Shown here: in pieces, positions 1 through 55,931 of the stretch
Layout of the letters: the number at the start of each line of letters is the position of its first letter
Position numbering within the stretch: the stretch's first letter is position 1
Assembly (NCBI GenBank): GCA_017428925.1
Contig: JAFRPY010000083.1
Span: forward strand, 1-55,931
From: Prevotella sp.
GTDB lineage: Bacteria > Bacteroidota > Bacteroidia > Bacteroidales > Bacteroidaceae
Reading direction: 5' to 3'
Length of the DNA: 55,931 bases
Notes under the pieces: generated by a model
What the model was told of the DNA's origin: nothing
The model's input: only the letters and a program-made list of their open reading frames with translations
The model's database searches: none
Program-made: the position numbers and the translations under genes

Positions 1-285
1 GCCCTTCATCTTGTCTCGGTCAAAGAAGTCATACCTTTCATTGACTATGGACTCATAACGACGGCATCGGAGGGCTTCTGCCTTCTCGCGCATACGGTCG
101 TTGTAGTCCTTCTCACGTTGTGACTTCGGCTTGGCATAGATGTAGATGCCGAGCGATTCATGGCGCATGACCTTCATGGTGGACTCGTCCCGATAGCCAG
201 GGTAGTAGTCGAGATAGAAGGACAGCTGTTCTCCGCCTTTGATTTTCCGTGTACGGAGGGTCACGGTCTTGCAGATGTTACTCAT
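1..285 (-). CDS. Tyrosine recombinase (integrase), N-terminal part, cut by window edge
   Basis: The first 95 residues are present and the rest lies left of the window. The protein starts MSNICKTVTLRTRKIKGG and continues with a basic, tyrosine-rich segment (LDYYPGYRDE, then HESLGIYIYA). This matches the N-terminal arm-DNA-binding domain of Bacteroidetes integrases from conjugative and mobilizable elements. The catalytic domain (R-H-R-Y) is outside the window. It lies 129 bp downstream of a multi-HTH gene on the same strand, the usual partner of such integrases. The ATG at 283-285 is the only reasonable start. Family identity is likely; whether the enzyme is intact cannot be seen. Confidence 0.8.
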   Translation of the reverse strand, partial: MSNICKTVTLRTRKIKGGEQLSFYLDYYPGYRDESTMKVMRHESLGIYIYAKPKSQREKDYNDRMREKAEALRCRRYESIVNERYDFFDRDKMKG

Positions 286-414
286 ACTTATATCTTTTAA
301 ATGTTAGAAATCATGGTGGAGCGTTTCTCCACGGGTGCAAAGGAACTCAATGATGACATGCTGACTCCGATTATTTCCAATAATCACTGAATAATCTGAC
401 AATAAGGTAGAAAC

Positions 415-1377
415 TCAGAATCCAGAGGAGGTCATTCCCAAGGATTTTCGTTCTTCCATCACTCTTTCCACATCGGAACGAAGCAGGAGGTTAAGCCTTC
501 CTACTTTTGTCTTCTCGATATGCTTTACCTTGACGATGTGGCAGATGTTGGCTTTAGTCAGTCCATAGAGTTTCTGCACTTGCTCAACAGTATAATAGTT
601 TTCGTCCTCCAACAAGTCCGTCCGGCGTAGTTCATCAAAGTGGCTTTGAGAATAGTAGGTGTGTCCATACTCACGTTTACTGGGAATCTTGTGACGGTGG
701 GCATAGGAACGGACTGCCGTTAGGTTAATACCGTAACGGTCTGCCACTTCCTGTGGTGACAGCCAATCGGCGATGGCATCAGTGTTTATGGTAGTGCCGA
801 ATACAGCATCAATATGTTTCTTGCTGTAATAGTTCCGTCCAGCTATACGGCACATGGGAATCTGGTGGTGTTTGGCAGAGGCATATAGCCACGACTGCTT
901 GACCTTGTATATCTGCTTCACTTCTTCGCCAGAGTAGTATTCAAGTACTTCATCGGTTGCACGTTCCTCCTTTGCCTTGTCCTTTGCAGAATTCTTTATT
1001 TTCTTGGAAACAGACTTCTTGGGCTTAGTACATGGCAGGACACGATTATAAGGATTGGCCGCAAACATCTTCTCGATGTCACTCCTGCGGACAAGAGCCA
1101 TTCGGCTGCTCAACCGTGAGGCAGGCAACTTCCCTTGTTCTACGAGTTTATAGACATATTGACGGGTACAGCCTAAAAGGATAGCTGCTTTGGAAAAAGT
1201 CAGGTACTCCTGCTGCTGGAGTTCCATCGCTGGTTCAACTGCCCGAAGGAAATCCCTTTGTCTCTTTTTCTTGGTTTCCTTCGCTTGCTCGGCACATTCT
1301 TCTGAGCAGTACTTCTGCATTCCGTTGTTTGTGGTGAAAACCTTGCCACAATAAGCACATTTTCTGGTCTTTGGCAT
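415..1377 (-). CDS. DNA-binding protein with zinc-finger-like N-terminus and four excisionase-type HTH repeats
   Basis: The protein has 320 residues. The N-terminus holds a CxxC...CxxxC cluster (C7, C10, C24, C28) that probably binds zinc, followed by a basic stretch. Four similar winged-HTH units follow at about residues 58-105, 147-193, 205-250 and 261-307. Each opens with a short strand and helix (LTFSKAAILLG, YYSGEEVKQIY, WLSPQEVADRYG, YYTVEQVQKLYG) and ends in a wing plus an 'S..H/D...F' helix, as in HTH_17/MerR-like excisionase domains. A Lys-rich linker lies near 117-140. It is encoded just before the integrase on the same strand, so a role in recombination directionality or element regulation is inferred. 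Four units in one chain is more than the usual one or two. Confidence 0.75.
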   Translation of the reverse strand: MPKTRKCAYCGKVFTTNNGMQKYCSEECAEQAKETKKKRQRDFLRAVEPAMELQQQEYLTFSKAAILLGCTRQYVYKLVEQGKLPASRLSSRMALVRRSDIEKMFAANPYNRVLPCTKPKKSVSKKIKNSAKDKAKEERATDEVLEYYSGEEVKQIYKVKQSWLYASAKHHQIPMCRIAGRNYYSKKHIDAVFGTTINTDAIADWLSPQEVADRYGINLTAVRSYAHRHKIPSKREYGHTYYSQSHFDELRRTDLLEDENYYTVEQVQKLYGLTKANICHIVKVKHIEKTKVGRLNLLLRSDVERVMEERKSLGMTSSGF

Positions 1378-1725
1378 ACTTACGATATTTATGGTTCAAC
1401 ATTTCCTTTTGTTGTACCTCTCCGCAAGTAATCACAAGTTAACTCTCGACACCCTCTGTCAACTTTCGCCACAATGTTGCTTTACTCAAAAAGAGTTCAG
1501 GACTCTGTCAATTGTTGTAACCTGTCAGCAACACTTGTCAACTCTCTCCACGATGTGGCAAAAATAAAGCCTCGTAAATTCCCTGCGGTAGAAATACGTT
1601 GCAAATTTATAGGGAATTTCCGAAGCGACCAAAAACAGCTTTCGAAGTGTTAAAATCTAAAAGTGTCTGTATTCCAGCGATTTAAGTCTGGTTAGTTTTC
1701 GTTATTCATGGTAGTTTAGGAGTCT
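1378..1725. other. 348-bp non-coding stretch between the integrase module and the truncated surface-protein gene
   Basis: No convincing gene lies here. The left half carries the TGTCAA repeat cluster listed separately. The right half (about 1570-1725) is AT-rich. It probably contains the end of the integrative element and its junction with chromosomal DNA. I could not define the exact boundary because only one end of the element is in view. Confidence 0.5.
1437..1549. repeat. Cluster of TGTCAA-type motifs, possible integrase arm sites
   Basis: Five related short sequences occur in about 110 bp: AGTTAACTCTCGAC (1437-1450), CTCTGTCAACTTTCG (1454-1468), CTCTGTCAATTGTTG (1503-1517), CCTGTCAGCAACAC (1521-1534) and CTTGTCAACTCTCTCC (1534-1549). 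Repeats of this size next to an integrase/excisionase pair resemble the arm-type binding sites of tyrosine-recombinase elements. The function is inferred from position only. Confidence 0.4.
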
Positions 1726-2697
1726 CTAAATACAAGCCTGGAAAGCATAGCCTCCAATGCTAGTCACGGAATTAGGAATGGTCACCGAAGTCAGGCTGTT
1801 ACAACCATTAAAAGCATAGCTTCCAATGCTGGTCACGGAGGTAGGGATGGTCACGGAAGTAAGACCGGTACAACCACGGAAAGCATTATTTCTAATACTA
1901 GTCACAGAACTTGGTATAACCAAATCTGTAATTTCATTGTCATTTAATAATAAATGATGTTCTTTTCCATTATTTAGAGGGTCAGATAAATCATTACCAA
2001 AAGAAATATTTAGCCATGCCTCTAAATCAGAAATATGCACGGAGGTCAGGCTGCTGCAACCAAAGAAAGCATCCCTTTCAATGGTGGTCATTGAATTGCC
2101 GATGGTCACAGAGGTCAGGCCGCTGCAGCCAAAGAAAGCACTTTCTCTAATGGTGGTCACTGAATTGCCGATGGTCACAGAGGTCAGGCCAGTGCAACTG
2201 CTGAAAGCCCACTCTCCGATGCTGGTCACGGAATTGGGGATGGTCACAGAGGTGAGGCCGCTGCAACCATTGAAAGCATAGCCTCCAATACTAGTCACGG
2301 AATTAGGAATGGTCACCGAAATCAGGCTGCTGCAACCAAAGAAAGCATAGTTTGCGATGCTGGTCACGTAGTTAGAGATGGTCACAGAGGTCAGGCCTGA
2401 GCAACCTTGGAACACATAATCGCCAATGTTGGTCACGCTGTTTGGGATGGTCACAGAGGTTAGGTCTGTACAATTATAGAAAGCACTTCTTCTGATGGTG
2501 GTCACGGAATACTCATTTTCTTCATACATCACTTTCTCGGGAATAACAATATCACCAGCGTAGTCTGTTTTTTTTGCAACCTCAACAGTCAGATTCTCTT
2601 CGGAAGTGACATTATATGCTATTCCATCAACCTCAAAGGCGAAGGATAATACTGAGCACAAAAGTAGTGCTGATAATAATAATATTTTTTTCATCAT
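1726..2697 (-). CDS. BspA-like leucine-rich repeat surface protein, apparently 3'-truncated
   Basis: The protein has 323 residues. A signal peptide (MMKKILLLSALLLCSVLSFAF) is followed by a short N-terminal domain and then tandem repeats of about 23 residues with the pattern 'AFxGCSGLTSVTIPNSVTSIG', the Treponema/BspA-type LRR. The DNA repeats have a 69-bp period. One repeat is interrupted by an insert (DLEAWLNISFGNDLSDPLNN). The chain stops at GGYAFQACI, in the middle of a repeat, and lacks the C-terminal sorting tail seen in the two large secreted proteins of this window. The stop lies next to the integrase module, so truncation by element insertion is likely. It may still be expressed as a short secreted protein, but proper surface attachment is doubtful. 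Confidence 0.8.
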   Translation of the reverse strand: MMKKILLLSALLLCSVLSFAFEVDGIAYNVTSEENLTVEVAKKTDYAGDIVIPEKVMYEENEYSVTTIRRSAFYNCTDLTSVTIPNSVTNIGDYVFQGCSGLTSVTISNYVTSIANYAFFGCSSLISVTIPNSVTSIGGYAFNGCSGLTSVTIPNSVTSIGEWAFSSCTGLTSVTIGNSVTTIRESAFFGCSGLTSVTIGNSMTTIERDAFFGCSSLTSVHISDLEAWLNISFGNDLSDPLNNGKEHHLLLNDNEITDLVIPSSVTSIRNNAFRGCTGLTSVTIPTSVTSIGSYAFNGCNSLTSVTIPNSVTSIGGYAFQACI

Positions 2698-2784
2698 GCC
2701 AATTGTTTAGTTCGTAATAACTGTTCATGCCTACAAACACCCCAGAATCGGCTTAATGGTTAAATTATAGGTTAGCTTATGATA

Positions 2785-3142
2785 CAAAAAAGGCGTAGGT
2801 GTCTGTTTCTTTGCCCATCCTGGATTCAAAGGCCTTCGCATTGCCCACCTCACACAGGATAGACAACGCAGTTAGCCCACGCCAGTACGAACTATATAAT
2901 ATAAGGTATATAGAAACGCACTACGCAGACGCTTCGTTGTCATCTGTCTGCTGTGAGGTTAGAGTTTGCGAAGTTCTTGAATCACAACGACAGACGTTCG
3001 AAAACGTCTTTCTCATACGATAAGATGCCCGCCGCCCTTGTGGGGCAAACTGGCAACAACGACAAGCAGCCTGTTCAGCGAGCAAAGCCCAAACACTTTT
3101 GGTGCCTCATGAGCGCAAGCCCACTCGCATACCGACCACTGT
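2785..3142 (-). ncRNA. Candidate structured RNA or long 5' leader of the BspA-like gene
   Basis: A good promoter (3149-3180) points leftward into this segment. Read on the minus strand it holds several hairpins: an AGACGTT/AACGTCT stem closed by TTCG, a GCAGAC/GTCTGC stem, an ATCCTG/CAGGAT stem, and a closing pair GGCGTGGG with CCTACGCC (one G-U). The last stem is followed at once by six T residues near 2785-2790, like an intrinsic terminator. It could be an independent RNA of about 360 nt, or a 445-nt leader with an attenuator for the LRR gene at 2697. I do not see tmRNA, RNase P or SRP RNA signatures. Confidence 0.4.
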
Positions 3143-3148
3143 CGACTG

Positions 3149-3180
3149 CAAAGATAGAGAATTAAAACGAAAGTTCCAAA
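3149..3180 (-). promoter_or_regulatory. Promoter of the candidate RNA / BspA-like gene leader
   Basis: On the minus strand, TTTG (3177-3180) is followed after 20 bp by TATCTTTG (3149-3156), the Bacteroidetes housekeeping pattern. The predicted start is near 3142. Confidence 0.6.
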
Positions 3181-3220
3181 TAATAGCGCAAAAAACAGAA
3201 GAGATCCCAAAAGCTTCCCC

Positions 3221-3428
3221 TCACTTTCTTAAACAAAAATCTTCATAAATATAACACAATTGTGTGGTGGATTCATCACTATTTACTCCCCTCCATATAG
3301 GGAGGGGATGGGGGTGGGTCTCTTTTTCCTTTTATCAACCACCCCTAGCCCCTCCTGTCTCAGGAGGGGAACTTCAACCGTACAATACAAACATTTTTGT
3401 AAGATTTTTGTAGATTTTTGTCCATAGG
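3221..3428. repeat. AT-rich imperfect palindromic repeat, copy A, carrying an internal GC-rich repeat pair
   Basis: The left arm (about 3222-3260) and right arm (about 3388-3428) are imperfect inverted repeats built on AAACAAAAATCTTC and GATTTTTGTAGATTTTTG. The same arms occur at 26824-26924. The first 24 bases of the left arms are identical between the two copies and the right arms are nearly so. Copy A is about twice as long because a GC-rich inverted repeat pair (3286-3371) lies between its arms. It has no coding capacity and looks like a small non-autonomous or REP/MITE-like element. Confidence 0.55.
3286..3371. repeat. BIME-like inverted pair of GC-rich repeats
   Basis: Unit 1 (3286-3319) is a CTCCCCTCC/GGGAGGGG hairpin followed by ATGGGGGTGGG. 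Unit 2 (3339-3371) is the same module on the other strand (hairpin CCCCTCC...GGAGGGG, tail CTAGGGGTGG). About 20 bp of T-rich DNA separates them. Related single or tandem units occur at 7298-7335 and 21108-21175. Confidence 0.65.
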
Positions 3429-3488
3429 TGAAATGGGGACTTAGTAGTTACATTGCAATAACTATACGTTAAAACTTCACAAATAGCA

Positions 3489-3518
3489 TTGCGGTGTCAA
3501 AAAAAAATCGTATCTTTG
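3489..3518 (+). promoter_or_regulatory. sodB promoter
   Basis: TTG (3489-3491) and TATCTTTG (3511-3518) are 19 bp apart. The start codon follows about 33 bp downstream. Confidence 0.6.
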
Positions 3519-3551
3519 GCAACCGAACAATGATTTCTGTATCTAAAACTA

Positions 3552-4142
3552 ATGTCAATGAAACCTTTTGAACTCATCAACCTGCCCTACGCACCAGATG
3601 CACTGGAACCCGTCGTCAGCAACGAGACAATAGCGCTGCACCACGGCAAGCACCTGCAGACCTATGTGACCAACCTCAACAACCTGTTGCCAGGCAGCGG
3701 TTTGGAAGACCTTCCGTTAGAGGAAATTGTAAAAAAGTCGGAAGGGGCAATTTTCAACAATGCCGGACAGATACTTAACCATAACCTGTATTTCCTTGCC
3801 CTCTGCAAACCCAAGGCTGACAATGCTCCCACAGGACCACTGGCTGATGCCATCGTCAAGCAATTTGGTTCATTAGAGGCTTTCCAAAAGGAATTTACCC
3901 AGAAGGGTGCAACACTGTTCGGCTCGGGATGGGTATGGCTCTCGAAAGACAACGACAACCAACTCGTCATTACCCAAGAAACAAACGCTCAGAACCCAGT
4001 CACCAAAGGACTGACGCCACTGCTCACGTTCGATGTATGGGAACACGCCTACTACGTGGACTACCAGAACCGCCGGGCCGACTATCTGGCCGCATTATGG
4101 CAGATTGTTGACTGGGATGTCGTCGGGAAGCGTTACCTTTAG
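3552..4142 (+). CDS. sodB: Superoxide dismutase, Fe/Mn type
   Basis: The protein has 196 residues, the usual length for the family, and converts superoxide to oxygen and peroxide in the cytoplasm. The four metal ligands are recognisable: His30 in LHHGKHLQTYV, the His in ILNHNLYF, and the Asp and His of FDVWEHAYY. The C-terminal YLAALWQIVDWD segment is typical. Iron versus manganese (or cambialistic) use cannot be told by eye. An ATG two codons in (3558, MKPFELINLPYAP) is an equally good start. An SDR gene begins 3 bp after the stop, so the two are probably co-transcribed. Confidence 0.95.
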   Translation: MSMKPFELINLPYAPDALEPVVSNETIALHHGKHLQTYVTNLNNLLPGSGLEDLPLEEIVKKSEGAIFNNAGQILNHNLYFLALCKPKADNAPTGPLADAIVKQFGSLEAFQKEFTQKGATLFGSGWVWLSKDNDNQLVITQETNAQNPVTKGLTPLLTFDVWEHAYYVDYQNRRADYLAALWQIVDWDVVGKRYL

Positions 4143-4145
4143 GAA

Positions 4146-4877
4146 ATGGAAGGCAGGCGTGGAATCATCATGGGAGCCTCGTCGGGCTTGGGGCGCAGCA
4201 TTGCCGAAATCCTCTTGCAAAAGGGATGGCGGCTGGGTGTGGCCGCACGGCGCGAGGAACTGCTGCTGCCACTGAAAGAGAAATATCCGCAACAGGTTGT
4301 AACGGCATGTATCGACGTGAATGCCGAGGATGCCGGTGAGCGATTGCTGAAATTAGCAGGACAGCTGGGCGGCATCGAACTCTACTTCCACGTAGCGGGC
4401 ATCGGCAAGCAAAACATGGAACTGGAACAGGACATTGAGATGGACACCGTAGAAACCAATGCCAAAGGGTTCACCCGCTGCATCACCACAATGTACAACC
4501 ACTTGGCCGAGAACGGCGGCGGCCATATTGCCGCCATCAGCAGCATAGCGGGAACGAAGGGACTGGGTGCGGCACCTTCCTATAGTGCTACGAAAGCTTT
4601 CCAGAACACCTATCTGGAAGCGTTGGAACAGCAGTCCTGCATGCGCCGCCTGAACATCAGCATCAGCGACATACGGCCGGGGTTCGTGGCCACTCCGCTA
4701 CTCGGTGAACAGCCTCACTACCCCATACTGATGGAAACAGAACGGGCAGCACAGGAAATTGTCAGCGCAGTGCTCAGCAATAAACACGTCCACGTGCTCG
4801 ACTGGCACTATCGCCTGCTCACCCCGCTCTGGCGAATCGTTCCCCGCTGGCTATGGCGGCGGCTCAACATCAAATAG
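4146..4877 (+). CDS. Short-chain dehydrogenase/reductase
   Basis: The protein has 243 residues and an NAD(P)-binding Rossmann fold. The nucleotide-binding glycine motif is GASSGLG near the N-terminus. The catalytic Ser is in ISSIAGTKG and the Tyr/Lys pair in SYSATKAF, so the classical catalytic set is complete. The C-terminus is rich in Trp and Arg (LTPLWRIVPRWLWRRL) and may contact the membrane. It follows sodB with a 3-bp gap and has no promoter of its own. The substrate is unknown. Confidence 0.85.
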   Translation: MEGRRGIIMGASSGLGRSIAEILLQKGWRLGVAARREELLLPLKEKYPQQVVTACIDVNAEDAGERLLKLAGQLGGIELYFHVAGIGKQNMELEQDIEMDTVETNAKGFTRCITTMYNHLAENGGGHIAAISSIAGTKGLGAAPSYSATKAFQNTYLEALEQQSCMRRLNISISDIRPGFVATPLLGEQPHYPILMETERAAQEIVSAVLSNKHVHVLDWHYRLLTPLWRIVPRWLWRRLNIK

Positions 4878-4930
4878 CAATCATTAACGGAAATAATTCA
4901 ACTTACTAATAATTCACTATCGAAAACATT

Positions 4931-6313
4931 ATGGACAACAAGAACGACCTCTCGAGGCGAGAATTCCTGAAACGCCTCGGTATCGGCACCTTTTCGGCTG
5001 CCGCAATGATAGGACTTGAGCCGCTTTCGGCCATGGCCAAAGGAGCTGAGGAAAAACCTAAAACACCTGCCGATGGTGAAGGCGACATACGGATGACCTA
5101 CCGCGTGAACCGCCATTCCAACGACAAGGTTTCTCTTTTAGGCTATGGCATGATGCGACTGCCCCAGAAAAACGGAAAGATTGACCAAGAGCTGGTGAAT
5201 CGTGAGGTGGACTATGCCATCGCCCATGGTATAAACTATTTCGACACGGCACCAATGTATGCCCGCGGAGAGTCGGAGATAGTCACAGGCATTGCCCTGA
5301 GCCGTCATCCGCGTGAGAAATACTTCATTGCCACCAAGATGTCGAACCAAGGCCAACAGTTATGGGACTTCGATAGAGCAAAAGAGATGTATCTGGAATC
5401 GTTTAAGCGGCTCAGGGTGGATTATATTGACTATTACCTGCTCCACTCCATCGGCGGCGGAGGCATGGACACTCTCCGCGGACGATTCCTCGACAACGGA
5501 CTGCTCGAGTTCCTGCTGAATGAACGCAAGGCGGGACGCATACGCAATCTCGGATTCTCTTACCACGGTGACGTGGAGGCGTTCGACTGGCTGCTGGACC
5601 ATAACGATGACTATCAGTGGGATTTCGTGCAGATAGAACTGAACTATCTTGACTGGCGACATGCCTCTACCAAGGGAGGATGGCGACACGATGCCGATGC
5701 CGAATATCTCTACAACAAACTGGAGAAACTGGGCATCCAGGCTGTGGTCATGGAACCGCTTTTAGGAGGACGACTGGCAAAGGTTCCCGAGGAAATAGAA
5801 AACCAATTTAGAGCCGAACGGCCCGATGCTACGCCAGCCTCATGGGCTTTCCGCTGGGTAGGCACACTGCCCAACATCCTTGTAGCACTCAGCGGCATGA
5901 CCACCATGGAAGTCTTGGAAGAAAACGTGCAGACCTTCTCGCCACTCGATCCCTGTACCGAGAAAGAAAAGGAGATGCTCAGCCAAATTGCCGACCAGAT
6001 GGCCGGATTCCCCGTAGTGCCCTGCACTGCTTGCAGCTATTGCATGCCTTGCCCCTACGGTGTGGATATTCCCGGCAACTTCGGCTACTACAACAATGCC
6101 GTCAACGAGAAGCTGCTGCCGCTGCCGTCAAAGGATTCACCCGACTATGCCGAACGGCTGCAGAAATACCAGCAGGGCTATGAACAGACGCTAAAGACCG
6201 AGAACTGGGCCACGAAATGCATGGACTGCGAAGAGTGCCTGCCCAAATGTCCGCAGCAGATTCGTATTCCTAACCAACTTGCCCGCGTCGCTGAATTGCT
6301 GAATAAACCTTAG
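4931..6313 (+). CDS. Tat-exported aldo/keto reductase with C-terminal ferredoxin-like Fe-S domain
   Basis: The protein has 460 residues. The N-terminus has a twin-arginine signal (SRREFLKR at 8-15, then a hydrophobic stretch ending SAMA), so export as a folded protein is likely. The AKR barrel keeps the catalytic set Asp105, Tyr110 (DTAPMY), Lys136 (ATKMS) and His172 (LLHS). The C-terminus adds two cysteine clusters, C365/C368/C371/C374 and C430/C433/C436/C440, fitting two [4Fe-4S] centres. This architecture is common among Bacteroidetes oxidoreductases, but the substrate and electron partner are unknown. Its 3' end overlaps the convergent symporter gene by 44 bp. Confidence 0.88.
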   Translation: MDNKNDLSRREFLKRLGIGTFSAAAMIGLEPLSAMAKGAEEKPKTPADGEGDIRMTYRVNRHSNDKVSLLGYGMMRLPQKNGKIDQELVNREVDYAIAHGINYFDTAPMYARGESEIVTGIALSRHPREKYFIATKMSNQGQQLWDFDRAKEMYLESFKRLRVDYIDYYLLHSIGGGGMDTLRGRFLDNGLLEFLLNERKAGRIRNLGFSYHGDVEAFDWLLDHNDDYQWDFVQIELNYLDWRHASTKGGWRHDADAEYLYNKLEKLGIQAVVMEPLLGGRLAKVPEEIENQFRAERPDATPASWAFRWVGTLPNILVALSGMTTMEVLEENVQTFSPLDPCTEKEKEMLSQIADQMAGFPVVPCTACSYCMPCPYGVDIPGNFGYYNNAVNEKLLPLPSKDSPDYAERLQKYQQGYEQTLKTENWATKCMDCEECLPKCPQQIRIPNQLARVAELLNKP

Positions 6314-7211
6314 CCATGACGGCTCCCGAGATGTTGTGCCATACGCTGAACAACGCCCCGGGAATGGTTGCCATAGGATAAGCCGCGAAATGAAGCGTGG
6401 CCAGGCTTGATGCGAGACCTGAATTCTGCATGCCCACCTCGATAGAGACTGCCACGCGCTTCTTCATTTCCATTCCCAACAGCCGGGCCAGCATATAGCC
6501 CACCATCAGGCCACACACATTGTGCAGCATCACCACCAGCATGATGAGCCAGCCGCCCACCATCAGCTTTGCCGAATTGGCCGAGACGATGATGGCAACT
6601 ATCAGTGCGATGGCCAGCGATGACAGAGCAGGCAGATAAGCCACGGCCTGCTCTGTGACTTTTGGCATCAGGCTGCGGAAAACCAGTCCGGCCACAATGG
6701 GCAGGATGACAACCCAAAGAATACTCAGGAACATGCTCACCACATCGACATCCACTCGCTCGCCGGCCATCAGCCAGGTGAGCAGCGGGGTGAGTATGGG
6801 CGCCAACAGCGTAGAGACACCCGTCATGCCAACCGACAATGCCAGGTCGCCCTTGGCCAGATAAGTGATGACGTTCGAGGCCGTGCCACCCGGACAGCAA
6901 CCCACCAATACCACGCCCAGCGCCAATTCGTCGCTCAGTGAAAAGCCCTTGGCCAGCGACCAGGCCAGCAACGGCATCACCGTGAACTGTGCCAGACAGC
7001 CGATGATGACATCCTTGGGGCGGCTGAACACGACCTTGAAATCCTCCAGTTTCAAGGTAAGTCCCATGCCGAACATCACCACACCCAGCAGGGGATTTAT
7101 CATAGTGGGTTTCAGCACACTAAACGTCTCGGGAAACAGCAGCGCGAAAACGGCCGTGAGGAGCACCAGCACTCCCATCCAGCGAGATATGAAATCACAA
7201 ATCTTTTTCAT
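6270..7211 (-). CDS. Bile acid:sodium symporter (BASS/SBF) family transporter
   Basis: The protein has 313 residues and is strongly hydrophobic, with about nine or ten predicted membrane helices. The family signature is clear: GCCPGGTASNVITYLAKGD, followed by VGMTGVSTLLAPILTPLL. Members carry bile acids or other organic anions with sodium; many bacterial ones take up pantoate or keto acids, so the substrate is open. The gene has its own promoter and converges on the aldo/keto reductase gene with a 44-bp overlap of coding ends. Confidence 0.88.
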   Translation of the reverse strand: MKKICDFISRWMGVLVLLTAVFALLFPETFSVLKPTMINPLLGVVMFGMGLTLKLEDFKVVFSRPKDVIIGCLAQFTVMPLLAWSLAKGFSLSDELALGVVLVGCCPGGTASNVITYLAKGDLALSVGMTGVSTLLAPILTPLLTWLMAGERVDVDVVSMFLSILWVVILPIVAGLVFRSLMPKVTEQAVAYLPALSSLAIALIVAIIVSANSAKLMVGGWLIMLVVMLHNVCGLMVGYMLARLLGMEMKKRVAVSIEVGMQNSGLASSLATLHFAAYPMATIPGALFSVWHNISGAVMAKVYSAIQRRGQVG

Positions 7212-7233
7212 TCCTGTTATTTAAAAACCGGTG

Positions 7234-7264
7234 CAAAATTACTAAAAAACTAACGGTATGCAAA
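7234..7264 (-). promoter_or_regulatory. Promoter of the BASS transporter gene
   Basis: On the minus strand, TTTG (7261-7264) is followed after 19 bp by TAATTTTG (7234-7241), 23 bp upstream of the ATG. Confidence 0.6.
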
Positions 7265-7297
7265 TATTAACCTAATTTTTTTGCAGAAGCCATTGAA

Positions 7298-7335
7298 CTC
7301 CCCTCCCATCGAGGGGAGGGGTTAGGGGTGGGGTC
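7298..7335. repeat. Single GC-rich REP-like unit
   Basis: CTCCCCTCCC, ATCG loop, AGGGGAGGGG, then the tail TTAGGGGTGGGG. It is the same module as in 3286-3371 and 21108-21175, and lies between the divergent transporter and fhs genes. Confidence 0.65.
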
Positions 7336-7372
7336 AAAATCACCCTATTTCGTCAAAAAACAGAAACGTTTC

Positions 7373-7403
7373 TTTGTTTTGCCGAGACTTTTGTGTAATT
7401 TTG
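7373..7403 (+). promoter_or_regulatory. fhs promoter
   Basis: TTTG (7373-7376), a 19-bp spacer, and TAATTTTG (7396-7403). The predicted transcription start (about 7410) lies downstream of the in-frame ATG at 7374. The start codon at 7425 is therefore the real one. Confidence 0.65.
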
Positions 7404-7424
7404 TCCCCCACAAACCAAGTAGTT

Positions 7425-9107
7425 ATGAAAACAGATATTGAGATAGCTAGAGAGACCCCACTGGCACCTATTAACCAAATTGCAGAGCAAACGGGCATAC
7501 CGGCCACCGGCCTTGACAACTATGGACGGTATATCGGCAAGGTGGATGAAAAACTCATCGACGAAGAGCGAGTACGAAACCACCATCTTATTCTGGTGAC
7601 ATCCATCAGTCCGACCAAAGCCGGTGTCGGTAAGACAACGGTCAGTATCGGACTTACATTGGGATTGAATAAGATTGGACGAAAGGCCACGGTGGCCTTG
7701 CGCGAACCCTCGTTGGGACCGTGTTTCGGCATCAAAGGCGGTGCTGCCGGCGGCGGTTATGCCCAAGTGCTGCCCATGGAGAAAATCAACCTCCACTTCA
7801 CGGGCGACTTCCATGCCATCACCTCGGCCCACAACACGCTCAGCGCACTTCTCGACAACTATCTTTATCAGCACCGCGACGAAGGGATGCTGCTCAAGGA
7901 AATCTATTGGAAACGCGTGCTTGATGTGAACGACCGCTCATTGCGCCATGTGCTTGTCGGTGAGGGCGGTGGTACCAATGGTATCGAACGCGACTCGGGA
8001 TTCGACATCACCCCGGCTTCTGAACTGATGGCCATCCTATGCCTGGCTTCCAGCCTGGATGACTTGCATCGCCGAATCGGTAACATCCTACTTGGTATAA
8101 CACGAGACAACAAACCATTCACGGTTAACGACCTCGGTGTGACCGGAGCCATCACCGCGCTACTCCTTGATGCCATCCATCCCAATCTGGTACAAACCAC
8201 CGAACAGACGCCTGCCTTCATCCATGGCGGACCATTTGCCAATATCGCTCATGGCTGCTCATCGGTACTTGCCACGAAACTTGCGCTCACCTTCAGCGAC
8301 TACACCATCACCGAGGCTGGCTTCGGAGCCGACCTGGGTGCTGAGAAATTCTTCGACATCAAGTGCCGCAGAGCCAACCTGCAACCAGCCCTGACCGTGC
8401 TCGTGGTGACCACGCAGGGACTGAAGATGCACGGAGGCGTTGAGACCGACAAGATAAAAGAGCCTAACCGCATTGGACTGCTGGAAGGCTTCCGCAACAT
8501 GGACAAGCACATCCGCAACCTGAGAAAGTTCGGCCAGAACATAGTGGTGGCCATCAACCGCTTTGCCACCGACACCGACGAGGAACTGAGCCTCATCAGC
8601 GAGCATTGTCAGCAGCTGGGCGTGGCGAGTGCCGTGAACAATGCCTTTGCCGAAGGCGGCGAAGGTGCTCGCGAGCTGGCCACCCTGGTGGTTGAGACCA
8701 TCGAGAAGCAGCCCTCGGCACCCCTGCGCTTTGCCTACGACCTGAAAGAACCCATCACCAAGAAGATAGAGAAAGTGTGCACCAGCATCTACGGTGCCGC
8801 CTCGGTGACTTTCAGCGAACGCGCCTGGCAGCAGTTGGGCGACATCAGTCGCATCTTCGGCAACGACAGCGAGGTGAACCACTATCCCGTGTGCATTGCC
8901 AAGACACAGTTCTCGTTCTCTACCGACCCCAAGCTCTACGGATGTCCCGAAGGCTTCGACATCTATATCCGCGAGATTATCGTCAACACCGGTTCCGAGA
9001 TGATTGTGGCGGTGGCCGGAAAAATGATGCGCATGCCCGGACTGCCCAAGAGTCCGCAGGCAGAGCGCATCGACGTCATCGACGGGAAAATCACGGGACT
9101 GTCGTAG
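7425..9107 (+). CDS. fhs: Formate--tetrahydrofolate ligase
   Basis: The protein has 560 residues, close to the usual length of about 556. It makes 10-formyl-THF from formate, THF and ATP for one-carbon metabolism. The P-loop region reads [19 protein letters not shown]. Other family blocks are [33 protein letters not shown] and [15 protein letters not shown]. The start [13 protein letters not shown] was chosen because the longer frame would begin inside the promoter. The 3' end overlaps the convergent GntR gene by 17 bp. Confidence 0.96.
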
Positions 9108-9453
9108 CAGTCCAGGCCTCGTCAATGTCTTTGATATCAATACCCAACAGGCGCATCTGTCGAAACAATTCCGGCAGATGCGTTTTCATAAACTGCCGTT
9201 TGCGCTCCTTCATGATCTGCTTCTTTGCCCCCTTGGTGACGAAGTAGCCCAAACCGCGCTTATTATAGATAATGTTCGCACGGGCCAGTTCGTCGTAGGC
9301 TTTCACGGCGGTGTTGGTGTTCACCTCCAGCAGCACGGCATACTCGCGGACCGACGGTATGCGGTCGTCGTCCTTGTACGTGCCCGCCAGGATTTCATCG
9401 CAGAGGCGGTCGGCCATCTGCAGGTATATCGCTTTATCGTTGGTAAATGCCAT
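9091..9453 (-). CDS. GntR-family (YtrA-type) transcriptional regulator
   Basis: The protein has 120 residues: an N-terminal winged HTH ([29 protein letters not shown], then [12 protein letters not shown]) and only a short helical C-terminus of about 45 residues, the layout of the small YtrA subfamily. It is the last gene of an ABC-transporter operon on the same strand, 5 bp after the second permease gene. YtrA regulators usually repress their own transporter operon. A matching inverted repeat lies at the operon promoter (11893-11916), so autoregulation is likely. Confidence 0.88.
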
Positions 9454-9458
9454 AATAG

Positions 9459-10256
9459 TCAGTCTTTATTGTGAAACAGTTTGTATTTGGGGAAACGGCA
9501 GAACAGCCAGTAGGCGGCAACAGCCAGCACGACGGCCAACAGATAGAACACCGCCAGAGCATCCCCGCCGTTATAATTTGTCTGGATGAAAAAACCTATC
9601 ACGGCAAAGAACACCACGGTGACAAACAGCCAGGCCCAGCGGCCAATCCATACACTCGAGAACAGGCTCAGCGAATGGTAGAACCAGAAAAAACCCCATA
9701 TCAAAAATATCTTTTCGAGATGAAACGGATTCGTCCACATCACCAGATACTTCATGACACCGAAAAACGCCGGGATGGCCGTGGGAAAACTGATTTTGTC
9801 GGAGGAAACGAGCACGGGCCAAACGGCCATGCGCAACACGTCACTAACCATAAAGGCTACCACATAAAGCACAAACAGCACGGGCACGTAGACCACCCAC
9901 CGAGCCATGAATTTCTCTAAGTTCGTGGCTGGCAACATCAGCAGCTGGCGGCCTTCGTTCTTACGGTGCAGGTTGTAGAAAGCAAAGGCTGCACCTACGC
10001 ACATCAGTACTGCTAAGAAAGACATACAACTATTACCGGCAGTATGCAAGGCATCGCTGACTATGGTTTCTTGTGATTTATGATCAAAAAGGAACCATTT
10101 CGCATAGTCGTTGCTGGCTTGGATAAAATCTATTATCTCCACAGCGACAAAAGTAACAAAAGCCGCACTGAAAAGCGTCAGCAGTTGGCGCCAATGATAG
10201 ACTAACGTCCATACGAGGACATGCCAGAAACGGTGAAAGGAAAACTGATTATTCAT
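9459..10256 (-). CDS. ABC exporter membrane protein (ABC-2-like), second copy
   Basis: The protein has 265 residues and about six hydrophobic segments. After the second segment it has LLMLPATNLEKFMARWVVYV, almost the same as in the upstream neighbour (MLPATNLEKFLSRWVFML), so the two permeases are paralogues. Its ATG overlaps the stop of that neighbour (ATGA at 10253-10256), which implies translational coupling. With the ATPase it would form a heteromeric ABC complex. The cargo is unknown. In Firmicutes, similar Ytr-type systems respond to cell-wall stress. Confidence 0.7.
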   Translation of the reverse strand: MNNQFSFHRFWHVLVWTLVYHWRQLLTLFSAAFVTFVAVEIIDFIQASNDYAKWFLFDHKSQETIVSDALHTAGNSCMSFLAVLMCVGAAFAFYNLHRKNEGRQLLMLPATNLEKFMARWVVYVPVLFVLYVVAFMVSDVLRMAVWPVLVSSDKISFPTAIPAFFGVMKYLVMWTNPFHLEKIFLIWGFFWFYHSLSLFSSVWIGRWAWLFVTVVFFAVIGFFIQTNYNGGDALAVFYLLAVVLAVAAYWLFCRFPKYKLFHNKD

Positions 10257-11035
10257 GGCAGATTTACAAAATTACGGGTTGCTAATTGCCAGCGGCAGAA
10301 AAGCCGGTAGGCCAAAACGGTGAAGACGCAGGTGAGCGCAACGAAGAAGACGGACATAAAGCCGAGATACCAAGCGTAGGGAATGTCGCTCATGTACGGC
10401 TGGTCGTAGGTCATAAAGTGAAGAAGTCCAAGGAACGGTACAATGCCGACAAGAGCGGTGACAATAGGCTGGAACTTTCGGAACAGGATGCCACCCAGGA
10501 GGAAGAAGGCCTGACCTGCCAGAAAAATACAATTGACCGAAAAAAGTCTAAGCCATGCGACGTTGGTCGTTTGCGGGAAGAAATAAGTCGTGGCAGCAAT
10601 GACGGGCTTACCGGTCATCCAAAGCCATGCCATGTGGATGGCGTCGGCCACAAAGAACATCAGGAAACCGCCCAGCGAGACTGCAAGCATAAACACCCAG
10701 CGCGACAGGAACTTTTCCAGATTCGTGGCGGGCAGCATCAGCCATGCCGTGCGCTTTGCCTTCTTCTGCTCTCTCCAATAAACCGTGCTGGCTGTGGCCA
10801 TCATATAGATGTAGAAACAAACAACACCAAAGATGCCGACGCCCTCACAAATATTTTTGATATGCAGTTCCCAATCAGTGACTATGTCAACCCTCATGCC
10901 GATGTTATGGGCAAACCAGAAAAAGAACAGGTAGATCATCAGCATGCCGAGCACGCACAACAGCAAATGTTGGCGGTTCTGGGCGAAATCGAACCGCAAG
11001 ACGCGACCAAAGCGTTGTAAATCGAAGTTCTTCAT
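10253..11035 (-). CDS. ABC exporter membrane protein (ABC-2-like), first copy
   Basis: The protein has 260 residues and about six membrane segments. It carries the AWLMLPATNLEKFLSRWVF motif shared with the next gene. It starts 26 bp after the ATPase gene and overlaps the next permease by 4 bp. Function as a transporter subunit is inferred from hydrophobicity and operon context; there is no recognisable substrate-binding motif. Confidence 0.7.
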   Translation of the reverse strand: MKNFDLQRFGRVLRFDFAQNRQHLLLCVLGMLMIYLFFFWFAHNIGMRVDIVTDWELHIKNICEGVGIFGVVCFYIYMMATASTVYWREQKKAKRTAWLMLPATNLEKFLSRWVFMLAVSLGGFLMFFVADAIHMAWLWMTGKPVIAATTYFFPQTTNVAWLRLFSVNCIFLAGQAFFLLGGILFRKFQPIVTALVGIVPFLGLLHFMTYDQPYMSDIPYAWYLGFMSVFFVALTCVFTVLAYRLFCRWQLATRNFVNLP

Positions 11036-11061
11036 AACAATTCCTTTTAGTCGTGAAAAAA

Positions 11062-11877
11062 TCAGATGCGTTGTTTCGTTACGGCGTTAAAGAGCAGTTC
11101 CAGGTTCAACTGCGTCTCGGCATCACCCTCACGGCGCTCGGCCATCACGGCAACACCCTGCGGAGAGGGCTCGCTATAGACCGCAGCCGAATGGTCGTCA
11201 ACCGGTCGGTATTCGAATACATACTTCTCCGTCAGGTCGGCCACCGAGGCGTTCAGCAGCAGTTCGCGCTGACTGAGAATGAGAATGTGGTCGAGCAGCG
11301 ACTCCACGTCGTGCACCTGGTGGGTGGAGATGATGACGGTGCGGTCGTCGTTCATGTTCTGCGTTACCACCTTGCGGAACTGCGACTTCGAGGGAATATC
11401 CAGTCCGTTGGTCGGCTCGTCCATCAGCAGATAGCGAGTGTTGGCAGCAAGGGCGAACGACATGAACACCTTCTTCTTCTGTCCCATCGACAGCGCCTGC
11501 AGCTTCAGGTCGGTGGTCAGTTCGAAGTCCTTCAGACATGCTTCCAGCACCTCGCGGCTAAAGCGTGGATAGAACGGTGCGTTCAGCTTCACATATTTCT
11601 CGAGCGACATCGACGGCAGGTCGAATTCCTCTGGCACGAGGAAGATTTCCTGCAGCGTCTCTACCCTTCTCTTGTATGTTGCAACTGAGTCGCAACTAAC
11701 CGCACCGGCTGCAGGGCGCAGCAAACCAGAGATGAGGTAGAGCAGCGTCGACTTGCCCGTACCGTTCTTACCTAAAAGTCCATAGACTTTGTTCTGCTCC
11801 AGCCTGAGGCTGAAATCCGTAAACACCGGCTCCAGCTGGCCGGGATACTTGAAACTGAGATTACTTACTTCAATCAT
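11062..11877 (-). CDS. ABC transporter ATP-binding protein
   Basis: The protein has 271 residues. Walker A is GKNGTGKST at 36-44, the signature motif is LSMGQKKK (a variant of LSGGQ), and Walker B is YLLMDEPTNGLD, followed by the switch His in IISTHQ. It is the first gene of a four-gene operon (ATPase, two permeases, GntR regulator) transcribed from the promoter at 11918-11949. The family drives export or lipid/antibiotic-related transport; the substrate is not known. Confidence 0.93.
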   Translation of the reverse strand: MIEVSNLSFKYPGQLEPVFTDFSLRLEQNKVYGLLGKNGTGKSTLLYLISGLLRPAAGAVSCDSVATYKRRVETLQEIFLVPEEFDLPSMSLEKYVKLNAPFYPRFSREVLEACLKDFELTTDLKLQALSMGQKKKVFMSFALAANTRYLLMDEPTNGLDIPSKSQFRKVVTQNMNDDRTVIISTHQVHDVESLLDHILILSQRELLLNASVADLTEKYVFEYRPVDDHSAAVYSEPSPQGVAVMAERREGDAETQLNLELLFNAVTKQRI

Positions 11878-11892
11878 ATTTATTAGCGTTTT

Positions 11893-11916
11893 AGTGTACT
11901 ACCTTGCTATTACACT
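11893..11916. promoter_or_regulatory. Probable operator of the GntR/YtrA regulator
   Basis: AGTGTA (11893-11898) and TACACT (11911-11916) form a perfect inverted repeat with a 12-bp spacer, between the -7 box and the start codon of the ATPase gene. YtrA-type regulators are known to bind AGTGTA...TACACT inverted repeats with a spacer of this size. The site overlaps the predicted transcription start, as expected for repression. Confidence 0.65.
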
Positions 11917-11917
11917 G

Positions 11918-11949
11918 CAAAAGTAATGCAAATCCCAATACCCTCCAAA
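11918..11949 (-). promoter_or_regulatory. Promoter of the ABC transporter/gntR operon
   Basis: On the minus strand, TTTG (11946-11949) is followed after 20 bp by TACTTTTG (11918-11925), about 41 bp upstream of the ATPase start codon. Confidence 0.6.
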
Positions 11950-11964
11950 CATTTCGGGCAAAAA

Positions 11965-12003
11965 AATAAGGTGGAAATGCATTTTTAACATTTCCACCTT
12001 ATT
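11965..12003 (-). terminator. Intrinsic terminator of the aldolase gene
   Basis: A perfect 15-bp stem (11965-11979 with 11989-12003; AATAAGGTGGAAATG arm) and a 9-nt loop, followed on the minus strand by a run of T residues. It lies 20 bp after the aldolase stop codon. Confidence 0.85.
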
Positions 12004-12023
12004 ATATTAGGCGTTTACGCGAA

Positions 12024-13025
12024 TTATCCGAGCTTGCCGTCAGAACCGAGCACATCGACAATCTTGTGGATGTACATCTTCTTCATGTTCTCGCGGGCGG
12101 GCTTCAGATACTGGCGAGGATCGAAGTGGTCGGGATGCTCAGCCAGATACTTGCGCACGGCAGCGGTCATGGCCAGACGGCTGTCAGAGTCGATGTTGAT
12201 CTTGCAGACAGCGCTCTTAGAAGCCTCACGCAACTGCTCTTCGGGAATACCTACTGCATCGGGCAGGTTGCCGCCATACTTGTTGATAGTATCCACCTCT
12301 TCCTGAGGAACTGAAGAAGAACCGTGGAGCACGATGGGGAATCCGGGCAGTTTCTGCTCAATCTCGTGGAGCACGTCGAATGCCAATGGAGGAGGCACGA
12401 GCTTGCCAGTCTTCGGGTCGCGTGTGCACTGCTCGGGCTTGAACTTGTAAGCACCGTGGCTGGTACCGATAGAGATAGCCAGTGAGTCGCAGCCTGTGCG
12501 GGTAGCGAAGTCAATCACTTCCTCGGGCTTTGTGTAGTGGCTTTCTTCAGCAACTACGTCGTCCTCAACACCGGCCAGCACACCCAGCTCAGCCTCAACG
12601 GTCACGTCGTACTTGTGGGCATATTCCACCACCTGGCGGGTAATCTTGATGTTCTCCTCGTAGGGCAGTGAAGAACCGTCGTACATCACAGAAGAGAAGC
12701 CCATGTCGATACAGTCCTTGCAGAGCTCAAAGCTGTCACCATGGTCGAGGTGAAGCACGATTTCGGGCTTTTCGCAACCCAGTTCCTTAGCGTAAGCCAC
12801 AGCGCCCTCTGCCATATAGCGGAGGATAGTAGCGTTGGCATAGTTGCGGGCACCCTTAGATACCTGCATGATAACGGGCGACTTTGTCTCAACGGCAGCC
12901 TGTACGATAGCCTGCATCTGCTCCATTGTGTTGAAGTTGAATGCGGGGATAGCATAACCGCCGGCAACGGCCTTCTTGAACATCTCACGGGTGTTCACCA
13001 AACCAAGATCTTTGTAATTTACCAT
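12024..13025 (-). CDS. fbaA: Fructose-bisphosphate aldolase, class II
   Basis: The protein has 333 residues and is zinc-dependent. It splits or forms fructose-1,6-bisphosphate in glycolysis and gluconeogenesis. Key blocks are AFNFNTMEQMQAIVQAA at the N-terminus, the metal/catalytic HLDHGDSFELCKDCIDMG (catalytic Asp, zinc His), EAELGVLAG with the metal Glu, and IVLHGSSSVPQE with a late zinc His. The gene stands alone between its own promoter (13072-13102) and a strong terminator. Confidence 0.95.
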   Translation of the reverse strand: MVNYKDLGLVNTREMFKKAVAGGYAIPAFNFNTMEQMQAIVQAAVETKSPVIMQVSKGARNYANATILRYMAEGAVAYAKELGCEKPEIVLHLDHGDSFELCKDCIDMGFSSVMYDGSSLPYEENIKITRQVVEYAHKYDVTVEAELGVLAGVEDDVVAEESHYTKPEEVIDFATRTGCDSLAISIGTSHGAYKFKPEQCTRDPKTGKLVPPPLAFDVLHEIEQKLPGFPIVLHGSSSVPQEEVDTINKYGGNLPDAVGIPEEQLREASKSAVCKINIDSDSRLAMTAAVRKYLAEHPDHFDPRQYLKPARENMKKMYIHKIVDVLGSDGKLG

Positions 13026-13071
13026 AATTGTTTAATGTTTATGAGTTTATGAGTAATATTCTTTGTGACCG

Positions 13072-13102
13072 CAAAATTACAAAATTCTGATTTCACGGCA
13101 AA
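13072..13102 (-). promoter_or_regulatory. fbaA promoter
   Basis: On the minus strand, TTTG (13099-13102), a 19-bp spacer and TAATTTTG (13072-13079), 47 bp before the ATG. Confidence 0.6.
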
Positions 13103-13236
13103 GCAATTAAAGGATTTTTCATCCGTCTTGCCGTCTGTTTTTCAGAATTTTATCATTTCCAACGGGATGGAAACCGTTTTTTGCAAAACATAGTTTACAA
13201 ATCCCTAAACACTCTGGCACTAATGCGATAAAGTAC

Positions 13237-13266
13237 AAAAAATCCACCTTCTTTCGAAAGTGGATT
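13237..13266 (-). terminator. Intrinsic terminator of the aquaporin gene
   Basis: AATCCA (13241-13246) pairs with TGGATT (13261-13266), enclosing the self-complementary CTTTCGAAAG. On the minus strand the stem is followed by six T residues. It lies about 55 bp after the aquaporin stop. Confidence 0.7.
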
Positions 13267-13318
13267 AAATATAGATGTGTAAAAGCTACAATTAACGCCT
13301 TTACAGCGACTTTTTCGC

Positions 13319-13990
13319 TTATTTTTCGGTCTCAATAGCCTTCCAGATTCCGGCTGCGCATGCTCCACCAATCAGCGGACCAACGATGAATACCCAGAGG
13401 TCTGTCAAAGCCTGACCGCCTTCGAACAGGGCGGGACCGATTGAACGGGCGGGGTTAACAGAAGTACCAGTGTAGTGAATGCCTACCAAGTGGATAAGAA
13501 TAAGGCTCAGACCGATGGCCAGTCCGGCAAAGTTATTGGTAGCGCCATTCGTCTTGGCGGTAGCACCCAGCACCACAAGCACGAAGATGCAGGTGAGCAC
13601 AATCTCCACAATCAGACCGTTGGTCTGACCGGCTGCACAGGCATTGGCACCGGTAGTGGTTCCTTCAGCAAGACCCGGAGAGGTTGAAACGATGAGAGCC
13701 AGCACGGCAGCAGCGATGATGGCACCGATAATCTGAGCGATGATGTAGCCGCAGGCATCTTTTCCGCTCATTCTTCCGCTCAGGAATACACCTGCCGTGA
13801 TGGCGGGATTGATGTGGCAACCCGAAATACCGCCGATGGTATAAGCCATGGCAACCACAGCCAAACCGAAGGCAATGGCTGTTCCCACTACTGATGCGGC
13901 GTCAACGCCACAATTCAAACTGACGGCTGTTCCACAACCGAGCAACGTAAGCACAAATGTGCCAATCATTTCTGCTAAATACTTTTTCAT
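13319..13990 (-). CDS. aqpZ: Aquaporin (MIP family), AqpZ-like
   Basis: The protein has 223 residues and six membrane helices. Both pore motifs are present: HINPAITAG and SVNPARSIG. The narrow-filter positions look like a water channel (HINPA preceded by GISGC; Arg after the second NPA), which favours AqpZ over glycerol facilitators, though this is judged by eye. The start MKKYLAEMIGTFVLTLLGCG is typical. It is a single-gene transcription unit with a promoter at 14037-14068 and a terminator at 13237-13266. Confidence 0.93.
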   Translation of the reverse strand: MKKYLAEMIGTFVLTLLGCGTAVSLNCGVDAASVVGTAIAFGLAVVAMAYTIGGISGCHINPAITAGVFLSGRMSGKDACGYIIAQIIGAIIAAAVLALIVSTSPGLAEGTTTGANACAAGQTNGLIVEIVLTCIFVLVVLGATAKTNGATNNFAGLAIGLSLILIHLVGIHYTGTSVNPARSIGPALFEGGQALTDLWVFIVGPLIGGACAAGIWKAIETEK

Positions 13991-14036
13991 GTTACTTTTG
14001 ATTTAAATGAATTAGAATAATGTTAACTTTTGATTG

Positions 14037-14068
14037 CAAAATTAGTTAAAATAATTTATCCACGCAAA
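14037..14068 (-). promoter_or_regulatory. Aquaporin gene promoter
   Basis: On the minus strand, TTTG (14065-14068), a 20-bp spacer, and TAATTTTG (14037-14044). Confidence 0.6.
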
Positions 14069-14077
14069 CATTTTTAC

Positions 14078-14141
14078 AAAAAAAATGGAGTACCGCCGTA
14101 CTCCTACCTTGTTAACCTTAAATCTAATACTATGAAAAACA
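14078..14141 (-). ncRNA. Candidate small RNA of about 60-65 nt
   Basis: This minus-strand unit has its own promoter (14147-14177), no open frame, and ends in a GGAGTAC/GTACTCC hairpin (14087-14104, 4-nt loop) followed by eight or nine T residues. The body before the hairpin reads ATAGTATTAGATTTAAGG and is unstructured by eye, which would suit base-pairing. It lies between the phosphopantetheinyl transferase and aquaporin genes. The hairpin may also end transcripts from the transferase operon. I cannot assign an Rfam family. Confidence 0.55.
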
Positions 14142-14146
14142 CGTTG

Positions 14147-14177
14147 CAAAGGTAAGCCGTTTCGGCGTAACTCGCAA
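14147..14177 (-). promoter_or_regulatory. Promoter of the candidate small RNA
   Basis: On the minus strand, TTG (14175-14177), a 20-bp spacer and TACCTTTG (14147-14154). No coding gene follows before the terminator. Confidence 0.55.
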
Positions 14178-14249
14178 GTTTTTAACATATTAAATATTGA
14201 AATTATTGCAATTTATTGATTTAAATCAAGCGGAAGGACTTGTGTTTAT

Positions 14250-14903
14250 CTATATTACAACGATTTCAGGGCGAATATCAACCGCAGGAATACACACTGC
14301 TCCTCTCCCCTCCGCAAAGGAAAACTCATAGAAATGGAAGATTCCTTCCTTGTTGAGTAAGCGGGGGAAACTGCCCGTAAGGTCAAAGTAAGGGTAATCA
14401 TCTGTCAGACCTGTTCCCACCGCTTTGAACCAACTTTCCTTCAGCGTCCACAAACGCAAGAATCCTGCCCCCCGGTCATCTTTATCCAGAGCGTCCAGCC
14501 AGTCTATTTCTTCTTCAGAACAAACACGTCTCACCACACCTTCATTGACCTTCACCCGATGCTGAATGTCGATACCCACCTCCGCTGAACTCAAGGCACA
14601 AGCCACATAATGCCCGCTATGCGACAACGAAAAATGCAGTTCGGGATGAGCCGCCAGTGATGGTTTTCCGTGCTCTCCTATGATATAATGCTGCTCCCGT
14701 TCCCATAATCCATGAACTTGCAACAGTTCATCAAGAACCAAGGCCGCACCCAGTGACAAGGCACGCCCCATGGGAAACTTGAAGCGCAACGCCTTCTGCT
14801 GACGCTCAACAGAAACACGAGGCAACTGCTGTCTGAACGCTGCTTCATCAGCCAGTCGCTCAACATCACGCACAATCACCCTGCAAAAAATATTCTCACT
14901 CAT
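14250..14903 (-). CDS. 4'-phosphopantetheinyl transferase (Sfp type)
   Basis: The protein has 217 residues and would transfer phosphopantetheine from CoA to a carrier protein. The metal-binding motif is GIDIQHR and the second signature is RLWTLKESWFKAVGTG (W-x-x-KE-x-x-x-K). The length fits the Sfp/HetI group rather than the short AcpS group. It starts 7 bp after the large receiver/ATP-grasp gene and probably shares its transcript. No polyketide or peptide synthase is visible in the window, so the carrier is probably the fatty-acid ACP or is encoded elsewhere. Confidence 0.88.
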   Translation of the reverse strand: MSENIFCRVIVRDVERLADEAAFRQQLPRVSVERQQKALRFKFPMGRALSLGAALVLDELLQVHGLWEREQHYIIGEHGKPSLAAHPELHFSLSHSGHYVACALSSAEVGIDIQHRVKVNEGVVRRVCSEEEIDWLDALDKDDRGAGFLRLWTLKESWFKAVGTGLTDDYPYFDLTGSFPRLLNKEGIFHFYEFSFAEGRGAVCIPAVDIRPEIVVI

Positions 14904-14910
14904 CCCAATC

Positions 14911-17900
14911 TCACTCCATCATCACTACACCTTCTTGCTTCATGCCATCCATCTTGATACGGAGCGGCTTTTCGAAACGCACATGGCGCACATACTGGGT
15001 TTCTTCCACTGCTTCCATCGAGTCGAGCAGTTCCTTGTTATAGACACCGTCATGATTGTAACTGTTCACTGTGAAATATCCCACACCAAACGATGTCAGG
15101 TTCTGGAAGAAATGAGTACCCTGCGACGGATCCACACGATAGTTCTCCAATCCGGCCTCCACAATAATCCGGGCTGCAGAGATATGGGGCCACTTCACCG
15201 GGATGCCTAACCAATAGTCGCTACTGCCCCAACGGCCCGGACCAATCAGGATGTAGTTCTTGCCCTCGTCAAGAAATTTCCTGTTGATACGCTCAATGTC
15301 ATCGGCCACGTACGGATTGTTCTGGGCAGTGAATTTATCGTCGGTCTTCACATACACAACGTCGGTCACGTCTTCCGAAATGCCATGCCCCAACGAATTA
15401 TGTGAGCGCAGCAGACACTTCTCATCAGGTATCTTCGAGAGATCTTCGTCAAGCACCTGCTTAGAGTCGACCACAGGACGAATCTGCAGCAGATAGAACT
15501 CACCGCCAACACGCATCTTGCCATCGGCATCCCGAGTAGCCTGGTCGTCAATGTTGCAGGCCAGTTCTATCTCAACCGGTCGGCGCATACCTTCCTGACC
15601 ATACTTCATCGTCATCTGAAGCAGTTCGGGCAATGGGAACACCCCTTGCTGCAGCACTCCACTGAGCGAAATTATCTTGCGCCCACCTTCATAGTAACCG
15701 TCGTAGATACGTTGGTCGGTAAAGTCGAACGTCGATGATATATAGCGCAACGAACCGTCTTTGTCGGCCTCCTTCACTTTCAGTTTCTTGATGTTAAACC
15801 CATCATCCACCTTGAAGTCGTTGCCCACATGCTCGGTGTCAAGCGCATAGAAACGTGTCTGTGTCTCCTTCAGCGCAATGTCCATCTCACTCAACTGCAG
15901 AATCTGGTTGGGATGGTAGGGGCACACCCTAAGCGTCTGACCGCCGTCTACAATATATTTGCCCAGTCCCAAAGCCAGTGAGGCAATGCCTTCCTCAGCG
16001 GTTTCATCGTTGATGGGATAATAGTTCAGCGAACGCAGCACACCCGAAATGTTGGGATAGTAGTGACTGCCATACTGCTTGCCCACCACCTCTTGCAATA
16101 TCACGGCCATCTTCTCCTGGTCTATCACGTTCGAAGTGGCCATCATGTAAGCCTTTGAGTCTTTATAATATACTGACGCATAGACGCTCTTGATGGCGGC
16201 TGCCAGCATCTGCAGCATCTGGTACTTGTCTTCCAGATAGGGAATCATATATGTGGAATAAATTCCGGCAAAAGGCTGGTAGTGACTGTCCTCAAGCAGC
16301 GAACTGCTCCTGATGGCTATAGGCGAACGTGTGGCCTCGAAGAAGGTGAAGAAATCAGCAATATACTTGTCGGGCAGTTGAGCGCGGAGGAAGCTCTGAA
16401 GGATTTCCTCGTCGCTGGCGTCGCTCAGAGCAATCTGATAAAGGTTGTTGCTGTCCATGAACTCATCAAACACGTCGGTACAGAGCACCACCGTTTTCGG
16501 GATGCTCACCTTCACGTCCTCAAACTCCGTAAACTCCGGATGCTTTTTGATGATGTTGTCAAGGAAAGCCAGTCCCCTACCCTTACCGCCTAACGATCCG
16601 TCGCCGATACGGGCAAAATGGCTGTATGAGTCGAACTGATCGCGTTTAAACAGTGCCACCACACCGATATTCTTCATACGGCGATACTGTACGATAGCGT
16701 CGAAGATAATCTGACGGTGAGCATCCACGTCCTGCAATTTGTGCCAGGTGACGGTCTTCAGGAACTCCGAGACAGGGAAGATGGCTCGCGCACACAACCA
16801 GCGGCTCATGTGGTTGCGGCTCACGTGATAGAGCATCGAGTCGTTCGGGATGGTGAAAATGTTGTCCTGCAGTTCCTTCAGGTTCCTCACGCGCATAATC
16901 TCACGCTTGGTATTCGGGTCGCGGAAGATGAAGTCACCAAAACCGAAATGCTCTTCCAACAGGTTGCGAAGGTCGATGTTCATCTTCTTCGAGTTCTTGT
17001 CCACAAAAGCGATGCGGCGACTCTCGGCCTTCTCCCGGTTAGTGGTCTCGGTGCTCTGCATGATGAGCGGGATATACTCGTTCTGCTGACGAATGGCTTC
17101 CAGCAGCTTAAATCCTGCCTCTGGGTCTTTTTCAGCAGCCAATCCGCCTCCCTCTTTCAAATCGGGACTTTTTTTCGGAAAACGACAGTCGGAAATCACG
17201 CCCAGCGTATTGTCAGGGTATTTCGAATAGTATTCCCATGCCTCCTCGTAGTTTCGGGCAAGCACCACCTTAGGCCTTCCGCGCATGCGGAGGGTGGCCG
17301 AGTGGGGATTCAGAGCTTCGGTGGCGAACCTCTGGCTCTGGGCAAGGATATAACTGTAGAGATTGGGCAACACCGACGAATAGAAACGAATGCTGTCTTC
17401 CACGAGCAGTATCATCTGCACGCCGGCTTCCTTGATGTCGTGAGCCAGGTTCATCTTGTCCTCGATGAGCTTGATGATGGAGAGAATCAGGTTGGTATTG
17501 CCCAACCAGCAGAACACATAATCGAAAATCGACATGTCTTCATGCTCCATACGTCGCGTGATACCATGAGAGAAAGGCGTAAGCACCACACAGGGCATCT
17601 CAGGGAAATGCTTCTTCACGTCGCGGGCCACATCAAAGGCGTCGTTGTCGGCATTACCTGGCATACAAATCACCAAATCAAACTTTGTGCTACGAAGGGC
17701 CGAAGCGGCTTCGTCGATAGTCGACACCTGGGTGAACGAGGGTGGATAGCGCAGGCCCAGTTCGGTATATTCATTAAAAATCTTCTCGTCCACGCGCCCG
17801 TCGTCCTCCAGCATGAAGGCATCGTAAGGGTTGGCGATAATCAGCACATTATAGATGCGCCGTGTCATCAGATTGACAAACGACACGTCACGCAATATGA

Positions 17901-17934
17901 ATTTGTTCCACTGCTGCGGAATGTTATTTTCCAT
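14911..17934 (-). CDS. Tandem receiver-like domains fused to a PEP synthase/PPDK-type ATP-grasp domain
   Basis: With the ATG at 17932-17934 the protein has 1007 residues; the upstream in-frame start would place the promoter inside the gene. Residues 28-160 look like a receiver fold without the phosphoacceptor (LVICMPGNAD). Residues 173-330 look like a complete receiver: LLVEDS (E179, D180), GVISDCRFPKK (D249), IMQST, and FVDK (K313). The PPDK_N ATP-grasp part runs from about 430 to 822, with GGKGRGLAFL, PIAIRSSSLLEDS and FYLLQIRPV. The phosphohistidine swivel domain and PEP/pyruvate barrel of true PEP synthase are absent. Instead there is a 185-residue tail with IGPGRWGSSDYWLG and QGTHFFQNL. 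It is often labelled PEP synthase, but that reaction looks impossible here. Function unknown. Confidence 0.8.
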   Translation of the reverse strand: MENNIPQQWNKFILRDVSFVNLMTRRIYNVLIIANPYDAFMLEDDGRVDEKIFNEYTELGLRYPPSFTQVSTIDEAASALRSTKFDLVICMPGNADNDAFDVARDVKKHFPEMPCVVLTPFSHGITRRMEHEDMSIFDYVFCWLGNTNLILSIIKLIEDKMNLAHDIKEAGVQMILLVEDSIRFYSSVLPNLYSYILAQSQRFATEALNPHSATLRMRGRPKVVLARNYEEAWEYYSKYPDNTLGVISDCRFPKKSPDLKEGGGLAAEKDPEAGFKLLEAIRQQNEYIPLIMQSTETTNREKAESRRIAFVDKNSKKMNIDLRNLLEEHFGFGDFIFRDPNTKREIMRVRNLKELQDNIFTIPNDSMLYHVSRNHMSRWLCARAIFPVSEFLKTVTWHKLQDVDAHRQIIFDAIVQYRRMKNIGVVALFKRDQFDSYSHFARIGDGSLGGKGRGLAFLDNIIKKHPEFTEFEDVKVSIPKTVVLCTDVFDEFMDSNNLYQIALSDASDEEILQSFLRAQLPDKYIADFFTFFEATRSPIAIRSSSLLEDSHYQPFAGIYSTYMIPYLEDKYQMLQMLAAAIKSVYASVYYKDSKAYMMATSNVIDQEKMAVILQEVVGKQYGSHYYPNISGVLRSLNYYPINDETAEEGIASLALGLGKYIVDGGQTLRVCPYHPNQILQLSEMDIALKETQTRFYALDTEHVGNDFKVDDGFNIKKLKVKEADKDGSLRYISSTFDFTDQRIYDGYYEGGRKIISLSGVLQQGVFPLPELLQMTMKYGQEGMRRPVEIELACNIDDQATRDADGKMRVGGEFYLLQIRPVVDSKQVLDEDLSKIPDEKCLLRSHNSLGHGISEDVTDVVYVKTDDKFTAQNNPYVADDIERINRKFLDEGKNYILIGPGRWGSSDYWLGIPVKWPHISAARIIVEAGLENYRVDPSQGTHFFQNLTSFGVGYFTVNSYNHDGVYNKELLDSMEAVEETQYVRHVRFEKPLRIKMDGMKQEGVVMME

Positions 17935-17954
17935 AATTCTTATTATTGTCCGTG

Positions 17955-17986
17955 CAAAATTAAGAAAAATCATGCTAAAAGCCAAA
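17955..17986 (-). promoter_or_regulatory. Promoter of the receiver/ATP-grasp gene
   Basis: On the minus strand, TTTG (17983-17986), a 20-bp spacer, and TAATTTTG (17955-17962). The predicted start near 17948 lies 14 nt before the chosen ATG. Confidence 0.65.
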
Positions 17987-18045
17987 TAAATTTGACTTGA
18001 CATAATAAAAACAGTTATTCTGTTCTCACTTATTCATATTTTTCG

Positions 18046-18053
18046 TATCTTTG
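18046..18053 (+). promoter_or_regulatory. -7 element for the VanZ-like/AAA gene pair
   Basis: TATCTTTG at 18046-18053. The -33 box is not clear. It lies only 12 bp before the chosen ATG at 18066, so the leader would be very short. This rules out the TTG at 18051 as start. Confidence 0.5.
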
Positions 18054-18065
18054 CCACGAGAAGCA

Positions 18066-18494
18066 ATGAAACAGCCGCTACAGTTCTTCGCAGCAATCGT
18101 GCTGCTGGCCGTCGGCGGGGCCATCTACCTGCTCTACCGCCCTACCACCCTGTTGCTCTTCCGTATCATCAACGTTACGGGACTCAGCAAGCAGGTCGGA
18201 CAATGGAGAACAGCCGCCCAGGCATACAGCCTTCCCGACTTCACCGTCTACTGTCTGCCAAACGGACTTTGGGCTGCGGCCTACATCCTGCTCATCCACA
18301 GGTCTTACCGCAATCGGAGCGACGCCACCCGATTGGCATGGGCAGCAGTCATACCTGCCATAGGCATCATTTCCGAACTGCTTCAGGTCGTGGACATCGT
18401 ACCCGGCACACCCGACTGGAACGATGCGCTCTGCTACGCTGCCCCTTTTCTAATTTATATGATATACATTCGTTTAACAAAAAATCATTCATAG
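18066..18494 (+). CDS. VanZ-like membrane protein
   Basis: The protein has 142 residues. It has an N-terminal membrane helix (FFAAIVLLAVGGAIYLLY), two or three more helices, and a C-terminal block SELLQVVDIVPGTPDWNDALCYAAPFLIY. That block fits the VanZ-like pattern (E-x-x-Q ... D-x-x-D ... N/G). Function in this family is poorly known outside teicoplanin resistance. The AAA ATPase gene starts 1 bp after its stop, so the two are likely co-expressed. Confidence 0.6.
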   Translation: MKQPLQFFAAIVLLAVGGAIYLLYRPTTLLLFRIINVTGLSKQVGQWRTAAQAYSLPDFTVYCLPNGLWAAAYILLIHRSYRNRSDATRLAWAAVIPAIGIISELLQVVDIVPGTPDWNDALCYAAPFLIYMIYIRLTKNHS

Positions 18495-18495
18495 T

Positions 18496-19548
18496 ATGGA
18501 ATTCAATTTGAATACACTCAAAAACAACAAAGCCATCGTCATCGTCGGCCTGTTCGTATTACTGGCCATCGTAACATGGGTAACCCCTGTTTCCGAAGAT
18601 GCTGACCAGGAGAAGAAAGAACTCGCCGAGGAAAATCGGAACATCAAGAAAATCATTGCTGATAAAGCAGACTCACTCATCAATGCAATGGACAAAGAAG
18701 ATAAAGAGAATGTCACCAAGAACGATCCGCTCGAGCGCGACCCCTATGAAGAACTCGACGAACTGATCGGACTTGAGGATGTGAAAGCCGAAGTGCATTC
18801 ACTGGCCAACTTCGTGAAGGTGCAGAAACAGCGCGAAAAACAGGGACTCAAGTCACCCAAACTGTCTTACCATTTAGTGTTCACTGGAAGTCCGGGAACC
18901 GGCAAGACTACCGTCGCTCGTATCATTGCGCGTATCTACAAGGACCTCGGCATATTGAAACGGGGACACACCGTAGAGACCGACCGTTCGGGACTGGTGG
19001 CAAAATACATGGGACAGACGGCCCAACAAACCAACCACGTTGTCGACTCAGCACTCAATGGCGTGCTCTTCATTGATGAAGCCTACTCACTGGTTCCCGA
19101 TGGGAACATGAGTGGCGACTATGGTCAAGAAGCCATATCTACCCTCCTGAAGCGCATGGAAGACGACCGCGACCGCCTCGTGGTCATCATAGCCGGCTAT
19201 CCCAAGGAGATGAAACGATTCATCGACTCCAATCCCGGTCTACAGTCGCGCTTCACTCGCTACATCAACTTCCCTGACTACACCTCAAAGGAACTTTTCG
19301 AAATCTTCGTCAAACTCTACCTGAAGAAAAACCAGTACACCATCACCGACGATGCCGCTGCCTATCTCCGCAAATCCCTCGACGAGGCTGTAGCCCATAA
19401 GGACAGGAATTTCGGAAATGCCCGTTACGTGCGCAATGTCTTCGAAAAGGCCATACAGGAACAGGCCAACCGCGTCTCAACCCTAAAGAACGCCACCGCC
19501 AAAGACCTCACCGAAATCACCATAGAGGACATCGAAAAGGCCCTCTAA
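18496..19548 (+). CDS. Membrane-anchored AAA ATPase (CbxX/CfxQ/SpoVK-like)
   Basis: The protein has 350 residues. One N-terminal membrane helix (about 12-30) and a charged, probably coiled segment (33-75) precede a single AAA module. Walker A is GSPGTGKTT (131-139), Walker B is VLFIDEAY (D194, E195), and arginine-finger candidates are R252/R255 in LQSRFTRYINFP. The family remodels protein complexes, for example as Rubisco activase CbbX. Here no target gene is obvious. It is translationally close to the VanZ-like gene upstream. Confidence 0.85.
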   Translation: MEFNLNTLKNNKAIVIVGLFVLLAIVTWVTPVSEDADQEKKELAEENRNIKKIIADKADSLINAMDKEDKENVTKNDPLERDPYEELDELIGLEDVKAEVHSLANFVKVQKQREKQGLKSPKLSYHLVFTGSPGTGKTTVARIIARIYKDLGILKRGHTVETDRSGLVAKYMGQTAQQTNHVVDSALNGVLFIDEAYSLVPDGNMSGDYGQEAISTLLKRMEDDRDRLVVIIAGYPKEMKRFIDSNPGLQSRFTRYINFPDYTSKELFEIFVKLYLKKNQYTITDDAAAYLRKSLDEAVAHKDRNFGNARYVRNVFEKAIQEQANRVSTLKNATAKDLTEITIEDIEKAL

Positions 19549-19588
19549 AAGAATATGCAAAAAAAATGCGGAAATAAGTGGGGAAAGA

Positions 19589-19620
19589 TTTGGAAGTTTC
19601 ATAGAAAAGACTTAATTTTG
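19589..19620 (+). promoter_or_regulatory. gdhA promoter
   Basis: TTTG (19589-19592), a 20-bp spacer and TAATTTTG (19613-19620), 49 bp before the ATG. Confidence 0.65.
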
Positions 19621-19669
19621 CCATATCAACTATGACATTCCTTAAGTTTAACTAAAAATACAAATTACT

Positions 19670-21010
19670 ATGAACGTCGAAAGAATCATGCAGCAGTTGG
19701 AGTTCAAGCATCCAGGTGAAGCAGAGTATCTGCAAGCCGTCAGGGAAGTGCTCGAATCTATCGTCGATGTCTACAACCAGCACCCCGAGTTCGAAAAGGC
19801 AAAAATCGTAGAACGGCTCGTCGAGCCAGAACGTATCACTACTTTCCGCGTGCCCTGGGTCGACGACAAGGGCGAAGTGCAGGTGAACATCGGCTACCGT
19901 GTGCAGTTCAACAGCGCCATCGGTCCCTACAAGGGCGGACTGCGCTTCCACCGCTCGGTTAACCTGAGCATACTGAAGTTCCTTGGTTTCGAGCAGACCT
20001 TCAAGAACGCCCTGACCACCCTGCCCATGGGCGGCGGCAAGGGCGGCAGCGACTTCTCGCCGCGCGGCAAGAGCAACGCCGAGATTATGCGCTTCTGCCA
20101 GGCTTTCATGCTCGAACTATATAAGGTTATCGGTCCCGACATGGACGTGCCAGCTGGCGACATCGGCGTGGGCGGACGCGAAATCGGTTACCTCTTCGGA
20201 ATGTACAAGAAAATCACCGGACAGTTCCATGGGGCAACGCTCACCGGAAAGGGAATCGAATGGGGTGGTTCCATCCTGCGCCCTGAGGCCACGGGCTTTG
20301 GCGCCCTCTACTTCGTGAACCACATGTTGAAGACCCACGGACTCGACATCAAGGGCAAGACCATTGCCCTCTCCGGCTTCGGCAACGTGGCATGGGGTGC
20401 AGCCACAAAGGCCACACAGCTTGGCGCGAAGGTCATCACCATCTCCGGTCCCGACGGATACATCTACGATCCCGACGGCATCAGCGGCGAGAAAATCGAT
20501 TATCTGCTCGAACTCCGCGCATCGGGCAACGACATCTGCGAGCCCTACGCTGAAGAGTTCGAGGGCGCACAGTTCTTCGAGGACAAACGCCCGTGGGAGC
20601 AGAAGGCAGACATCTACCTGCCCTGTGCCACCCAGAACGAACTCAACGGCGACGATGCCGATATGATTCTCGCAAACAAACCGCTGTGCGTAGCCGAAGT
20701 CAGCAACATGGGCTGCACAGCCGAAGCCGTCAGCAAGTTCATTGCAGCCGGACAGCTGTTTGCACCTGGCAAGGCCGTCAACGCCGGTGGCGTGGCCACA
20801 TCAGGCCTGGAGATGACACAGAATTCGGAACGCATCGCCTGGTCGGGTGAAGAAGTCGACAAGAAACTTCATCAGATTATGGCAGGCATTCACGAGCAGT
20901 GCGTCAAATACGGCCGCCGCCCCGACGGCTATGTCGACTATGTGAAAGGCGCCAACATCGCCGGCTTCATGAAGGTTGCCAATGCCATGATGGCGCAAGG
21001 CATCGTTTAA
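19670..21010 (+). CDS. gdhA: Glutamate dehydrogenase, hexameric, probably NADP-specific
   Basis: The protein has 446 residues, typical for the bacterial hexameric enzyme that makes glutamate from 2-oxoglutarate and ammonia. Substrate-binding blocks include GPYKGGLRFH and LPMGGGKGGSDF, with the catalytic Asp in VPAGDIGVGGREIGYL. The Rossmann motif is LSGFGNVAWGA. NADP preference is inferred from overall similarity to the anabolic group. It is a single-gene unit with its own promoter and a following hairpin. Confidence 0.95.
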   Translation: MNVERIMQQLEFKHPGEAEYLQAVREVLESIVDVYNQHPEFEKAKIVERLVEPERITTFRVPWVDDKGEVQVNIGYRVQFNSAIGPYKGGLRFHRSVNLSILKFLGFEQTFKNALTTLPMGGGKGGSDFSPRGKSNAEIMRFCQAFMLELYKVIGPDMDVPAGDIGVGGREIGYLFGMYKKITGQFHGATLTGKGIEWGGSILRPEATGFGALYFVNHMLKTHGLDIKGKTIALSGFGNVAWGAATKATQLGAKVITISGPDGYIYDPDGISGEKIDYLLELRASGNDICEPYAEEFEGAQFFEDKRPWEQKADIYLPCATQNELNGDDADMILANKPLCVAEVSNMGCTAEAVSKFIAAGQLFAPGKAVNAGGVATSGLEMTQNSERIAWSGEEVDKKLHQIMAGIHEQCVKYGRRPDGYVDYVKGANIAGFMKVANAMMAQGIV

Positions 21011-21015
21011 GGACA

Positions 21016-21043
21016 ATGGGGATGAGCAGCCGCTCATCCCCAT
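21016..21043 (+). terminator. Hairpin after gdhA
   Basis: A perfect 12-bp stem, ATGGGGATGAGC (21016-21027) with GCTCATCCCCAT (21032-21043), 6 bp after the stop. The following tract (CATTATATTTA) is only moderately T-rich. Confidence 0.6.
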
Positions 21044-21074
21044 CATTATATTTACCCCCAAACCGTCAGGTGTC

Positions 21075-21091
21075 CTGCGGTCGTACCGCAG
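21075..21091. repeat. Short inverted repeat
   Basis: CTGCGGT and ACCGCAG with a 3-nt loop, between the gdhA hairpin and the GC-rich repeats. No function is assigned. Confidence 0.35.
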
Positions 21092-21107
21092 AGAAACTAA
21101 AATTTGT

Positions 21108-21175
21108 CCCCCTCCCTACGGGGGAAAGGCTACGGGTAGGCTCTCCCCTCCCTTCGGGAGGGGCGGGGGGTGGGT
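21108..21175. repeat. Two GC-rich REP-like units in direct orientation
   Basis: Unit 1 (21108-21140) has a CCCCCTCCC/GGGGG hairpin and a degenerate tail. Unit 2 (21142-21175) is CTCCCCTCCCTTCGGGAGGGG followed by a G-rich GTGGG tail. They belong to the family seen at 3286-3371 and 7298-7335. Here they are tandem rather than inverted. Confidence 0.6.
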
Positions 21176-21203
21176 TTGAGGGTATGTAAGCTGAGTATAT
21201 ATT

Positions 21204-21236
21204 AAGAGGAGTCCACCCTATCGGTGAACTCCTCTT
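21204..21236. terminator. Hairpin between convergent gdhA and the small-peptide gene
   Basis: AAGAGGAGTcCACC (21204-21217) pairs with GGTGaACTCCTCTT (21223-21236), one mismatch. It is placed to end the leftward peptide transcript. The T-tract is weak on both sides. Confidence 0.55.
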
Positions 21237-21274
21237 TCAGATTAATTCATATTGTAGAATTATTTACGCTCGAA

Positions 21275-21502
21275 TCAGTCCTCATCGTCAGAAAATATGT
21301 CCTTCGAGAAAGTATCTTCTTCCCACAGCGCGATGCCGGTTTCCTTGGAACCCATGCCGCCAGGGCCTGAAGGAGGGCCACTGGAGCCACCTGTCCCAGC
21401 TCCGTCACCGCCCGAGTTGTAGCCTTCGCTACTGCCAGCCATCATAACCGACGGCTCAACAAACATTTTCGTTACAATTGGTTGAACATACGTCTTTTTC
21501 AT
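21275..21502 (-). CDS. Small Gly-rich, acidic-tailed protein paired with the secreted protein
   Basis: The protein has 75 residues: MKKTYVQPIVTKMF at the N-terminus, an AGSS junction near 22-25, a Gly/Ser/Pro-rich middle (about 28-52) and a Trp-containing acidic tail (ALWEEDTFSKDIFSDDED). There is no signal peptide or membrane helix. It starts 21 bp after the stop of the 1641-residue secreted protein on the same strand. The gene at 45894-46148 has the same plan and the same position behind another large secreted protein. Function unknown. Confidence 0.65.
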   Translation of the reverse strand: MKKTYVQPIVTKMFVEPSVMMAGSSEGYNSGGDGAGTGGSSGPPSGPGGMGSKETGIALWEEDTFSKDIFSDDED

Positions 21503-21523
21503 TTCCTTATATCTCCTCCAATT

Positions 21524-24500
21524 TTACTTAACAATATACTTCTTGCCATTGACGACATAGATGCCCTTGCCGAGGCTCTGCAGTGATCCTGTCTCGCTGA
21601 CCACCTGGCCACTCATGTTATAAACCTTACCGGCAGTAGCAAATCCCTGCATGTCGGCCTGCACGTCACTGATACCTGTGGTCTCGGTTTCGCTGTCGTC
21701 ACCGAAATCAACCATCAGCACACCCTTTGCCTGAGCACCTGAATTCTTGTCGGTCAACATAAGGTCATATTCCGGCCATGTATTGTTTTCACCTATCAGG
21801 CCGATGATGGCAGCGTATGAGGCAATCGGGTTGTTCTGTCCCCATGCTTCACCCCACGACTGCTCGTAGCGATACCAAAGGCTCTCGCCTGTCTTCGGAA
21901 CCCAGAGGAAATAACTGTACATGGGAAGTGCTACAGTAGAAGCAGACACGTCGTAGTAGCCCTTGAACTTATACTTCAGATCACCGCCTCCGGCATTACC
22001 TGTAGTAGGAACAATCCATTCATTATTTGGAGCTTCATTAGTGGTAGAGACACCAGCAGACTGAAGTTCATTCATGGCGTAAGTACGGATGTTCTCAGTT
22101 CCTAACGGCACGAACACCTTCAGGTGATAAGGATAGCCAGCCTTCATAATGTACTTGTCGGTATTCTCTTCCCATTCGCCTACGTTTGTAGCGGAAGAAG
22201 ACCAAGTGTAACTGCCGTTTATCTTCCAGTTATATACCTTGCCGTCCTCATCGGTTGCAGCCTTTGTCACCATGCCTTCGGTGAACTGCAGCGTAATCAT
22301 ACCGCCATTGGCCTTGTAGCGATTCTTCACGTCAATGTTTGCCAGTTCCTCGGCAGTTTTCTTCACATAGACACCGTCCTCTATCACATACTCACCCAGA
22401 TTATCCTGTTTGTATGTCACGTTGCGTTTAACGCTGGTCAGCGTGCTGACCGTAGGCAGCAGCGTTGCGGCATCGGTAGCCACCTCACCGTTTTCATCCA
22501 CGCCATCGGCAGCATTTGCGATGGGATAACCCTCAGCGTCCACGATAATCTTCTTGTTGGTAGCAGAGACAGAATGTGTTACGGCATACATGTCAACCAT
22601 CTGGTTGTAGGTCATGTTATAAGGAATACACATGGTGTTCCAAGGCTTATACTCGAACTTCTCTGCATAACTCCAACTGCCCACGAGTACGAACTGGTGC
22701 CAGCCGATGTAGTCGGTGTAGGTCTCGCCAGCGGGTGAGCCGAAAGCTGTATAGTGGGCATTGCCCTGCTCCTGAGTGATTGCGTTACCTTCGGCAGCGT
22801 AAGTGTTGCTCACCACGCCGTTGGTGTCGTAAGTAGGCTCGGTTGCGCCATCCACATAGGGCATCCATGCACCGTCAAGATAGCCCGTGCAAGCCAAAGC
22901 ATAGGCACGATTAATCTGGCTCAGTGTTGGCCAGGTGAGCACGTTGCCACGGTCGTCTTCCTTACCTTCACGGTCACGCATGGAATAAACGCGCTCGATG
23001 TCGGTGAGTTTCTTCACGTCGGCAAGGGTGTAATTAGCTGTCCAGTGGAGCACGCCAAAGGCCTTGTCGCTCGTATTATCTGAATCCTTTCCATAGTCTG
23101 TGCGCTGACCCATACCGTCATGCTGGTCGTTGAATCCGCCCCAGCCATAGTAAGTACCCGAGCCGAAAGCATCTTTCTGACACGCGGGAACGGCATCAGA
23201 AGTGACATAGACATCGGTGAAATGCTCCACGTTGGCAAAGGCACCAGCCTCAAGCAACGTCAGCGATGGCGGCAGTGTGATGGTGTTGCCGCCTGCCGCA
23301 CCGGTAAGACTGCCCCCATATTCCTCGTATGCCGCGCCAGAACCGTTGCCATTTGCCACCCTGGTAGTGGTGACACGCATCAGGGAGTTGTCGTGAGCAA
23401 ACACGAAAGCACCAATCTCACGATACTGGCCAGGGATGCAGATGCTGCTCAGAGCGTAAATACCATCTCTCAGACTTGCTGCGGGCAAACGCCAGACACT
23501 GGCATCAGTCGGCAGACGCAGGTATTCAAAGTCCTTATTGCTCGATGACTGCATGTAACTCATAGTATTGAAACTCAGGTCGTCCTGATAGGTATTGTCG
23601 TATGTATATATCTTGGCCTGTCCATCAGAAGGTTCCGCGTCATACTGTTTCAAGGTGACACCCGTGATGTCGAGACCCTTGAAATAGGTGGCAATCCTGC
23701 CATTCAATGCACCTTGGATGGATGCATTGTTTATCTGGGCAAGCCCAGTGGCAATAGTCGGTACAAGTCCCGTAACTCCACCCTCTGTTGTTTCGGCATA
23801 GGTAAACGTGTAGTGACCGTTGGCATCGAAACAGTTGGTGTTAGCCGAAAGGTCGCGGGCGTTCATCTCACCAGCCGCTGTGACATATTCAATGCCTGTG
23901 GCTTTAGCAAGACAACTCATGATGTTCACCATGCCGCCCTCCTGATAAGACTGCAGGTAGAGATGCTTATTAGTGGTGTCATACTTACCAACGCCGAGCA
24001 GACCCGTGCACTGGCTTGCCTTGAACGAAGCCACGTCGTAGTCGCTGTTATAGGGAAGTGCAAGATACTGAATGTACTGGTTCTGAAGGCTGTTCATGTC
24101 AGAACTGCTTGAAAGTATTGCTCCCGAGAGGTCGAGCACGCTGTTGCGCATCACGTTGATGGCTGCAATATCAGAAGAATTCACATTGCCCACGATGACC
24201 GTGCGGTCAGCATATTTCTGCAAGTCAGAAACGAGGTTTGCAGCACCGCTCAACTTTCCTGCCGTGCGGATATAAGTGATGTTTGCCGTGGTTCCGTTCT
24301 CCTCGAAGCCAGTTCCGTTATCCGATGCATAAGCGGCGGTGTTCAGCGAGCGTCCGTCATAATACGCCTGAGTGGCGTATGGCGCAGCAGCACCTTTATA
24401 GGTGGAAACCACCCAGATGTTTTCGTTGTATTTATACGGAGTAGAGTTGTCATCTGCAGTGAAGTCATAACTTGATGATGTTGAGTTTTGCTGAACCACG

Positions 24501-26449
24501 ATATAGTGAGTGTCCTCGTTCAATTCGCTGTAGTCGCAGAACACGTCGCCATAGAATACCCATGTGAAGTCGATGCTGCCGAATGGCAACTTGCCCAGCA
24601 CGTCGGCACTGGTAAGGTTGCTGCTTGCCGACTGATCGTTGGCAAACATCAGCATATACTGATATTGACTGTTGAAAGAAATGTTGCCGTCGTTGCCATA
24701 GTTGGGCAGGAAGGTCAGCGCCATGGTGTTGTCAACTACAGGCTCAAGGTTCTGCAATACCATAGCAGCATTGGGGCACCATGCGTTCATTTTCTTCTTG
24801 GTTGCATCAAGATAGTAAGCATAGGTGATGTTCTTCGTCTGCAAGCCATACTCGTCATCGCTGCACTTGGTGGCGTCGGTGCTGTTTTCCGGTGTCGGAA
24901 TAATCACCACGGGCTTTGAGGCAGCTGCCACATTTTCGAATGCCGTGCCGATGGTAGTGCCTGCACTGCTGCCAGTGAACTCAGCATCTGACAGGTCAAC
25001 CAGTTTGGGCTGTGTGAAGTTCGACAGGCTGGCCAGGTCGGTGTCGTTGGCATCGCCAATGATAGTCACTGTCTCTGCCGACTTATAGTTGGTCAGCGTG
25101 TTGTCGCCATTGTTATCGGTGAACAGGTTCAACGCGTCGGGCAGCGAGCCTTCCACGTTCACACATGCCACCGCACCATCTACTATGAGGCTATACTCCG
25201 TCTCGGTCGTGGTGGTCAATTCCAATGTGCCACTATAAGTGTCAATCTGAATCTTTCCATCTTCGTCATACTGGTTGTAGGTCTGCTCATCACCATTCTT
25301 GTCAGTGTAGGTATAAAGGTATGAAGTAGTCAAATCAAACTTGTAACCATTATTGCCATCGTAATTATTCTCAAGAGAAACAACATAATTACCATTAGCA
25401 TCAGGATCAGGAATTGTCCCTGTATATGTCTTAGTCACTTCATTGCTATTCTCTCTCCAAGTGTAAGTATATAGAGGAGTCTCGACTCGAGTAACTACAG
25501 AATTAGCAGACACGAAACCTACCTGTGTAGCATTATACAGTTCTGTACTCCATGCTCCATTAGAATCACTTACATAATACCGATCGTTTTCAGAATCGTA
25601 TGAAATCTTAGAATTCTGGTCTGTATCAATATTATAATTTGTATCATCCTTGGTATAATAATAAGAAACAGAAGATGAAACAGTCAGTTTTACATCAATC
25701 GGAGATGGAACGAAACAGTCTACGTCCCATACATTCACAGTATGTGATGTCACGTATGCATCGTTAACCTCATACTCTTTATTGCCATTCTTTGTGTTTA
25801 CGTAAACATTTTTAGGGTATCCGCTGACAGCAGTCAAGTCTGCCATGACGGGATAGTCTGTGACAGTGATGCTTGTCTGTCCTTCAGCAACAGCGTCAGT
25901 ATATTCGAAAGTTCCGACGTTGGGAATAGTGTACCAATAGTGTGTCTTTTCCTCTCCTACGAGTTCTCCAGATACACCAACTACGAGCTTCACGCCAGTG
26001 GCTACACTCTTGATTTTGGTGTTGGCTGCCTCCACCTGAGCGCGTGTCACACCCTCGGGCATAGTCACTTCGAGAAGGCTGGAAGAACCCACGCCAATCT
26101 GAGAGAAGTCAACCGTTCCGGAAAGCGTACAGTTGTCCATGCGCAGATACTGCACACCGGTAAGGGTGGAAAGAGCCTCGATGTCGGCCTGGTTGAGCGA
26201 CTCATTGCTGCTACCGAGTTTAACGAAAGCAGCAGATTTGACGTCAGCAATAGTTCCATCACCACTAACAGTGCCCGTATAGGTGCCATTCAGCAGTGCA
26301 GCAAGTTCGCCAGGCTGGAAGCCGTATACCCCGTAGCCTGCAACACCATTCTGATTCCGCGAACTGATGGTAATGTCTGCCCACGTCCCTATTGAGACGC
26401 AGAACGTCATGAAAAACAGTAATAGTCTTTTCATACTTTTTCTCATCAT
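21524..26449 (-). CDS. Large secreted protein (1641 aa) with LRR-like segment and C-terminal sorting-type tail
   Basis: A signal peptide (KRLLLFFMTFCVSIGTWA) precedes a long, Asn/Thr/Ser/Tyr-rich extracellular chain. A short leucine-rich BspA-like stretch lies near 1060-1110 (LPPSLTLLEAGAFANVEHFT). The last 30 residues (VYNMSGQVVSE...LGKGIYVVNGKKYIVK) resemble Por/T9SS-type C-terminal domains of Prevotella surface proteins and match the tail of the 1242-residue protein at 46168. Three start codons lie close together (26449, 26446, 26434). A 190-nt leader separates it from its promoter. Export and surface display are inferred; the ligand is unknown. Confidence 0.75.
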   Translation of the reverse strand: MMRKSMKRLLLFFMTFCVSIGTWADITISSRNQNGVAGYGVYGFQPGELAALLNGTYTGTVSGDGTIADVKSAAFVKLGSSNESLNQADIEALSTLTGVQYLRMDNCTLSGTVDFSQIGVGSSSLLEVTMPEGVTRAQVEAANTKIKSVATGVKLVVGVSGELVGEEKTHYWYTIPNVGTFEYTDAVAEGQTSITVTDYPVMADLTAVSGYPKNVYVNTKNGNKEYEVNDAYVTSHTVNVWDVDCFVPSPIDVKLTVSSSVSYYYTKDDTNYNIDTDQNSKISYDSENDRYYVSDSNGAWSTELYNATQVGFVSANSVVTRVETPLYTYTWRENSNEVTKTYTGTIPDPDANGNYVVSLENNYDGNNGYKFDLTTSYLYTYTDKNGDEQTYNQYDEDGKIQIDTYSGTLELTTTTETEYSLIVDGAVACVNVEGSLPDALNLFTDNNGDNTLTNYKSAETVTIIGDANDTDLASLSNFTQPKLVDLSDAEFTGSSAGTTIGTAFENVAAASKPVVIIPTPENSTDATKCSDDEYGLQTKNITYAYYLDATKKKMNAWCPNAAMVLQNLEPVVDNTMALTFLPNYGNDGNISFNSQYQYMLMFANDQSASSNLTSADVLGKLPFGSIDFTWVFYGDVFCDYSELNEDTHYIVVQQNSTSSSYDFTADDNSTPYKYNENIWVVSTYKGAAAPYATQAYYDGRSLNTAAYASDNGTGFEENGTTANITYIRTAGKLSGAANLVSDLQKYADRTVIVGNVNSSDIAAINVMRNSVLDLSGAILSSSSDMNSLQNQYIQYLALPYNSDYDVASFKASQCTGLLGVGKYDTTNKHLYLQSYQEGGMVNIMSCLAKATGIEYVTAAGEMNARDLSANTNCFDANGHYTFTYAETTEGGVTGLVPTIATGLAQINNASIQGALNGRIATYFKGLDITGVTLKQYDAEPSDGQAKIYTYDNTYQDDLSFNTMSYMQSSSNKDFEYLRLPTDASVWRLPAASLRDGIYALSSICIPGQYREIGAFVFAHDNSLMRVTTTRVANGNGSGAAYEEYGGSLTGAAGGNTITLPPSLTLLEAGAFANVEHFTDVYVTSDAVPACQKDAFGSGTYYGWGGFNDQHDGMGQRTDYGKDSDNTSDKAFGVLHWTANYTLADVKKLTDIERVYSMRDREGKEDDRGNVLTWPTLSQINRAYALACTGYLDGAWMPYVDGATEPTYDTNGVVSNTYAAEGNAITQEQGNAHYTAFGSPAGETYTDYIGWHQFVLVGSWSYAEKFEYKPWNTMCIPYNMTYNQMVDMYAVTHSVSATNKKIIVDAEGYPIANAADGVDENGEVATDAATLLPTVSTLTSVKRNVTYKQDNLGEYVIEDGVYVKKTAEELANIDVKNRYKANGGMITLQFTEGMVTKAATDEDGKVYNWKINGSYTWSSSATNVGEWEENTDKYIMKAGYPYHLKVFVPLGTENIRTYAMNELQSAGVSTTNEAPNNEWIVPTTGNAGGGDLKYKFKGYYDVSASTVALPMYSYFLWVPKTGESLWYRYEQSWGEAWGQNNPIASYAAIIGLIGENNTWPEYDLMLTDKNSGAQAKGVLMVDFGDDSETETTGISDVQADMQGFATAGKVYNMSGQVVSETGSLQSLGKGIYVVNGKKYIVK

Positions 26450-26640
26450 TGTTTTGAATTAATTATTTCGTTAGTTAAATCTTGCGGTTCGGAAAGAAGC
26501 GGGCACACGACCTACACCTCTTTTATAATGTAGACTCCCAGAAGGGAACTCATGCAATGGTATGGTTACTTGGGGTAAATCGGAACGACTGTCTTTGTGC
26601 CAGTATTCTTTATTGCTCAGTACCAATTATTTTGAATTTC
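26450..26640 (-). promoter_or_regulatory. Long 5' leader of the 1641-residue secreted protein
   Basis: About 190 nt lie between the predicted transcription start and the start codon. It contains a CCC...GGG hairpin near 26534-26550 and a CTACA/TGTAG pair, read on the minus strand. A plus-strand open frame over it (26482-26778) is not credible. The leader may be regulatory, but I recognise no riboswitch. Confidence 0.35.
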
Positions 26641-26645
26641 GGCTG

Positions 26646-26677
26646 CAAAATTATGGAAAAAAAACTAATCACACAAA
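26646..26677 (-). promoter_or_regulatory. Promoter of the 1641-residue secreted protein gene
   Basis: On the minus strand, TTTG (26674-26677), a 20-bp spacer and TAATTTTG (26646-26653). Confidence 0.6.
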
Positions 26678-26823
26678 TATTTAACCTTTATTTTTTCTTT
26701 TATCGCGTAAACGTTTACAAGTATAATCCAATATATTCGTTGTTGCGGATTGGTCGCTTCGCTCGAAATTATGTTTAAAATTATATTCAGAATTATACGC
26801 GGTGAGGTTACTACTCAGCCCCC

Positions 26824-26940
26824 ACACTTTCTTAAACAAAAATCTTCAAAAATCTGCCACAAATATTCCCTTTATAGCTCAAAAGATATTTTTTTTGTGA
26901 GATTTTTGTGGATTTTTGTCCATAGTTCAGACACTTTCTT
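26824..26940. repeat. AT-rich imperfect palindromic repeat, copy B
   Basis: Arms at about 26830-26863 and 26890-26924 are imperfect inverted repeats matching copy A (3221-3428). This copy lacks the GC-rich insert and is about 100 bp long. A 10-bp direct repeat, ACACTTTCTT, flanks it (26824-26833 and 26931-26940). That could be a target-site duplication, although in copy A part of it looks like element sequence. Confidence 0.5.
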
Positions 26941-26960
26941 GTAATTGACGGAAACAGAAA

Positions 26961-27026
26961 AAGTAATTTAGACTAAATTACAAAGTAAATTAGACTAAAT
27001 TGCTAAGTAATTTAGACTAAATTACT
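26961..27026. promoter_or_regulatory. Three tandem 22-bp palindromic sites
   Basis: Units at 26961-26982, 26983-27004 and 27005-27026. Each contains GTAATTTAGACTAAATTAC or a close variant, a 9-bp inverted repeat around a central A. Units 1 and 3 are perfect; unit 2 differs at a few positions. The 22-bp period places dimers on one face of the helix. The lipoprotein promoter is about 110 bp downstream. This looks like a multi-site operator, but the regulator is unknown. Confidence 0.5.
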
Positions 27027-27052
27027 TTCCAAAAGATAATTGTTTTATTCTC

Positions 27053-27094
27053 CACTTCTCACTCATCACCTATCACTTCTTACTCATCACCTCA
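27053..27094. repeat. 21-bp tandem direct repeat, two copies
   Basis: CACTTCTCACTCATCACCTAT-type unit (27053-27073) and a near copy (27074-27094), two or three differences. It is a low-complexity spacer with no evident function. Confidence 0.5.
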
Positions 27095-27096
27095 AT

Positions 27097-27127
27097 TAGG
27101 GATTTCCCTATGTTAATTTAGGGAAAA
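27097..27127. promoter_or_regulatory. Palindrome and half-site upstream of the lipoprotein promoter
   Basis: TAGGGATTTCCCTA (27097-27110) is a 6-bp inverted repeat with a 2-bp centre. A related half-site, TTTAGGGAAAA, follows at 27117-27127. They end just before the -33 box at 27134, so an activator or repressor site is possible. Confidence 0.35.
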
Positions 27128-27133
27128 TATGCG

Positions 27134-27162
27134 TTGGGTTTCTTCAAAATAACTTATCTTTG
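27134..27162 (+). promoter_or_regulatory. Promoter of the glycine-zipper lipoprotein gene
   Basis: TTG (27134-27136), an 18-bp spacer and TATCTTTG (27155-27162), 27 bp before the ATG. Confidence 0.6.
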
Positions 27163-27189
27163 CAGCGATAATTTAAATGAAAACAGATT

Positions 27190-28011
27190 ATGAAGAAAGT
27201 TGTGGTTATGACAATGGGTGCAGCGCTCCTGCTCAGCAGTTGCGGCACATACACGGGCACGGGTGCCTATACAGGCGGTATGTTCGGTAGCATTATCGGT
27301 TCTGCCATCGGCGGAATCAGTGGGGGACCACGGGGAAGCGACGTGGGTACACTCATCGGCATGGCAGGCGGCGCCGTGGTGGGGGCTGCCATTGGAAACG
27401 CTGCCGACCAGAGGGTATACGAGGAACGGGCAGCACGCGCCGAGGCTCGCGCCGAAGCCCGGGCACAGGCTCGCGCCGATGCGCGGGAGCACTACAGACA
27501 GCAGGGATTCGGCAACCGCCAGTTTGGCAAGAACGGCGGCAACGACCAATACTATGGAAATGACGGACAGGCCGATGACCGCATCGATTTCGAGAGCGGA
27601 AAGGATAACAACAGCTACACGCCAAATTCGACTACTGCCCCGGTGGGACTGAATGCCGAGCGCGACGGTCTGTCGATCAGCAACGTGCGCTTCGTCGACG
27701 GCAACGGCAACGACAACCAAATCGGTGCCAACGAACTGTGCAAGATTTCGTTCGAGGTGCGCAACAACACGTCGAGGCCCATCTACAACGTGCGCCCACA
27801 GGTCATAGAGACGAGCGGCAACCGCCACATCCGCGTTTCGCAGAGCATCTGTGTTGAGCAGATCAATCCCGGGCGCGGCGTGCGCTACACGGCAATGGTG
27901 AAGGCCGACAGCCGACTGCGCAACGGCACTGCAACGTTCCGCGTGTCGGTCGACAATCCGGCAGGGCGCACGGTGGAAATCGACAATATAGAAATAATGA
28001 CGCGCAACTGA
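27190..28011 (+). CDS. Glycine-zipper lipoprotein with Ala/Arg/Glu helix and C-terminal beta domain
   Basis: The protein has 273 residues. The lipobox LLLSSC gives Cys18 as the lipidated residue. A glycine-zipper region (about 25-70, GGMFGSIIGSAIGGISGG and GMAGGAVVGAAIG) could insert in or span the outer membrane. It is followed by a highly charged A-R-A-E-A-R helix (75-100), a low-complexity Asn/Gly stretch, and a C-terminal domain of about 110 residues (LSISNVRFVDGNG to IEIMTRN) with an Ig-like or CARDB-like strand pattern. It is a single-gene unit with its own promoter and terminator. An envelope structural role is likely. Confidence 0.7.
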   Translation: MKKVVVMTMGAALLLSSCGTYTGTGAYTGGMFGSIIGSAIGGISGGPRGSDVGTLIGMAGGAVVGAAIGNAADQRVYEERAARAEARAEARAQARADAREHYRQQGFGNRQFGKNGGNDQYYGNDGQADDRIDFESGKDNNSYTPNSTTAPVGLNAERDGLSISNVRFVDGNGNDNQIGANELCKISFEVRNNTSRPIYNVRPQVIETSGNRHIRVSQSICVEQINPGRGVRYTAMVKADSRLRNGTATFRVSVDNPAGRTVEIDNIEIMTRN

Positions 28012-28013
28012 AT

Positions 28014-28048
28014 AAAAAAATCCCGCTCCTCGAAAGAGCGGGATTTTT
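28014..28048. terminator. Bidirectional terminator between the lipoprotein gene and rplQ
   Basis: The stem CCCGCTC/GAGCGGG with a 7-nt loop is extended by A-T pairs and flanked by A7 and T6 runs, so it works in both directions. It starts 3 bp after the lipoprotein stop and ends 30 bp from the rplQ stop. Confidence 0.9.
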
Positions 28049-28077
28049 TATTTAGAGTGAGATAAATTCCTTTCGGA

Positions 28078-28587
28078 TTACTCGGCCTTTGCCTCTTCGG
28101 CAGCAGGTGCCTCTTCGGCGGGAGCCTCGACAGCAGCTGCTTCTTCGGCCTTGGGAGCCTCGGCAGCAGCCTTCTTGCCACCACCACGACGGGTGCGCTT
28201 GGCTGCCTTCGGAGTCTTGGCCATGTTCTCGTCGAAGTCGACGAGTTCGATGAAGCAGATGTCGGCAGCATCGCCCTGACGATGACCGAGCTTAATGATA
28301 CGGGTGTAACCACCGGGACGGTCGCCCACTTTCTGGGCCACTTCGCCGAAAAGTTCCTTGATGGCCTCCTTGTTCTGGAGGTAGCTGAACACGACACGGC
28401 GCGAGTTGGTGCTGTCGTCCTTAGCCTTTGTGATAAGTGGCTCTACATACTTTTTGAGAGCCTTTGCCTTGGCTACAGTCGTAGTGATTCTTTTGTGCTC
28501 GATCAGCGAAATGGCCATGTTGGCAAGCATGGCACTGCGATGCGATGCAGTACGGCTGAGATGGTTGAATTTTTTGTTATGTCTCAT
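28078..28587 (-). CDS. rplQ: Ribosomal protein L17
   Basis: The protein has 169 residues and belongs to the large subunit near the exit tunnel. The N-terminal [20 protein letters not shown] and the block [17 protein letters not shown] are typical. After residue 130 there is a Lys/Ala/Glu-rich extension ([20 protein letters not shown]), longer than in E. coli (127 aa) and common in Bacteroidetes. It is the last gene of the ribosomal cluster, before a strong terminator. Confidence 0.97.
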
Positions 28588-28616
28588 TTTTCTTTTTTTT
28601 CTTTGTGGACAATCAA

Positions 28617-28653
28617 GAATTATGCATTATGCATTATGAATTATGCACTAAGC
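28617..28653. repeat. Short-word tandem repeat in the rpoA-rplQ spacer
   Basis: Repeats of ATTATGCATT-like words (about 8-10 nt) fill the spacer. Similar word repeats occur in other spacers of this cluster (30729-30767, 51899-51935, 52012-52047, 54190-54222). Confidence 0.5.
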
Positions 28654-28654
28654 A

Positions 28655-29647
28655 TCACTCCTTGTCCAGTTTGTACTTTGAAATATCGGTTCCAAACGAC
28701 AGATTCAGACTCTCGAGCAAATCATCAAGCTCAGAAAGCGATTTCTTACCAAAGTTGCGGAACTTGAGAAGGTCGGTCTTGTTGTACTGTACCAGGTCGC
28801 CCAAAGTCTCTACATCAGCTGCCTTGAGGCAGTTGAGGGCACGGACACTGAGGTTCATGTCGATGAGCTTGGTCTTAAGCAGCTGGCGCATGTGGAGTAC
28901 TTCCTCGTCGAACTCCTGGTTGCTTTCCACGTCGTTGTTCTCGAGCGTGATCTTCTCGTCGGAGAAGAGCATGAAGTGATAGATGAGGATTTTGGCTGCC
29001 TCCTTAAGTGCATCCTTCGGGTGGATGGAACCATCCGTAGTGACCTCAAGCACGAGTTTGTCGTAGTCGGTCTTCTGTTCGACACGATACGGTTCAACGG
29101 CGTACTTGACGTTGCGGATAGGTGTGTAAATAGAATCGATGGGGATTACGTTGACGTCGGTGCAGAACTCGCGGTTCTCATCAGCAGGAACGTATCCACG
29201 GCCCTTGTTGATGGTAAGGTCGATCTGCATCGAAGCTTTTGCGTCTAAATGACAAATCACCAAATCAGGATTTAACACTTCAAATCCAGTCAGATACTTG
29301 CTGATATCTCCAGCTTTGAACTCAGTGGAATTCTCGACAGTGATACTCACTTTCTCGTTCTCGAATTCTTCTACTACTTGCTTGAACCTAACTTTCTTCA
29401 GGTTCAAGATGATGTTGGTGACATCTTCCTTTACACCGGGTACTGAAGAGAACTCATGCTCCACACCGCCAATCTTGATGGTGTTGATGGCATAGCCCTC
29501 AAGCGATGAAAGGAGGATGCGGCGCAGGGCGTTACCAATGGTCACACCGAAGCCAGGCTCAAGGGGACGAAATTCGAACTTGCCGAACTTGTCGTTAGCC
29601 TCCAGCATCACAACTTTATCGGGTTTTTGAAATGCTAATATCGCCAT
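28655..29647 (-). CDS. rpoA: RNA polymerase alpha subunit
   Basis: The protein has 330 residues. The N-terminal dimer/assembly domain has [23 protein letters not shown]. The C-terminal DNA- and activator-binding domain has [20 protein letters not shown] and [13 protein letters not shown]. It sits between rpsD (11-bp gap) and rplQ, as in other Bacteroidetes. Confidence 0.98.
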
Positions 29648-29658
29648 TAATTTAATGA

Positions 29659-30264
29659 TTATTTAGAGTACAACTCAACGATTAACTGCTCCTTAATGTT
29701 CTCAGGGATGTCGGCGCGTTCGGGCTTGTGCAGGAACTTGCCGCTCTTAGTGTTCTCGTCCCACTCGATCCAGGGGTACTTGCTGTGGTTGAATCCGGCG
29801 AGAGCAGCCTCGATAACCTCGAGTGACTTAGACTTCTCGCGAACACCTACAATCTGACCGGGGGCAACTGAATAAGAAGGTATGTTAACCACCTTGCCGT
29901 CGACAACAATGTGCTTGTGGCCTACCAGCTGGCGAGCAGCGGCACGTGTGGGAGCGATACCCATACGGAACACGACATTGTCGAGGCGGCACTCCAAGTT
30001 CTGAAGCAGCACCTCACCGGTGATACCGTCAGCCTTGGCAGCCTTCTCAAACATATTACGGAACTGACGCTCAAGTACGCCGTAGGTGTACTTAGCCTTC
30101 TGCTTCTCTGCCAACATGACACCATACTCAGACATCTTGCGACGACGATTATTGCCATGCTGTCCAGGAGGGAAGTTTCTCTTGGACAAAACTTTGTCGG
30201 CGCCGAAGATGGGTTCTCCAAAGCGGCGCGCAATTTTAGATTTCGGACCTATATACTTTGCCAT
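29659..30264 (-). CDS. rpsD: Ribosomal protein S4
   Basis: The protein has 201 residues and is a primary 16S rRNA-binding protein. The S4 RNA-binding domain is in the middle ([20 protein letters not shown], then [16 protein letters not shown]). The N-terminal zinc-binding cysteines of some S4 forms are absent. The spacer upstream (30265-30339) holds hairpins that could serve S4 autoregulation. Confidence 0.97.
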
Positions 30265-30290
30265 AATTTTGAAATGATTTTCTATTTTAA

Positions 30291-30336
30291 CGTCATGACG
30301 TTATTACGCTATATCGTAATTTCGGAATGACGATAT
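30291..30336 (-). promoter_or_regulatory. Hairpins in the rpsK-rpsD spacer
   Basis: AACGTCATGACGTT (30291-30304) is a perfect palindrome. ATATCGT (30311-30317) pairs with ACGATAT (30330-30336). Both lie directly before rpsD. S4 is a known translational repressor of its own operon in other bacteria, so this is a candidate binding site. Confidence 0.4.
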
Positions 30337-30339
30337 AAA

Positions 30340-30726
30340 TTATACGCGACGACGCTTCGGGGGACGGCAGCCATTGTGTGGCAGCGGAGTGACGTCGATA
30401 ATCTCCATAACCTCGATGCCGGCTCCATGACAGGCACGGATAGCGCTCTCACGACCGTTACCAGGACCCTTTACATAAGCCTTTACTTTGCGAAGACCAA
30501 GGTCGTAAGCAACCTTTGCACAGTCCTCGGCAGCCATCTGGGCAGCATAAGGAGTGTTCTTCTTAGAACCACGGAAGCCCATCTTACCAGCTGAAGACCA
30601 AGAGATTACCTGACCATCGCTGTTGGCCAAAGACACAATGATATTATTGAATGAACTGTGAACGTGCAGCTGACCAATCGCGTCAACCTTCACGTTTCTT
30701 TTCTTGGTGACTGTTTTCTTAGCCAT
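30340..30726 (-). CDS. rpsK: Ribosomal protein S11
   Basis: The protein has 128 residues of the small-subunit platform. Typical blocks are [36 protein letters not shown] and the C-terminal [16 protein letters not shown]. It is preceded by rpsM with a 39-bp word-repeat spacer. Confidence 0.98.
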
Positions 30727-30728
30727 TG

Positions 30729-30767
30729 TCTTTAAACTTTAAACTTTAAACACTAAACCTTAAACTT
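30729..30767. repeat. TTTAAACTTTAAAC-type word repeat in the rpsM-rpsK spacer
   Basis: Four or five imperfect copies of CTTTAAA/CTTAAAC lie between the two genes and touch the end of rpsM. Confidence 0.5.
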
Positions 30768-31146
30768 ACTTCGTGGCCTTCTTCTTGTTTGCAACAGTCT
30801 TCTTCTTTCCTTTACGGGTGCGGGCGTTGTTCTTAGTGCTCTGACCACGTACAGGAAGACCATTACGATGACGGACTCCACGATAGCAACCAATATCCAT
30901 CAGTCGCTTGATATTCATTTGGATCTCGCTACGGAGATCACCCTCAACTTTGAATTCAGCGCCGATAATTTCACGGATTTTGGCTGCCTGGTCGTCACTC
31001 CACTCGTTGACCTTCAGGTCGCGGCTAACGCCAGCCTTGTCCAATATCTTTGCTGAACTACTTCGACCGATACCATAGATATAGGTCAATGCGATTTCGC
31101 CACGCTTGTTCTGGGGCAAATCTACTCCAACAATTCTTATTGCCAT
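30766..31146 (-). CDS. rpsM: Ribosomal protein S13
   Basis: The protein has 126 residues. It begins [20 protein letters not shown] and has the helix-turn-helix [14 protein letters not shown]. The basic C-terminal tail ([18 protein letters not shown]) reaches toward the decoding site. It follows rpmJ after a 120-bp AT-rich spacer in which no second promoter is clear. Confidence 0.98.
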
Positions 31147-31266
31147 TTGTTAAACTGATAAATAAAAAAATAATAAATTTCGAAATTTTTGCCGAAAAAG
31201 CATGCAAAGGTAAGAAGAATAATTGTCTTTCTTACCCTTTTATGCTTTTTTAACCAAATCTTTTTC

Positions 31267-31383
31267 TTAGCCCTGACGAGTCTTGTACTTAGGGTTCTTC
31301 TTGTTGATAACGTACAGACGACCTTTACGACGTACAATCTTACAGTCGGGTGTGCGCTTCTTTAATGATGCTCTTGTCTTCAT
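31267..31383 (-). CDS. rpmJ: Ribosomal protein L36
   Basis: The protein has 38 residues, [19 protein letters not shown] then [19 protein letters not shown]. Only one cysteine of the usual CCHC zinc set remains (C14), so it is a zinc-independent form. The ATG at 31381-31383 and TAA at 31267-31269 are clear. It sits between infA and rpsM, the standard Bacteroidetes position. Confidence 0.95.
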
Positions 31384-31394
31384 ATCTCTGTTGT

Positions 31395-31613
31395 TTATTT
31401 GTATCTGAACACGATTCTGCCCTTTGTCAGGTCGTAAGGACTCATCTCGACCTTGACCTTGTCACCAGGCAATATTTTGATATAGTGCATTCTCATCTTA
31501 CCCGAGATGTGCGCGATGATGGGCACGCCGTTCTCCAGCTCTACTCGGAACATGGCATTCGAGAGGGCCTCGATGATGGTTCCGTCTTGTTCAATAGCAC
31601 CTTGTTTTGCCAT
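31395..31613 (-). CDS. infA: Translation initiation factor IF-1
   Basis: The protein has 72 residues, a single S1-like OB fold. It reads [20 protein letters not shown], then MFRVELENG and [14 protein letters not shown], all typical. It lies 5 bp after map and 11 bp before rpmJ. Confidence 0.98.
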
Positions 31614-31618
31614 AATCT

Positions 31619-32416
31619 TTAATATAATTTGCCTTCTATAAGTTCTGCTTCTTCAAACGAAGATAAAATCTCGGACTTGCCGCGACGAACCACTATCGTA
31701 TGCTCAAAATGGGCTGCGGGCTTGCCGTCGCGAGTCTTTACCGTCCAACGGTCGGGCATGAGCCAGATGTTGCGGTCGCCCATGGTAACCATCGGTTCGA
31801 TGGCGATACACATGGATGCCTTCAGCATGGAACCGTTGCCCCGGCGCCCGTAATTGGGAACCTGCGGGTCTTCGTGCATCTCGCGGCCAATACCATGACC
31901 GGTCAGCTCGCGTACGATCCCGTAGCCTTCGGCCTCGCAGTGGTTCTGGACGGCATTGCCGATATCGCCCAGATGATTGCCGGCAACGGCGGCCTCGATA
32001 CCGAGGTAGAGGCTCTCTTTGGTCGTCTTCAGCAGCTTCCTGACTTCATCGCTGACCTCGCCCACGCAGAACGTATAGGCCGAGTCGCCATTGAATCCGT
32101 CGAGGAGCGTGCCGCAGTCGATAGAGATAATGTCGCCGTCGCGAAGCTCTGTGTTGTCGGGGATGCCGTGTACAACGGCATCGTTGACCGACGTACAGAT
32201 GCTTGCGGGGAACGACTCTCCGTATGGATTGGGGAAGTTCTTGAACGTAGGAACAGCTCCATGGTCGCGAATGAACTCCTCGGCAATAGTATCCAGCTGA
32301 AGGGTCGTTACACCTGGTTTGATATGCTTAGCCAATTCTCCGAGCGTTTTCCCGACAAGTCGGTTGGCCCGGCGCATCAGCTCAATTTCATCTTCTGTCT
32401 TCAGAAAGATCTTCAT
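31619..32416 (-). CDS. map: Methionine aminopeptidase, type I
   Basis: The protein has 265 residues and removes N-terminal Met from new proteins. Metal ligands are visible: the two Asp of [16 protein letters not shown], His in [12 protein letters not shown], Glu in IEPMVTMGD, and Glu in FEHTIVV. The ATG at 32414-32416 ([13 protein letters not shown]) is preferred over an in-frame GTG at 32420-32422. It lies 9 bp after secY. Confidence 0.96.
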
Positions 32417-32425
32417 CAGCACCGA

Positions 32426-33772
32426 TTAGTAGGCCTGGATGCCACCTTGGCGTGTGGAACGGATGCGACCTGAGTTGAGCAGACCATCGTAGTGGCGCAT
32501 CATCAGGTGGCTCTCAATCTGAGTCAGGGTGTCGATAACCACACCGACAAGAATCAGAAGAGACGTTCCGCCAAAGAACTGTGCAAAACCTTCCTGAACG
32601 TTGAGCAGGCTGGCCAGCGAAGGCATGACGGCGATGAAGGCAATGAAGAGTGAACCGGGCAGGGTGATGCGGCTCATCACGGTGTCGATGTACTCTGCGG
32701 TGTCCTTACCGGGCTTGACGCCAGGAATGAAACCATTGTTGCGCTTCATGTCTTCTGCCATCTGTGTCGGGTTCAGCGTGATTGCTGTATAGAAATAGGT
32801 AAACGCGATAATCAGGATGGCGAATACGATATTATACAGCAACGAACGGTGGTCGAGCAGGTTGCGGACAACCCATCCCGTCTGATCGGATGAATACTGA
32901 ACGACAGCCAGAGGGATGAACATCAGGGCCTGAGCGAAGATGATAGGCATCACATTGGCTGCAAACAGCTTCAGGGGGATATACTGACGGGCACCTCCGT
33001 ACTGCTTGTTACCCACAAGACGCTTGGCATACTGCACGGGAACTTTGCGAACTCCCTGCACAAGGAGAATAGCAGCACATACAACAGCATAGAGGATAAT
33101 CAGCTCGACGATGAACATCACCAGACCACCACCAGAGATAGCCGTGAAACGGCTGGTAACCTCCTGGAAGAAGGCCTGGGGCAGACGGGCAATGATACCA
33201 ATCATAATGATCATGGAGATACCATTTCCAATGCCCTTGTCGGTGATACGCTCACCCAGCCAGAGGATGAACATAGAGCCGGCAGCAAGGATAATGGTAC
33301 CAGTAATCATGAACGAACCCCATGTGATGCCGGATGCGAGCGCACCCTGAGCCTGCATCTTGAGGTTGAGCAGATAAGAAGGAGCCTGGAACAGGAGGAT
33401 AGCTACGGTGAGCACACGCGTATACCACATAATCTTCTTACGGCCACTCTCTCCCTCACGCTGCATCTTCTGGAAGTAAGGCACTGCCACTGCCAAGAGC
33501 TGCATGACAATAGATGCTGAGATGTATGGCATAATTCCCAGTGCGAAGATAGACGCATGAGAAAATGCTCCACCTGAGAACATGTCAAGAAGCGACATCA
33601 ATCCACCCGCCGTCTGCGACTGAAGTTTCTCGAGCAGTGCAGGGTTAATGCCCGGCAGCACCACGAATGATCCGAAACGATAGATAGCTACGAACAGGAT
33701 GGTGATAAGGATGCGCTGGCGCAGGTCCTCAATCTTCCAACAGTTCTTCAGGTACTCAATTAACTTTTTCAT
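32426..33772 (-). CDS. secY: Protein translocase subunit SecY
   Basis: The protein has 448 residues and ten membrane helices, forming the Sec channel. Typical blocks are the N-terminal FRQR-like segment with LPGINPALL, the plug region LLDMFSGGAFSHASIFALGIMPYI, and NPTQMAEDMKRNNGFIPGVKPG. It lies 8 bp after rplO in the spc part of the cluster. Confidence 0.97.
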   Translation of the reverse strand: MKKLIEYLKNCWKIEDLRQRILITILFVAIYRFGSFVVLPGINPALLEKLQSQTAGGLMSLLDMFSGGAFSHASIFALGIMPYISASIVMQLLAVAVPYFQKMQREGESGRKKIMWYTRVLTVAILLFQAPSYLLNLKMQAQGALASGITWGSFMITGTIILAAGSMFILWLGERITDKGIGNGISMIIMIGIIARLPQAFFQEVTSRFTAISGGGLVMFIVELIILYAVVCAAILLVQGVRKVPVQYAKRLVGNKQYGGARQYIPLKLFAANVMPIIFAQALMFIPLAVVQYSSDQTGWVVRNLLDHRSLLYNIVFAILIIAFTYFYTAITLNPTQMAEDMKRNNGFIPGVKPGKDTAEYIDTVMSRITLPGSLFIAFIAVMPSLASLLNVQEGFAQFFGGTSLLILVGVVIDTLTQIESHLMMRHYDGLLNSGRIRSTRQGGIQAY

Positions 33773-33780
33773 TTCTGTAA

Positions 33781-34227
33781 TTAAATGATTGTTGCACTAC
33801 CACCGACAGCCTTGATAGCCTCTTCAGCTGTCTTTGAGAAAGCATTTGCTTCAACATCAATCTTAGCCTTCAACTCTCCGTTGCCAAGAATCTTGACCAG
33901 TTCCTTACCATTGGTCAGACCGGCATCCTTCAATTCGGCAATGCCAATCTTGGTGAGGTTCTTTCTCTCAGCAAGTTTCTGCAGGGTCGACAGGTTCACA
34001 GCGAAATACTCTTTGTGGTTGATGTTCTTGAAACCAAACTTAGGAACACGGCGCTGGAGTGGCATCTGACCACCTTCGAAACCAATCTTTCTCTTATAAC
34101 CAGAACGAGCCTTGGCACCCTTATGACCACGTGTAGAGGTACCGCCCAGGCCTGAACCTGTGCCGCGACCGATACGACGCTTTGAATGGGTTGAGCCGGC
34201 TGCTGGTTTCAATTCATGTAATTTCAT
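33781..34227 (-). CDS. rplO: Ribosomal protein L15
   Basis: The protein has 148 residues. The Gly/Arg-rich N-terminal part (RRIGRGTGSGLGGTSTRGHK) threads into 23S rRNA. The globular C-terminal part has NLTKIGIAELKDAG. Confidence 0.97.
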   Translation of the reverse strand: MKLHELKPAAGSTHSKRRIGRGTGSGLGGTSTRGHKGAKARSGYKRKIGFEGGQMPLQRRVPKFGFKNINHKEYFAVNLSTLQKLAERKNLTKIGIAELKDAGLTNGKELVKILGNGELKAKIDVEANAFSKTAEEAIKAVGGSATII

Positions 34228-34259
34228 AATTCGAATCTGTTTTTACGTTTGACGATTGT

Positions 34260-34436
34260 TTAATCAACTATGGTTACCAGATGATGAACCTTGCGGATCA
34301 TGCCACGGATGCTGGGATTATCCTCCACTTCAACAACCTGAGAGATCCTGTGCAGGCCCAGCGACTGGAGTGTGCGCTTCTGGTCTACAGGGTAACCAAT
34401 CTTGCTCTTAATCTGCTTGATCTTAATTGTTGCCAT
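34260..34436 (-). CDS. rpmD: Ribosomal protein L30
   Basis: The protein has 58 residues starting MATIKIKQIKSKIGYPVDQK. The open frame extends upstream into rpsE, but the ATG at 34434-34436 gives the standard L30 length. It also has HRISQVVEVEDNPSIRGMI. Confidence 0.95.
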   Translation of the reverse strand: MATIKIKQIKSKIGYPVDQKRTLQSLGLHRISQVVEVEDNPSIRGMIRKVHHLVTIVD

Positions 34437-34455
34437 TGTATGAATCTCCTTTATT

Positions 34456-34968
34456 TTATCCGTTAAAAACTCTGTCCATACTGATACCACGGGTACCAGC
34501 CACCTGATAAGCATCACGCATCTGGCTGAGTGCCAGAATAGTGGCCTTCACGAGGTTGTGAGGGTTAGAAGAACCCTTGCTCTTGGCAAGCACGTCCTTC
34601 ACGCCAGCACTCTCAAGCACGGCACGCATAGCACCACCGGCCACCAGACCAGTACCTGCTGCGGCAGGCTTGAGGAACACTTGTGCACCACCGAAGCGGG
34701 CTTCCTGCTCGTGGGGGATAGTGCCTTTCAGCACGGGAACCTTCACGAGATTCTTCTTGGCAGCCTCAGTACCCTTCTGGATAGCTGCGGTAACCTCACC
34801 GGCCTTACCCAGGCCCCAGCCAATCACGCCGTTGCCGTCGCCGACAACCACGATAGCTGCGAATGTAAAGGTGCGACCACCCTTTGTCACCTTGGTAACA
34901 CGGTTGATGGCAACCAGACGATCTTTCAACTCAACGTCACTGTTTATCTTTACTTTGTTCATTGCCAT
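34456..34968 (-). CDS. rpsE: Ribosomal protein S5
   Basis: The protein has 170 residues of the small subunit and acts in decoding accuracy. The dsRNA-binding-like N-terminal domain has [19 protein letters not shown]. The C-terminal domain has [19 protein letters not shown]. Confidence 0.97.
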
Positions 34969-34974
34969 AATCTT

Positions 34975-35319
34975 TTAGAATTTAAGTCCACCTTTACGTG
35001 CGCCATCGGCAAGTTCCTTCACACGGCCATGATAAAGATAGCCGTTGCGGTCGAACACCACCTGAGAGATGCCTGCGGCCTGTGCCTTCTCAGCAAGAAG
35101 TTCACCAACCTTGGCAGCCTGCTCCTTCTTGGGCATGGTCTCCATGCCAAGTGATGATGCAGCTGCAAGTGTCTGACCTGTCAAATCATTAATAACCTGA
35201 GCATAAATCTGCTTGTTGCTGCGGAACACGCTCAGACGCGGGCGCTCAGCAGTTCCGTTAACACTCTTGCGAATTCTGAACTTTATCTTGATTCGTCTTT
35301 CTACTTTCTTTGTTGTCAT
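34975..35319 (-). CDS. rplR: Ribosomal protein L18
   Basis: The protein has 114 residues and binds 5S rRNA. Typical blocks are [21 protein letters not shown] and [20 protein letters not shown]. It is spaced 6 bp from rpsE. Confidence 0.97.
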
Positions 35320-35340
35320 AATCGTAAAATCAATTTAAAA

Positions 35341-35907
35341 TTATTTAGCAGCAGCCGACTTACCAGACTTTCTGCGGATAACCTCGCCCTTGAACAGGAT
35401 ACCCTTGCCCTTGTAAGGCTCCGGCATACGGAAAGAGCGAATCTTAGCGCAGATCATACCCAGCAACTGCTTGTCGCAAGACTCTAACGTAATAACAGGA
35501 TTCTGGTTTCTCTCTGACTTGGTCTCCACTTTCACTTCCTTGGGAAGCTGGATGAAGATAGGGTGAGTGTAACCGAGGGAGAATTCAATCAGGTTGCCCT
35601 GGTTGCTCACGCGGTAACCCACGCCGACGAGTTCCATTTCCTTCTTGTAACCTTCACTAACGCCTACAACCATGTTGTTGACGAGTGCACGATAAAGACC
35701 GTGGAAGGCCTGCTTCTGCTTGACATTAACGGGGCTGTTCTCGTCAATCTCGAAAGTGAGATGACCGTCCTCGTTCTTGATTTTGATAGAAGAGTCTACC
35801 TTCTGAGACATCTCTCCCTTGGGACCTTTTACGCTAACAACGTTGTCCTTGATATCGATTGTTACGCCAGCAGGGATAGCGATTGGCAATTTACCTATTC
35901 TTGACAT
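35341..35907 (-). CDS. rplF: Ribosomal protein L6
   Basis: The protein has 188 residues, two related alpha/beta domains. It starts MSRIGKLPIAIPAGV; the C-terminal PEPYKGKGILFKGEVIRRKSG is diagnostic. Confidence 0.98.
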   Translation of the reverse strand: MSRIGKLPIAIPAGVTIDIKDNVVSVKGPKGEMSQKVDSSIKIKNEDGHLTFEIDENSPVNVKQKQAFHGLYRALVNNMVVGVSEGYKKEMELVGVGYRVSNQGNLIEFSLGYTHPIFIQLPKEVKVETKSERNQNPVITLESCDKQLLGMICAKIRSFRMPEPYKGKGILFKGEVIRRKSGKSAAAK

Positions 35908-35925
35908 AGTCTATCTCCTCCTAAA

Positions 35926-36321
35926 TTAATAAACGTAGCAAAGGACCTCGCCACCGATTTTCAGCTCGGCAGCCTCCTTGTTAGTCATAACACCCTTGGA
36001 CGTGGAAAGGATAGCAATACCCAGTCCGTTAATAACTCTCGGCATGTCTTTGTAACCAGTGTACTTACGAAGACCTGGTGTAGACACTCTCTTGAGAACC
36101 TTGATGGCGTTCTCCTTGGTTGCGGGATCATACTTCAGGGCAACCTTGATAGTTCCCTGAGGTCCGTCATCGATGAACTTGTAGTTCAGGATGTAACCCT
36201 TGTCGAAGAGGATCTTGGTGATTTCCTTCTTCATGTTTGAAGCCGGTACTTCCACAACACGGTGATTAGCCATGATTGCGTTTCTCAACCTCGTCAGATA
36301 ATCTGCTATTGGATCTGTCAT
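35926..36321 (-). CDS. rpsH: Ribosomal protein S8
   Basis: The protein has 131 residues starting MTDPIADYLTRLRNA. The longer frame (to 36360) adds a non-conserved N-terminus and was rejected. The C-terminal ILSTSKGVMTNKEA is typical. In E. coli S8 represses the spc operon. Confidence 0.97.
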   Translation of the reverse strand: MTDPIADYLTRLRNAIMANHRVVEVPASNMKKEITKILFDKGYILNYKFIDDGPQGTIKVALKYDPATKENAIKVLKRVSTPGLRKYTGYKDMPRVINGLGIAILSTSKGVMTNKEAAELKIGGEVLCYVY

Positions 36322-36384
36322 TGTATAAAAATGTTTAATTAATCGGGACTCCCCCGACAATATTAAATAGAAAATTCCTCTTGC

Positions 36385-36687
36385 TTACCAGCTTGCCTTC
36401 TTTACGCCAGGGATCAGACCAGCACTTGCCATCTCACGGAACTGAATACGTGAGAGACCGAACTGGCGGATATAACCCTTTGGACGACCGGTGATCTTGC
36501 AGCGGTTGTGAAGACGGATGGGGTTGGCATTCCTGGGGATAGCCTGCAGTTTGCGGGCTGCCTCGTATGCCTCTGCCGGATTGTCAGTGGTGGCGATAAT
36601 CTTCTTCAGCGCTGCACGCTTTTCTGCATAGCGGGCTACGAGCTTAGCGCGCTTCACCTCGCGGGCCTTCATTGATTCTTTTGCCAT
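36385..36687 (-). CDS. rpsN: Ribosomal protein S14, zinc-free type
   Basis: The protein has 100 residues, the long form. The core [10 protein letters not shown]-like segment reads [20 protein letters not shown] and has a single Cys, so the CxxC zinc site is missing. It lies 5 bp after rplE. Confidence 0.96.
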
Positions 36688-36692
36688 ATCTC

Positions 36693-37247
36693 TTAATCTT
36701 TTTTAGCGTTCTTGAAAGGAAGTCCAAATGCCTTGAGCAGGGCGTAACCCTCCTCGTCGGTCTTGGCGGTGGTAACGAAAGTGATGTTCATACCCTGGAT
36801 GCGGTCGATCTGGTCGATGTTGATCTCAGGGAAGATAATCTGCTCCTGCACACCGAGTGTGTAGTTGCCACGACCGTCAAGCTTGCTCTCAATACCCTTG
36901 AAGTCACGGATACGGGGAAGAGCAACGCGCACGAGCTTCTCGAGGAACTCATACATGCGCTCGCGGCGCAGTGTGACCATCACGCCGATAGGCATCTTCT
37001 TACGGAGCTTGAAATTAGCGATATCCTTCTTGGAATAGGTAGCCACGGCCTTCTGGCCAGTGATGGCTGAAACCTCGTTGATAGCCACGTCGATAATCTT
37101 CTTATCCTGGGTGGCATCTCCAAGACCCATGTTCACCACGATCTTCTTCAGGACAGGAATCTGCATAGCTGAAGAATAGTTGAACTGCTTCATGAGAGCG
37201 GGAGCAATCTGCTCCTTATACTCCTTCTTTAACTCTGCTGTATTCAT
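36693..37247 (-). CDS. rplE: Ribosomal protein L5
   Basis: The protein has 184 residues and binds 5S rRNA. Typical blocks are [39 protein letters not shown] and [16 protein letters not shown]. Its start overlaps the rplX stop by 1 nt. Confidence 0.98.
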
Positions 37248-37564
37248 TATTTGATTTCCTCCCCTGACTTTTTAGCGATACGAACCACGTTCTTGCCATC
37301 ATGCTTGACGCTGATGCGAGTAGCCTTGCCACTCTTCGGGTCGATCAGACTTAAATTTGAGATATGAATGGGTGCTTCCTGCTTGACGATACCGCCCTGA
37401 GGGTTCTTTGCAGAAGGCTTCTGGCTCTTGCTGATCATGTTGACACCCTCAACGATGGCACGCTCCTTCTCTCTGAGAACCTTGAGCACCTTACCAGTCT
37501 TGCCCTTATCCTCACCGGCCAGGACAATCACTGTATCGTTTTTCTTAATATGTATCTTTGCCAT
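37247..37564 (-). CDS. rplX: Ribosomal protein L24
   Basis: The protein has 105 residues with a KOW motif ([19 protein letters not shown]). It also has [15 protein letters not shown]. It overlaps rplE by 1 nt. Confidence 0.97.
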
Positions 37565-37585
37565 TACTTTATTCTTTTTTATGGA

Positions 37586-37951
<366 letters not shown>

Positions 37952-37953
37952 AA

Positions 37954-38211
37954 TTACTTAGCTTTTTCGATTATTGAAACTAATCTCCATCTCTTAGTCT
38001 TCGACAAGGGACGGGTCTCCATGATGAGTACGGTATCACCTACCTGGCACTCATTGTTCTCGTCATGTGCATGGTATTTCTTTGTCTTCTGGACAAACTT
38101 ACCATAGATCGGGTGCTTCTCCTTGAACTTGGCGGCAATAACAATGGTTTTATCCATCTTGTTGCTGATAACGACACCCTGTCTTGTTTTTCTTAAATTT
38201 CTTGTTTCCAT
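37954..38211 (-). CDS. rpsQ: Ribosomal protein S17
   Basis: The protein has 85 residues from [20 protein letters not shown]. An ATG three codons upstream (38218-38220, 2 bp after the rpmC stop) is equally possible and would give 88 residues. The OB-fold block [19 protein letters not shown] is typical. Confidence 0.95.
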
Positions 38212-38222
38212 CTGGACCATTG

Positions 38223-38417
38223 TTATTTGTTAAGTTCTCTCTGGCGGAGTTCCGTCTTCATACGGGCAATGTCGCGACGTGCTGCCTTGATCAGAGAAGG
38301 GTTTTCCAACGGAGTGATTGCATGGTTCAGCTTTATGTTCTGCAACTTTGCCACCTCAGTCTCCAAGCGCTCTTCCAATTCTTTGGTGTCGAGGCCTTTA
38401 ATATCACTAATCTTCAT
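38223..38417 (-). CDS. rpmC: Ribosomal protein L29
   Basis: The protein has 64 residues forming a helical hairpin: [18 protein letters not shown], then [20 protein letters not shown]. It is spaced 3 bp from rplP. Confidence 0.97.
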
Positions 38418-38420
38418 TTT

Positions 38421-38849
38421 TTAAGCGTTTTTATCGTAATCACGTCTAACAACAAACTTACATTTCACAGGCAGCTTCTGAGCGCCGAGGCGAAGAGCCT
38501 CCTTGGCCACATCAAAAGGAACGCCTTCTACTTCGAAGAGGATTCTACCGGGAGTTACCGGTGCCACCCATCCGGCGGGATCACCCTTACCTTTACCCAT
38601 TCGGACATCGGCAGGCTTGCGGGTGATGGGCTTATCAGGGAAAATACGTATCCAGACCTGACCTTCACGGTTCATGTAGCGGTTGATGGCTACACGGGCG
38701 GCCTCAATCTGACGGCTGTCGATCCACTTGGCATCCATTGTCTTGATGCCGAATGAGCCGAAGGCCAGCTGCGTACCTCTGTGGGCGTTGCCTTTGTTGC
38801 CACGACCATCCTGAGGTCTTCTATATCTTACTCTTTTTGGCTGTAACAT
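38421..38849 (-). CDS. rplP: Ribosomal protein L16
   Basis: The protein has 142 residues. [20 protein letters not shown] and [19 protein letters not shown] are typical. It contacts the A-site tRNA region. Confidence 0.98.
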
Positions 38850-38863
38850 GATAATTCTTTCTT

Positions 38864-39598
38864 TTAACGATTATTGTTTCTCTTACGACCACCGCGGCCA
38901 TCACGGCGTCCACCGCCGTTGTTGCCACGACCGCCCTGCTTTTCCTGAGAGAAGTTAGGAGCGAGGTCGCGCTTCTCGTAAACCTCACCGCGGCAGATCC
39001 ACACCTTGATGCCGAGCAGACCAACCTTGGTAAGAGCCTCTGTCTGACAGTAGTCGATATCGGCACGGAAAGTGTGCAGCGGGGTACGACCCTCCTTGAA
39101 CATTTCAGAACGTGCGATTTCGGCACCGTTCAGACGGCCTGAAATCTGGATTTTCACACCCTCGGCTCCAGCACGCATAGTATTGGCGATAGCCATCTTG
39201 ATGGCACGGCGATAGGCAATCTTACCCTCGATCTGGCGTGCCACGTTGGTAGCCACGATAGTAGCGTCGAGCTCGGGTTTCTTCACTTCGAAGATGTTGA
39301 TCTGTATGTCCTTGTTGTACAGCTTCTTCAACTCTTCCTTCAACTTGTCAACATCTTGACCACCTTTACCAATGACGATACCCGGACGGGCAGTGCAGAT
39401 AGTAATGGTAACCAGCTTGAGCGTGCGCTCGATGACAATCTTCGAAACGCTGGCCTTTGCCAGGCGCTCGTTCAGATAGTTACGGATCTTCTGGTCTTCA
39501 ACCAGGTTCTCACCGAAGCTCTTGCCACCAAACCAGTTTGAGTCCCAACCGCGGATGATTCCCAGACGGTTACTAATTGGATTAACTTTCTGTCCCAT
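38864..39598 (-). CDS. rpsC: Ribosomal protein S3
   Basis: The protein has 244 residues. [20 protein letters not shown] and the KH motif [15 protein letters not shown] are clear. It ends in a Gly/Arg/Asn-rich basic tail (from about residue 217), a feature of Bacteroidetes S3. Confidence 0.98.
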
Positions 39599-39606
39599 TC
39601 TTATCT

Positions 39607-40011
39607 TTATTTTTCGTCGTTAGTTTTAGCATCCACAAAGAGAGTGACGTGGTTGCTGCGCTTGCGGATGCGGTAGCCACGACCCTGTGGGGCTGGTCTC
39701 ATACGTTTCATTGTAACGCCTTCGTCAACGAAGACCTTAGAGATAAAGAGTTCGCCGTCCTCTGCCTTGCGGTCATTCTTCTGTTCCCAGTTGTTGATGG
39801 CCGAGCGCAACAGCTTCTCCACATCGGCAGCAGCTGCCTTCTTGGAGAACTTCAGGACGCCAAGGGCACGGTTGACTTCCATGCCGCGTATCATGTCAAC
39901 GACATAACGCATCTTGCGGGGGCTTGATGGTACTCCATTAAGCTTGGCAAAATACAATGTCTTCAGGGCTTCTTTTCTTTTTTCAGCCGAATTATGTTTT
40001 CTTGCTCCCAT
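39607..40011 (-). CDS. rplV: Ribosomal protein L22
   Basis: The protein has 134 residues. [20 protein letters not shown] and the extended loop [20 protein letters not shown] reach into the exit tunnel. Confidence 0.98.
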
Positions 40012-40047
40012 TATTATACTTCTTTTTTAAATGGTTTAGCCCTTCGT

Positions 40048-40314
40048 TTACTTCTTGTTACCGGCATGGCCACCGAAACGACGAGTAGGTGCGAACTCAC
40101 CCAGCTTGTGTCCTACCATGTTCTCAGTAATGTAAACAGGGATAAATTTGTTACCGTTATGAACTGCTACAGTGTGTCCCACGAAGTCAGGGGAAATCAT
40201 TGAAGCTCTGGCCCATGTCTTCACAACATTCTTCTTACCACTCTCGTTCATGGCGAGAATCTTCTTCTCGAGTGATACGTTGATGTATGGACCCTTTTTA
40301 AGTGAACGACTCAT
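40048..40314 (-). CDS. rpsS: Ribosomal protein S19
   Basis: The protein has 88 residues: [20 protein letters not shown], then [18 protein letters not shown] and the C-terminal [14 protein letters not shown]. Confidence 0.98.
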
Positions 40315-40335
40315 AATTTACTTCAGTTTACTTAA

Positions 40336-41163
40336 TTATTTTTTGTTAGCTCGTGCAATAATGTACTTGTTTGAGTGCTTCTTAGGTGCACGGGTCTTCA
40401 GGCCCTTTGCATACAGACCCTTGCGAGAACGTGGATGACCACCGCTCTGACGGCCTTCACCACCACCCATCGGGTGATCATGCGGGTTCATCACAACACC
40501 GCGGTTGTGGGGACGACGACCCAGCCAGCGAGAGCGACCAGCCTTACCTGACTGCTCAAGGGCGTGGTCGGCATTACCGACGACACCAACGGTTGCCTTA
40601 CAGGCGCTCAACACCTTGCGGGTCTCACCCGAGGGGAGCTTAATCACACAATAACTGCCTTCACGAGAAGTAAGCTGAGCAAAGTTACCAGCCGAACGAA
40701 CCATCTTGGCACCCTGGCCCGGGCGAAGCTCGATGTTGTGAATCACCGTACCCACCGGGATGTTTGCCAACGGGAGGGCGTTGCCCACCTCAGGTGCAGC
40801 CTCGACACCCGAAAGCAGGGTTGTACCCACCTGCAGTCCATTGGGAGCAATAATGTAACGTTTTTCACCATCAGCGTAGAACAACAGAGCAATGCGAGCC
40901 GAACGGTTAGGATCATACTCGATTGTCTTCACTACGGCTGGAACACCATCTTTCTCTCGCTTGAAGTCGATGATACGATACTTCCGCTTGTGACCGCCAC
41001 CGATATAGCGGACGGTCATCTTTCCGGAGTTGTTACGACCACCGGTGGAACGCTTACCGTAAACGAGAGACTTCTCTGGCACGGATGCAGTAATATCCTC
41101 GAACGTGCCAATAATCTTGTGTCTTTGGCCGGGAGTTACCGGCTTTAATTTACGTACTGCCAT
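40336..41163 (-). CDS. rplB: Ribosomal protein L2
   Basis: The protein has 275 residues of the peptidyl-transferase area. [20 protein letters not shown] and the conserved His loop [16 protein letters not shown] are diagnostic. Confidence 0.98.
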
Positions 41164-41170
41164 TTCTTAT

Positions 41171-41464
41171 TTAAATATTGCTGTAAAAATCAATTGTATC
41201 GCCCTCTTTCAGAGTAACGATTGCTTTCTTGAACGCAACCTTCTGCCCCTTCACCAGGCCTGCCTTTGTGTAGCGGGCCGAGCGCTTGCCGGCATATCTC
41301 ATTGTGTTCACGTCTTCTACTGTAACATTATACTGACTCTCGACCTCGCTCTTAATCTGGAGCTTGTTAGCCTCGGGGCGAACAATAAAACCATAGCGGT
41401 TAGGACGCTTGTCTGTAATATTGGTCATCTTCTCAGTGACCAGTGGTTTGATGATAAATGCCAT
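41171..41464 (-). CDS. rplW: Ribosomal protein L23
   Basis: The protein has 97 residues of the tunnel exit, where SRP and trigger factor dock. IIKPLVTEKMTNITDKRPNR and VEDVNTMRYAGKRSARYT are typical. Confidence 0.97.
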   Translation of the reverse strand: MAFIIKPLVTEKMTNITDKRPNRYGFIVRPEANKLQIKSEVESQYNVTVEDVNTMRYAGKRSARYTKAGLVKGQKVAFKKAIVTLKEGDTIDFYSNI

Positions 41465-41480
41465 AACTAATGTCTCCTGT

Positions 41481-42110
41481 TTACTTGTTTAAGATACCAT
41501 CGATAGTCTCCAGCGAATTCTCAGTCACGACAAGCACATCGGCGTTCAGCACCTTGTAAGTGTTGAGCTTAGCTGCCTCCATAACCTCTGCACGCTGCAA
41601 ATTGCGAGCCGACAAATACACGTTCTTATCCGTTCCCGGCAAAAGGAGAAGTACTTTCTTGCCCTCGACCTTCAGGTTCTTGGTCATCTCGATGAAGTCT
41701 TTGGTCTTAGGTGCATCGAAAGAGAAATCCTCAACAACCAAGATAGCGTTCTCCTGAGCCTTATAGCTGAGGGCGCTGCGGCGAGCCAGCTGCTTCACCT
41801 TCTTGTTGAGCTTGAAACGATAGTCGCGGGGCTTCGGACCGAACACGCGGCCACCACCTACGAGAACAGGTGAGTTGATGTCACCACGGCGTGCACCACC
41901 GCTACCCTTCTGGCGGATCAGCTTGCGGGTAGAACCGGCATGCTCGCTGCGCTCCTTTGACTTGTGCGTACCCTGGCGCTGGTCGGCCAAGTACTGTTTT
42001 ACGTCGAGATACAGAACGTGATCGTTTGGTTCAATACCGAAGATTGCGTCATTTAACGTAACCTTACGTCCGGTCTCCTGACCTTTGATGTTTAATACGT
42101 TAATTTCCAT
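41481..42110 (-). CDS. rplD: Ribosomal protein L4
   Basis: The protein has 209 residues. The tunnel loop [20 protein letters not shown] is clear. The start codon overlaps the rplC stop by 1 nt. In E. coli L4 is the autoregulator of the S10 operon, relevant to the rplC leader upstream. Confidence 0.97.
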
Positions 42111-42724
42111 TACTTGTTAATAATTACGGTTGAACCATTGAAACCAGCCACGCTGCCCTTCACAATCAGAAGGTTGCTTTCTGGTATCACCTTTAACACT
42201 CTGAGATTCTGCGTGGTCACGCGGTCGCCACCCATCTGGCCACCCATGCGCATGCCCTTGAACACCTTTGCGGGGTAAGAACAAGCACCGATAGAACCCG
42301 GCTTGCGGGCACGGTCGTCCTGACCGTGAGTAGCCTGGCCTACACCACCGAAACCGTGACGCTTCATGACGCCCTGGAAACCCTTACCCTTTGAGGTACC
42401 GACAACATCAACAAAGGCTGTGTCGTTGAAGATTTCCACCGTTACGGTGTCTCCGAGGTTCAACTCCTCGTCAAACTTGAACTCGGCCAAGTGGCGCTTT
42501 GGTGTTGTACCAGCCTTCTTGAAGATTCCCTGCATAGCCTTGGTGGTATTCTTTTCCTTCTTCTCACCAAAGGCGAGCTGGACGGCCTGATAGCCATCCT
42601 TCTCAACAGTCTTCACCTGAGTAACAACACAAGGACCAGCTTCGATAACAGTGCACGGCACGTTCTTGCCGTCGGCACTGAAAACGGATGTCATTCCGAT
42701 TTTCTTTCCTAATAATCCTGGCAT
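42110..42724 (-). CDS. rplC: Ribosomal protein L3
   Basis: The protein has 204 residues: [20 protein letters not shown], then [20 protein letters not shown] and [20 protein letters not shown]. It is normally preceded directly by rpsJ, but here rpsJ lies about 8.9 kb away. The gene has its own promoter and a leader of about 180 nt instead. Confidence 0.98.
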
Positions 42725-42901
42725 TTCAGTTTAAAAATTAAATAATAATATGAATGTTTTCTGTTTCTTTCCAAGTAATACCGCGCTTTCCGCACTCACA
42801 AAACACACTTGGAAAGAAGCACTCACTACTTCGCATTTGAAGGATAAGTCGCTCTCTTTCAGTGTATTGTTAGCCGTCGTGCCAGCGCAATACCCACTTT
42901 A
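42725..42901 (-). promoter_or_regulatory. Structured 5' leader of the rplC operon
   Basis: About 175 nt lie between the predicted start (near 42902) and the rplC ATG. A perfect 12-bp stem, TTCTTTCCAAGT (42765-42776) with ACTTGGAAAGAA (42807-42818), encloses a 30-nt loop. Such a leader suits feedback control by a ribosomal protein (L4 or L3), but the ligand is inferred. Confidence 0.5.
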
Positions 42902-42908
42902 GCGGCTG

Positions 42909-42939
42909 CAAAGGTACACATTATAAATAACATACACAA
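42909..42939 (-). promoter_or_regulatory. Promoter of the rplC-to-rplQ operon
   Basis: On the minus strand, TTG (42937-42939), a 20-bp spacer and TACCTTTG (42909-42916), followed by CAGCC. The rpsL promoter has the same TACCTTTGCAGCC start. Confidence 0.65.
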
Positions 42940-42976
42940 TAGCAGCGACACACGAAATAATAATTTTTATGCTTTT

Positions 42977-45892
42977 TTAACGCCATAAGCAAAGGAAAGC
43001 CTTCACGGCAAGTGGGAAAAACAGTTTAAGCCGTGCGGTAAGCGGAAGCGAACTGTTCGTAAGCAGTCGCCGGGCTGTCTGCCTGACGATGGTGCGCACA
43101 GTCTTCCTTGCCAACGGTCCCAGCCTGTGCGAGTGGTAGCGGTCGAGTATGTTGCCCGCATACCGATAAAGTAGTTCGAGAAACCATGACTCATACTCCA
43201 TCCCCACAGTCAGGTCGGCACAGGTCTTGAAGGAATAGAGGCGATTGATGCTCTTTGGCGTTTCAAAGTTGCGGCTGAGCGAGCCGGGGCGTTTCAGCCA
43301 GTAGTAGAGCGGTGCATCGACAAGCGCGGCATACGGCAGTCGCAGGAACAGCCTTGTGTTGAACACCGTGTCCTGACTGCTGGTATCTTCAAACCGCAGC
43401 TTGCCTATGGCAGAACGCCTGTACAGTTTGTTCCACACCACATGGCTGTCCACATTTTCGGCGAGCGCGGCAAAAAGGTCGCGCTGCATCAGCAACCTGA
43501 GCGTCGGAGTCGAAGCCAGCGGCGGCATCTCGCCGACAGCAACCGGCTGTTCCACATCCTTTGCCGCTACCATGGCAAAGGGGAAGTCACCCTGTTGCAG
43601 GGACTTGTGCAGCAGACGGATCATCTCAGGATGCAGCGTGTCGTCGCCATCGGGCATGATGACATACTCGCCCGTAGCCCTGTCCAGCCCGGTGTTACGC
43701 GCCCCCGACAGTCCGCGGTTCTCCTGGTGTATCACGGCTATCCGGCTATCGCACAGCGCATAGTCGTCGCAAATCTTGCCGCTCCCGTCGGTTGAGCCGT
43801 CGTCCACAAGAATAATTTCCAGTTTCTGGTATCGCTGGGCCAGCACACTGTCAAGGCATGCCGGCAGATAAGGTGCAATATTATATACAGGTATAACGAC
43901 GCTCACCAGTCCGCTCCGTTCCACGGGTGCCGCCCCCACTGCCCGCTGGTCGCGGTCTCCTTTTTTCTTCTTCATCCGCTTCTCCATCCTTTCTCGTGCA
44001 CTGCGGCTGTGCCTCATGGTCAGCAGCTGCCATTTCACGCTGAGGGATAGATGGCTTTTGAACAGCAACGTCGCATATACACGCAGGGGGATTTTCACGG
44101 CCTCATTCACCTCGCTCCCGTCAACGCCAGGCAGTTTTTCTTGTTCGTACCGGCTCTTCATCCATGCACTATGCATGAACACACGCTGCACGCAAGCAGC
44201 TCTCACCTGAGTGTCACTCTTGGGAATGTCGGCCAGACAGGTCAGGTAGGCCCGTGTTCCCTGCAGCAGCCCACGGTCGGAAGTGACCAGCGTCGACCAC
44301 GGGTGTTCGAGCCAAAAATACAGGCGCTGTCTCACCATCACGAATTTTCCGGTTCGCTGGAACACGCGGTTCATCATCACCGCGTCTTCATAGACGCTGA
44401 ACGTTTCGGGAAACGACAATCCGGCAACAATCTGGCGGCGCATCACCTTACCGTGGCACGTGTGGCACTGGTCGATGGTGAAGTGGCGGTGGCCCATGAA
44501 CAGGGCGCGCCGCAGCATTCCGCCCTCCCCCACTGCCGCGTCGGCTTCCTTGTGGTGCTGCTGCAGCGAGGCATCGGTCAGCCGCGTCGTGCGCACCGAC
44601 AGCGTCATCGCCAGGTCTGCCTCCGGGTGGCGGTCCAGTGCCTGCACCATCAGTTCTAAGTATTGCGGATGCATATAGTCGTCGGCATCGGCAAAGGCAA
44701 TCAGTTCGCCCCGGGCCTCAGCAAGACCGCGGTTACGGGCTGCCGACACGCCGAGGTGTTCCTGCCTGACGAGACGTACGACCCCTTCAAGTCCGCCCTT
44801 TTCAATGAATCGCTCCACCTCCTCAGCTGTCTCGTCGCTGCTGCCGTCGTCCACCACGATAGCCTCCCAGCCGCCGTAAGTCTGCCACTGCAGCGAGCGC
44901 AGGCAGCGATCAACGAACAGTTCTGCATTATATGCCGGAATGATGACCGACAGCTGAGGCTTTCCCGTCTTCGCGACTTGCATCACCTCTCCATCCTTCA
45001 GGGGGAATCCCGATGCAGGCACTTTCTCCTCATACCACTTTTTGATAAACCTATAGGCCTCTGGGAAACGGTCGTGCAGATGGTAGGCCACGGCCATCCC
45101 CACCCAGTCGGCTTTCTTCCACTCCCCACAGGGATGGATATACCACTGCGGCGATGGCACCTGGTTGAAGCGCACCATCTTCGAGAAATTATCGCCCACG
45201 TCGTCGAAGACGTAAGTAAACTCACGCCCTTCGTTCGCGGCAAGACAGGTCAGCAGATACTGCTCGAACACCATGTTGAAGTAACGGGGATAGCGCAGCC
45301 GCCGCAACGTGTCCACGTTGCCCCATGCGAACCGCAGTGCCTCGTCGGCATAGCGTCGGATAAAGTCGGTGTCGGTGCCGCCGAAGACACCCAGGTTGGC
45401 CTCGTCGGTATTCGCCATGCGTTGCATGTAGTGCGGTATGTCCTTGGCTGCCATCAACGCGCTAATCACGTTGGTGCGGTTGAATGACATGTCACGTTCA
45501 TAGTTCTGGGCCACGAGCGGAGCCTCGGCGACGAATTCAGGGAAGCGTTGCCAGATGAACACGTCGTTGTCCACATGCAGGAACGGCTCCCGCTGGTCTC
45601 GGTAGGTGTAGAGTTTGCTGACGGCCCACATTTCTATGGGCCAACGGTCCAGGTCGTCGGGCAGTTCATGCACTGCCGTATAGGGCAGGTGCAGCTCGTC
45701 GATGAGCAGTTTTTTTCCCGCCGCGTCGGTGTAAAGTTCCACCTCGTCGTAAAACTGTCGCAGCGACAGGCACGACAGGGCATGACTCATATAATAGTAC
45801 ATAGGGTTGCACCAGCCACAAGCCTGCTGCAACCCTTTCCCGTTTGCCGTCCCGAAAGACGGCTTCGACCAGAAGGTCTGTATAATCCTCAT
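42977..45892 (-). CDS. Three-domain glycosyltransferase: DUF6734-like domain plus two GT2 domains
   Basis: With the ATG at 45890-45892 (MRIIQTFWSKPSFG) the protein has 971 residues; the longer frame overlaps the peptide gene. Residues 1-290 match the Bacteroidetes DUF6734 pattern, with YYYMSHALSCLSLRQFYDEVELYTD and HVDNDVFIW (DxD at 108-110). A first GT2 domain starts near 313 (LSVIIPAYN; VVDDGSSDET; ADADDYM). A second starts near 662 (VSVVIPVYN; LVDDGSTDGS; MPDGDD). A Lys/Arg-rich linker (635-650) joins them. It would add two different sugars to one acceptor. It begins 1 nt after the small-peptide gene, so coupling is very likely. The acceptor is unknown. Confidence 0.8.
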   Translation of the reverse strand: MRIIQTFWSKPSFGTANGKGLQQACGWCNPMYYYMSHALSCLSLRQFYDEVELYTDAAGKKLLIDELHLPYTAVHELPDDLDRWPIEMWAVSKLYTYRDQREPFLHVDNDVFIWQRFPEFVAEAPLVAQNYERDMSFNRTNVISALMAAKDIPHYMQRMANTDEANLGVFGGTDTDFIRRYADEALRFAWGNVDTLRRLRYPRYFNMVFEQYLLTCLAANEGREFTYVFDDVGDNFSKMVRFNQVPSPQWYIHPCGEWKKADWVGMAVAYHLHDRFPEAYRFIKKWYEEKVPASGFPLKDGEVMQVAKTGKPQLSVIIPAYNAELFVDRCLRSLQWQTYGGWEAIVVDDGSSDETAEEVERFIEKGGLEGVVRLVRQEHLGVSAARNRGLAEARGELIAFADADDYMHPQYLELMVQALDRHPEADLAMTLSVRTTRLTDASLQQHHKEADAAVGEGGMLRRALFMGHRHFTIDQCHTCHGKVMRRQIVAGLSFPETFSVYEDAVMMNRVFQRTGKFVMVRQRLYFWLEHPWSTLVTSDRGLLQGTRAYLTCLADIPKSDTQVRAACVQRVFMHSAWMKSRYEQEKLPGVDGSEVNEAVKIPLRVYATLLFKSHLSLSVKWQLLTMRHSRSARERMEKRMKKKKGDRDQRAVGAAPVERSGLVSVVIPVYNIAPYLPACLDSVLAQRYQKLEIILVDDGSTDGSGKICDDYALCDSRIAVIHQENRGLSGARNTGLDRATGEYVIMPDGDDTLHPEMIRLLHKSLQQGDFPFAMVAAKDVEQPVAVGEMPPLASTPTLRLLMQRDLFAALAENVDSHVVWNKLYRRSAIGKLRFEDTSSQDTVFNTRLFLRLPYAALVDAPLYYWLKRPGSLSRNFETPKSINRLYSFKTCADLTVGMEYESWFLELLYRYAGNILDRYHSHRLGPLARKTVRTIVRQTARRLLTNSSLPLTARLKLFFPLAVKAFLCLWR

Positions 45893-45893
45893 G

Positions 45894-46148
45894 CTAATCG
45901 TCCCACACGCTGAAGGCCATACCCTTGGCAAACATGTCGTCGCCACTTATTCCGTCGCCATCGCCATCGCGGAAGCCAATGCCTACGCCGGGGTCATCGT
46001 GATAGTTGGCGGCTCCGCCATGCTGTGTGAAGAACTCGTCAGTGTTCCACGAGTATGAGCGGGGGGTATAGTCGAACGACTGGGCCAGTGCGTCTTCCAC
46101 ATGCATCGACTGCAAATCCGTCAGCGGCTTGATATATCGTTGTTTCAT
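45894..46148 (-). CDS. Small acidic protein paired with the secreted protein and the glycosyltransferase
   Basis: The protein has 84 residues: MKQRYIKPLTDLQSMH, an A-x-S junction near 22-24, a middle rich in Tyr/His/Asn, a Gly/Asp stretch (FRDGDGDGISGDD) and a Trp-acidic end (AFSVWDD). No signal peptide is seen. It shares the plan of the protein at 21275-21502 (MK[KQ]xYxxP start, A-x-S near 22, Gly-rich middle, W[DE] acidic tail). It lies 19 bp after the large secreted-protein gene and 1 nt before the glycosyltransferase gene. Precursor-peptide or accessory roles are possible; neither is shown. Confidence 0.65.
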   Translation of the reverse strand: MKQRYIKPLTDLQSMHVEDALAQSFDYTPRSYSWNTDEFFTQHGGAANYHDDPGVGIGFRDGDGDGISGDDMFAKGMAFSVWDD

Positions 46149-46167
46149 CTGTCTTTCCTCCTTTCTG

Positions 46168-49100
46168 TTATTTCACCGTATATTTTTTTCCGTTCACGAT
46201 GTACACACCCTTGGCAAGGCGGCCTCTCAGCGCCTGCTGGTTGCCTAAGCGGCGACCTTGCAGGTCGTACACCACATTCCGGTCGGCTGCCACCGTGCCG
46301 GTGACCTGCCGCAGGGCTGTGGTGCTGCTGTCCTCGTGGCCAACGGCGTTGCTCAGCGACAGTGCTCCGCCGGCAAAGAACGTCAGTTTGGCCCCGGCGC
46401 CCTGTGTGTAGTCGATGTTGTCGTTCTCGTCGCGGTCGGGCATTTCGTCGTCAGAAAGGAAACTGTAGCCAAACCACTCCAGGTAGGGACGCCCGGCGGC
46501 AATAGTGCCACTGGTGACGCGCCGCCATGCTGCCGATGTCCAACCGCCGTAGAGATTTGACTCGCTACAGTTTTCCCAATCGTCGTATGCAGCCAGATTC
46601 GCTTCCTCAGTACCTATCGTGCTCTGCTTGCGCAGCTGGTCGCCGGGTCCGTAGCCATAGTAGTAAGGCACCACGGCGCACGTTTGTCTATAACCTACAG
46701 GAAGATTCTCATTATCGCCGTATGTCGGTGCATACACCAGCCAGTTGTCCACCACAGGCTGGGCATGGGAGGTGTTTCCATTAAGGTCATCGTAAGCACA
46801 GAGATTCCCATACCGCTTCAAGAACGGCCAGGTATGCAGCGACACGTTAAGGACACCATCACTATAATAGTCACCTCTACTGAAGGCATAGTCGTATTTA
46901 TAAACAGATTCATCACTTGAAGAAAACTTTGCCTCCGCAGCCCATCTATACCAATTGGCGGGATGGAACTCGTTCTTGTGGTCGTAGCTAAAGCCGTAAT
47001 AAGTGCCGTTGCTGGGATTGACGGGTTCGTCGGAGTAGCGCAGCACGTTCAGGAAGTTGGCCTCGTCGCGGTGCCGCCGCGTGGAGAGGTGGTATATTTT
47101 CCAATCCCTGTTATACTGGCAGTGCTCCGGGTCGCCGGCATAGAGGTAGAATGTGTGGGGTTCTGCCGTGAAATCGTAGTTGTCCGAACTGCTGCCGGTG
47201 AGCATCGTGTTGCTCAGCGTGCGTATGTTGGTGAAGTAGTTACCGTCCAGGTCCCACACCTTTGTCTCGATTCCGCTATAAGAGTCATAGACGGGGGCGT
47301 TGTACATATCTTCGCCGGCATAGTCGCTCGCGTGCGAAGCATCGGTGGTTGTCCACATACTTGCGGTTATCCATTCACGGTTGTAATCATCTTGGTATTC
47401 AAGATTACTGTTGCCGTCGTTGGCCTCCACCTCCACATAGGCAGGGTCGTCATTTTCCGTGGTGGTATAGGCATAGGGTTCACTATCATAGCCATCAATG
47501 ATGGGGTCGCACTTCGTAAACACGTAGCCGGGTTCACCATACATGTTCGAGTTGTCACGGTCGGTAGTTTCTACCGGATCGTCTGTCTCCGTTGTGGTTT
47601 CAACTCCATTGTCATAATAGAGCTTGTTTCCTGCAGCATCCACCTTATGGTATAAATCATTACCATCATTGTCACGTTTCTGTGTGGCGCGCCCACCATT
47701 GTATGCTATAAAGTACAGCGGGTCATTACTGTCTGCCTCATACAGTTTGTACCGCACCACAAGGTTACCATTGCTGTTATAGTCGGTGTAGGCATACAGC
47801 GGACTGTTCCCCTGCATCACCGGATCCTTCCAGCGAAAGCCGTTAGAACTGGTTGGAACCTTCCCTTCCTGGTCGAACTGCCACGTGCTCGGGTCATCGC
47901 TTTTGGGCGAATAGACCAGATATTCCACCGGTCCCGTGTATTCGGAGGCATCGTAGTCACCCTCGAAGACCGGCTTGAGCACCTTCTTGTATTTGTGGGC
48001 ATTAGAATAGTCGGTTTGGTCATTCTCTCCCACTTTGTTTTCGCAGCCGCTGTGGAAGTAGAGTCCGTTGGCCAGTTCTGCCTCTGCCGCCGCATTGTTC
48101 TTGTTGACGAGCGTCTGCACACTGGCGGGCAATGGCTTCGGTGCGGAGTAGTTGCGGTAGCGCACGATGACCGGCATACCCTTCGGTATCCAGTTGATGC
48201 GGCTCAGGTAGATACTTCTCTTTGCTGAATATTCTTCTTTATTAGTGATTTTGTCGTCTTCCTTCCATTTGTTCTGCGACACCATGAAGAAGTCGCAGAT
48301 ACCTTCGAGCGACGAGGGCACGAGGTAGTCGCCATCGGATACCCATGTCTCATAGCTATAGGTACCGGTGCCCAGTCCGTAGCGCCCGCCCACATGCTCG
48401 CTCCACGACAGGTAGGGCACGGGACGGCTGAAGGTCTTCGCGATGGGATTGGCAGCCGTGGCCTCCTTGATGAAGGTGATGCCCCAGAGGTAGTTGTTGC
48501 GCAGATACGTCTGTATGGGAGGGATGTTGCCCAACGGGTAACCGGCATTTGCTAGCTCACCTCCCCAAAGGCCTACAACATATTCTGAACTGTTGCCTTC
48601 CGTCCCGTAAATAGAATATTTGTCGTAAAGGGTTTTAAAAATTTTATCTTGCTCATAATACTTCAATATTTCATTCCCTTCGTTCAGATTCCAATTGGAA
48701 AGAGCGTAAAGCACTTCGTTGACGCTGCCTACATCATCGTTCTGTCCAAGATACAACTCTTTATAGTACGTGCCTACCTTATAGATGGCAAACCGCAGCA
48801 CGGTATTGGCCGTAAGCTCGAAAGGCTGCTCGTATTTCACTGCCTGCAGGCGGTCGGTCTCATAGGTGTCCATCTCTGGAGAGGTTCCCTCCGCCGAGTG
48901 TGAACCGTTTATGCTGGGCAGCAGCGAGGTGGTAGTATAGTAGATGTCGTAGTTGTAGTAGTCAGTGCTTAATAAAAATTCGCTGTTATAGGTCTGAACA
49001 GTTGATATGAAATCCTCATTCAACTCTAACTTCACCCATGCCGTCGAGGGGAACACCACATCGGTGCCTGCCGGCACCTCGGTGTAGGTGCCGTTCTCCT

Positions 49101-49896
49101 CGGTGCTCCACGAGATTTTCACGGGCATGGGCACATTCAGGTGGGCAGAGATATAGCACTGGTTCCACGGCAGCAGGCTCAGCGGTGAATGGCGGTCGGC
49201 TGCCGCCTGGCTGTTTGTGAGCTTGTCGGGGCCGGCATAGTAGTTGCCCTGAGCATCCACGAAGTTGAAAAACACAATGGTGCTCTTGCTGACATTCTCT
49301 ATAGTGAGTCTTCCCTCGCTCAGCGCCACCTTCTTGATGACGGGCTTACTCTCGTCGTTGTCCCAGCAGGTGGGATCGTCCCACTTCACACTGCGTCCCA
49401 CAAGGAACGGGTTCAGCGACGGCACCCAGCCGATACCCATCTGCGACACCGTGGGGTCGGTGCTCAGTTCCGGCAGGTCGCTGTTGGTATTGTAGAACGT
49501 ACTATAGGTGTTGCCCGCTTTGGCCGTGGGGCCCTGGTCGAGGTGTACGATGCGACGCTGGTAGTTTACCGTCCCACTACTGTTGGAATCATACTCCGAA
49601 TACTCGTAGTTCTTGGTGTACCAATACACGCGCTGCTGATACCATGACGGCTCGCCCTCCTCGGCGAGGTAATAGACCAGGTAGCCGTCGGCACTGCCTG
49701 ACCAGGAAATAGTAATGTTCTTAGTACCTACGAAGAGCGAATAGTCTTCGTATTGCAGGTTAGAGATACCTGACGGTAGTGTGCCGACAGGGCCGTTAGC
49801 ACCGTTAGTTCCTGTAACTACAGTAGCTTTTACCCCCCCCACTACAAGAAAAATAATTGCCGCTACAATCAGCAACTTCTTTGAATAAATATTCAT
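46168..49896 (-). CDS. Large secreted protein (1242 aa) with C-terminal sorting-type tail
   Basis: The ATG at 49894-49896 (MNIYSKKLLIVAAIIFLVVGG, signal peptide) is preferred over a GTG one codon upstream. The chain is rich in Tyr, Asn, Asp and Ser, with short Fn3-like or beta-rich segments (ISWSGSADGYLVYYL; VKISWSTEENGTYTEV). The tail VYDLQGRRLG...LAKGVYIVNGKKYTVK matches that of the 1641-residue protein at 21524. It has its own promoter, divergent from the ATPase gene. A surface role is inferred; there is no enzymatic motif I can name. Confidence 0.75.
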   Translation of the reverse strand: MNIYSKKLLIVAAIIFLVVGGVKATVVTGTNGANGPVGTLPSGISNLQYEDYSLFVGTKNITISWSGSADGYLVYYLAEEGEPSWYQQRVYWYTKNYEYSEYDSNSSGTVNYQRRIVHLDQGPTAKAGNTYSTFYNTNSDLPELSTDPTVSQMGIGWVPSLNPFLVGRSVKWDDPTCWDNDESKPVIKKVALSEGRLTIENVSKSTIVFFNFVDAQGNYYAGPDKLTNSQAAADRHSPLSLLPWNQCYISAHLNVPMPVKISWSTEENGTYTEVPAGTDVVFPSTAWVKLELNEDFISTVQTYNSEFLLSTDYYNYDIYYTTTSLLPSINGSHSAEGTSPEMDTYETDRLQAVKYEQPFELTANTVLRFAIYKVGTYYKELYLGQNDDVGSVNEVLYALSNWNLNEGNEILKYYEQDKIFKTLYDKYSIYGTEGNSSEYVVGLWGGELANAGYPLGNIPPIQTYLRNNYLWGITFIKEATAANPIAKTFSRPVPYLSWSEHVGGRYGLGTGTYSYETWVSDGDYLVPSSLEGICDFFMVSQNKWKEDDKITNKEEYSAKRSIYLSRINWIPKGMPVIVRYRNYSAPKPLPASVQTLVNKNNAAAEAELANGLYFHSGCENKVGENDQTDYSNAHKYKKVLKPVFEGDYDASEYTGPVEYLVYSPKSDDPSTWQFDQEGKVPTSSNGFRWKDPVMQGNSPLYAYTDYNSNGNLVVRYKLYEADSNDPLYFIAYNGGRATQKRDNDGNDLYHKVDAAGNKLYYDNGVETTTETDDPVETTDRDNSNMYGEPGYVFTKCDPIIDGYDSEPYAYTTTENDDPAYVEVEANDGNSNLEYQDDYNREWITASMWTTTDASHASDYAGEDMYNAPVYDSYSGIETKVWDLDGNYFTNIRTLSNTMLTGSSSDNYDFTAEPHTFYLYAGDPEHCQYNRDWKIYHLSTRRHRDEANFLNVLRYSDEPVNPSNGTYYGFSYDHKNEFHPANWYRWAAEAKFSSSDESVYKYDYAFSRGDYYSDGVLNVSLHTWPFLKRYGNLCAYDDLNGNTSHAQPVVDNWLVYAPTYGDNENLPVGYRQTCAVVPYYYGYGPGDQLRKQSTIGTEEANLAAYDDWENCSESNLYGGWTSAAWRRVTSGTIAAGRPYLEWFGYSFLSDDEMPDRDENDNIDYTQGAGAKLTFFAGGALSLSNAVGHEDSSTTALRQVTGTVAADRNVVYDLQGRRLGNQQALRGRLAKGVYIVNGKKYTVK

Positions 49897-49924
49897 CACG
49901 TATAATTATTAGTTTATTCGGGTA

Positions 49925-49954
49925 CAAAGGTAGTAAAAAAAACTGAAAAACAAA
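49925..49954 (-). promoter_or_regulatory. Promoter of the secreted protein/peptide/glycosyltransferase operon
   Basis: On the minus strand, TTTG (49951-49954), an 18-bp spacer and TACCTTTG (49925-49932), 29 bp before the ATG. Confidence 0.6.
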
Positions 49955-50043
49955 CTTTTCTGCCAATTTTTATTCAAAAATCAATCTAAACCTGCCAAAC
50001 GAACTAACAAACGCCCAAATCGGCAGAATAAACTATATTATAT

Positions 50044-50074
50044 TTTGCCGTTCGAGTTATTTTTGCTATCTTTG
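50044..50074 (+). promoter_or_regulatory. Promoter of the DUF234-type ATPase gene
   Basis: TTTG (50044-50047), a 19-bp spacer and TATCTTTG (50067-50074), 19 bp before the chosen ATG. This excludes the upstream in-frame start at 50045. Confidence 0.65.
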
Positions 50075-50092
50075 CGGCAGATTATAACAATT

Positions 50093-51532
50093 ATGAGCGC
50101 AATTATCGGAAGAAAACATGAGATTGAAGAGTTGGAGCGACTCTACAATAGTGACCGTCCTGAATTCGTTGCTGTCTATGGAAGGCGACGGGTGGGCAAG
50201 ACATATCTCATCAAGCAAGCCTTGAAAGACAAGTTCACCTTTCAGCATACAGGAGTATCTCCTGTCGACCAGGAAGACGAGAAAAATCGCATGAAGACAC
50301 AGTTGGAGAGTTTCTACTACTCCATGCTGAATCATGGTCTTGAAGGGTTCAAACAGCCCAAGTCCTGGATGGAGGCTTTCTACCAGTTGGAACAATTACT
50401 GCAAAAACTTGACAGTGGCCAGCGTATGGTAGTTTTCTTTGATGAACTTCCATGGATGGACACGCCTCGAAGCCGTTTCCTGTCTGCCTTTGAGAGCTTT
50501 TGGAACGGATGGTGCAATGGCCGCGATAATGTGATGCTCGTTGTCTGTGGCAGCGCGACATCATGGATGCTCAGCAACCTGTCGAGAAGCAAGGGAGGAC
50601 TCTACGGCAGACTTACTGACGAAATCAAAGTATATCCTTTCACGCTTAAAGAGTGTGAAGAGTATTTTGAGCACGAATGCATAGAAATATCTCGTTATGA
50701 TATTGTACAGTCGTATATGGTCTTTGGAGGAATACCCTACTACCTCAGCTATTTCCGCAAAGGCTATAGTTTTGAGAGAAATACCGACATGATTCTCTTC
50801 GGCAGCAAGCCAAGACTGAAAGACGAGTTCAACCGTCTCTTCAAAGCTATCTTCACAAATTCAGACGACTGTAAGAAAATCATTCGTTTGCTTGTTACCC
50901 GTAACTACGGTTTTACACGCGAGGAGATAGCATCTGCCACAGGACTTCCACAGGGAGGTGGACTCAGCGACACGCTGGCTGTGCTTGCAGAAAGCGACTT
51001 CATCATGCGCTATAGCCCTTACGGAAAGAAAGCCGGAGAGTATTACAAACTTGTTGACAACTTCTGCCTTTTCTGGGTGAGGTATGTAGAGAAAAATCAA
51101 GACAATGCCACGTTCATCAACGATAATTTCACGTCAGATGTGATGCGGGCATGGCGGGGAGTGGCCTTTGAACAGGTATGCTGGCAGCATTTAACTCAGA
51201 TTAAACGAACCCTGGAGATAGGCGGAGTCAGGGCTTCAATCTCAGCATGGAACGTGCCAGGAACAGAACAGAAAGCAGGAACACAGATAGACTTTCTGAT
51301 CATACGCGATGACAACATCGTAAACCTCTGCGAAATGAAGTTTTACAGTTCATCCTATAATGTCAGCAAGGAAGAGGAAGCCAAGATGCTCCACCGCGTA
51401 GAGATGCTAAAGGAAACCCTCTCTTCCAAACAAACGGTTCATCTTACGCTCGTAACCTCCTTCGGACTTGTTCATGGCAAACATAGCGGAAAGATTCAGA
51501 AGGTCGTAACAATCGATGACCTTTTCATATAA
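50093..51532 (+). CDS. AAA-like ATPase with C-terminal DUF234 / PD-(D/E)XK-type domain
   Basis: The protein has 479 residues from MSAIIGRKHEIEEL. Walker A is YGRRRVGKTYL, Walker B is MVVFFDELPWMD, and sensor-like VVCGSATSWM follows. The C-terminal part has the nuclease-like pattern GTQIDFLIIRDD...NLCEMKFYS (D...E-x-K), as in the DUF234 family of archaeal-type ATPases that is common and multicopy in Bacteroidetes. Function is unknown; defence or mobile-element links have been suggested for related proteins. It is transcribed opposite to the ribosomal genes within the insert, and its stop codon lies inside the terminator stem. Confidence 0.85.
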   Translation: MSAIIGRKHEIEELERLYNSDRPEFVAVYGRRRVGKTYLIKQALKDKFTFQHTGVSPVDQEDEKNRMKTQLESFYYSMLNHGLEGFKQPKSWMEAFYQLEQLLQKLDSGQRMVVFFDELPWMDTPRSRFLSAFESFWNGWCNGRDNVMLVVCGSATSWMLSNLSRSKGGLYGRLTDEIKVYPFTLKECEEYFEHECIEISRYDIVQSYMVFGGIPYYLSYFRKGYSFERNTDMILFGSKPRLKDEFNRLFKAIFTNSDDCKKIIRLLVTRNYGFTREEIASATGLPQGGGLSDTLAVLAESDFIMRYSPYGKKAGEYYKLVDNFCLFWVRYVEKNQDNATFINDNFTSDVMRAWRGVAFEQVCWQHLTQIKRTLEIGGVRASISAWNVPGTEQKAGTQIDFLIIRDDNIVNLCEMKFYSSSYNVSKEEEAKMLHRVEMLKETLSSKQTVHLTLVTSFGLVHGKHSGKIQKVVTIDDLFI

Positions 51533-51567
51533 AAAGCGAGGCTCACCATCAATGAGCCTCGCTTTTT
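51531..51567. terminator. Bidirectional terminator between the ATPase gene and rpsJ
   Basis: A perfect 15-bp stem (AAAAAGCGAGGCTCA, 51531-51545, with 51553-51567) and 7-nt loop with flanking A and T tracts. It ends the ATPase transcript and, on the other strand, the rpsL-rpsG-fusA-rpsJ transcript 20 bp after the rpsJ stop. Confidence 0.9.
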
Positions 51568-51586
51568 ATGCAAGATAAAGATTTTA

Positions 51587-51892
51587 CTATACCTTGATTT
51601 CAACCTCTACACCACTGGGAAGTTCGAGCTTCATCAGCGCGTCGACGGTCTTGGCAGTAGAACTGTAGATGTCGATCAGACGCTTGTAGTCTGACAGCTG
51701 GAACTGCTCGCGGGCCTTCTTGTTGACGAAGGTAGAACGGTTTACGGTGTAAATACGCTTGTGAGTGGGAAGGGGGATGGGACCGCTGACGATGGCACCC
51801 GTAGCCTTCACGGCCTTCACAATCTTCTCTGCTGACTTGTCGACCAGCTGGTGGTCGTAGCTCTTCAGCTTGATACGAATTTTCTGACTCAT
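51587..51892 (-). CDS. rpsJ: Ribosomal protein S10
   Basis: The protein has 101 residues: [20 protein letters not shown], then [20 protein letters not shown] and [17 protein letters not shown]. It also serves as NusE in antitermination. Here it ends the str operon and is cut off from rplC by a terminator and an 8.9-kb insert. Confidence 0.98.
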
Positions 51893-51898
51893 ACTTTT

Positions 51899-52047
51899 AA
51901 TTTTTAATTCTTAATGCTTAATTCTTAATTATTTTATCCGCTAAAGAGTCATTTGCTCAGCGGGTTTCTTTCTTGATGCTTTCGCCATAATGCTCAACAC
52001 TTAACGGCACAACCAATTAAGCATTAAGCATTATGCATTAAGCATTG
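51899..52047. repeat. fusA-rpsJ spacer with two blocks of short-word repeats
   Basis: Block 1 (51899-51935) repeats TTAATTCTTAA/TTAATGC words. Block 2 (52012-52047) repeats ATTAAGC/ATTATGC words. Between them lies a 15-codon open frame (51941-51988, MAKASRKKPAEQMTL), which is too short to call a gene from sequence alone. Confidence 0.45.
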
Positions 52048-52049
52048 GT

Positions 52050-54179
52050 TTACACGAGGTCCACACGTCCCTTGATCTCCTCAAGCACAGCCTTGGCAAG
52101 GCTTGAAGACAGCGGAGAGTGGTGGTCGTACTCCATAGAGCTGGTTGCACGTCCGGAAGTGATGGTACGCAGAGCCGTTACGTAACCGAACATCTCTGCC
52201 AGGGGAACCATAGCCTTGATGATACGGCCACCGCTGCGGCCCTCTTCCATACCTTCTACCTGTCCGCGGCGCTTGTTCAGGTCACCAATCACGTCACCCA
52301 TGTTCTCCTCGGGAGTAACAACTTCGAGCTTCATGACAGGCTCCATCAGCACGGGGCCGGCCTTCTGGCAAACTGCCTTGTAGGCGAAACGTGCAGCAAG
52401 TTCGAACGAGAGCTGGTCAGAGTCAACGGGGTGGAACGAACCGTCGAGCAGCACAACCTTCAGCGAATCCATGGGATAGCCACCCAGAACACCGTTCTTC
52501 ATGGCATCCTCGAAGCCTTTCTGTACAGAAGGAATGAACTCCTTAGGCACGTTACCGCCCTTCACCTCGTTAACGAACTGCAGTCCGCCGTTCTCCTTGA
52601 TATCCCAGTCGTCGTCGACAGGACCCACGTTCACGATGATGTCGGCAAACTTACCGCGACCACCCGACTGCTTCTTGTAAACCTCACGATGGTTCTCGAC
52701 AGTCTTGGTGATGGCCTCCTTGTAGTTCACCTGAGGCTTACCCTGGTTGCACTCCACCTTGAACTCACGCTTCAGACGGTCGATGATGATATCGAGGTGA
52801 AGCTCACCCATACCCGAGATAACGGTCTGGCCGCTCTGCTCGTCGGTATGCACGGTGAAGGTCGGGTCTTCCTCGGCCAGCTTGGCAAGACCATTGTCGA
52901 GCTTGGCGATGTCGGCCTGGCTCTTGGGCTCCACTGCGATAGAAATCACGGTGTCGGGGAAGGTGATGCTCTCCAGCACGATTGGATGCTCCTCGTCGCA
53001 GAGGGTGTCGCCGGTGCGGATATCCTTGAAGCCTACACCTGCGCCGATATCACCGGCGTCGATGCTCTCCATGGGGTTCTGCTTGTTTGAGTGCATCTGG
53101 AACAGACGGCTCACGCGCTCCTTCTTGCCCGAACGGGTGTTGTAGACATAGGAACCAGCGGCAATCTTACCAGAGTATACGCGGAAGAACACCAGACGGC
53201 CCACATAGGGGTCGGTAGCAATCTTGAAGGCCAAAGCCGATGTGGGCTCATCTTCGCTGGGCTTGCGGTCTTCCTCTTCGCCGGTGTCGGGATTCTCACC
53301 CACGATGGCAGGTGTGTCGACAGGAGCGGGAAGGAAAGCGCAAACATAGTCGAGCAGGGTCTGAACACCCTTGTTCTTGAACGACGAACCACACAGCATT
53401 GGAGTGCACTGCATAGAGATAGTGCCCTTGCGGATAGCAGCAATCAGTTCCTCTTCGGTGATAGAGTTAGGATCGTCGAAGAACTTCTCCATCAACTCCT
53501 CGTCGAACTCAGCGGCAGCCTCGACAAGCTTGTCGCGCCACTCCTGTGCCTCGTCCTTGAGGTCGTCGGGAATCTCGTCAATCTCGAACTCAGCACCCTG
53601 AGTCTCGTCGTGCCAGATAATGGCCTTCATCTTGAGCAGGTCAACGATGCCCTTGAAGGTCTCTTCCTGACCGATGGGGATAACCAGCGAAACGGGGTTT
53701 GCACCCAGCACGTCCTTCATCTGCTGAAGAACGTCGAAATAATTGGCACCCGAGCGGTCCATCTTGTTCACGTAGCCCAGACGGGGTACGTTGTATTTGT
53801 CAGCCTGACGCCAGACGGTCTCCGACTGAGGCTGCACACCACCCACAGCACAGTAGGTAGCCACAGCTCCGTCGAGCACACGCAGCGAGCGCTCCACCTC
53901 GGCCGTGAAGTCAACGTGTCCCGGAGTGTCGATCAAGTTGATCTTATACTGCTTGTTGTTGTAGTTCCAGAAACATGTCGTTGCGGCAGATGTGATAGTA
54001 ATACCACGCTCCTGCTCCTGAGCCATCCAGTCCATGGTAGCGCCACCGTCGTGCACTTCGCCGATCTTGTGGGTCTTACCTGTGTAGAACAGGATACGCT
54101 CAGAGGTTGTCGTCTTACCGGCATCGATGTGAGCCATGATGCCGATATTGCGCGTCAATTGTAAATCGTGCTTTGCCAT
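52050..54179 (-). CDS. fusA: Elongation factor G
   Basis: The protein has 709 residues, the GTPase of ribosome translocation. G motifs are [15 protein letters not shown] (G1), DTPGHVDFT (G3) and NKMDR (G4). The domain IV and V blocks ([37 protein letters not shown]-like, read [15 protein letters not shown]) are present. It follows rpsG in the str operon. An unusual acidic insert ([15 protein letters not shown]) lies in the domain I-II junction. Confidence 0.98.
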
Positions 54180-54189
54180 TGTCTTAATT

Positions 54190-54222
54190 TATCCTTTTAC
54201 TTTTTTACCTTTTTACCTTTAC
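54190..54222. repeat. Short-word repeat in the rpsG-fusA spacer
   Basis: Repeats of CTTTTTTACCT-like words fill the 44-bp spacer. Confidence 0.4.
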
Positions 54223-54223
54223 A

Positions 54224-54700
54224 TTAGAATCTGAAATGAGCGAATGCACGGTTAGCCTCAGCCATACGGTGCATATCCTCCTTACGCTTGAAGGCACCAC
54301 CCTGACTGTTGTAGGCATCCATAATCTCAGCTGCCAGACGGTCGGCCATAGACTTACCGCCACGCTTACGTGCGAACTGAATCATGTTCTTCATGGATAC
54401 GCTCTCCTTACGGTCGGGACGAATCTCTGTAGGAACCTGGAAGGTAGCACCACCGATACGGCGGCTCTTCACCTCCACCTGCGGAGTGATGTTGTCGAGG
54501 GCCTGCTTCCAAATCTCGAGGGCAGACTTCTCCTCGTTAGCCATCTTTGCCTTGACAATGTCAAGAGCCTTGTAGAAAATCTCATAAGATGTATTCTTCT
54601 TTCCGTCATACATCAGATGATTCACGAACTTCGAGACCTTCTGGTCGTTGAAAACTGGATCCGGAAGGATCACACGCTTCTTTGGTTTTGCTTTTCTCAT
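54224..54700 (-). CDS. rpsG: Ribosomal protein S7
   Basis: The protein has 158 residues and initiates assembly of the 30S head. [23 protein letters not shown]-like start ([16 protein letters not shown]), then [20 protein letters not shown] and [20 protein letters not shown]-like end. In E. coli S7 represses its own cistron by binding the rpsL-rpsG spacer. Confidence 0.97.
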
Positions 54701-54756
54701 TTTGTTTTTTGAATGATTATATTCTGCTTGGGGCTGTTTTTTCTTTGTTCTTCAAC

Positions 54757-54770
54757 GTCCGCTCCCGGAC
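54757..54770 (-). promoter_or_regulatory. Small hairpin in the rpsL-rpsG spacer
   Basis: GTCCG (54757-54761) pairs with CGGAC (54766-54770) around a 4-nt loop, about 57 bp before rpsG. It is a possible part of an S7-responsive element. Confidence 0.35.
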
Positions 54771-54826
54771 ATTTACTCAACCTGTATTAACAATTCTCCA
54801 GCAAAACGTTTTCTTTTTTTAAAGTG

Positions 54827-54876
54827 TAGCACCCCGCTTCAGCTATCTCCAGCAGTAGCTGGGTGCTATTTTTTTT
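54827..54876. promoter_or_regulatory. Large hairpin in the rpsL-rpsG spacer with a plus-strand T-run
   Basis: TAGCACCC (54827-54834) pairs with GGGTGCTA (54861-54868), with an inner AGCTA/TAGCT stem and a 10-nt loop. On the plus strand it is followed by eight T residues, like an intrinsic terminator, although no plus-strand gene precedes it. On the minus strand it would be a stable intercistronic structure just after rpsL. Confidence 0.5.
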
Positions 54877-54883
54877 GACAGGC

Positions 54884-55264
54884 TTATTTCTTAGCCTTAG
54901 GACGCTTGGCTCCGTACTTAGAGCGGCGCTGGGTGCGGTTAGCAACACCGGCGGTATCCAATGTGCCGCGTACGATGTGGTAACGTACACCGGGAAGATC
55001 CTTTACACGACCACCACGCACCAGCACGATTGAGTGCTCCTGCAGATTGTGGCCTTCACCAGGAATGTAGGAGTTGACCTCCTTCTGGTTTGTCAAACGA
55101 ACACGGGCTACCTTGCGCATAGCCGAATTAGGCTTCTTCGGGGTCGTTGTGTACACACGCACACACACGCCACGACGCTGAGGACAGGAGTCCAAAGCGG
55201 GCGACTTGCTCTTGTCTACAAGTGCCTTTCTGCCTTTTCTTACCAATTGTGAAATTGTAGGCAT
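54884..55264 (-). CDS. rpsL: Ribosomal protein S12
   Basis: The protein has 126 residues and sets decoding accuracy. The streptomycin-relevant segments [19 protein letters not shown] and [18 protein letters not shown] are present, with the wild-type Lys in both PKKPNSA and RVKDLPG. It is the first gene of the str operon after its promoter at 55349. Confidence 0.98.
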
Positions 55265-55320
55265 TTTACTTTAATTTTTAATATATATTATGTTGTTTAT
55301 TTATGTTCGTGAATGTACAC

Positions 55321-55340
55321 AATAGTCCCCTAAGACTATT
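55321..55340 (-). promoter_or_regulatory. Leader hairpin of rpsL
   Basis: AATAGTC (55321-55327) pairs with GACTATT (55334-55340), a few nucleotides after the predicted transcription start. It may affect mRNA stability or feedback. Confidence 0.4.
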
Positions 55341-55348
55341 TGGGGCTG

Positions 55349-55356
55349 CAAAGGTA
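55349..55356 (-). promoter_or_regulatory. -7 element of the rpsL (str) operon
   Basis: On the minus strand TACCTTTG (55349-55356) followed by CAGCC, as before rplC. The -33 box is not recognisable at the usual distance. Confidence 0.55.
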
Positions 55357-55394
55357 AGAAGTTTCTTTGAAATCACCTAATTAAATAAACAGTA

Positions 55395-55435
55395 AAAAAG
55401 CCATACTTGCCAAAATTTAGCAAGATATAGCTTTT
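55395..55435 (-). terminator. Terminator after the DUF3467 gene
   Basis: AAAGCCATACTTGC pairs with GCAAGATATAGCTTT with small bulges, followed on the minus strand by TTTTTT. It lies about 22 bp after the DUF3467 stop and separates that unit from the rpsL promoter. Confidence 0.7.
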
Positions 55436-55456
55436 GATAATATCTTTTAACTATTT

Positions 55457-55774
55457 TTACGCGTCTCCTTTCGGTGTTCCGAAGGGAGTTGCCGTACGAG
55501 TGGGCTGGTTGGGAATCTCAATTCGGCCATATTCCTGCTCATATCGCATCACATTTTCCTGGAGAGCTGCCAGCAGGCGCTTGGCATGTTCGGGAGCCAT
55601 GATGATACGGCTTTTCACCTTTGCTTTCTGCAAACCGGGCAGCATAGCCGCGAAGTCAAGTATGAATTCCGAGTGGGAATGGATGATCATGGCCAGGTTC
55701 GAATAGTTGCCCTGGGCCACATCGGGTGAAAGTTCCAGCTGCAGCTGGCCGTTGTTCTGATTGTTGTCTGTCAT
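55457..55774 (-). CDS. DUF3467 family protein
   Basis: The protein has 105 residues. The family core is visible: LSPDVAQGNYSNLAMIIHSH, FILDFAAMLPGL and VKSRIIMAPEHAKRLLAAL, with a Pro/Thr-rich end. Function is unknown. In Bacteroidetes this gene is conserved next to the RNA-polymerase and str ribosomal genes. Here it has a terminator after it, while its promoter is probably further upstream. Confidence 0.85.
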   Translation of the reverse strand: MTDNNQNNGQLQLELSPDVAQGNYSNLAMIIHSHSEFILDFAAMLPGLQKAKVKSRIIMAPEHAKRLLAALQENVMRYEQEYGRIEIPNQPTRTATPFGTPKGDA

Positions 55775-55931
55775 TTTTCTATATGATTATTTAATTTAAG
55801 TTTCGGTTGTTGATTTTGAACAAAAACCTTGAAAACCCCTTGCTGAGAAAGATACTCTTGTCAGAGTATTAACGCCATTTGTTGTAATTCTGCTTGTGTG
55901 CAAGCACCCAGCCTGCCTTCCAACAAATACC
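55775..55931 (-). other. Right edge: possible 3' end of the preceding gene
   Basis: Minus-strand frames ending at 55861 (TGA) or 55869 (TAA) are both open to the window edge. By gene order this could be the end of rpoC, but the 20-odd residues are too few to decide. A hairpin (ATACTCT 55852-55858 with AGAGTAT 55863-55869) overlaps these stops. Confidence 0.3.

Follow-up and report, generated by a model that had tools for sequence, protein, structure and literature searches.

A conserved structured leader RNA before rplC at a break in the S10 operon of Prevotella and its relatives

The S10 operon of Escherichia coli is under feedback control by ribosomal protein L4, its regulator, through a leader RNA located before rpsJ. 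Structured leaders are also on record for the Bacteroidia, which have L13 and S4 leaders according to Table 1 of a survey of 20 new ribosomal leaders (PMC7247131). That table has no Bacteroidia leader before rplC, and rplC-rplD appears in it just once, with an uncertain L4 motif of Archaea (Archaeoglobi). Another survey dates from 2010 (PMC2864571), and the main text of a human-microbiome RNA survey that reports thousands of candidates does not contain rplC (PMC8040213). Insertions into ribosomal gene clusters, mostly at operon boundaries and followed by separation, have been described in Gammaproteobacteria and Bacilli (PMC8046335). The boundaries in that account include rpoBC-str and str-S10, with one event, nrdHEF, inside the rpoBC operon. 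Among the titles listed in searches of the open-licence literature, none reported this rplC leader or this rpsJ-rplC split. The operon break described below is of a known kind, and the rplC leader RNA appears to be undescribed so far.

The element that we describe would control mostly the same genes as the E. coli S10 leader in the standard model. However, the E. coli site lies before rpsJ and ours before rplC, and our covariance model of the leader (R1) has no match before rpsJ or rpsL, or anywhere else than before rplC, in the window and 80 named loci. Like the L13 and S4 leaders of Bacteroidia (PMC7247131), it is a structured, lineage-limited and covarying 5' leader of a ribosomal protein operon. 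The break itself resembles the described insertions in that a few foreign genes, spanning less than 10 kb (8.9 kb in the window), enter the boundary of two transcription units of one cluster, which presumably are then no longer selected to be adjacent and may separate fully (PMC8046335). In contrast to the boundaries named there, such as str-S10, this one lies one gene further on, behind rpsJ and within the canonical S10 operon; a conserved leader goes with it, and in many species it is free of cargo.

The window (the whole stretch of DNA analysed, 55,931 bases) is the entire contig C36 of a draft genome that is 85% complete, in 122 contigs, with 5.36% contamination. It carries the ribosomal protein genes in two halves, both on the reverse strand. 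The upstream half opens with rpsL (S12; 54884-55264; TIGR00981), continues through rpsG (S7; 54224-54700; TIGR01029) and fusA (EF-G; 52050-54179; TIGR00484), and closes with rpsJ (S10; 51587-51892; PF00338, TIGR01049). The downstream half (28078-42724) runs from rplC (L3; 42110-42724) to rplQ. Family checks against NCBIfam or Pfam cover rpsL, rpsG, fusA, rpsJ, rplC, rplD, secY and rplQ, and the remaining genes of the rplC-rplQ row were identified as open reading frames (ORFs) only. The original prediction had both halves on one strand in the expected order with about 8.9 kb between them; these assignments agree, and the measured distance from the rpsJ stop to the rplC start is 8,862 nt.

Beyond rpsJ lies a perfect inverted repeat (51531-51567) with 15-bp arms, a 7-nt loop and no mismatch, bordered by an A-run and a T-run, and the hairpin 3' of rpsJ folds at -22.1 kcal/mol. 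As had been proposed, it would act as the terminator of rpsJ and, on the opposite strand, of a divergent ATPase gene. The promoter and structured leader that had been claimed for rplC were also recovered. The promoter (42909-42939, reverse strand) consists of TTG (42937-42939), 20 nt and TACCTTTG (42909-42916), which we take to be the Bacteroidetes promoter type. The rpsL promoter of the window contains the same 13 letters, TACCTTTGCAGCC, as that of rplC, and in this one comparison the identity would be compatible with equal drive of both halves. No hairpin terminator was seen by eye between the stop of the last inserted gene, a glycosyltransferase (42977), and the rplC promoter, so the inserted cassette might read through into rplC.

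The leader RNA of rplC, as delimited by a conserved alignment (A1), occupies positions 42725-42906 on the reverse strand, its start being approximate. Alignment and covariation point to three stems. P1 (42861-42898) is in two parts around a conserved internal loop, UUGCGCUGG / CUAACAA, in which UGCGCUG is invariant in all 24 rows of A1 and CUAxCAA is kept in nearly all. P2 (42825-42849; CUUC/GAAG) is short and its letters vary freely, and P3 (42765-42818) is a long A-U rich hairpin. It is followed by an A/U-rich stretch, a richness shared by the A1 rows, and then by the ATG of rplC. The 185-nt leader of the window folds at z = -2.26, and 4 of 200 shuffled sequences fold as well. The 24 leader-bearing rows of A1 were chosen for the leader and anchored by hand on TTTGCA; both A1 and A2 omit L113 and L131, whose rplC start looks damaged, and L086, L120 and L138, whose leader is unrecognisable. 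R1 was built on the first ~106 positions of the leader and matches the core at 42799-42904 with 103.8 bits, the window being among its build rows.

Compensatory changes support this structure. In a structure-blind MAFFT alignment of the 24 rows its 32 pairs are 86.7% paired, compared with 81.3 +/- 0.6% after shuffling, a control inflated by the relatedness of the rows, and with 39.5-53.3% for slid partners, a control that favours the drawn structure because this was based in part on the window's own sequence, the rest coming from an RNAalifold consensus. The same alignment holds 39 double-change cells (shuffled, 12.0 +/- 3.0) and 18 pairs with a double change (shuffled, 9.0 +/- 2.0), and none of 500 shuffles reached the observed value on any pairing or covariation measure. 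When 56 distinct rows were fitted to the model, 53 double-change cells were counted against 9.8 +/- 2.7. Run alone, RNAalifold proposes just P1, and covariation contributes little to its energy (-0.41 of -4.94 kcal/mol).

In position, too, the element behaves like a ribosomal protein leader: all 59 matches examined lie directly before rplC, and the promoter suggests that they are transcribed. The rplC start is 7-88 nt downstream of every match and 70-88 nt downstream in 55; the four short-spaced matches (L113, L131, L151 and L181) may be truncated or misassembled. TAnnTTTG, which occurs at 0.45 per kb and strand in the window, starts 11-13 nt before the model start in all 59, reading TACCTTTG in 45, and 35 of the 59 are independent in this respect because the 24 A1 rows were leader-chosen and anchored on TTTGCA. 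A search of window positions 28000-55931 and six compact loci with 4,227 Rfam families gave permissive matches that were all below the gathering score. The leader motif was not found by a motif search in the 23S rRNA of genome G120, and the best match of an unfiltered model search of that 23S locus (12.7 bits) lies in the flank outside the 23S gene. This lack of similarity therefore gives no pointer to a ligand; ribosomal protein leaders often resemble the rRNA site of their protein but need not do so.

The occurrence of the leader follows the state of the junction. Relatives of the window's rplC were sought with each species represented by a single genome, and we examined the best 80 named loci of at least 575, which together with the window makes 81. 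Among these, rpsJ and rplC are joined in 52 (gaps of 16-199 nt), are 291-835 nt apart in eight and 3.8-8.9 kb apart in nine (with L085 excluded from the split count), and in 12 there is no rpsJ within the DNA covered, which extends upstream from rplC by 0.9 to 10 kb. Xylanibacter ruminicola D31d and other Prevotellaceae are among those with split loci. R1 matches 26 of the 81 sources at E <1e-11, always directly before rplC, and the next match has E 0.44. The leader, which lies in the 300 nt before rplC, is thus present in 26 of 29 non-joined loci (8/8 with mid-sized gaps, 8/9 with kilobase splits and 10/12 without rpsJ in the DNA covered), versus none of the 52 joined loci. The three non-joined loci that lack it, L086, L120 and L138, belong to one Alloprevotella-like clade of five rows, of which two are joined, and each shows TAnnTTTG before rplC by eye. 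A diverged leader was considered for them, but the match in L086 is weak (11.2 bits, E 0.008 in 511 nt) and those in L138 and L120 are unconvincing; some splits therefore seem to do without the leader.

Other genome samples were also searched. In a first set of 60 relatives, the genus members with both genes on the same contig comprise 13 leaderless gaps of 19-199 nt and 10 leader-bearing gaps of 224-7,792 nt. The expectation that rpsJ directly precedes rplC elsewhere was upheld for same-order genomes outside the family: 20 of 20 with both genes on one contig are joined with gaps <80 nt, so joining is the rule there (in four of the 24 genomes the genes are on different contigs or one is missing). 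Wider searches used samples of larger groups, restricted to genomes at least 80% complete, with stricter filters that lose weak matches. They found the leader in 87 of 199 genus genomes, 19 of 399 family genomes (4 of 27 genera) and 1 of 294 order genomes, each count including the window's genome, which is the single one at order level. One copy is present in 84 of the 87 genus genomes and two in G025, G034 and G162. The named and unnamed collections overlap (L098/L194 and L069/L154 each appear to be a single genome), and their counts should not be summed.

The distance between the halves varies widely among leader-bearing genomes. Positions were listed for 83 leader matches in 80 genus genomes (G217, G219, G223, G224, G225 and G227 were left out). 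In 45 of them the leader shares a contig with rpsJ, and the two halves have the same orientation in all 45. The leader is 77-586 nt from rpsJ in 19 of these, which leaves no room for cargo, and 1.5-16.7 kb away in 26, of which 21 are under 10 kb. For 27 of the 83 matches rpsJ is on another contig and for 11 none is listed, both of which draft fragmentation can cause; G061 is counted among the latter despite pieces on another contig because partial rpsJ pieces (two of G061, one of G204) were excluded. The doubt that fragmented drafts cast on these states does not apply to single-contig genomes of 99% completeness. G016, G024 and G226 are joined and leaderless, with gaps of 42, 41 and 21 nt. In G120 the leader is present and the gap of 2,673 nt contains a DsbD-like gene. 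G436 carries the leader too, and on its contig of 3,551,722 bases rpsJ (at 3,047,872) and rplC (at 584,830) are ~1.09 Mb apart if the contig is circular. The impression that the split is stable holds.

The rpsJ terminator likewise accompanies the leader. We scanned the 75 nt behind the rpsJ stop for a hairpin and T-run, with a threshold of -15 kcal/mol. The scan was positive in 26 of 32 leader-bearing loci, some short-gap loci among them, and in none of 52 joined loci or 320 shuffled stretches; the leader-bearing loci in which it was negative are L074, L087, L139, L159, L162 and L163. Because geneless gaps already have terminator, promoter and leader, we place the cut before the insertions, although a gap that had lost its cargo would look identical.

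Four ORFs lie in the gap of the window. The divergent gene (50093-51532, forward strand) encodes an ATPase_2 / AAA_14 family protein (PF01637). On the reverse strand are a 1,243-aa protein (46168-49899) and an 84-aa ORF (45894-46148), both without a Pfam family match, and a glycosyltransferase with DUF6734 and two GT2 domains (42977-45892; PF20508, PF00535), whose frame is open from a GTG at 45946, upstream of its ATG at 45892. The earlier naming of an ATPase, a glycosyltransferase and a small ORF stood, and the 1,243-aa protein is presumably secreted, judging by motifs and the look of its ends. A relative of the glycosyltransferase at E 1e-60 or better was found in one of 119 other genus genomes, G027, and there it occupies the same place between rpsJ and rplC. 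It adjoins a protein of 1,508 aa that is homologous to the window's 1,243-aa protein (64% over 786 aa), and the glycosyltransferase ORF itself has 654 aa versus 989 in the window, the part with the second GT2 domain being uncovered. G027 also has the leader (98.2 bits). The ATPase gene is absent from its interval, where pairwise comparison shows ~0.3 kb versus 1.7 kb in the window; no flanking repeats of at least 10 nt were found around the window's ATPase gene, the one place examined for repeats. The window's cargo thus reads as layered: the 1,243-aa protein, the 84-aa ORF and the glycosyltransferase would form an older cassette, part of which G027 has as well, and the ATPase gene comes on top of it.

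Other relatives carry different cargo at the same junction. Grouping by blastp (E 1e-10 over half of the shorter protein) divided 34 inserts with 133 ORFs of at least 90 aa into 15 groups without any common gene. This is a low estimate because weak links enlarge the biggest group (12 inserts), and the 34 include a probable duplicate (L098/L194), the leaderless L120, and L203, whose end gave no match to rplC. Pfam scans covered 30 insert proteins from relatives, some of them matchless, and the four of the window, 34 in all compared with 133 listed ORFs. Domains among the 30 include restriction-modification (L062, L145 and L118), VapE-like or Bro-N (L163 and L118), serpin, Penicillinase_R, M56/TonB, DsbD, riboflavin synthesis, BspA-like repeats, CotH, clostripain and a dihydroorotate-dehydrogenase-like enzyme. 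A Penicillinase_R-M56 module is common to the inserts of L096, L146, L147, L189 and L192. The locus had been presented as a singular 8.9-kb insertion. However, many relatives have an opening at this junction too, with cargo of other kinds, and G027 has part of the window's own at the same place, so a unique recent insertion is ruled out. Nor is the same insertion present in all relatives, a possibility that had been raised: cargo differs and many relatives are joined, so the split is not a simple clade trait.

We favour, with a probability of roughly 0.7, an account in which the unit was cut after rpsJ, insertions were tolerated later, and the leader serves as feedback control of L3-L17. In the window's genus (Prevotella, broadly defined, judging by named kin) and a few neighbouring genera, the transcription unit of the str-S10-spc-alpha row appears to have been severed one gene into the S10 operon. 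The upstream half, rpsL-rpsG-fusA-rpsJ, ends in its own terminator and the downstream half, rplC-rplQ, starts from its own promoter through the conserved leader of ~180 nt, as sequence and conservation of all three elements indicate. With S10 and L3 off one transcript, adjacency of rpsJ and rplC would no longer be selected, so that unrelated genes could enter the junction many times and the halves could drift apart in some lineages. Repeated entry and separation are the observed pattern; the order of steps and the loss of adjacency's value are what we infer from it. The most likely ligand of the leader is a ribosomal protein from the rplC-rplQ unit, excess of which would lower translation of the unit. 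L4 or L3 are first guesses for this candidate ligand, L4 before L3 by analogy with E. coli. Balance between S10 and L3, about which the original prediction had asked, might be kept because each half has its own similar promoter and the downstream half a putative feedback leader.

Several other explanations bear on the split itself. An assembly error in the contig can hardly be credited: the draft is fragmented and partly contaminated, but the interval has a homologous counterpart in G027 and like splits occur in single-contig genomes. It is very improbable that one old insertion was inherited by the clade. Such descent would account for cargo common to relatives, as in G027 or the five loci with the Penicillinase_R-M56 module; however, it is contradicted by the 15 unrelated cargo groups, and geneless gaps and joined relatives are interleaved on the tree. 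Restriction-modification, VapE-like and Bro-N genes are common cargo of mobile islands, and their presence in some inserts would suit a site-specific mobile element or integron-like hotspot that targets the junction. We regard this as improbable, since no integrase or transposase family was found by Pfam among the window's four ORFs or the 30 proteins of relatives, which together are a minority of the listed insert ORFs, and since ordinary metabolic genes, such as those for riboflavin in L074, are also carried.

Two further explanations concern the leader. It might be the mere 5' UTR of a strong promoter, with stems that protect the transcript or keep the A/U-rich start open. The A/U-rich stretch before the ATG and the missing resemblance to 23S rRNA in G120 suit this idea, but the conserved internal loop of P1 and the compensatory changes speak for a fold that is recognised, and less for an unspecific hairpin, and we think the idea unlikely. 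The other, which we hold as a tentative possibility, is that the leader spreads sideways, with recombination through highly similar flanking ribosomal genes swapping joined, leader and insert junctions between species, instead of a single gain followed by many losses. A quick tree was built from 13 concatenated ribosomal proteins over 81 rows and 2,206 columns, 13 of the rows having fewer genes; on it, leader state changes at least nine times. With a Bacteroides outgroup and equal costs the cheapest history has 6 gains and 3 losses; with gains costing five times losses it has 1 gain and 15 losses if the leader was absent at the root or, cheaper, 18 losses if it was present. Such few-gain solutions need 15-18 losses, and the patchy spread is left unexplained by the cut-first account. 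Single-gene trees were made for eight downstream genes and for fusA and rpsJ. Over 65 rows, 17 of which have the leader, change counts are slightly lower for the nearest genes (rplC 8, rplD 7, rplB 7, rpsC 8) than for farther ones (rplE 10, rplF 9, rpsE 9, rplO 10), with shuffled means near 15. Near and far genes differ little, however, and a tree of the four farther genes together has 8 changes. In a subset of 54 rows (9 with leader), rpsJ needs 6 and fusA 8. Spread of the leader together with the adjacent rplC gave no clear signal in these trees, at 7-10 changes. Against sideways spread, distances between leaders are correlated with those between proteins in 24 rows (Mantel r = 0.56, p = 0.0001), which speaks for inheritance, and there are clade-specific variants (L074/L077/L078, L072/L073 and L132/L139).

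Alongside the cut-first account we consider a bolder reading, doubtful at present, in which the leader, as a new family of ribosomal protein leader RNA confined to Prevotella and near genera, is a portable boundary: where gained, it would free L3-L17 from S10, and the operon could be opened, loaded with foreign genes and in the end split across the chromosome; where the leader is lost or recombined away, the operon would be re-fused. If true, a portable leader would make the operon split repeatedly reversible, contrary to the usual view that what is broken stays broken. Within a single genus, joined, cut, loaded and separated states form a natural series, all but the cut state being represented by single-contig genomes, and the series supplies a step that is usually missing, a regulatory boundary that is also present without cargo. 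It comes with a concrete candidate regulatory RNA that has a structure and a covariance model, and it offers a direct test of how ribosomal proteins are balanced once their common transcript is lost.

The DNA between rpsJ and rplC carries recognizable cargo in several relatives. A Penicillinase_R and M56/TonB module occurs repeatedly in this gap in several species (loci L096, L146, L147, L189, and L192), where the genes flanking it are partly different. Riboflavin synthesis genes, oriented opposite to the ribosomal genes, are found in the gap of L074 (4642-9257) and in that of L191. Restriction-modification genes are present in three inserts (L062, L145, and L118): an EcoRI-type methylase accompanied by GmrSD/HNH, a pair of C5 methylases, and type ISP.

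The structured leader 5' of rplC is absent from L070, L130, and L135 (Hoylesella group), where the gaps span 124-199 nucleotides and that of L130 contains repeated AACTCGTAA-like units. Three genomes (G025, G034, and G162) each have two leader matches on separate contigs, which may reflect either contamination or a genuine second copy. In L113 (9960-10010) the usual start region is missing and the leader passes into rplC, and the rplC start is shortened in L131 (9580-9640); either deletion or an assembly fault may account for this.

In the window, the region upstream of rpsL (55265-55365, minus strand) shares the 13-letter promoter core TACCTTTGCAGCC with rplC. It also contains a small hairpin (AATAGTC...GACTATT), and this stretch is perhaps a leader of its own.
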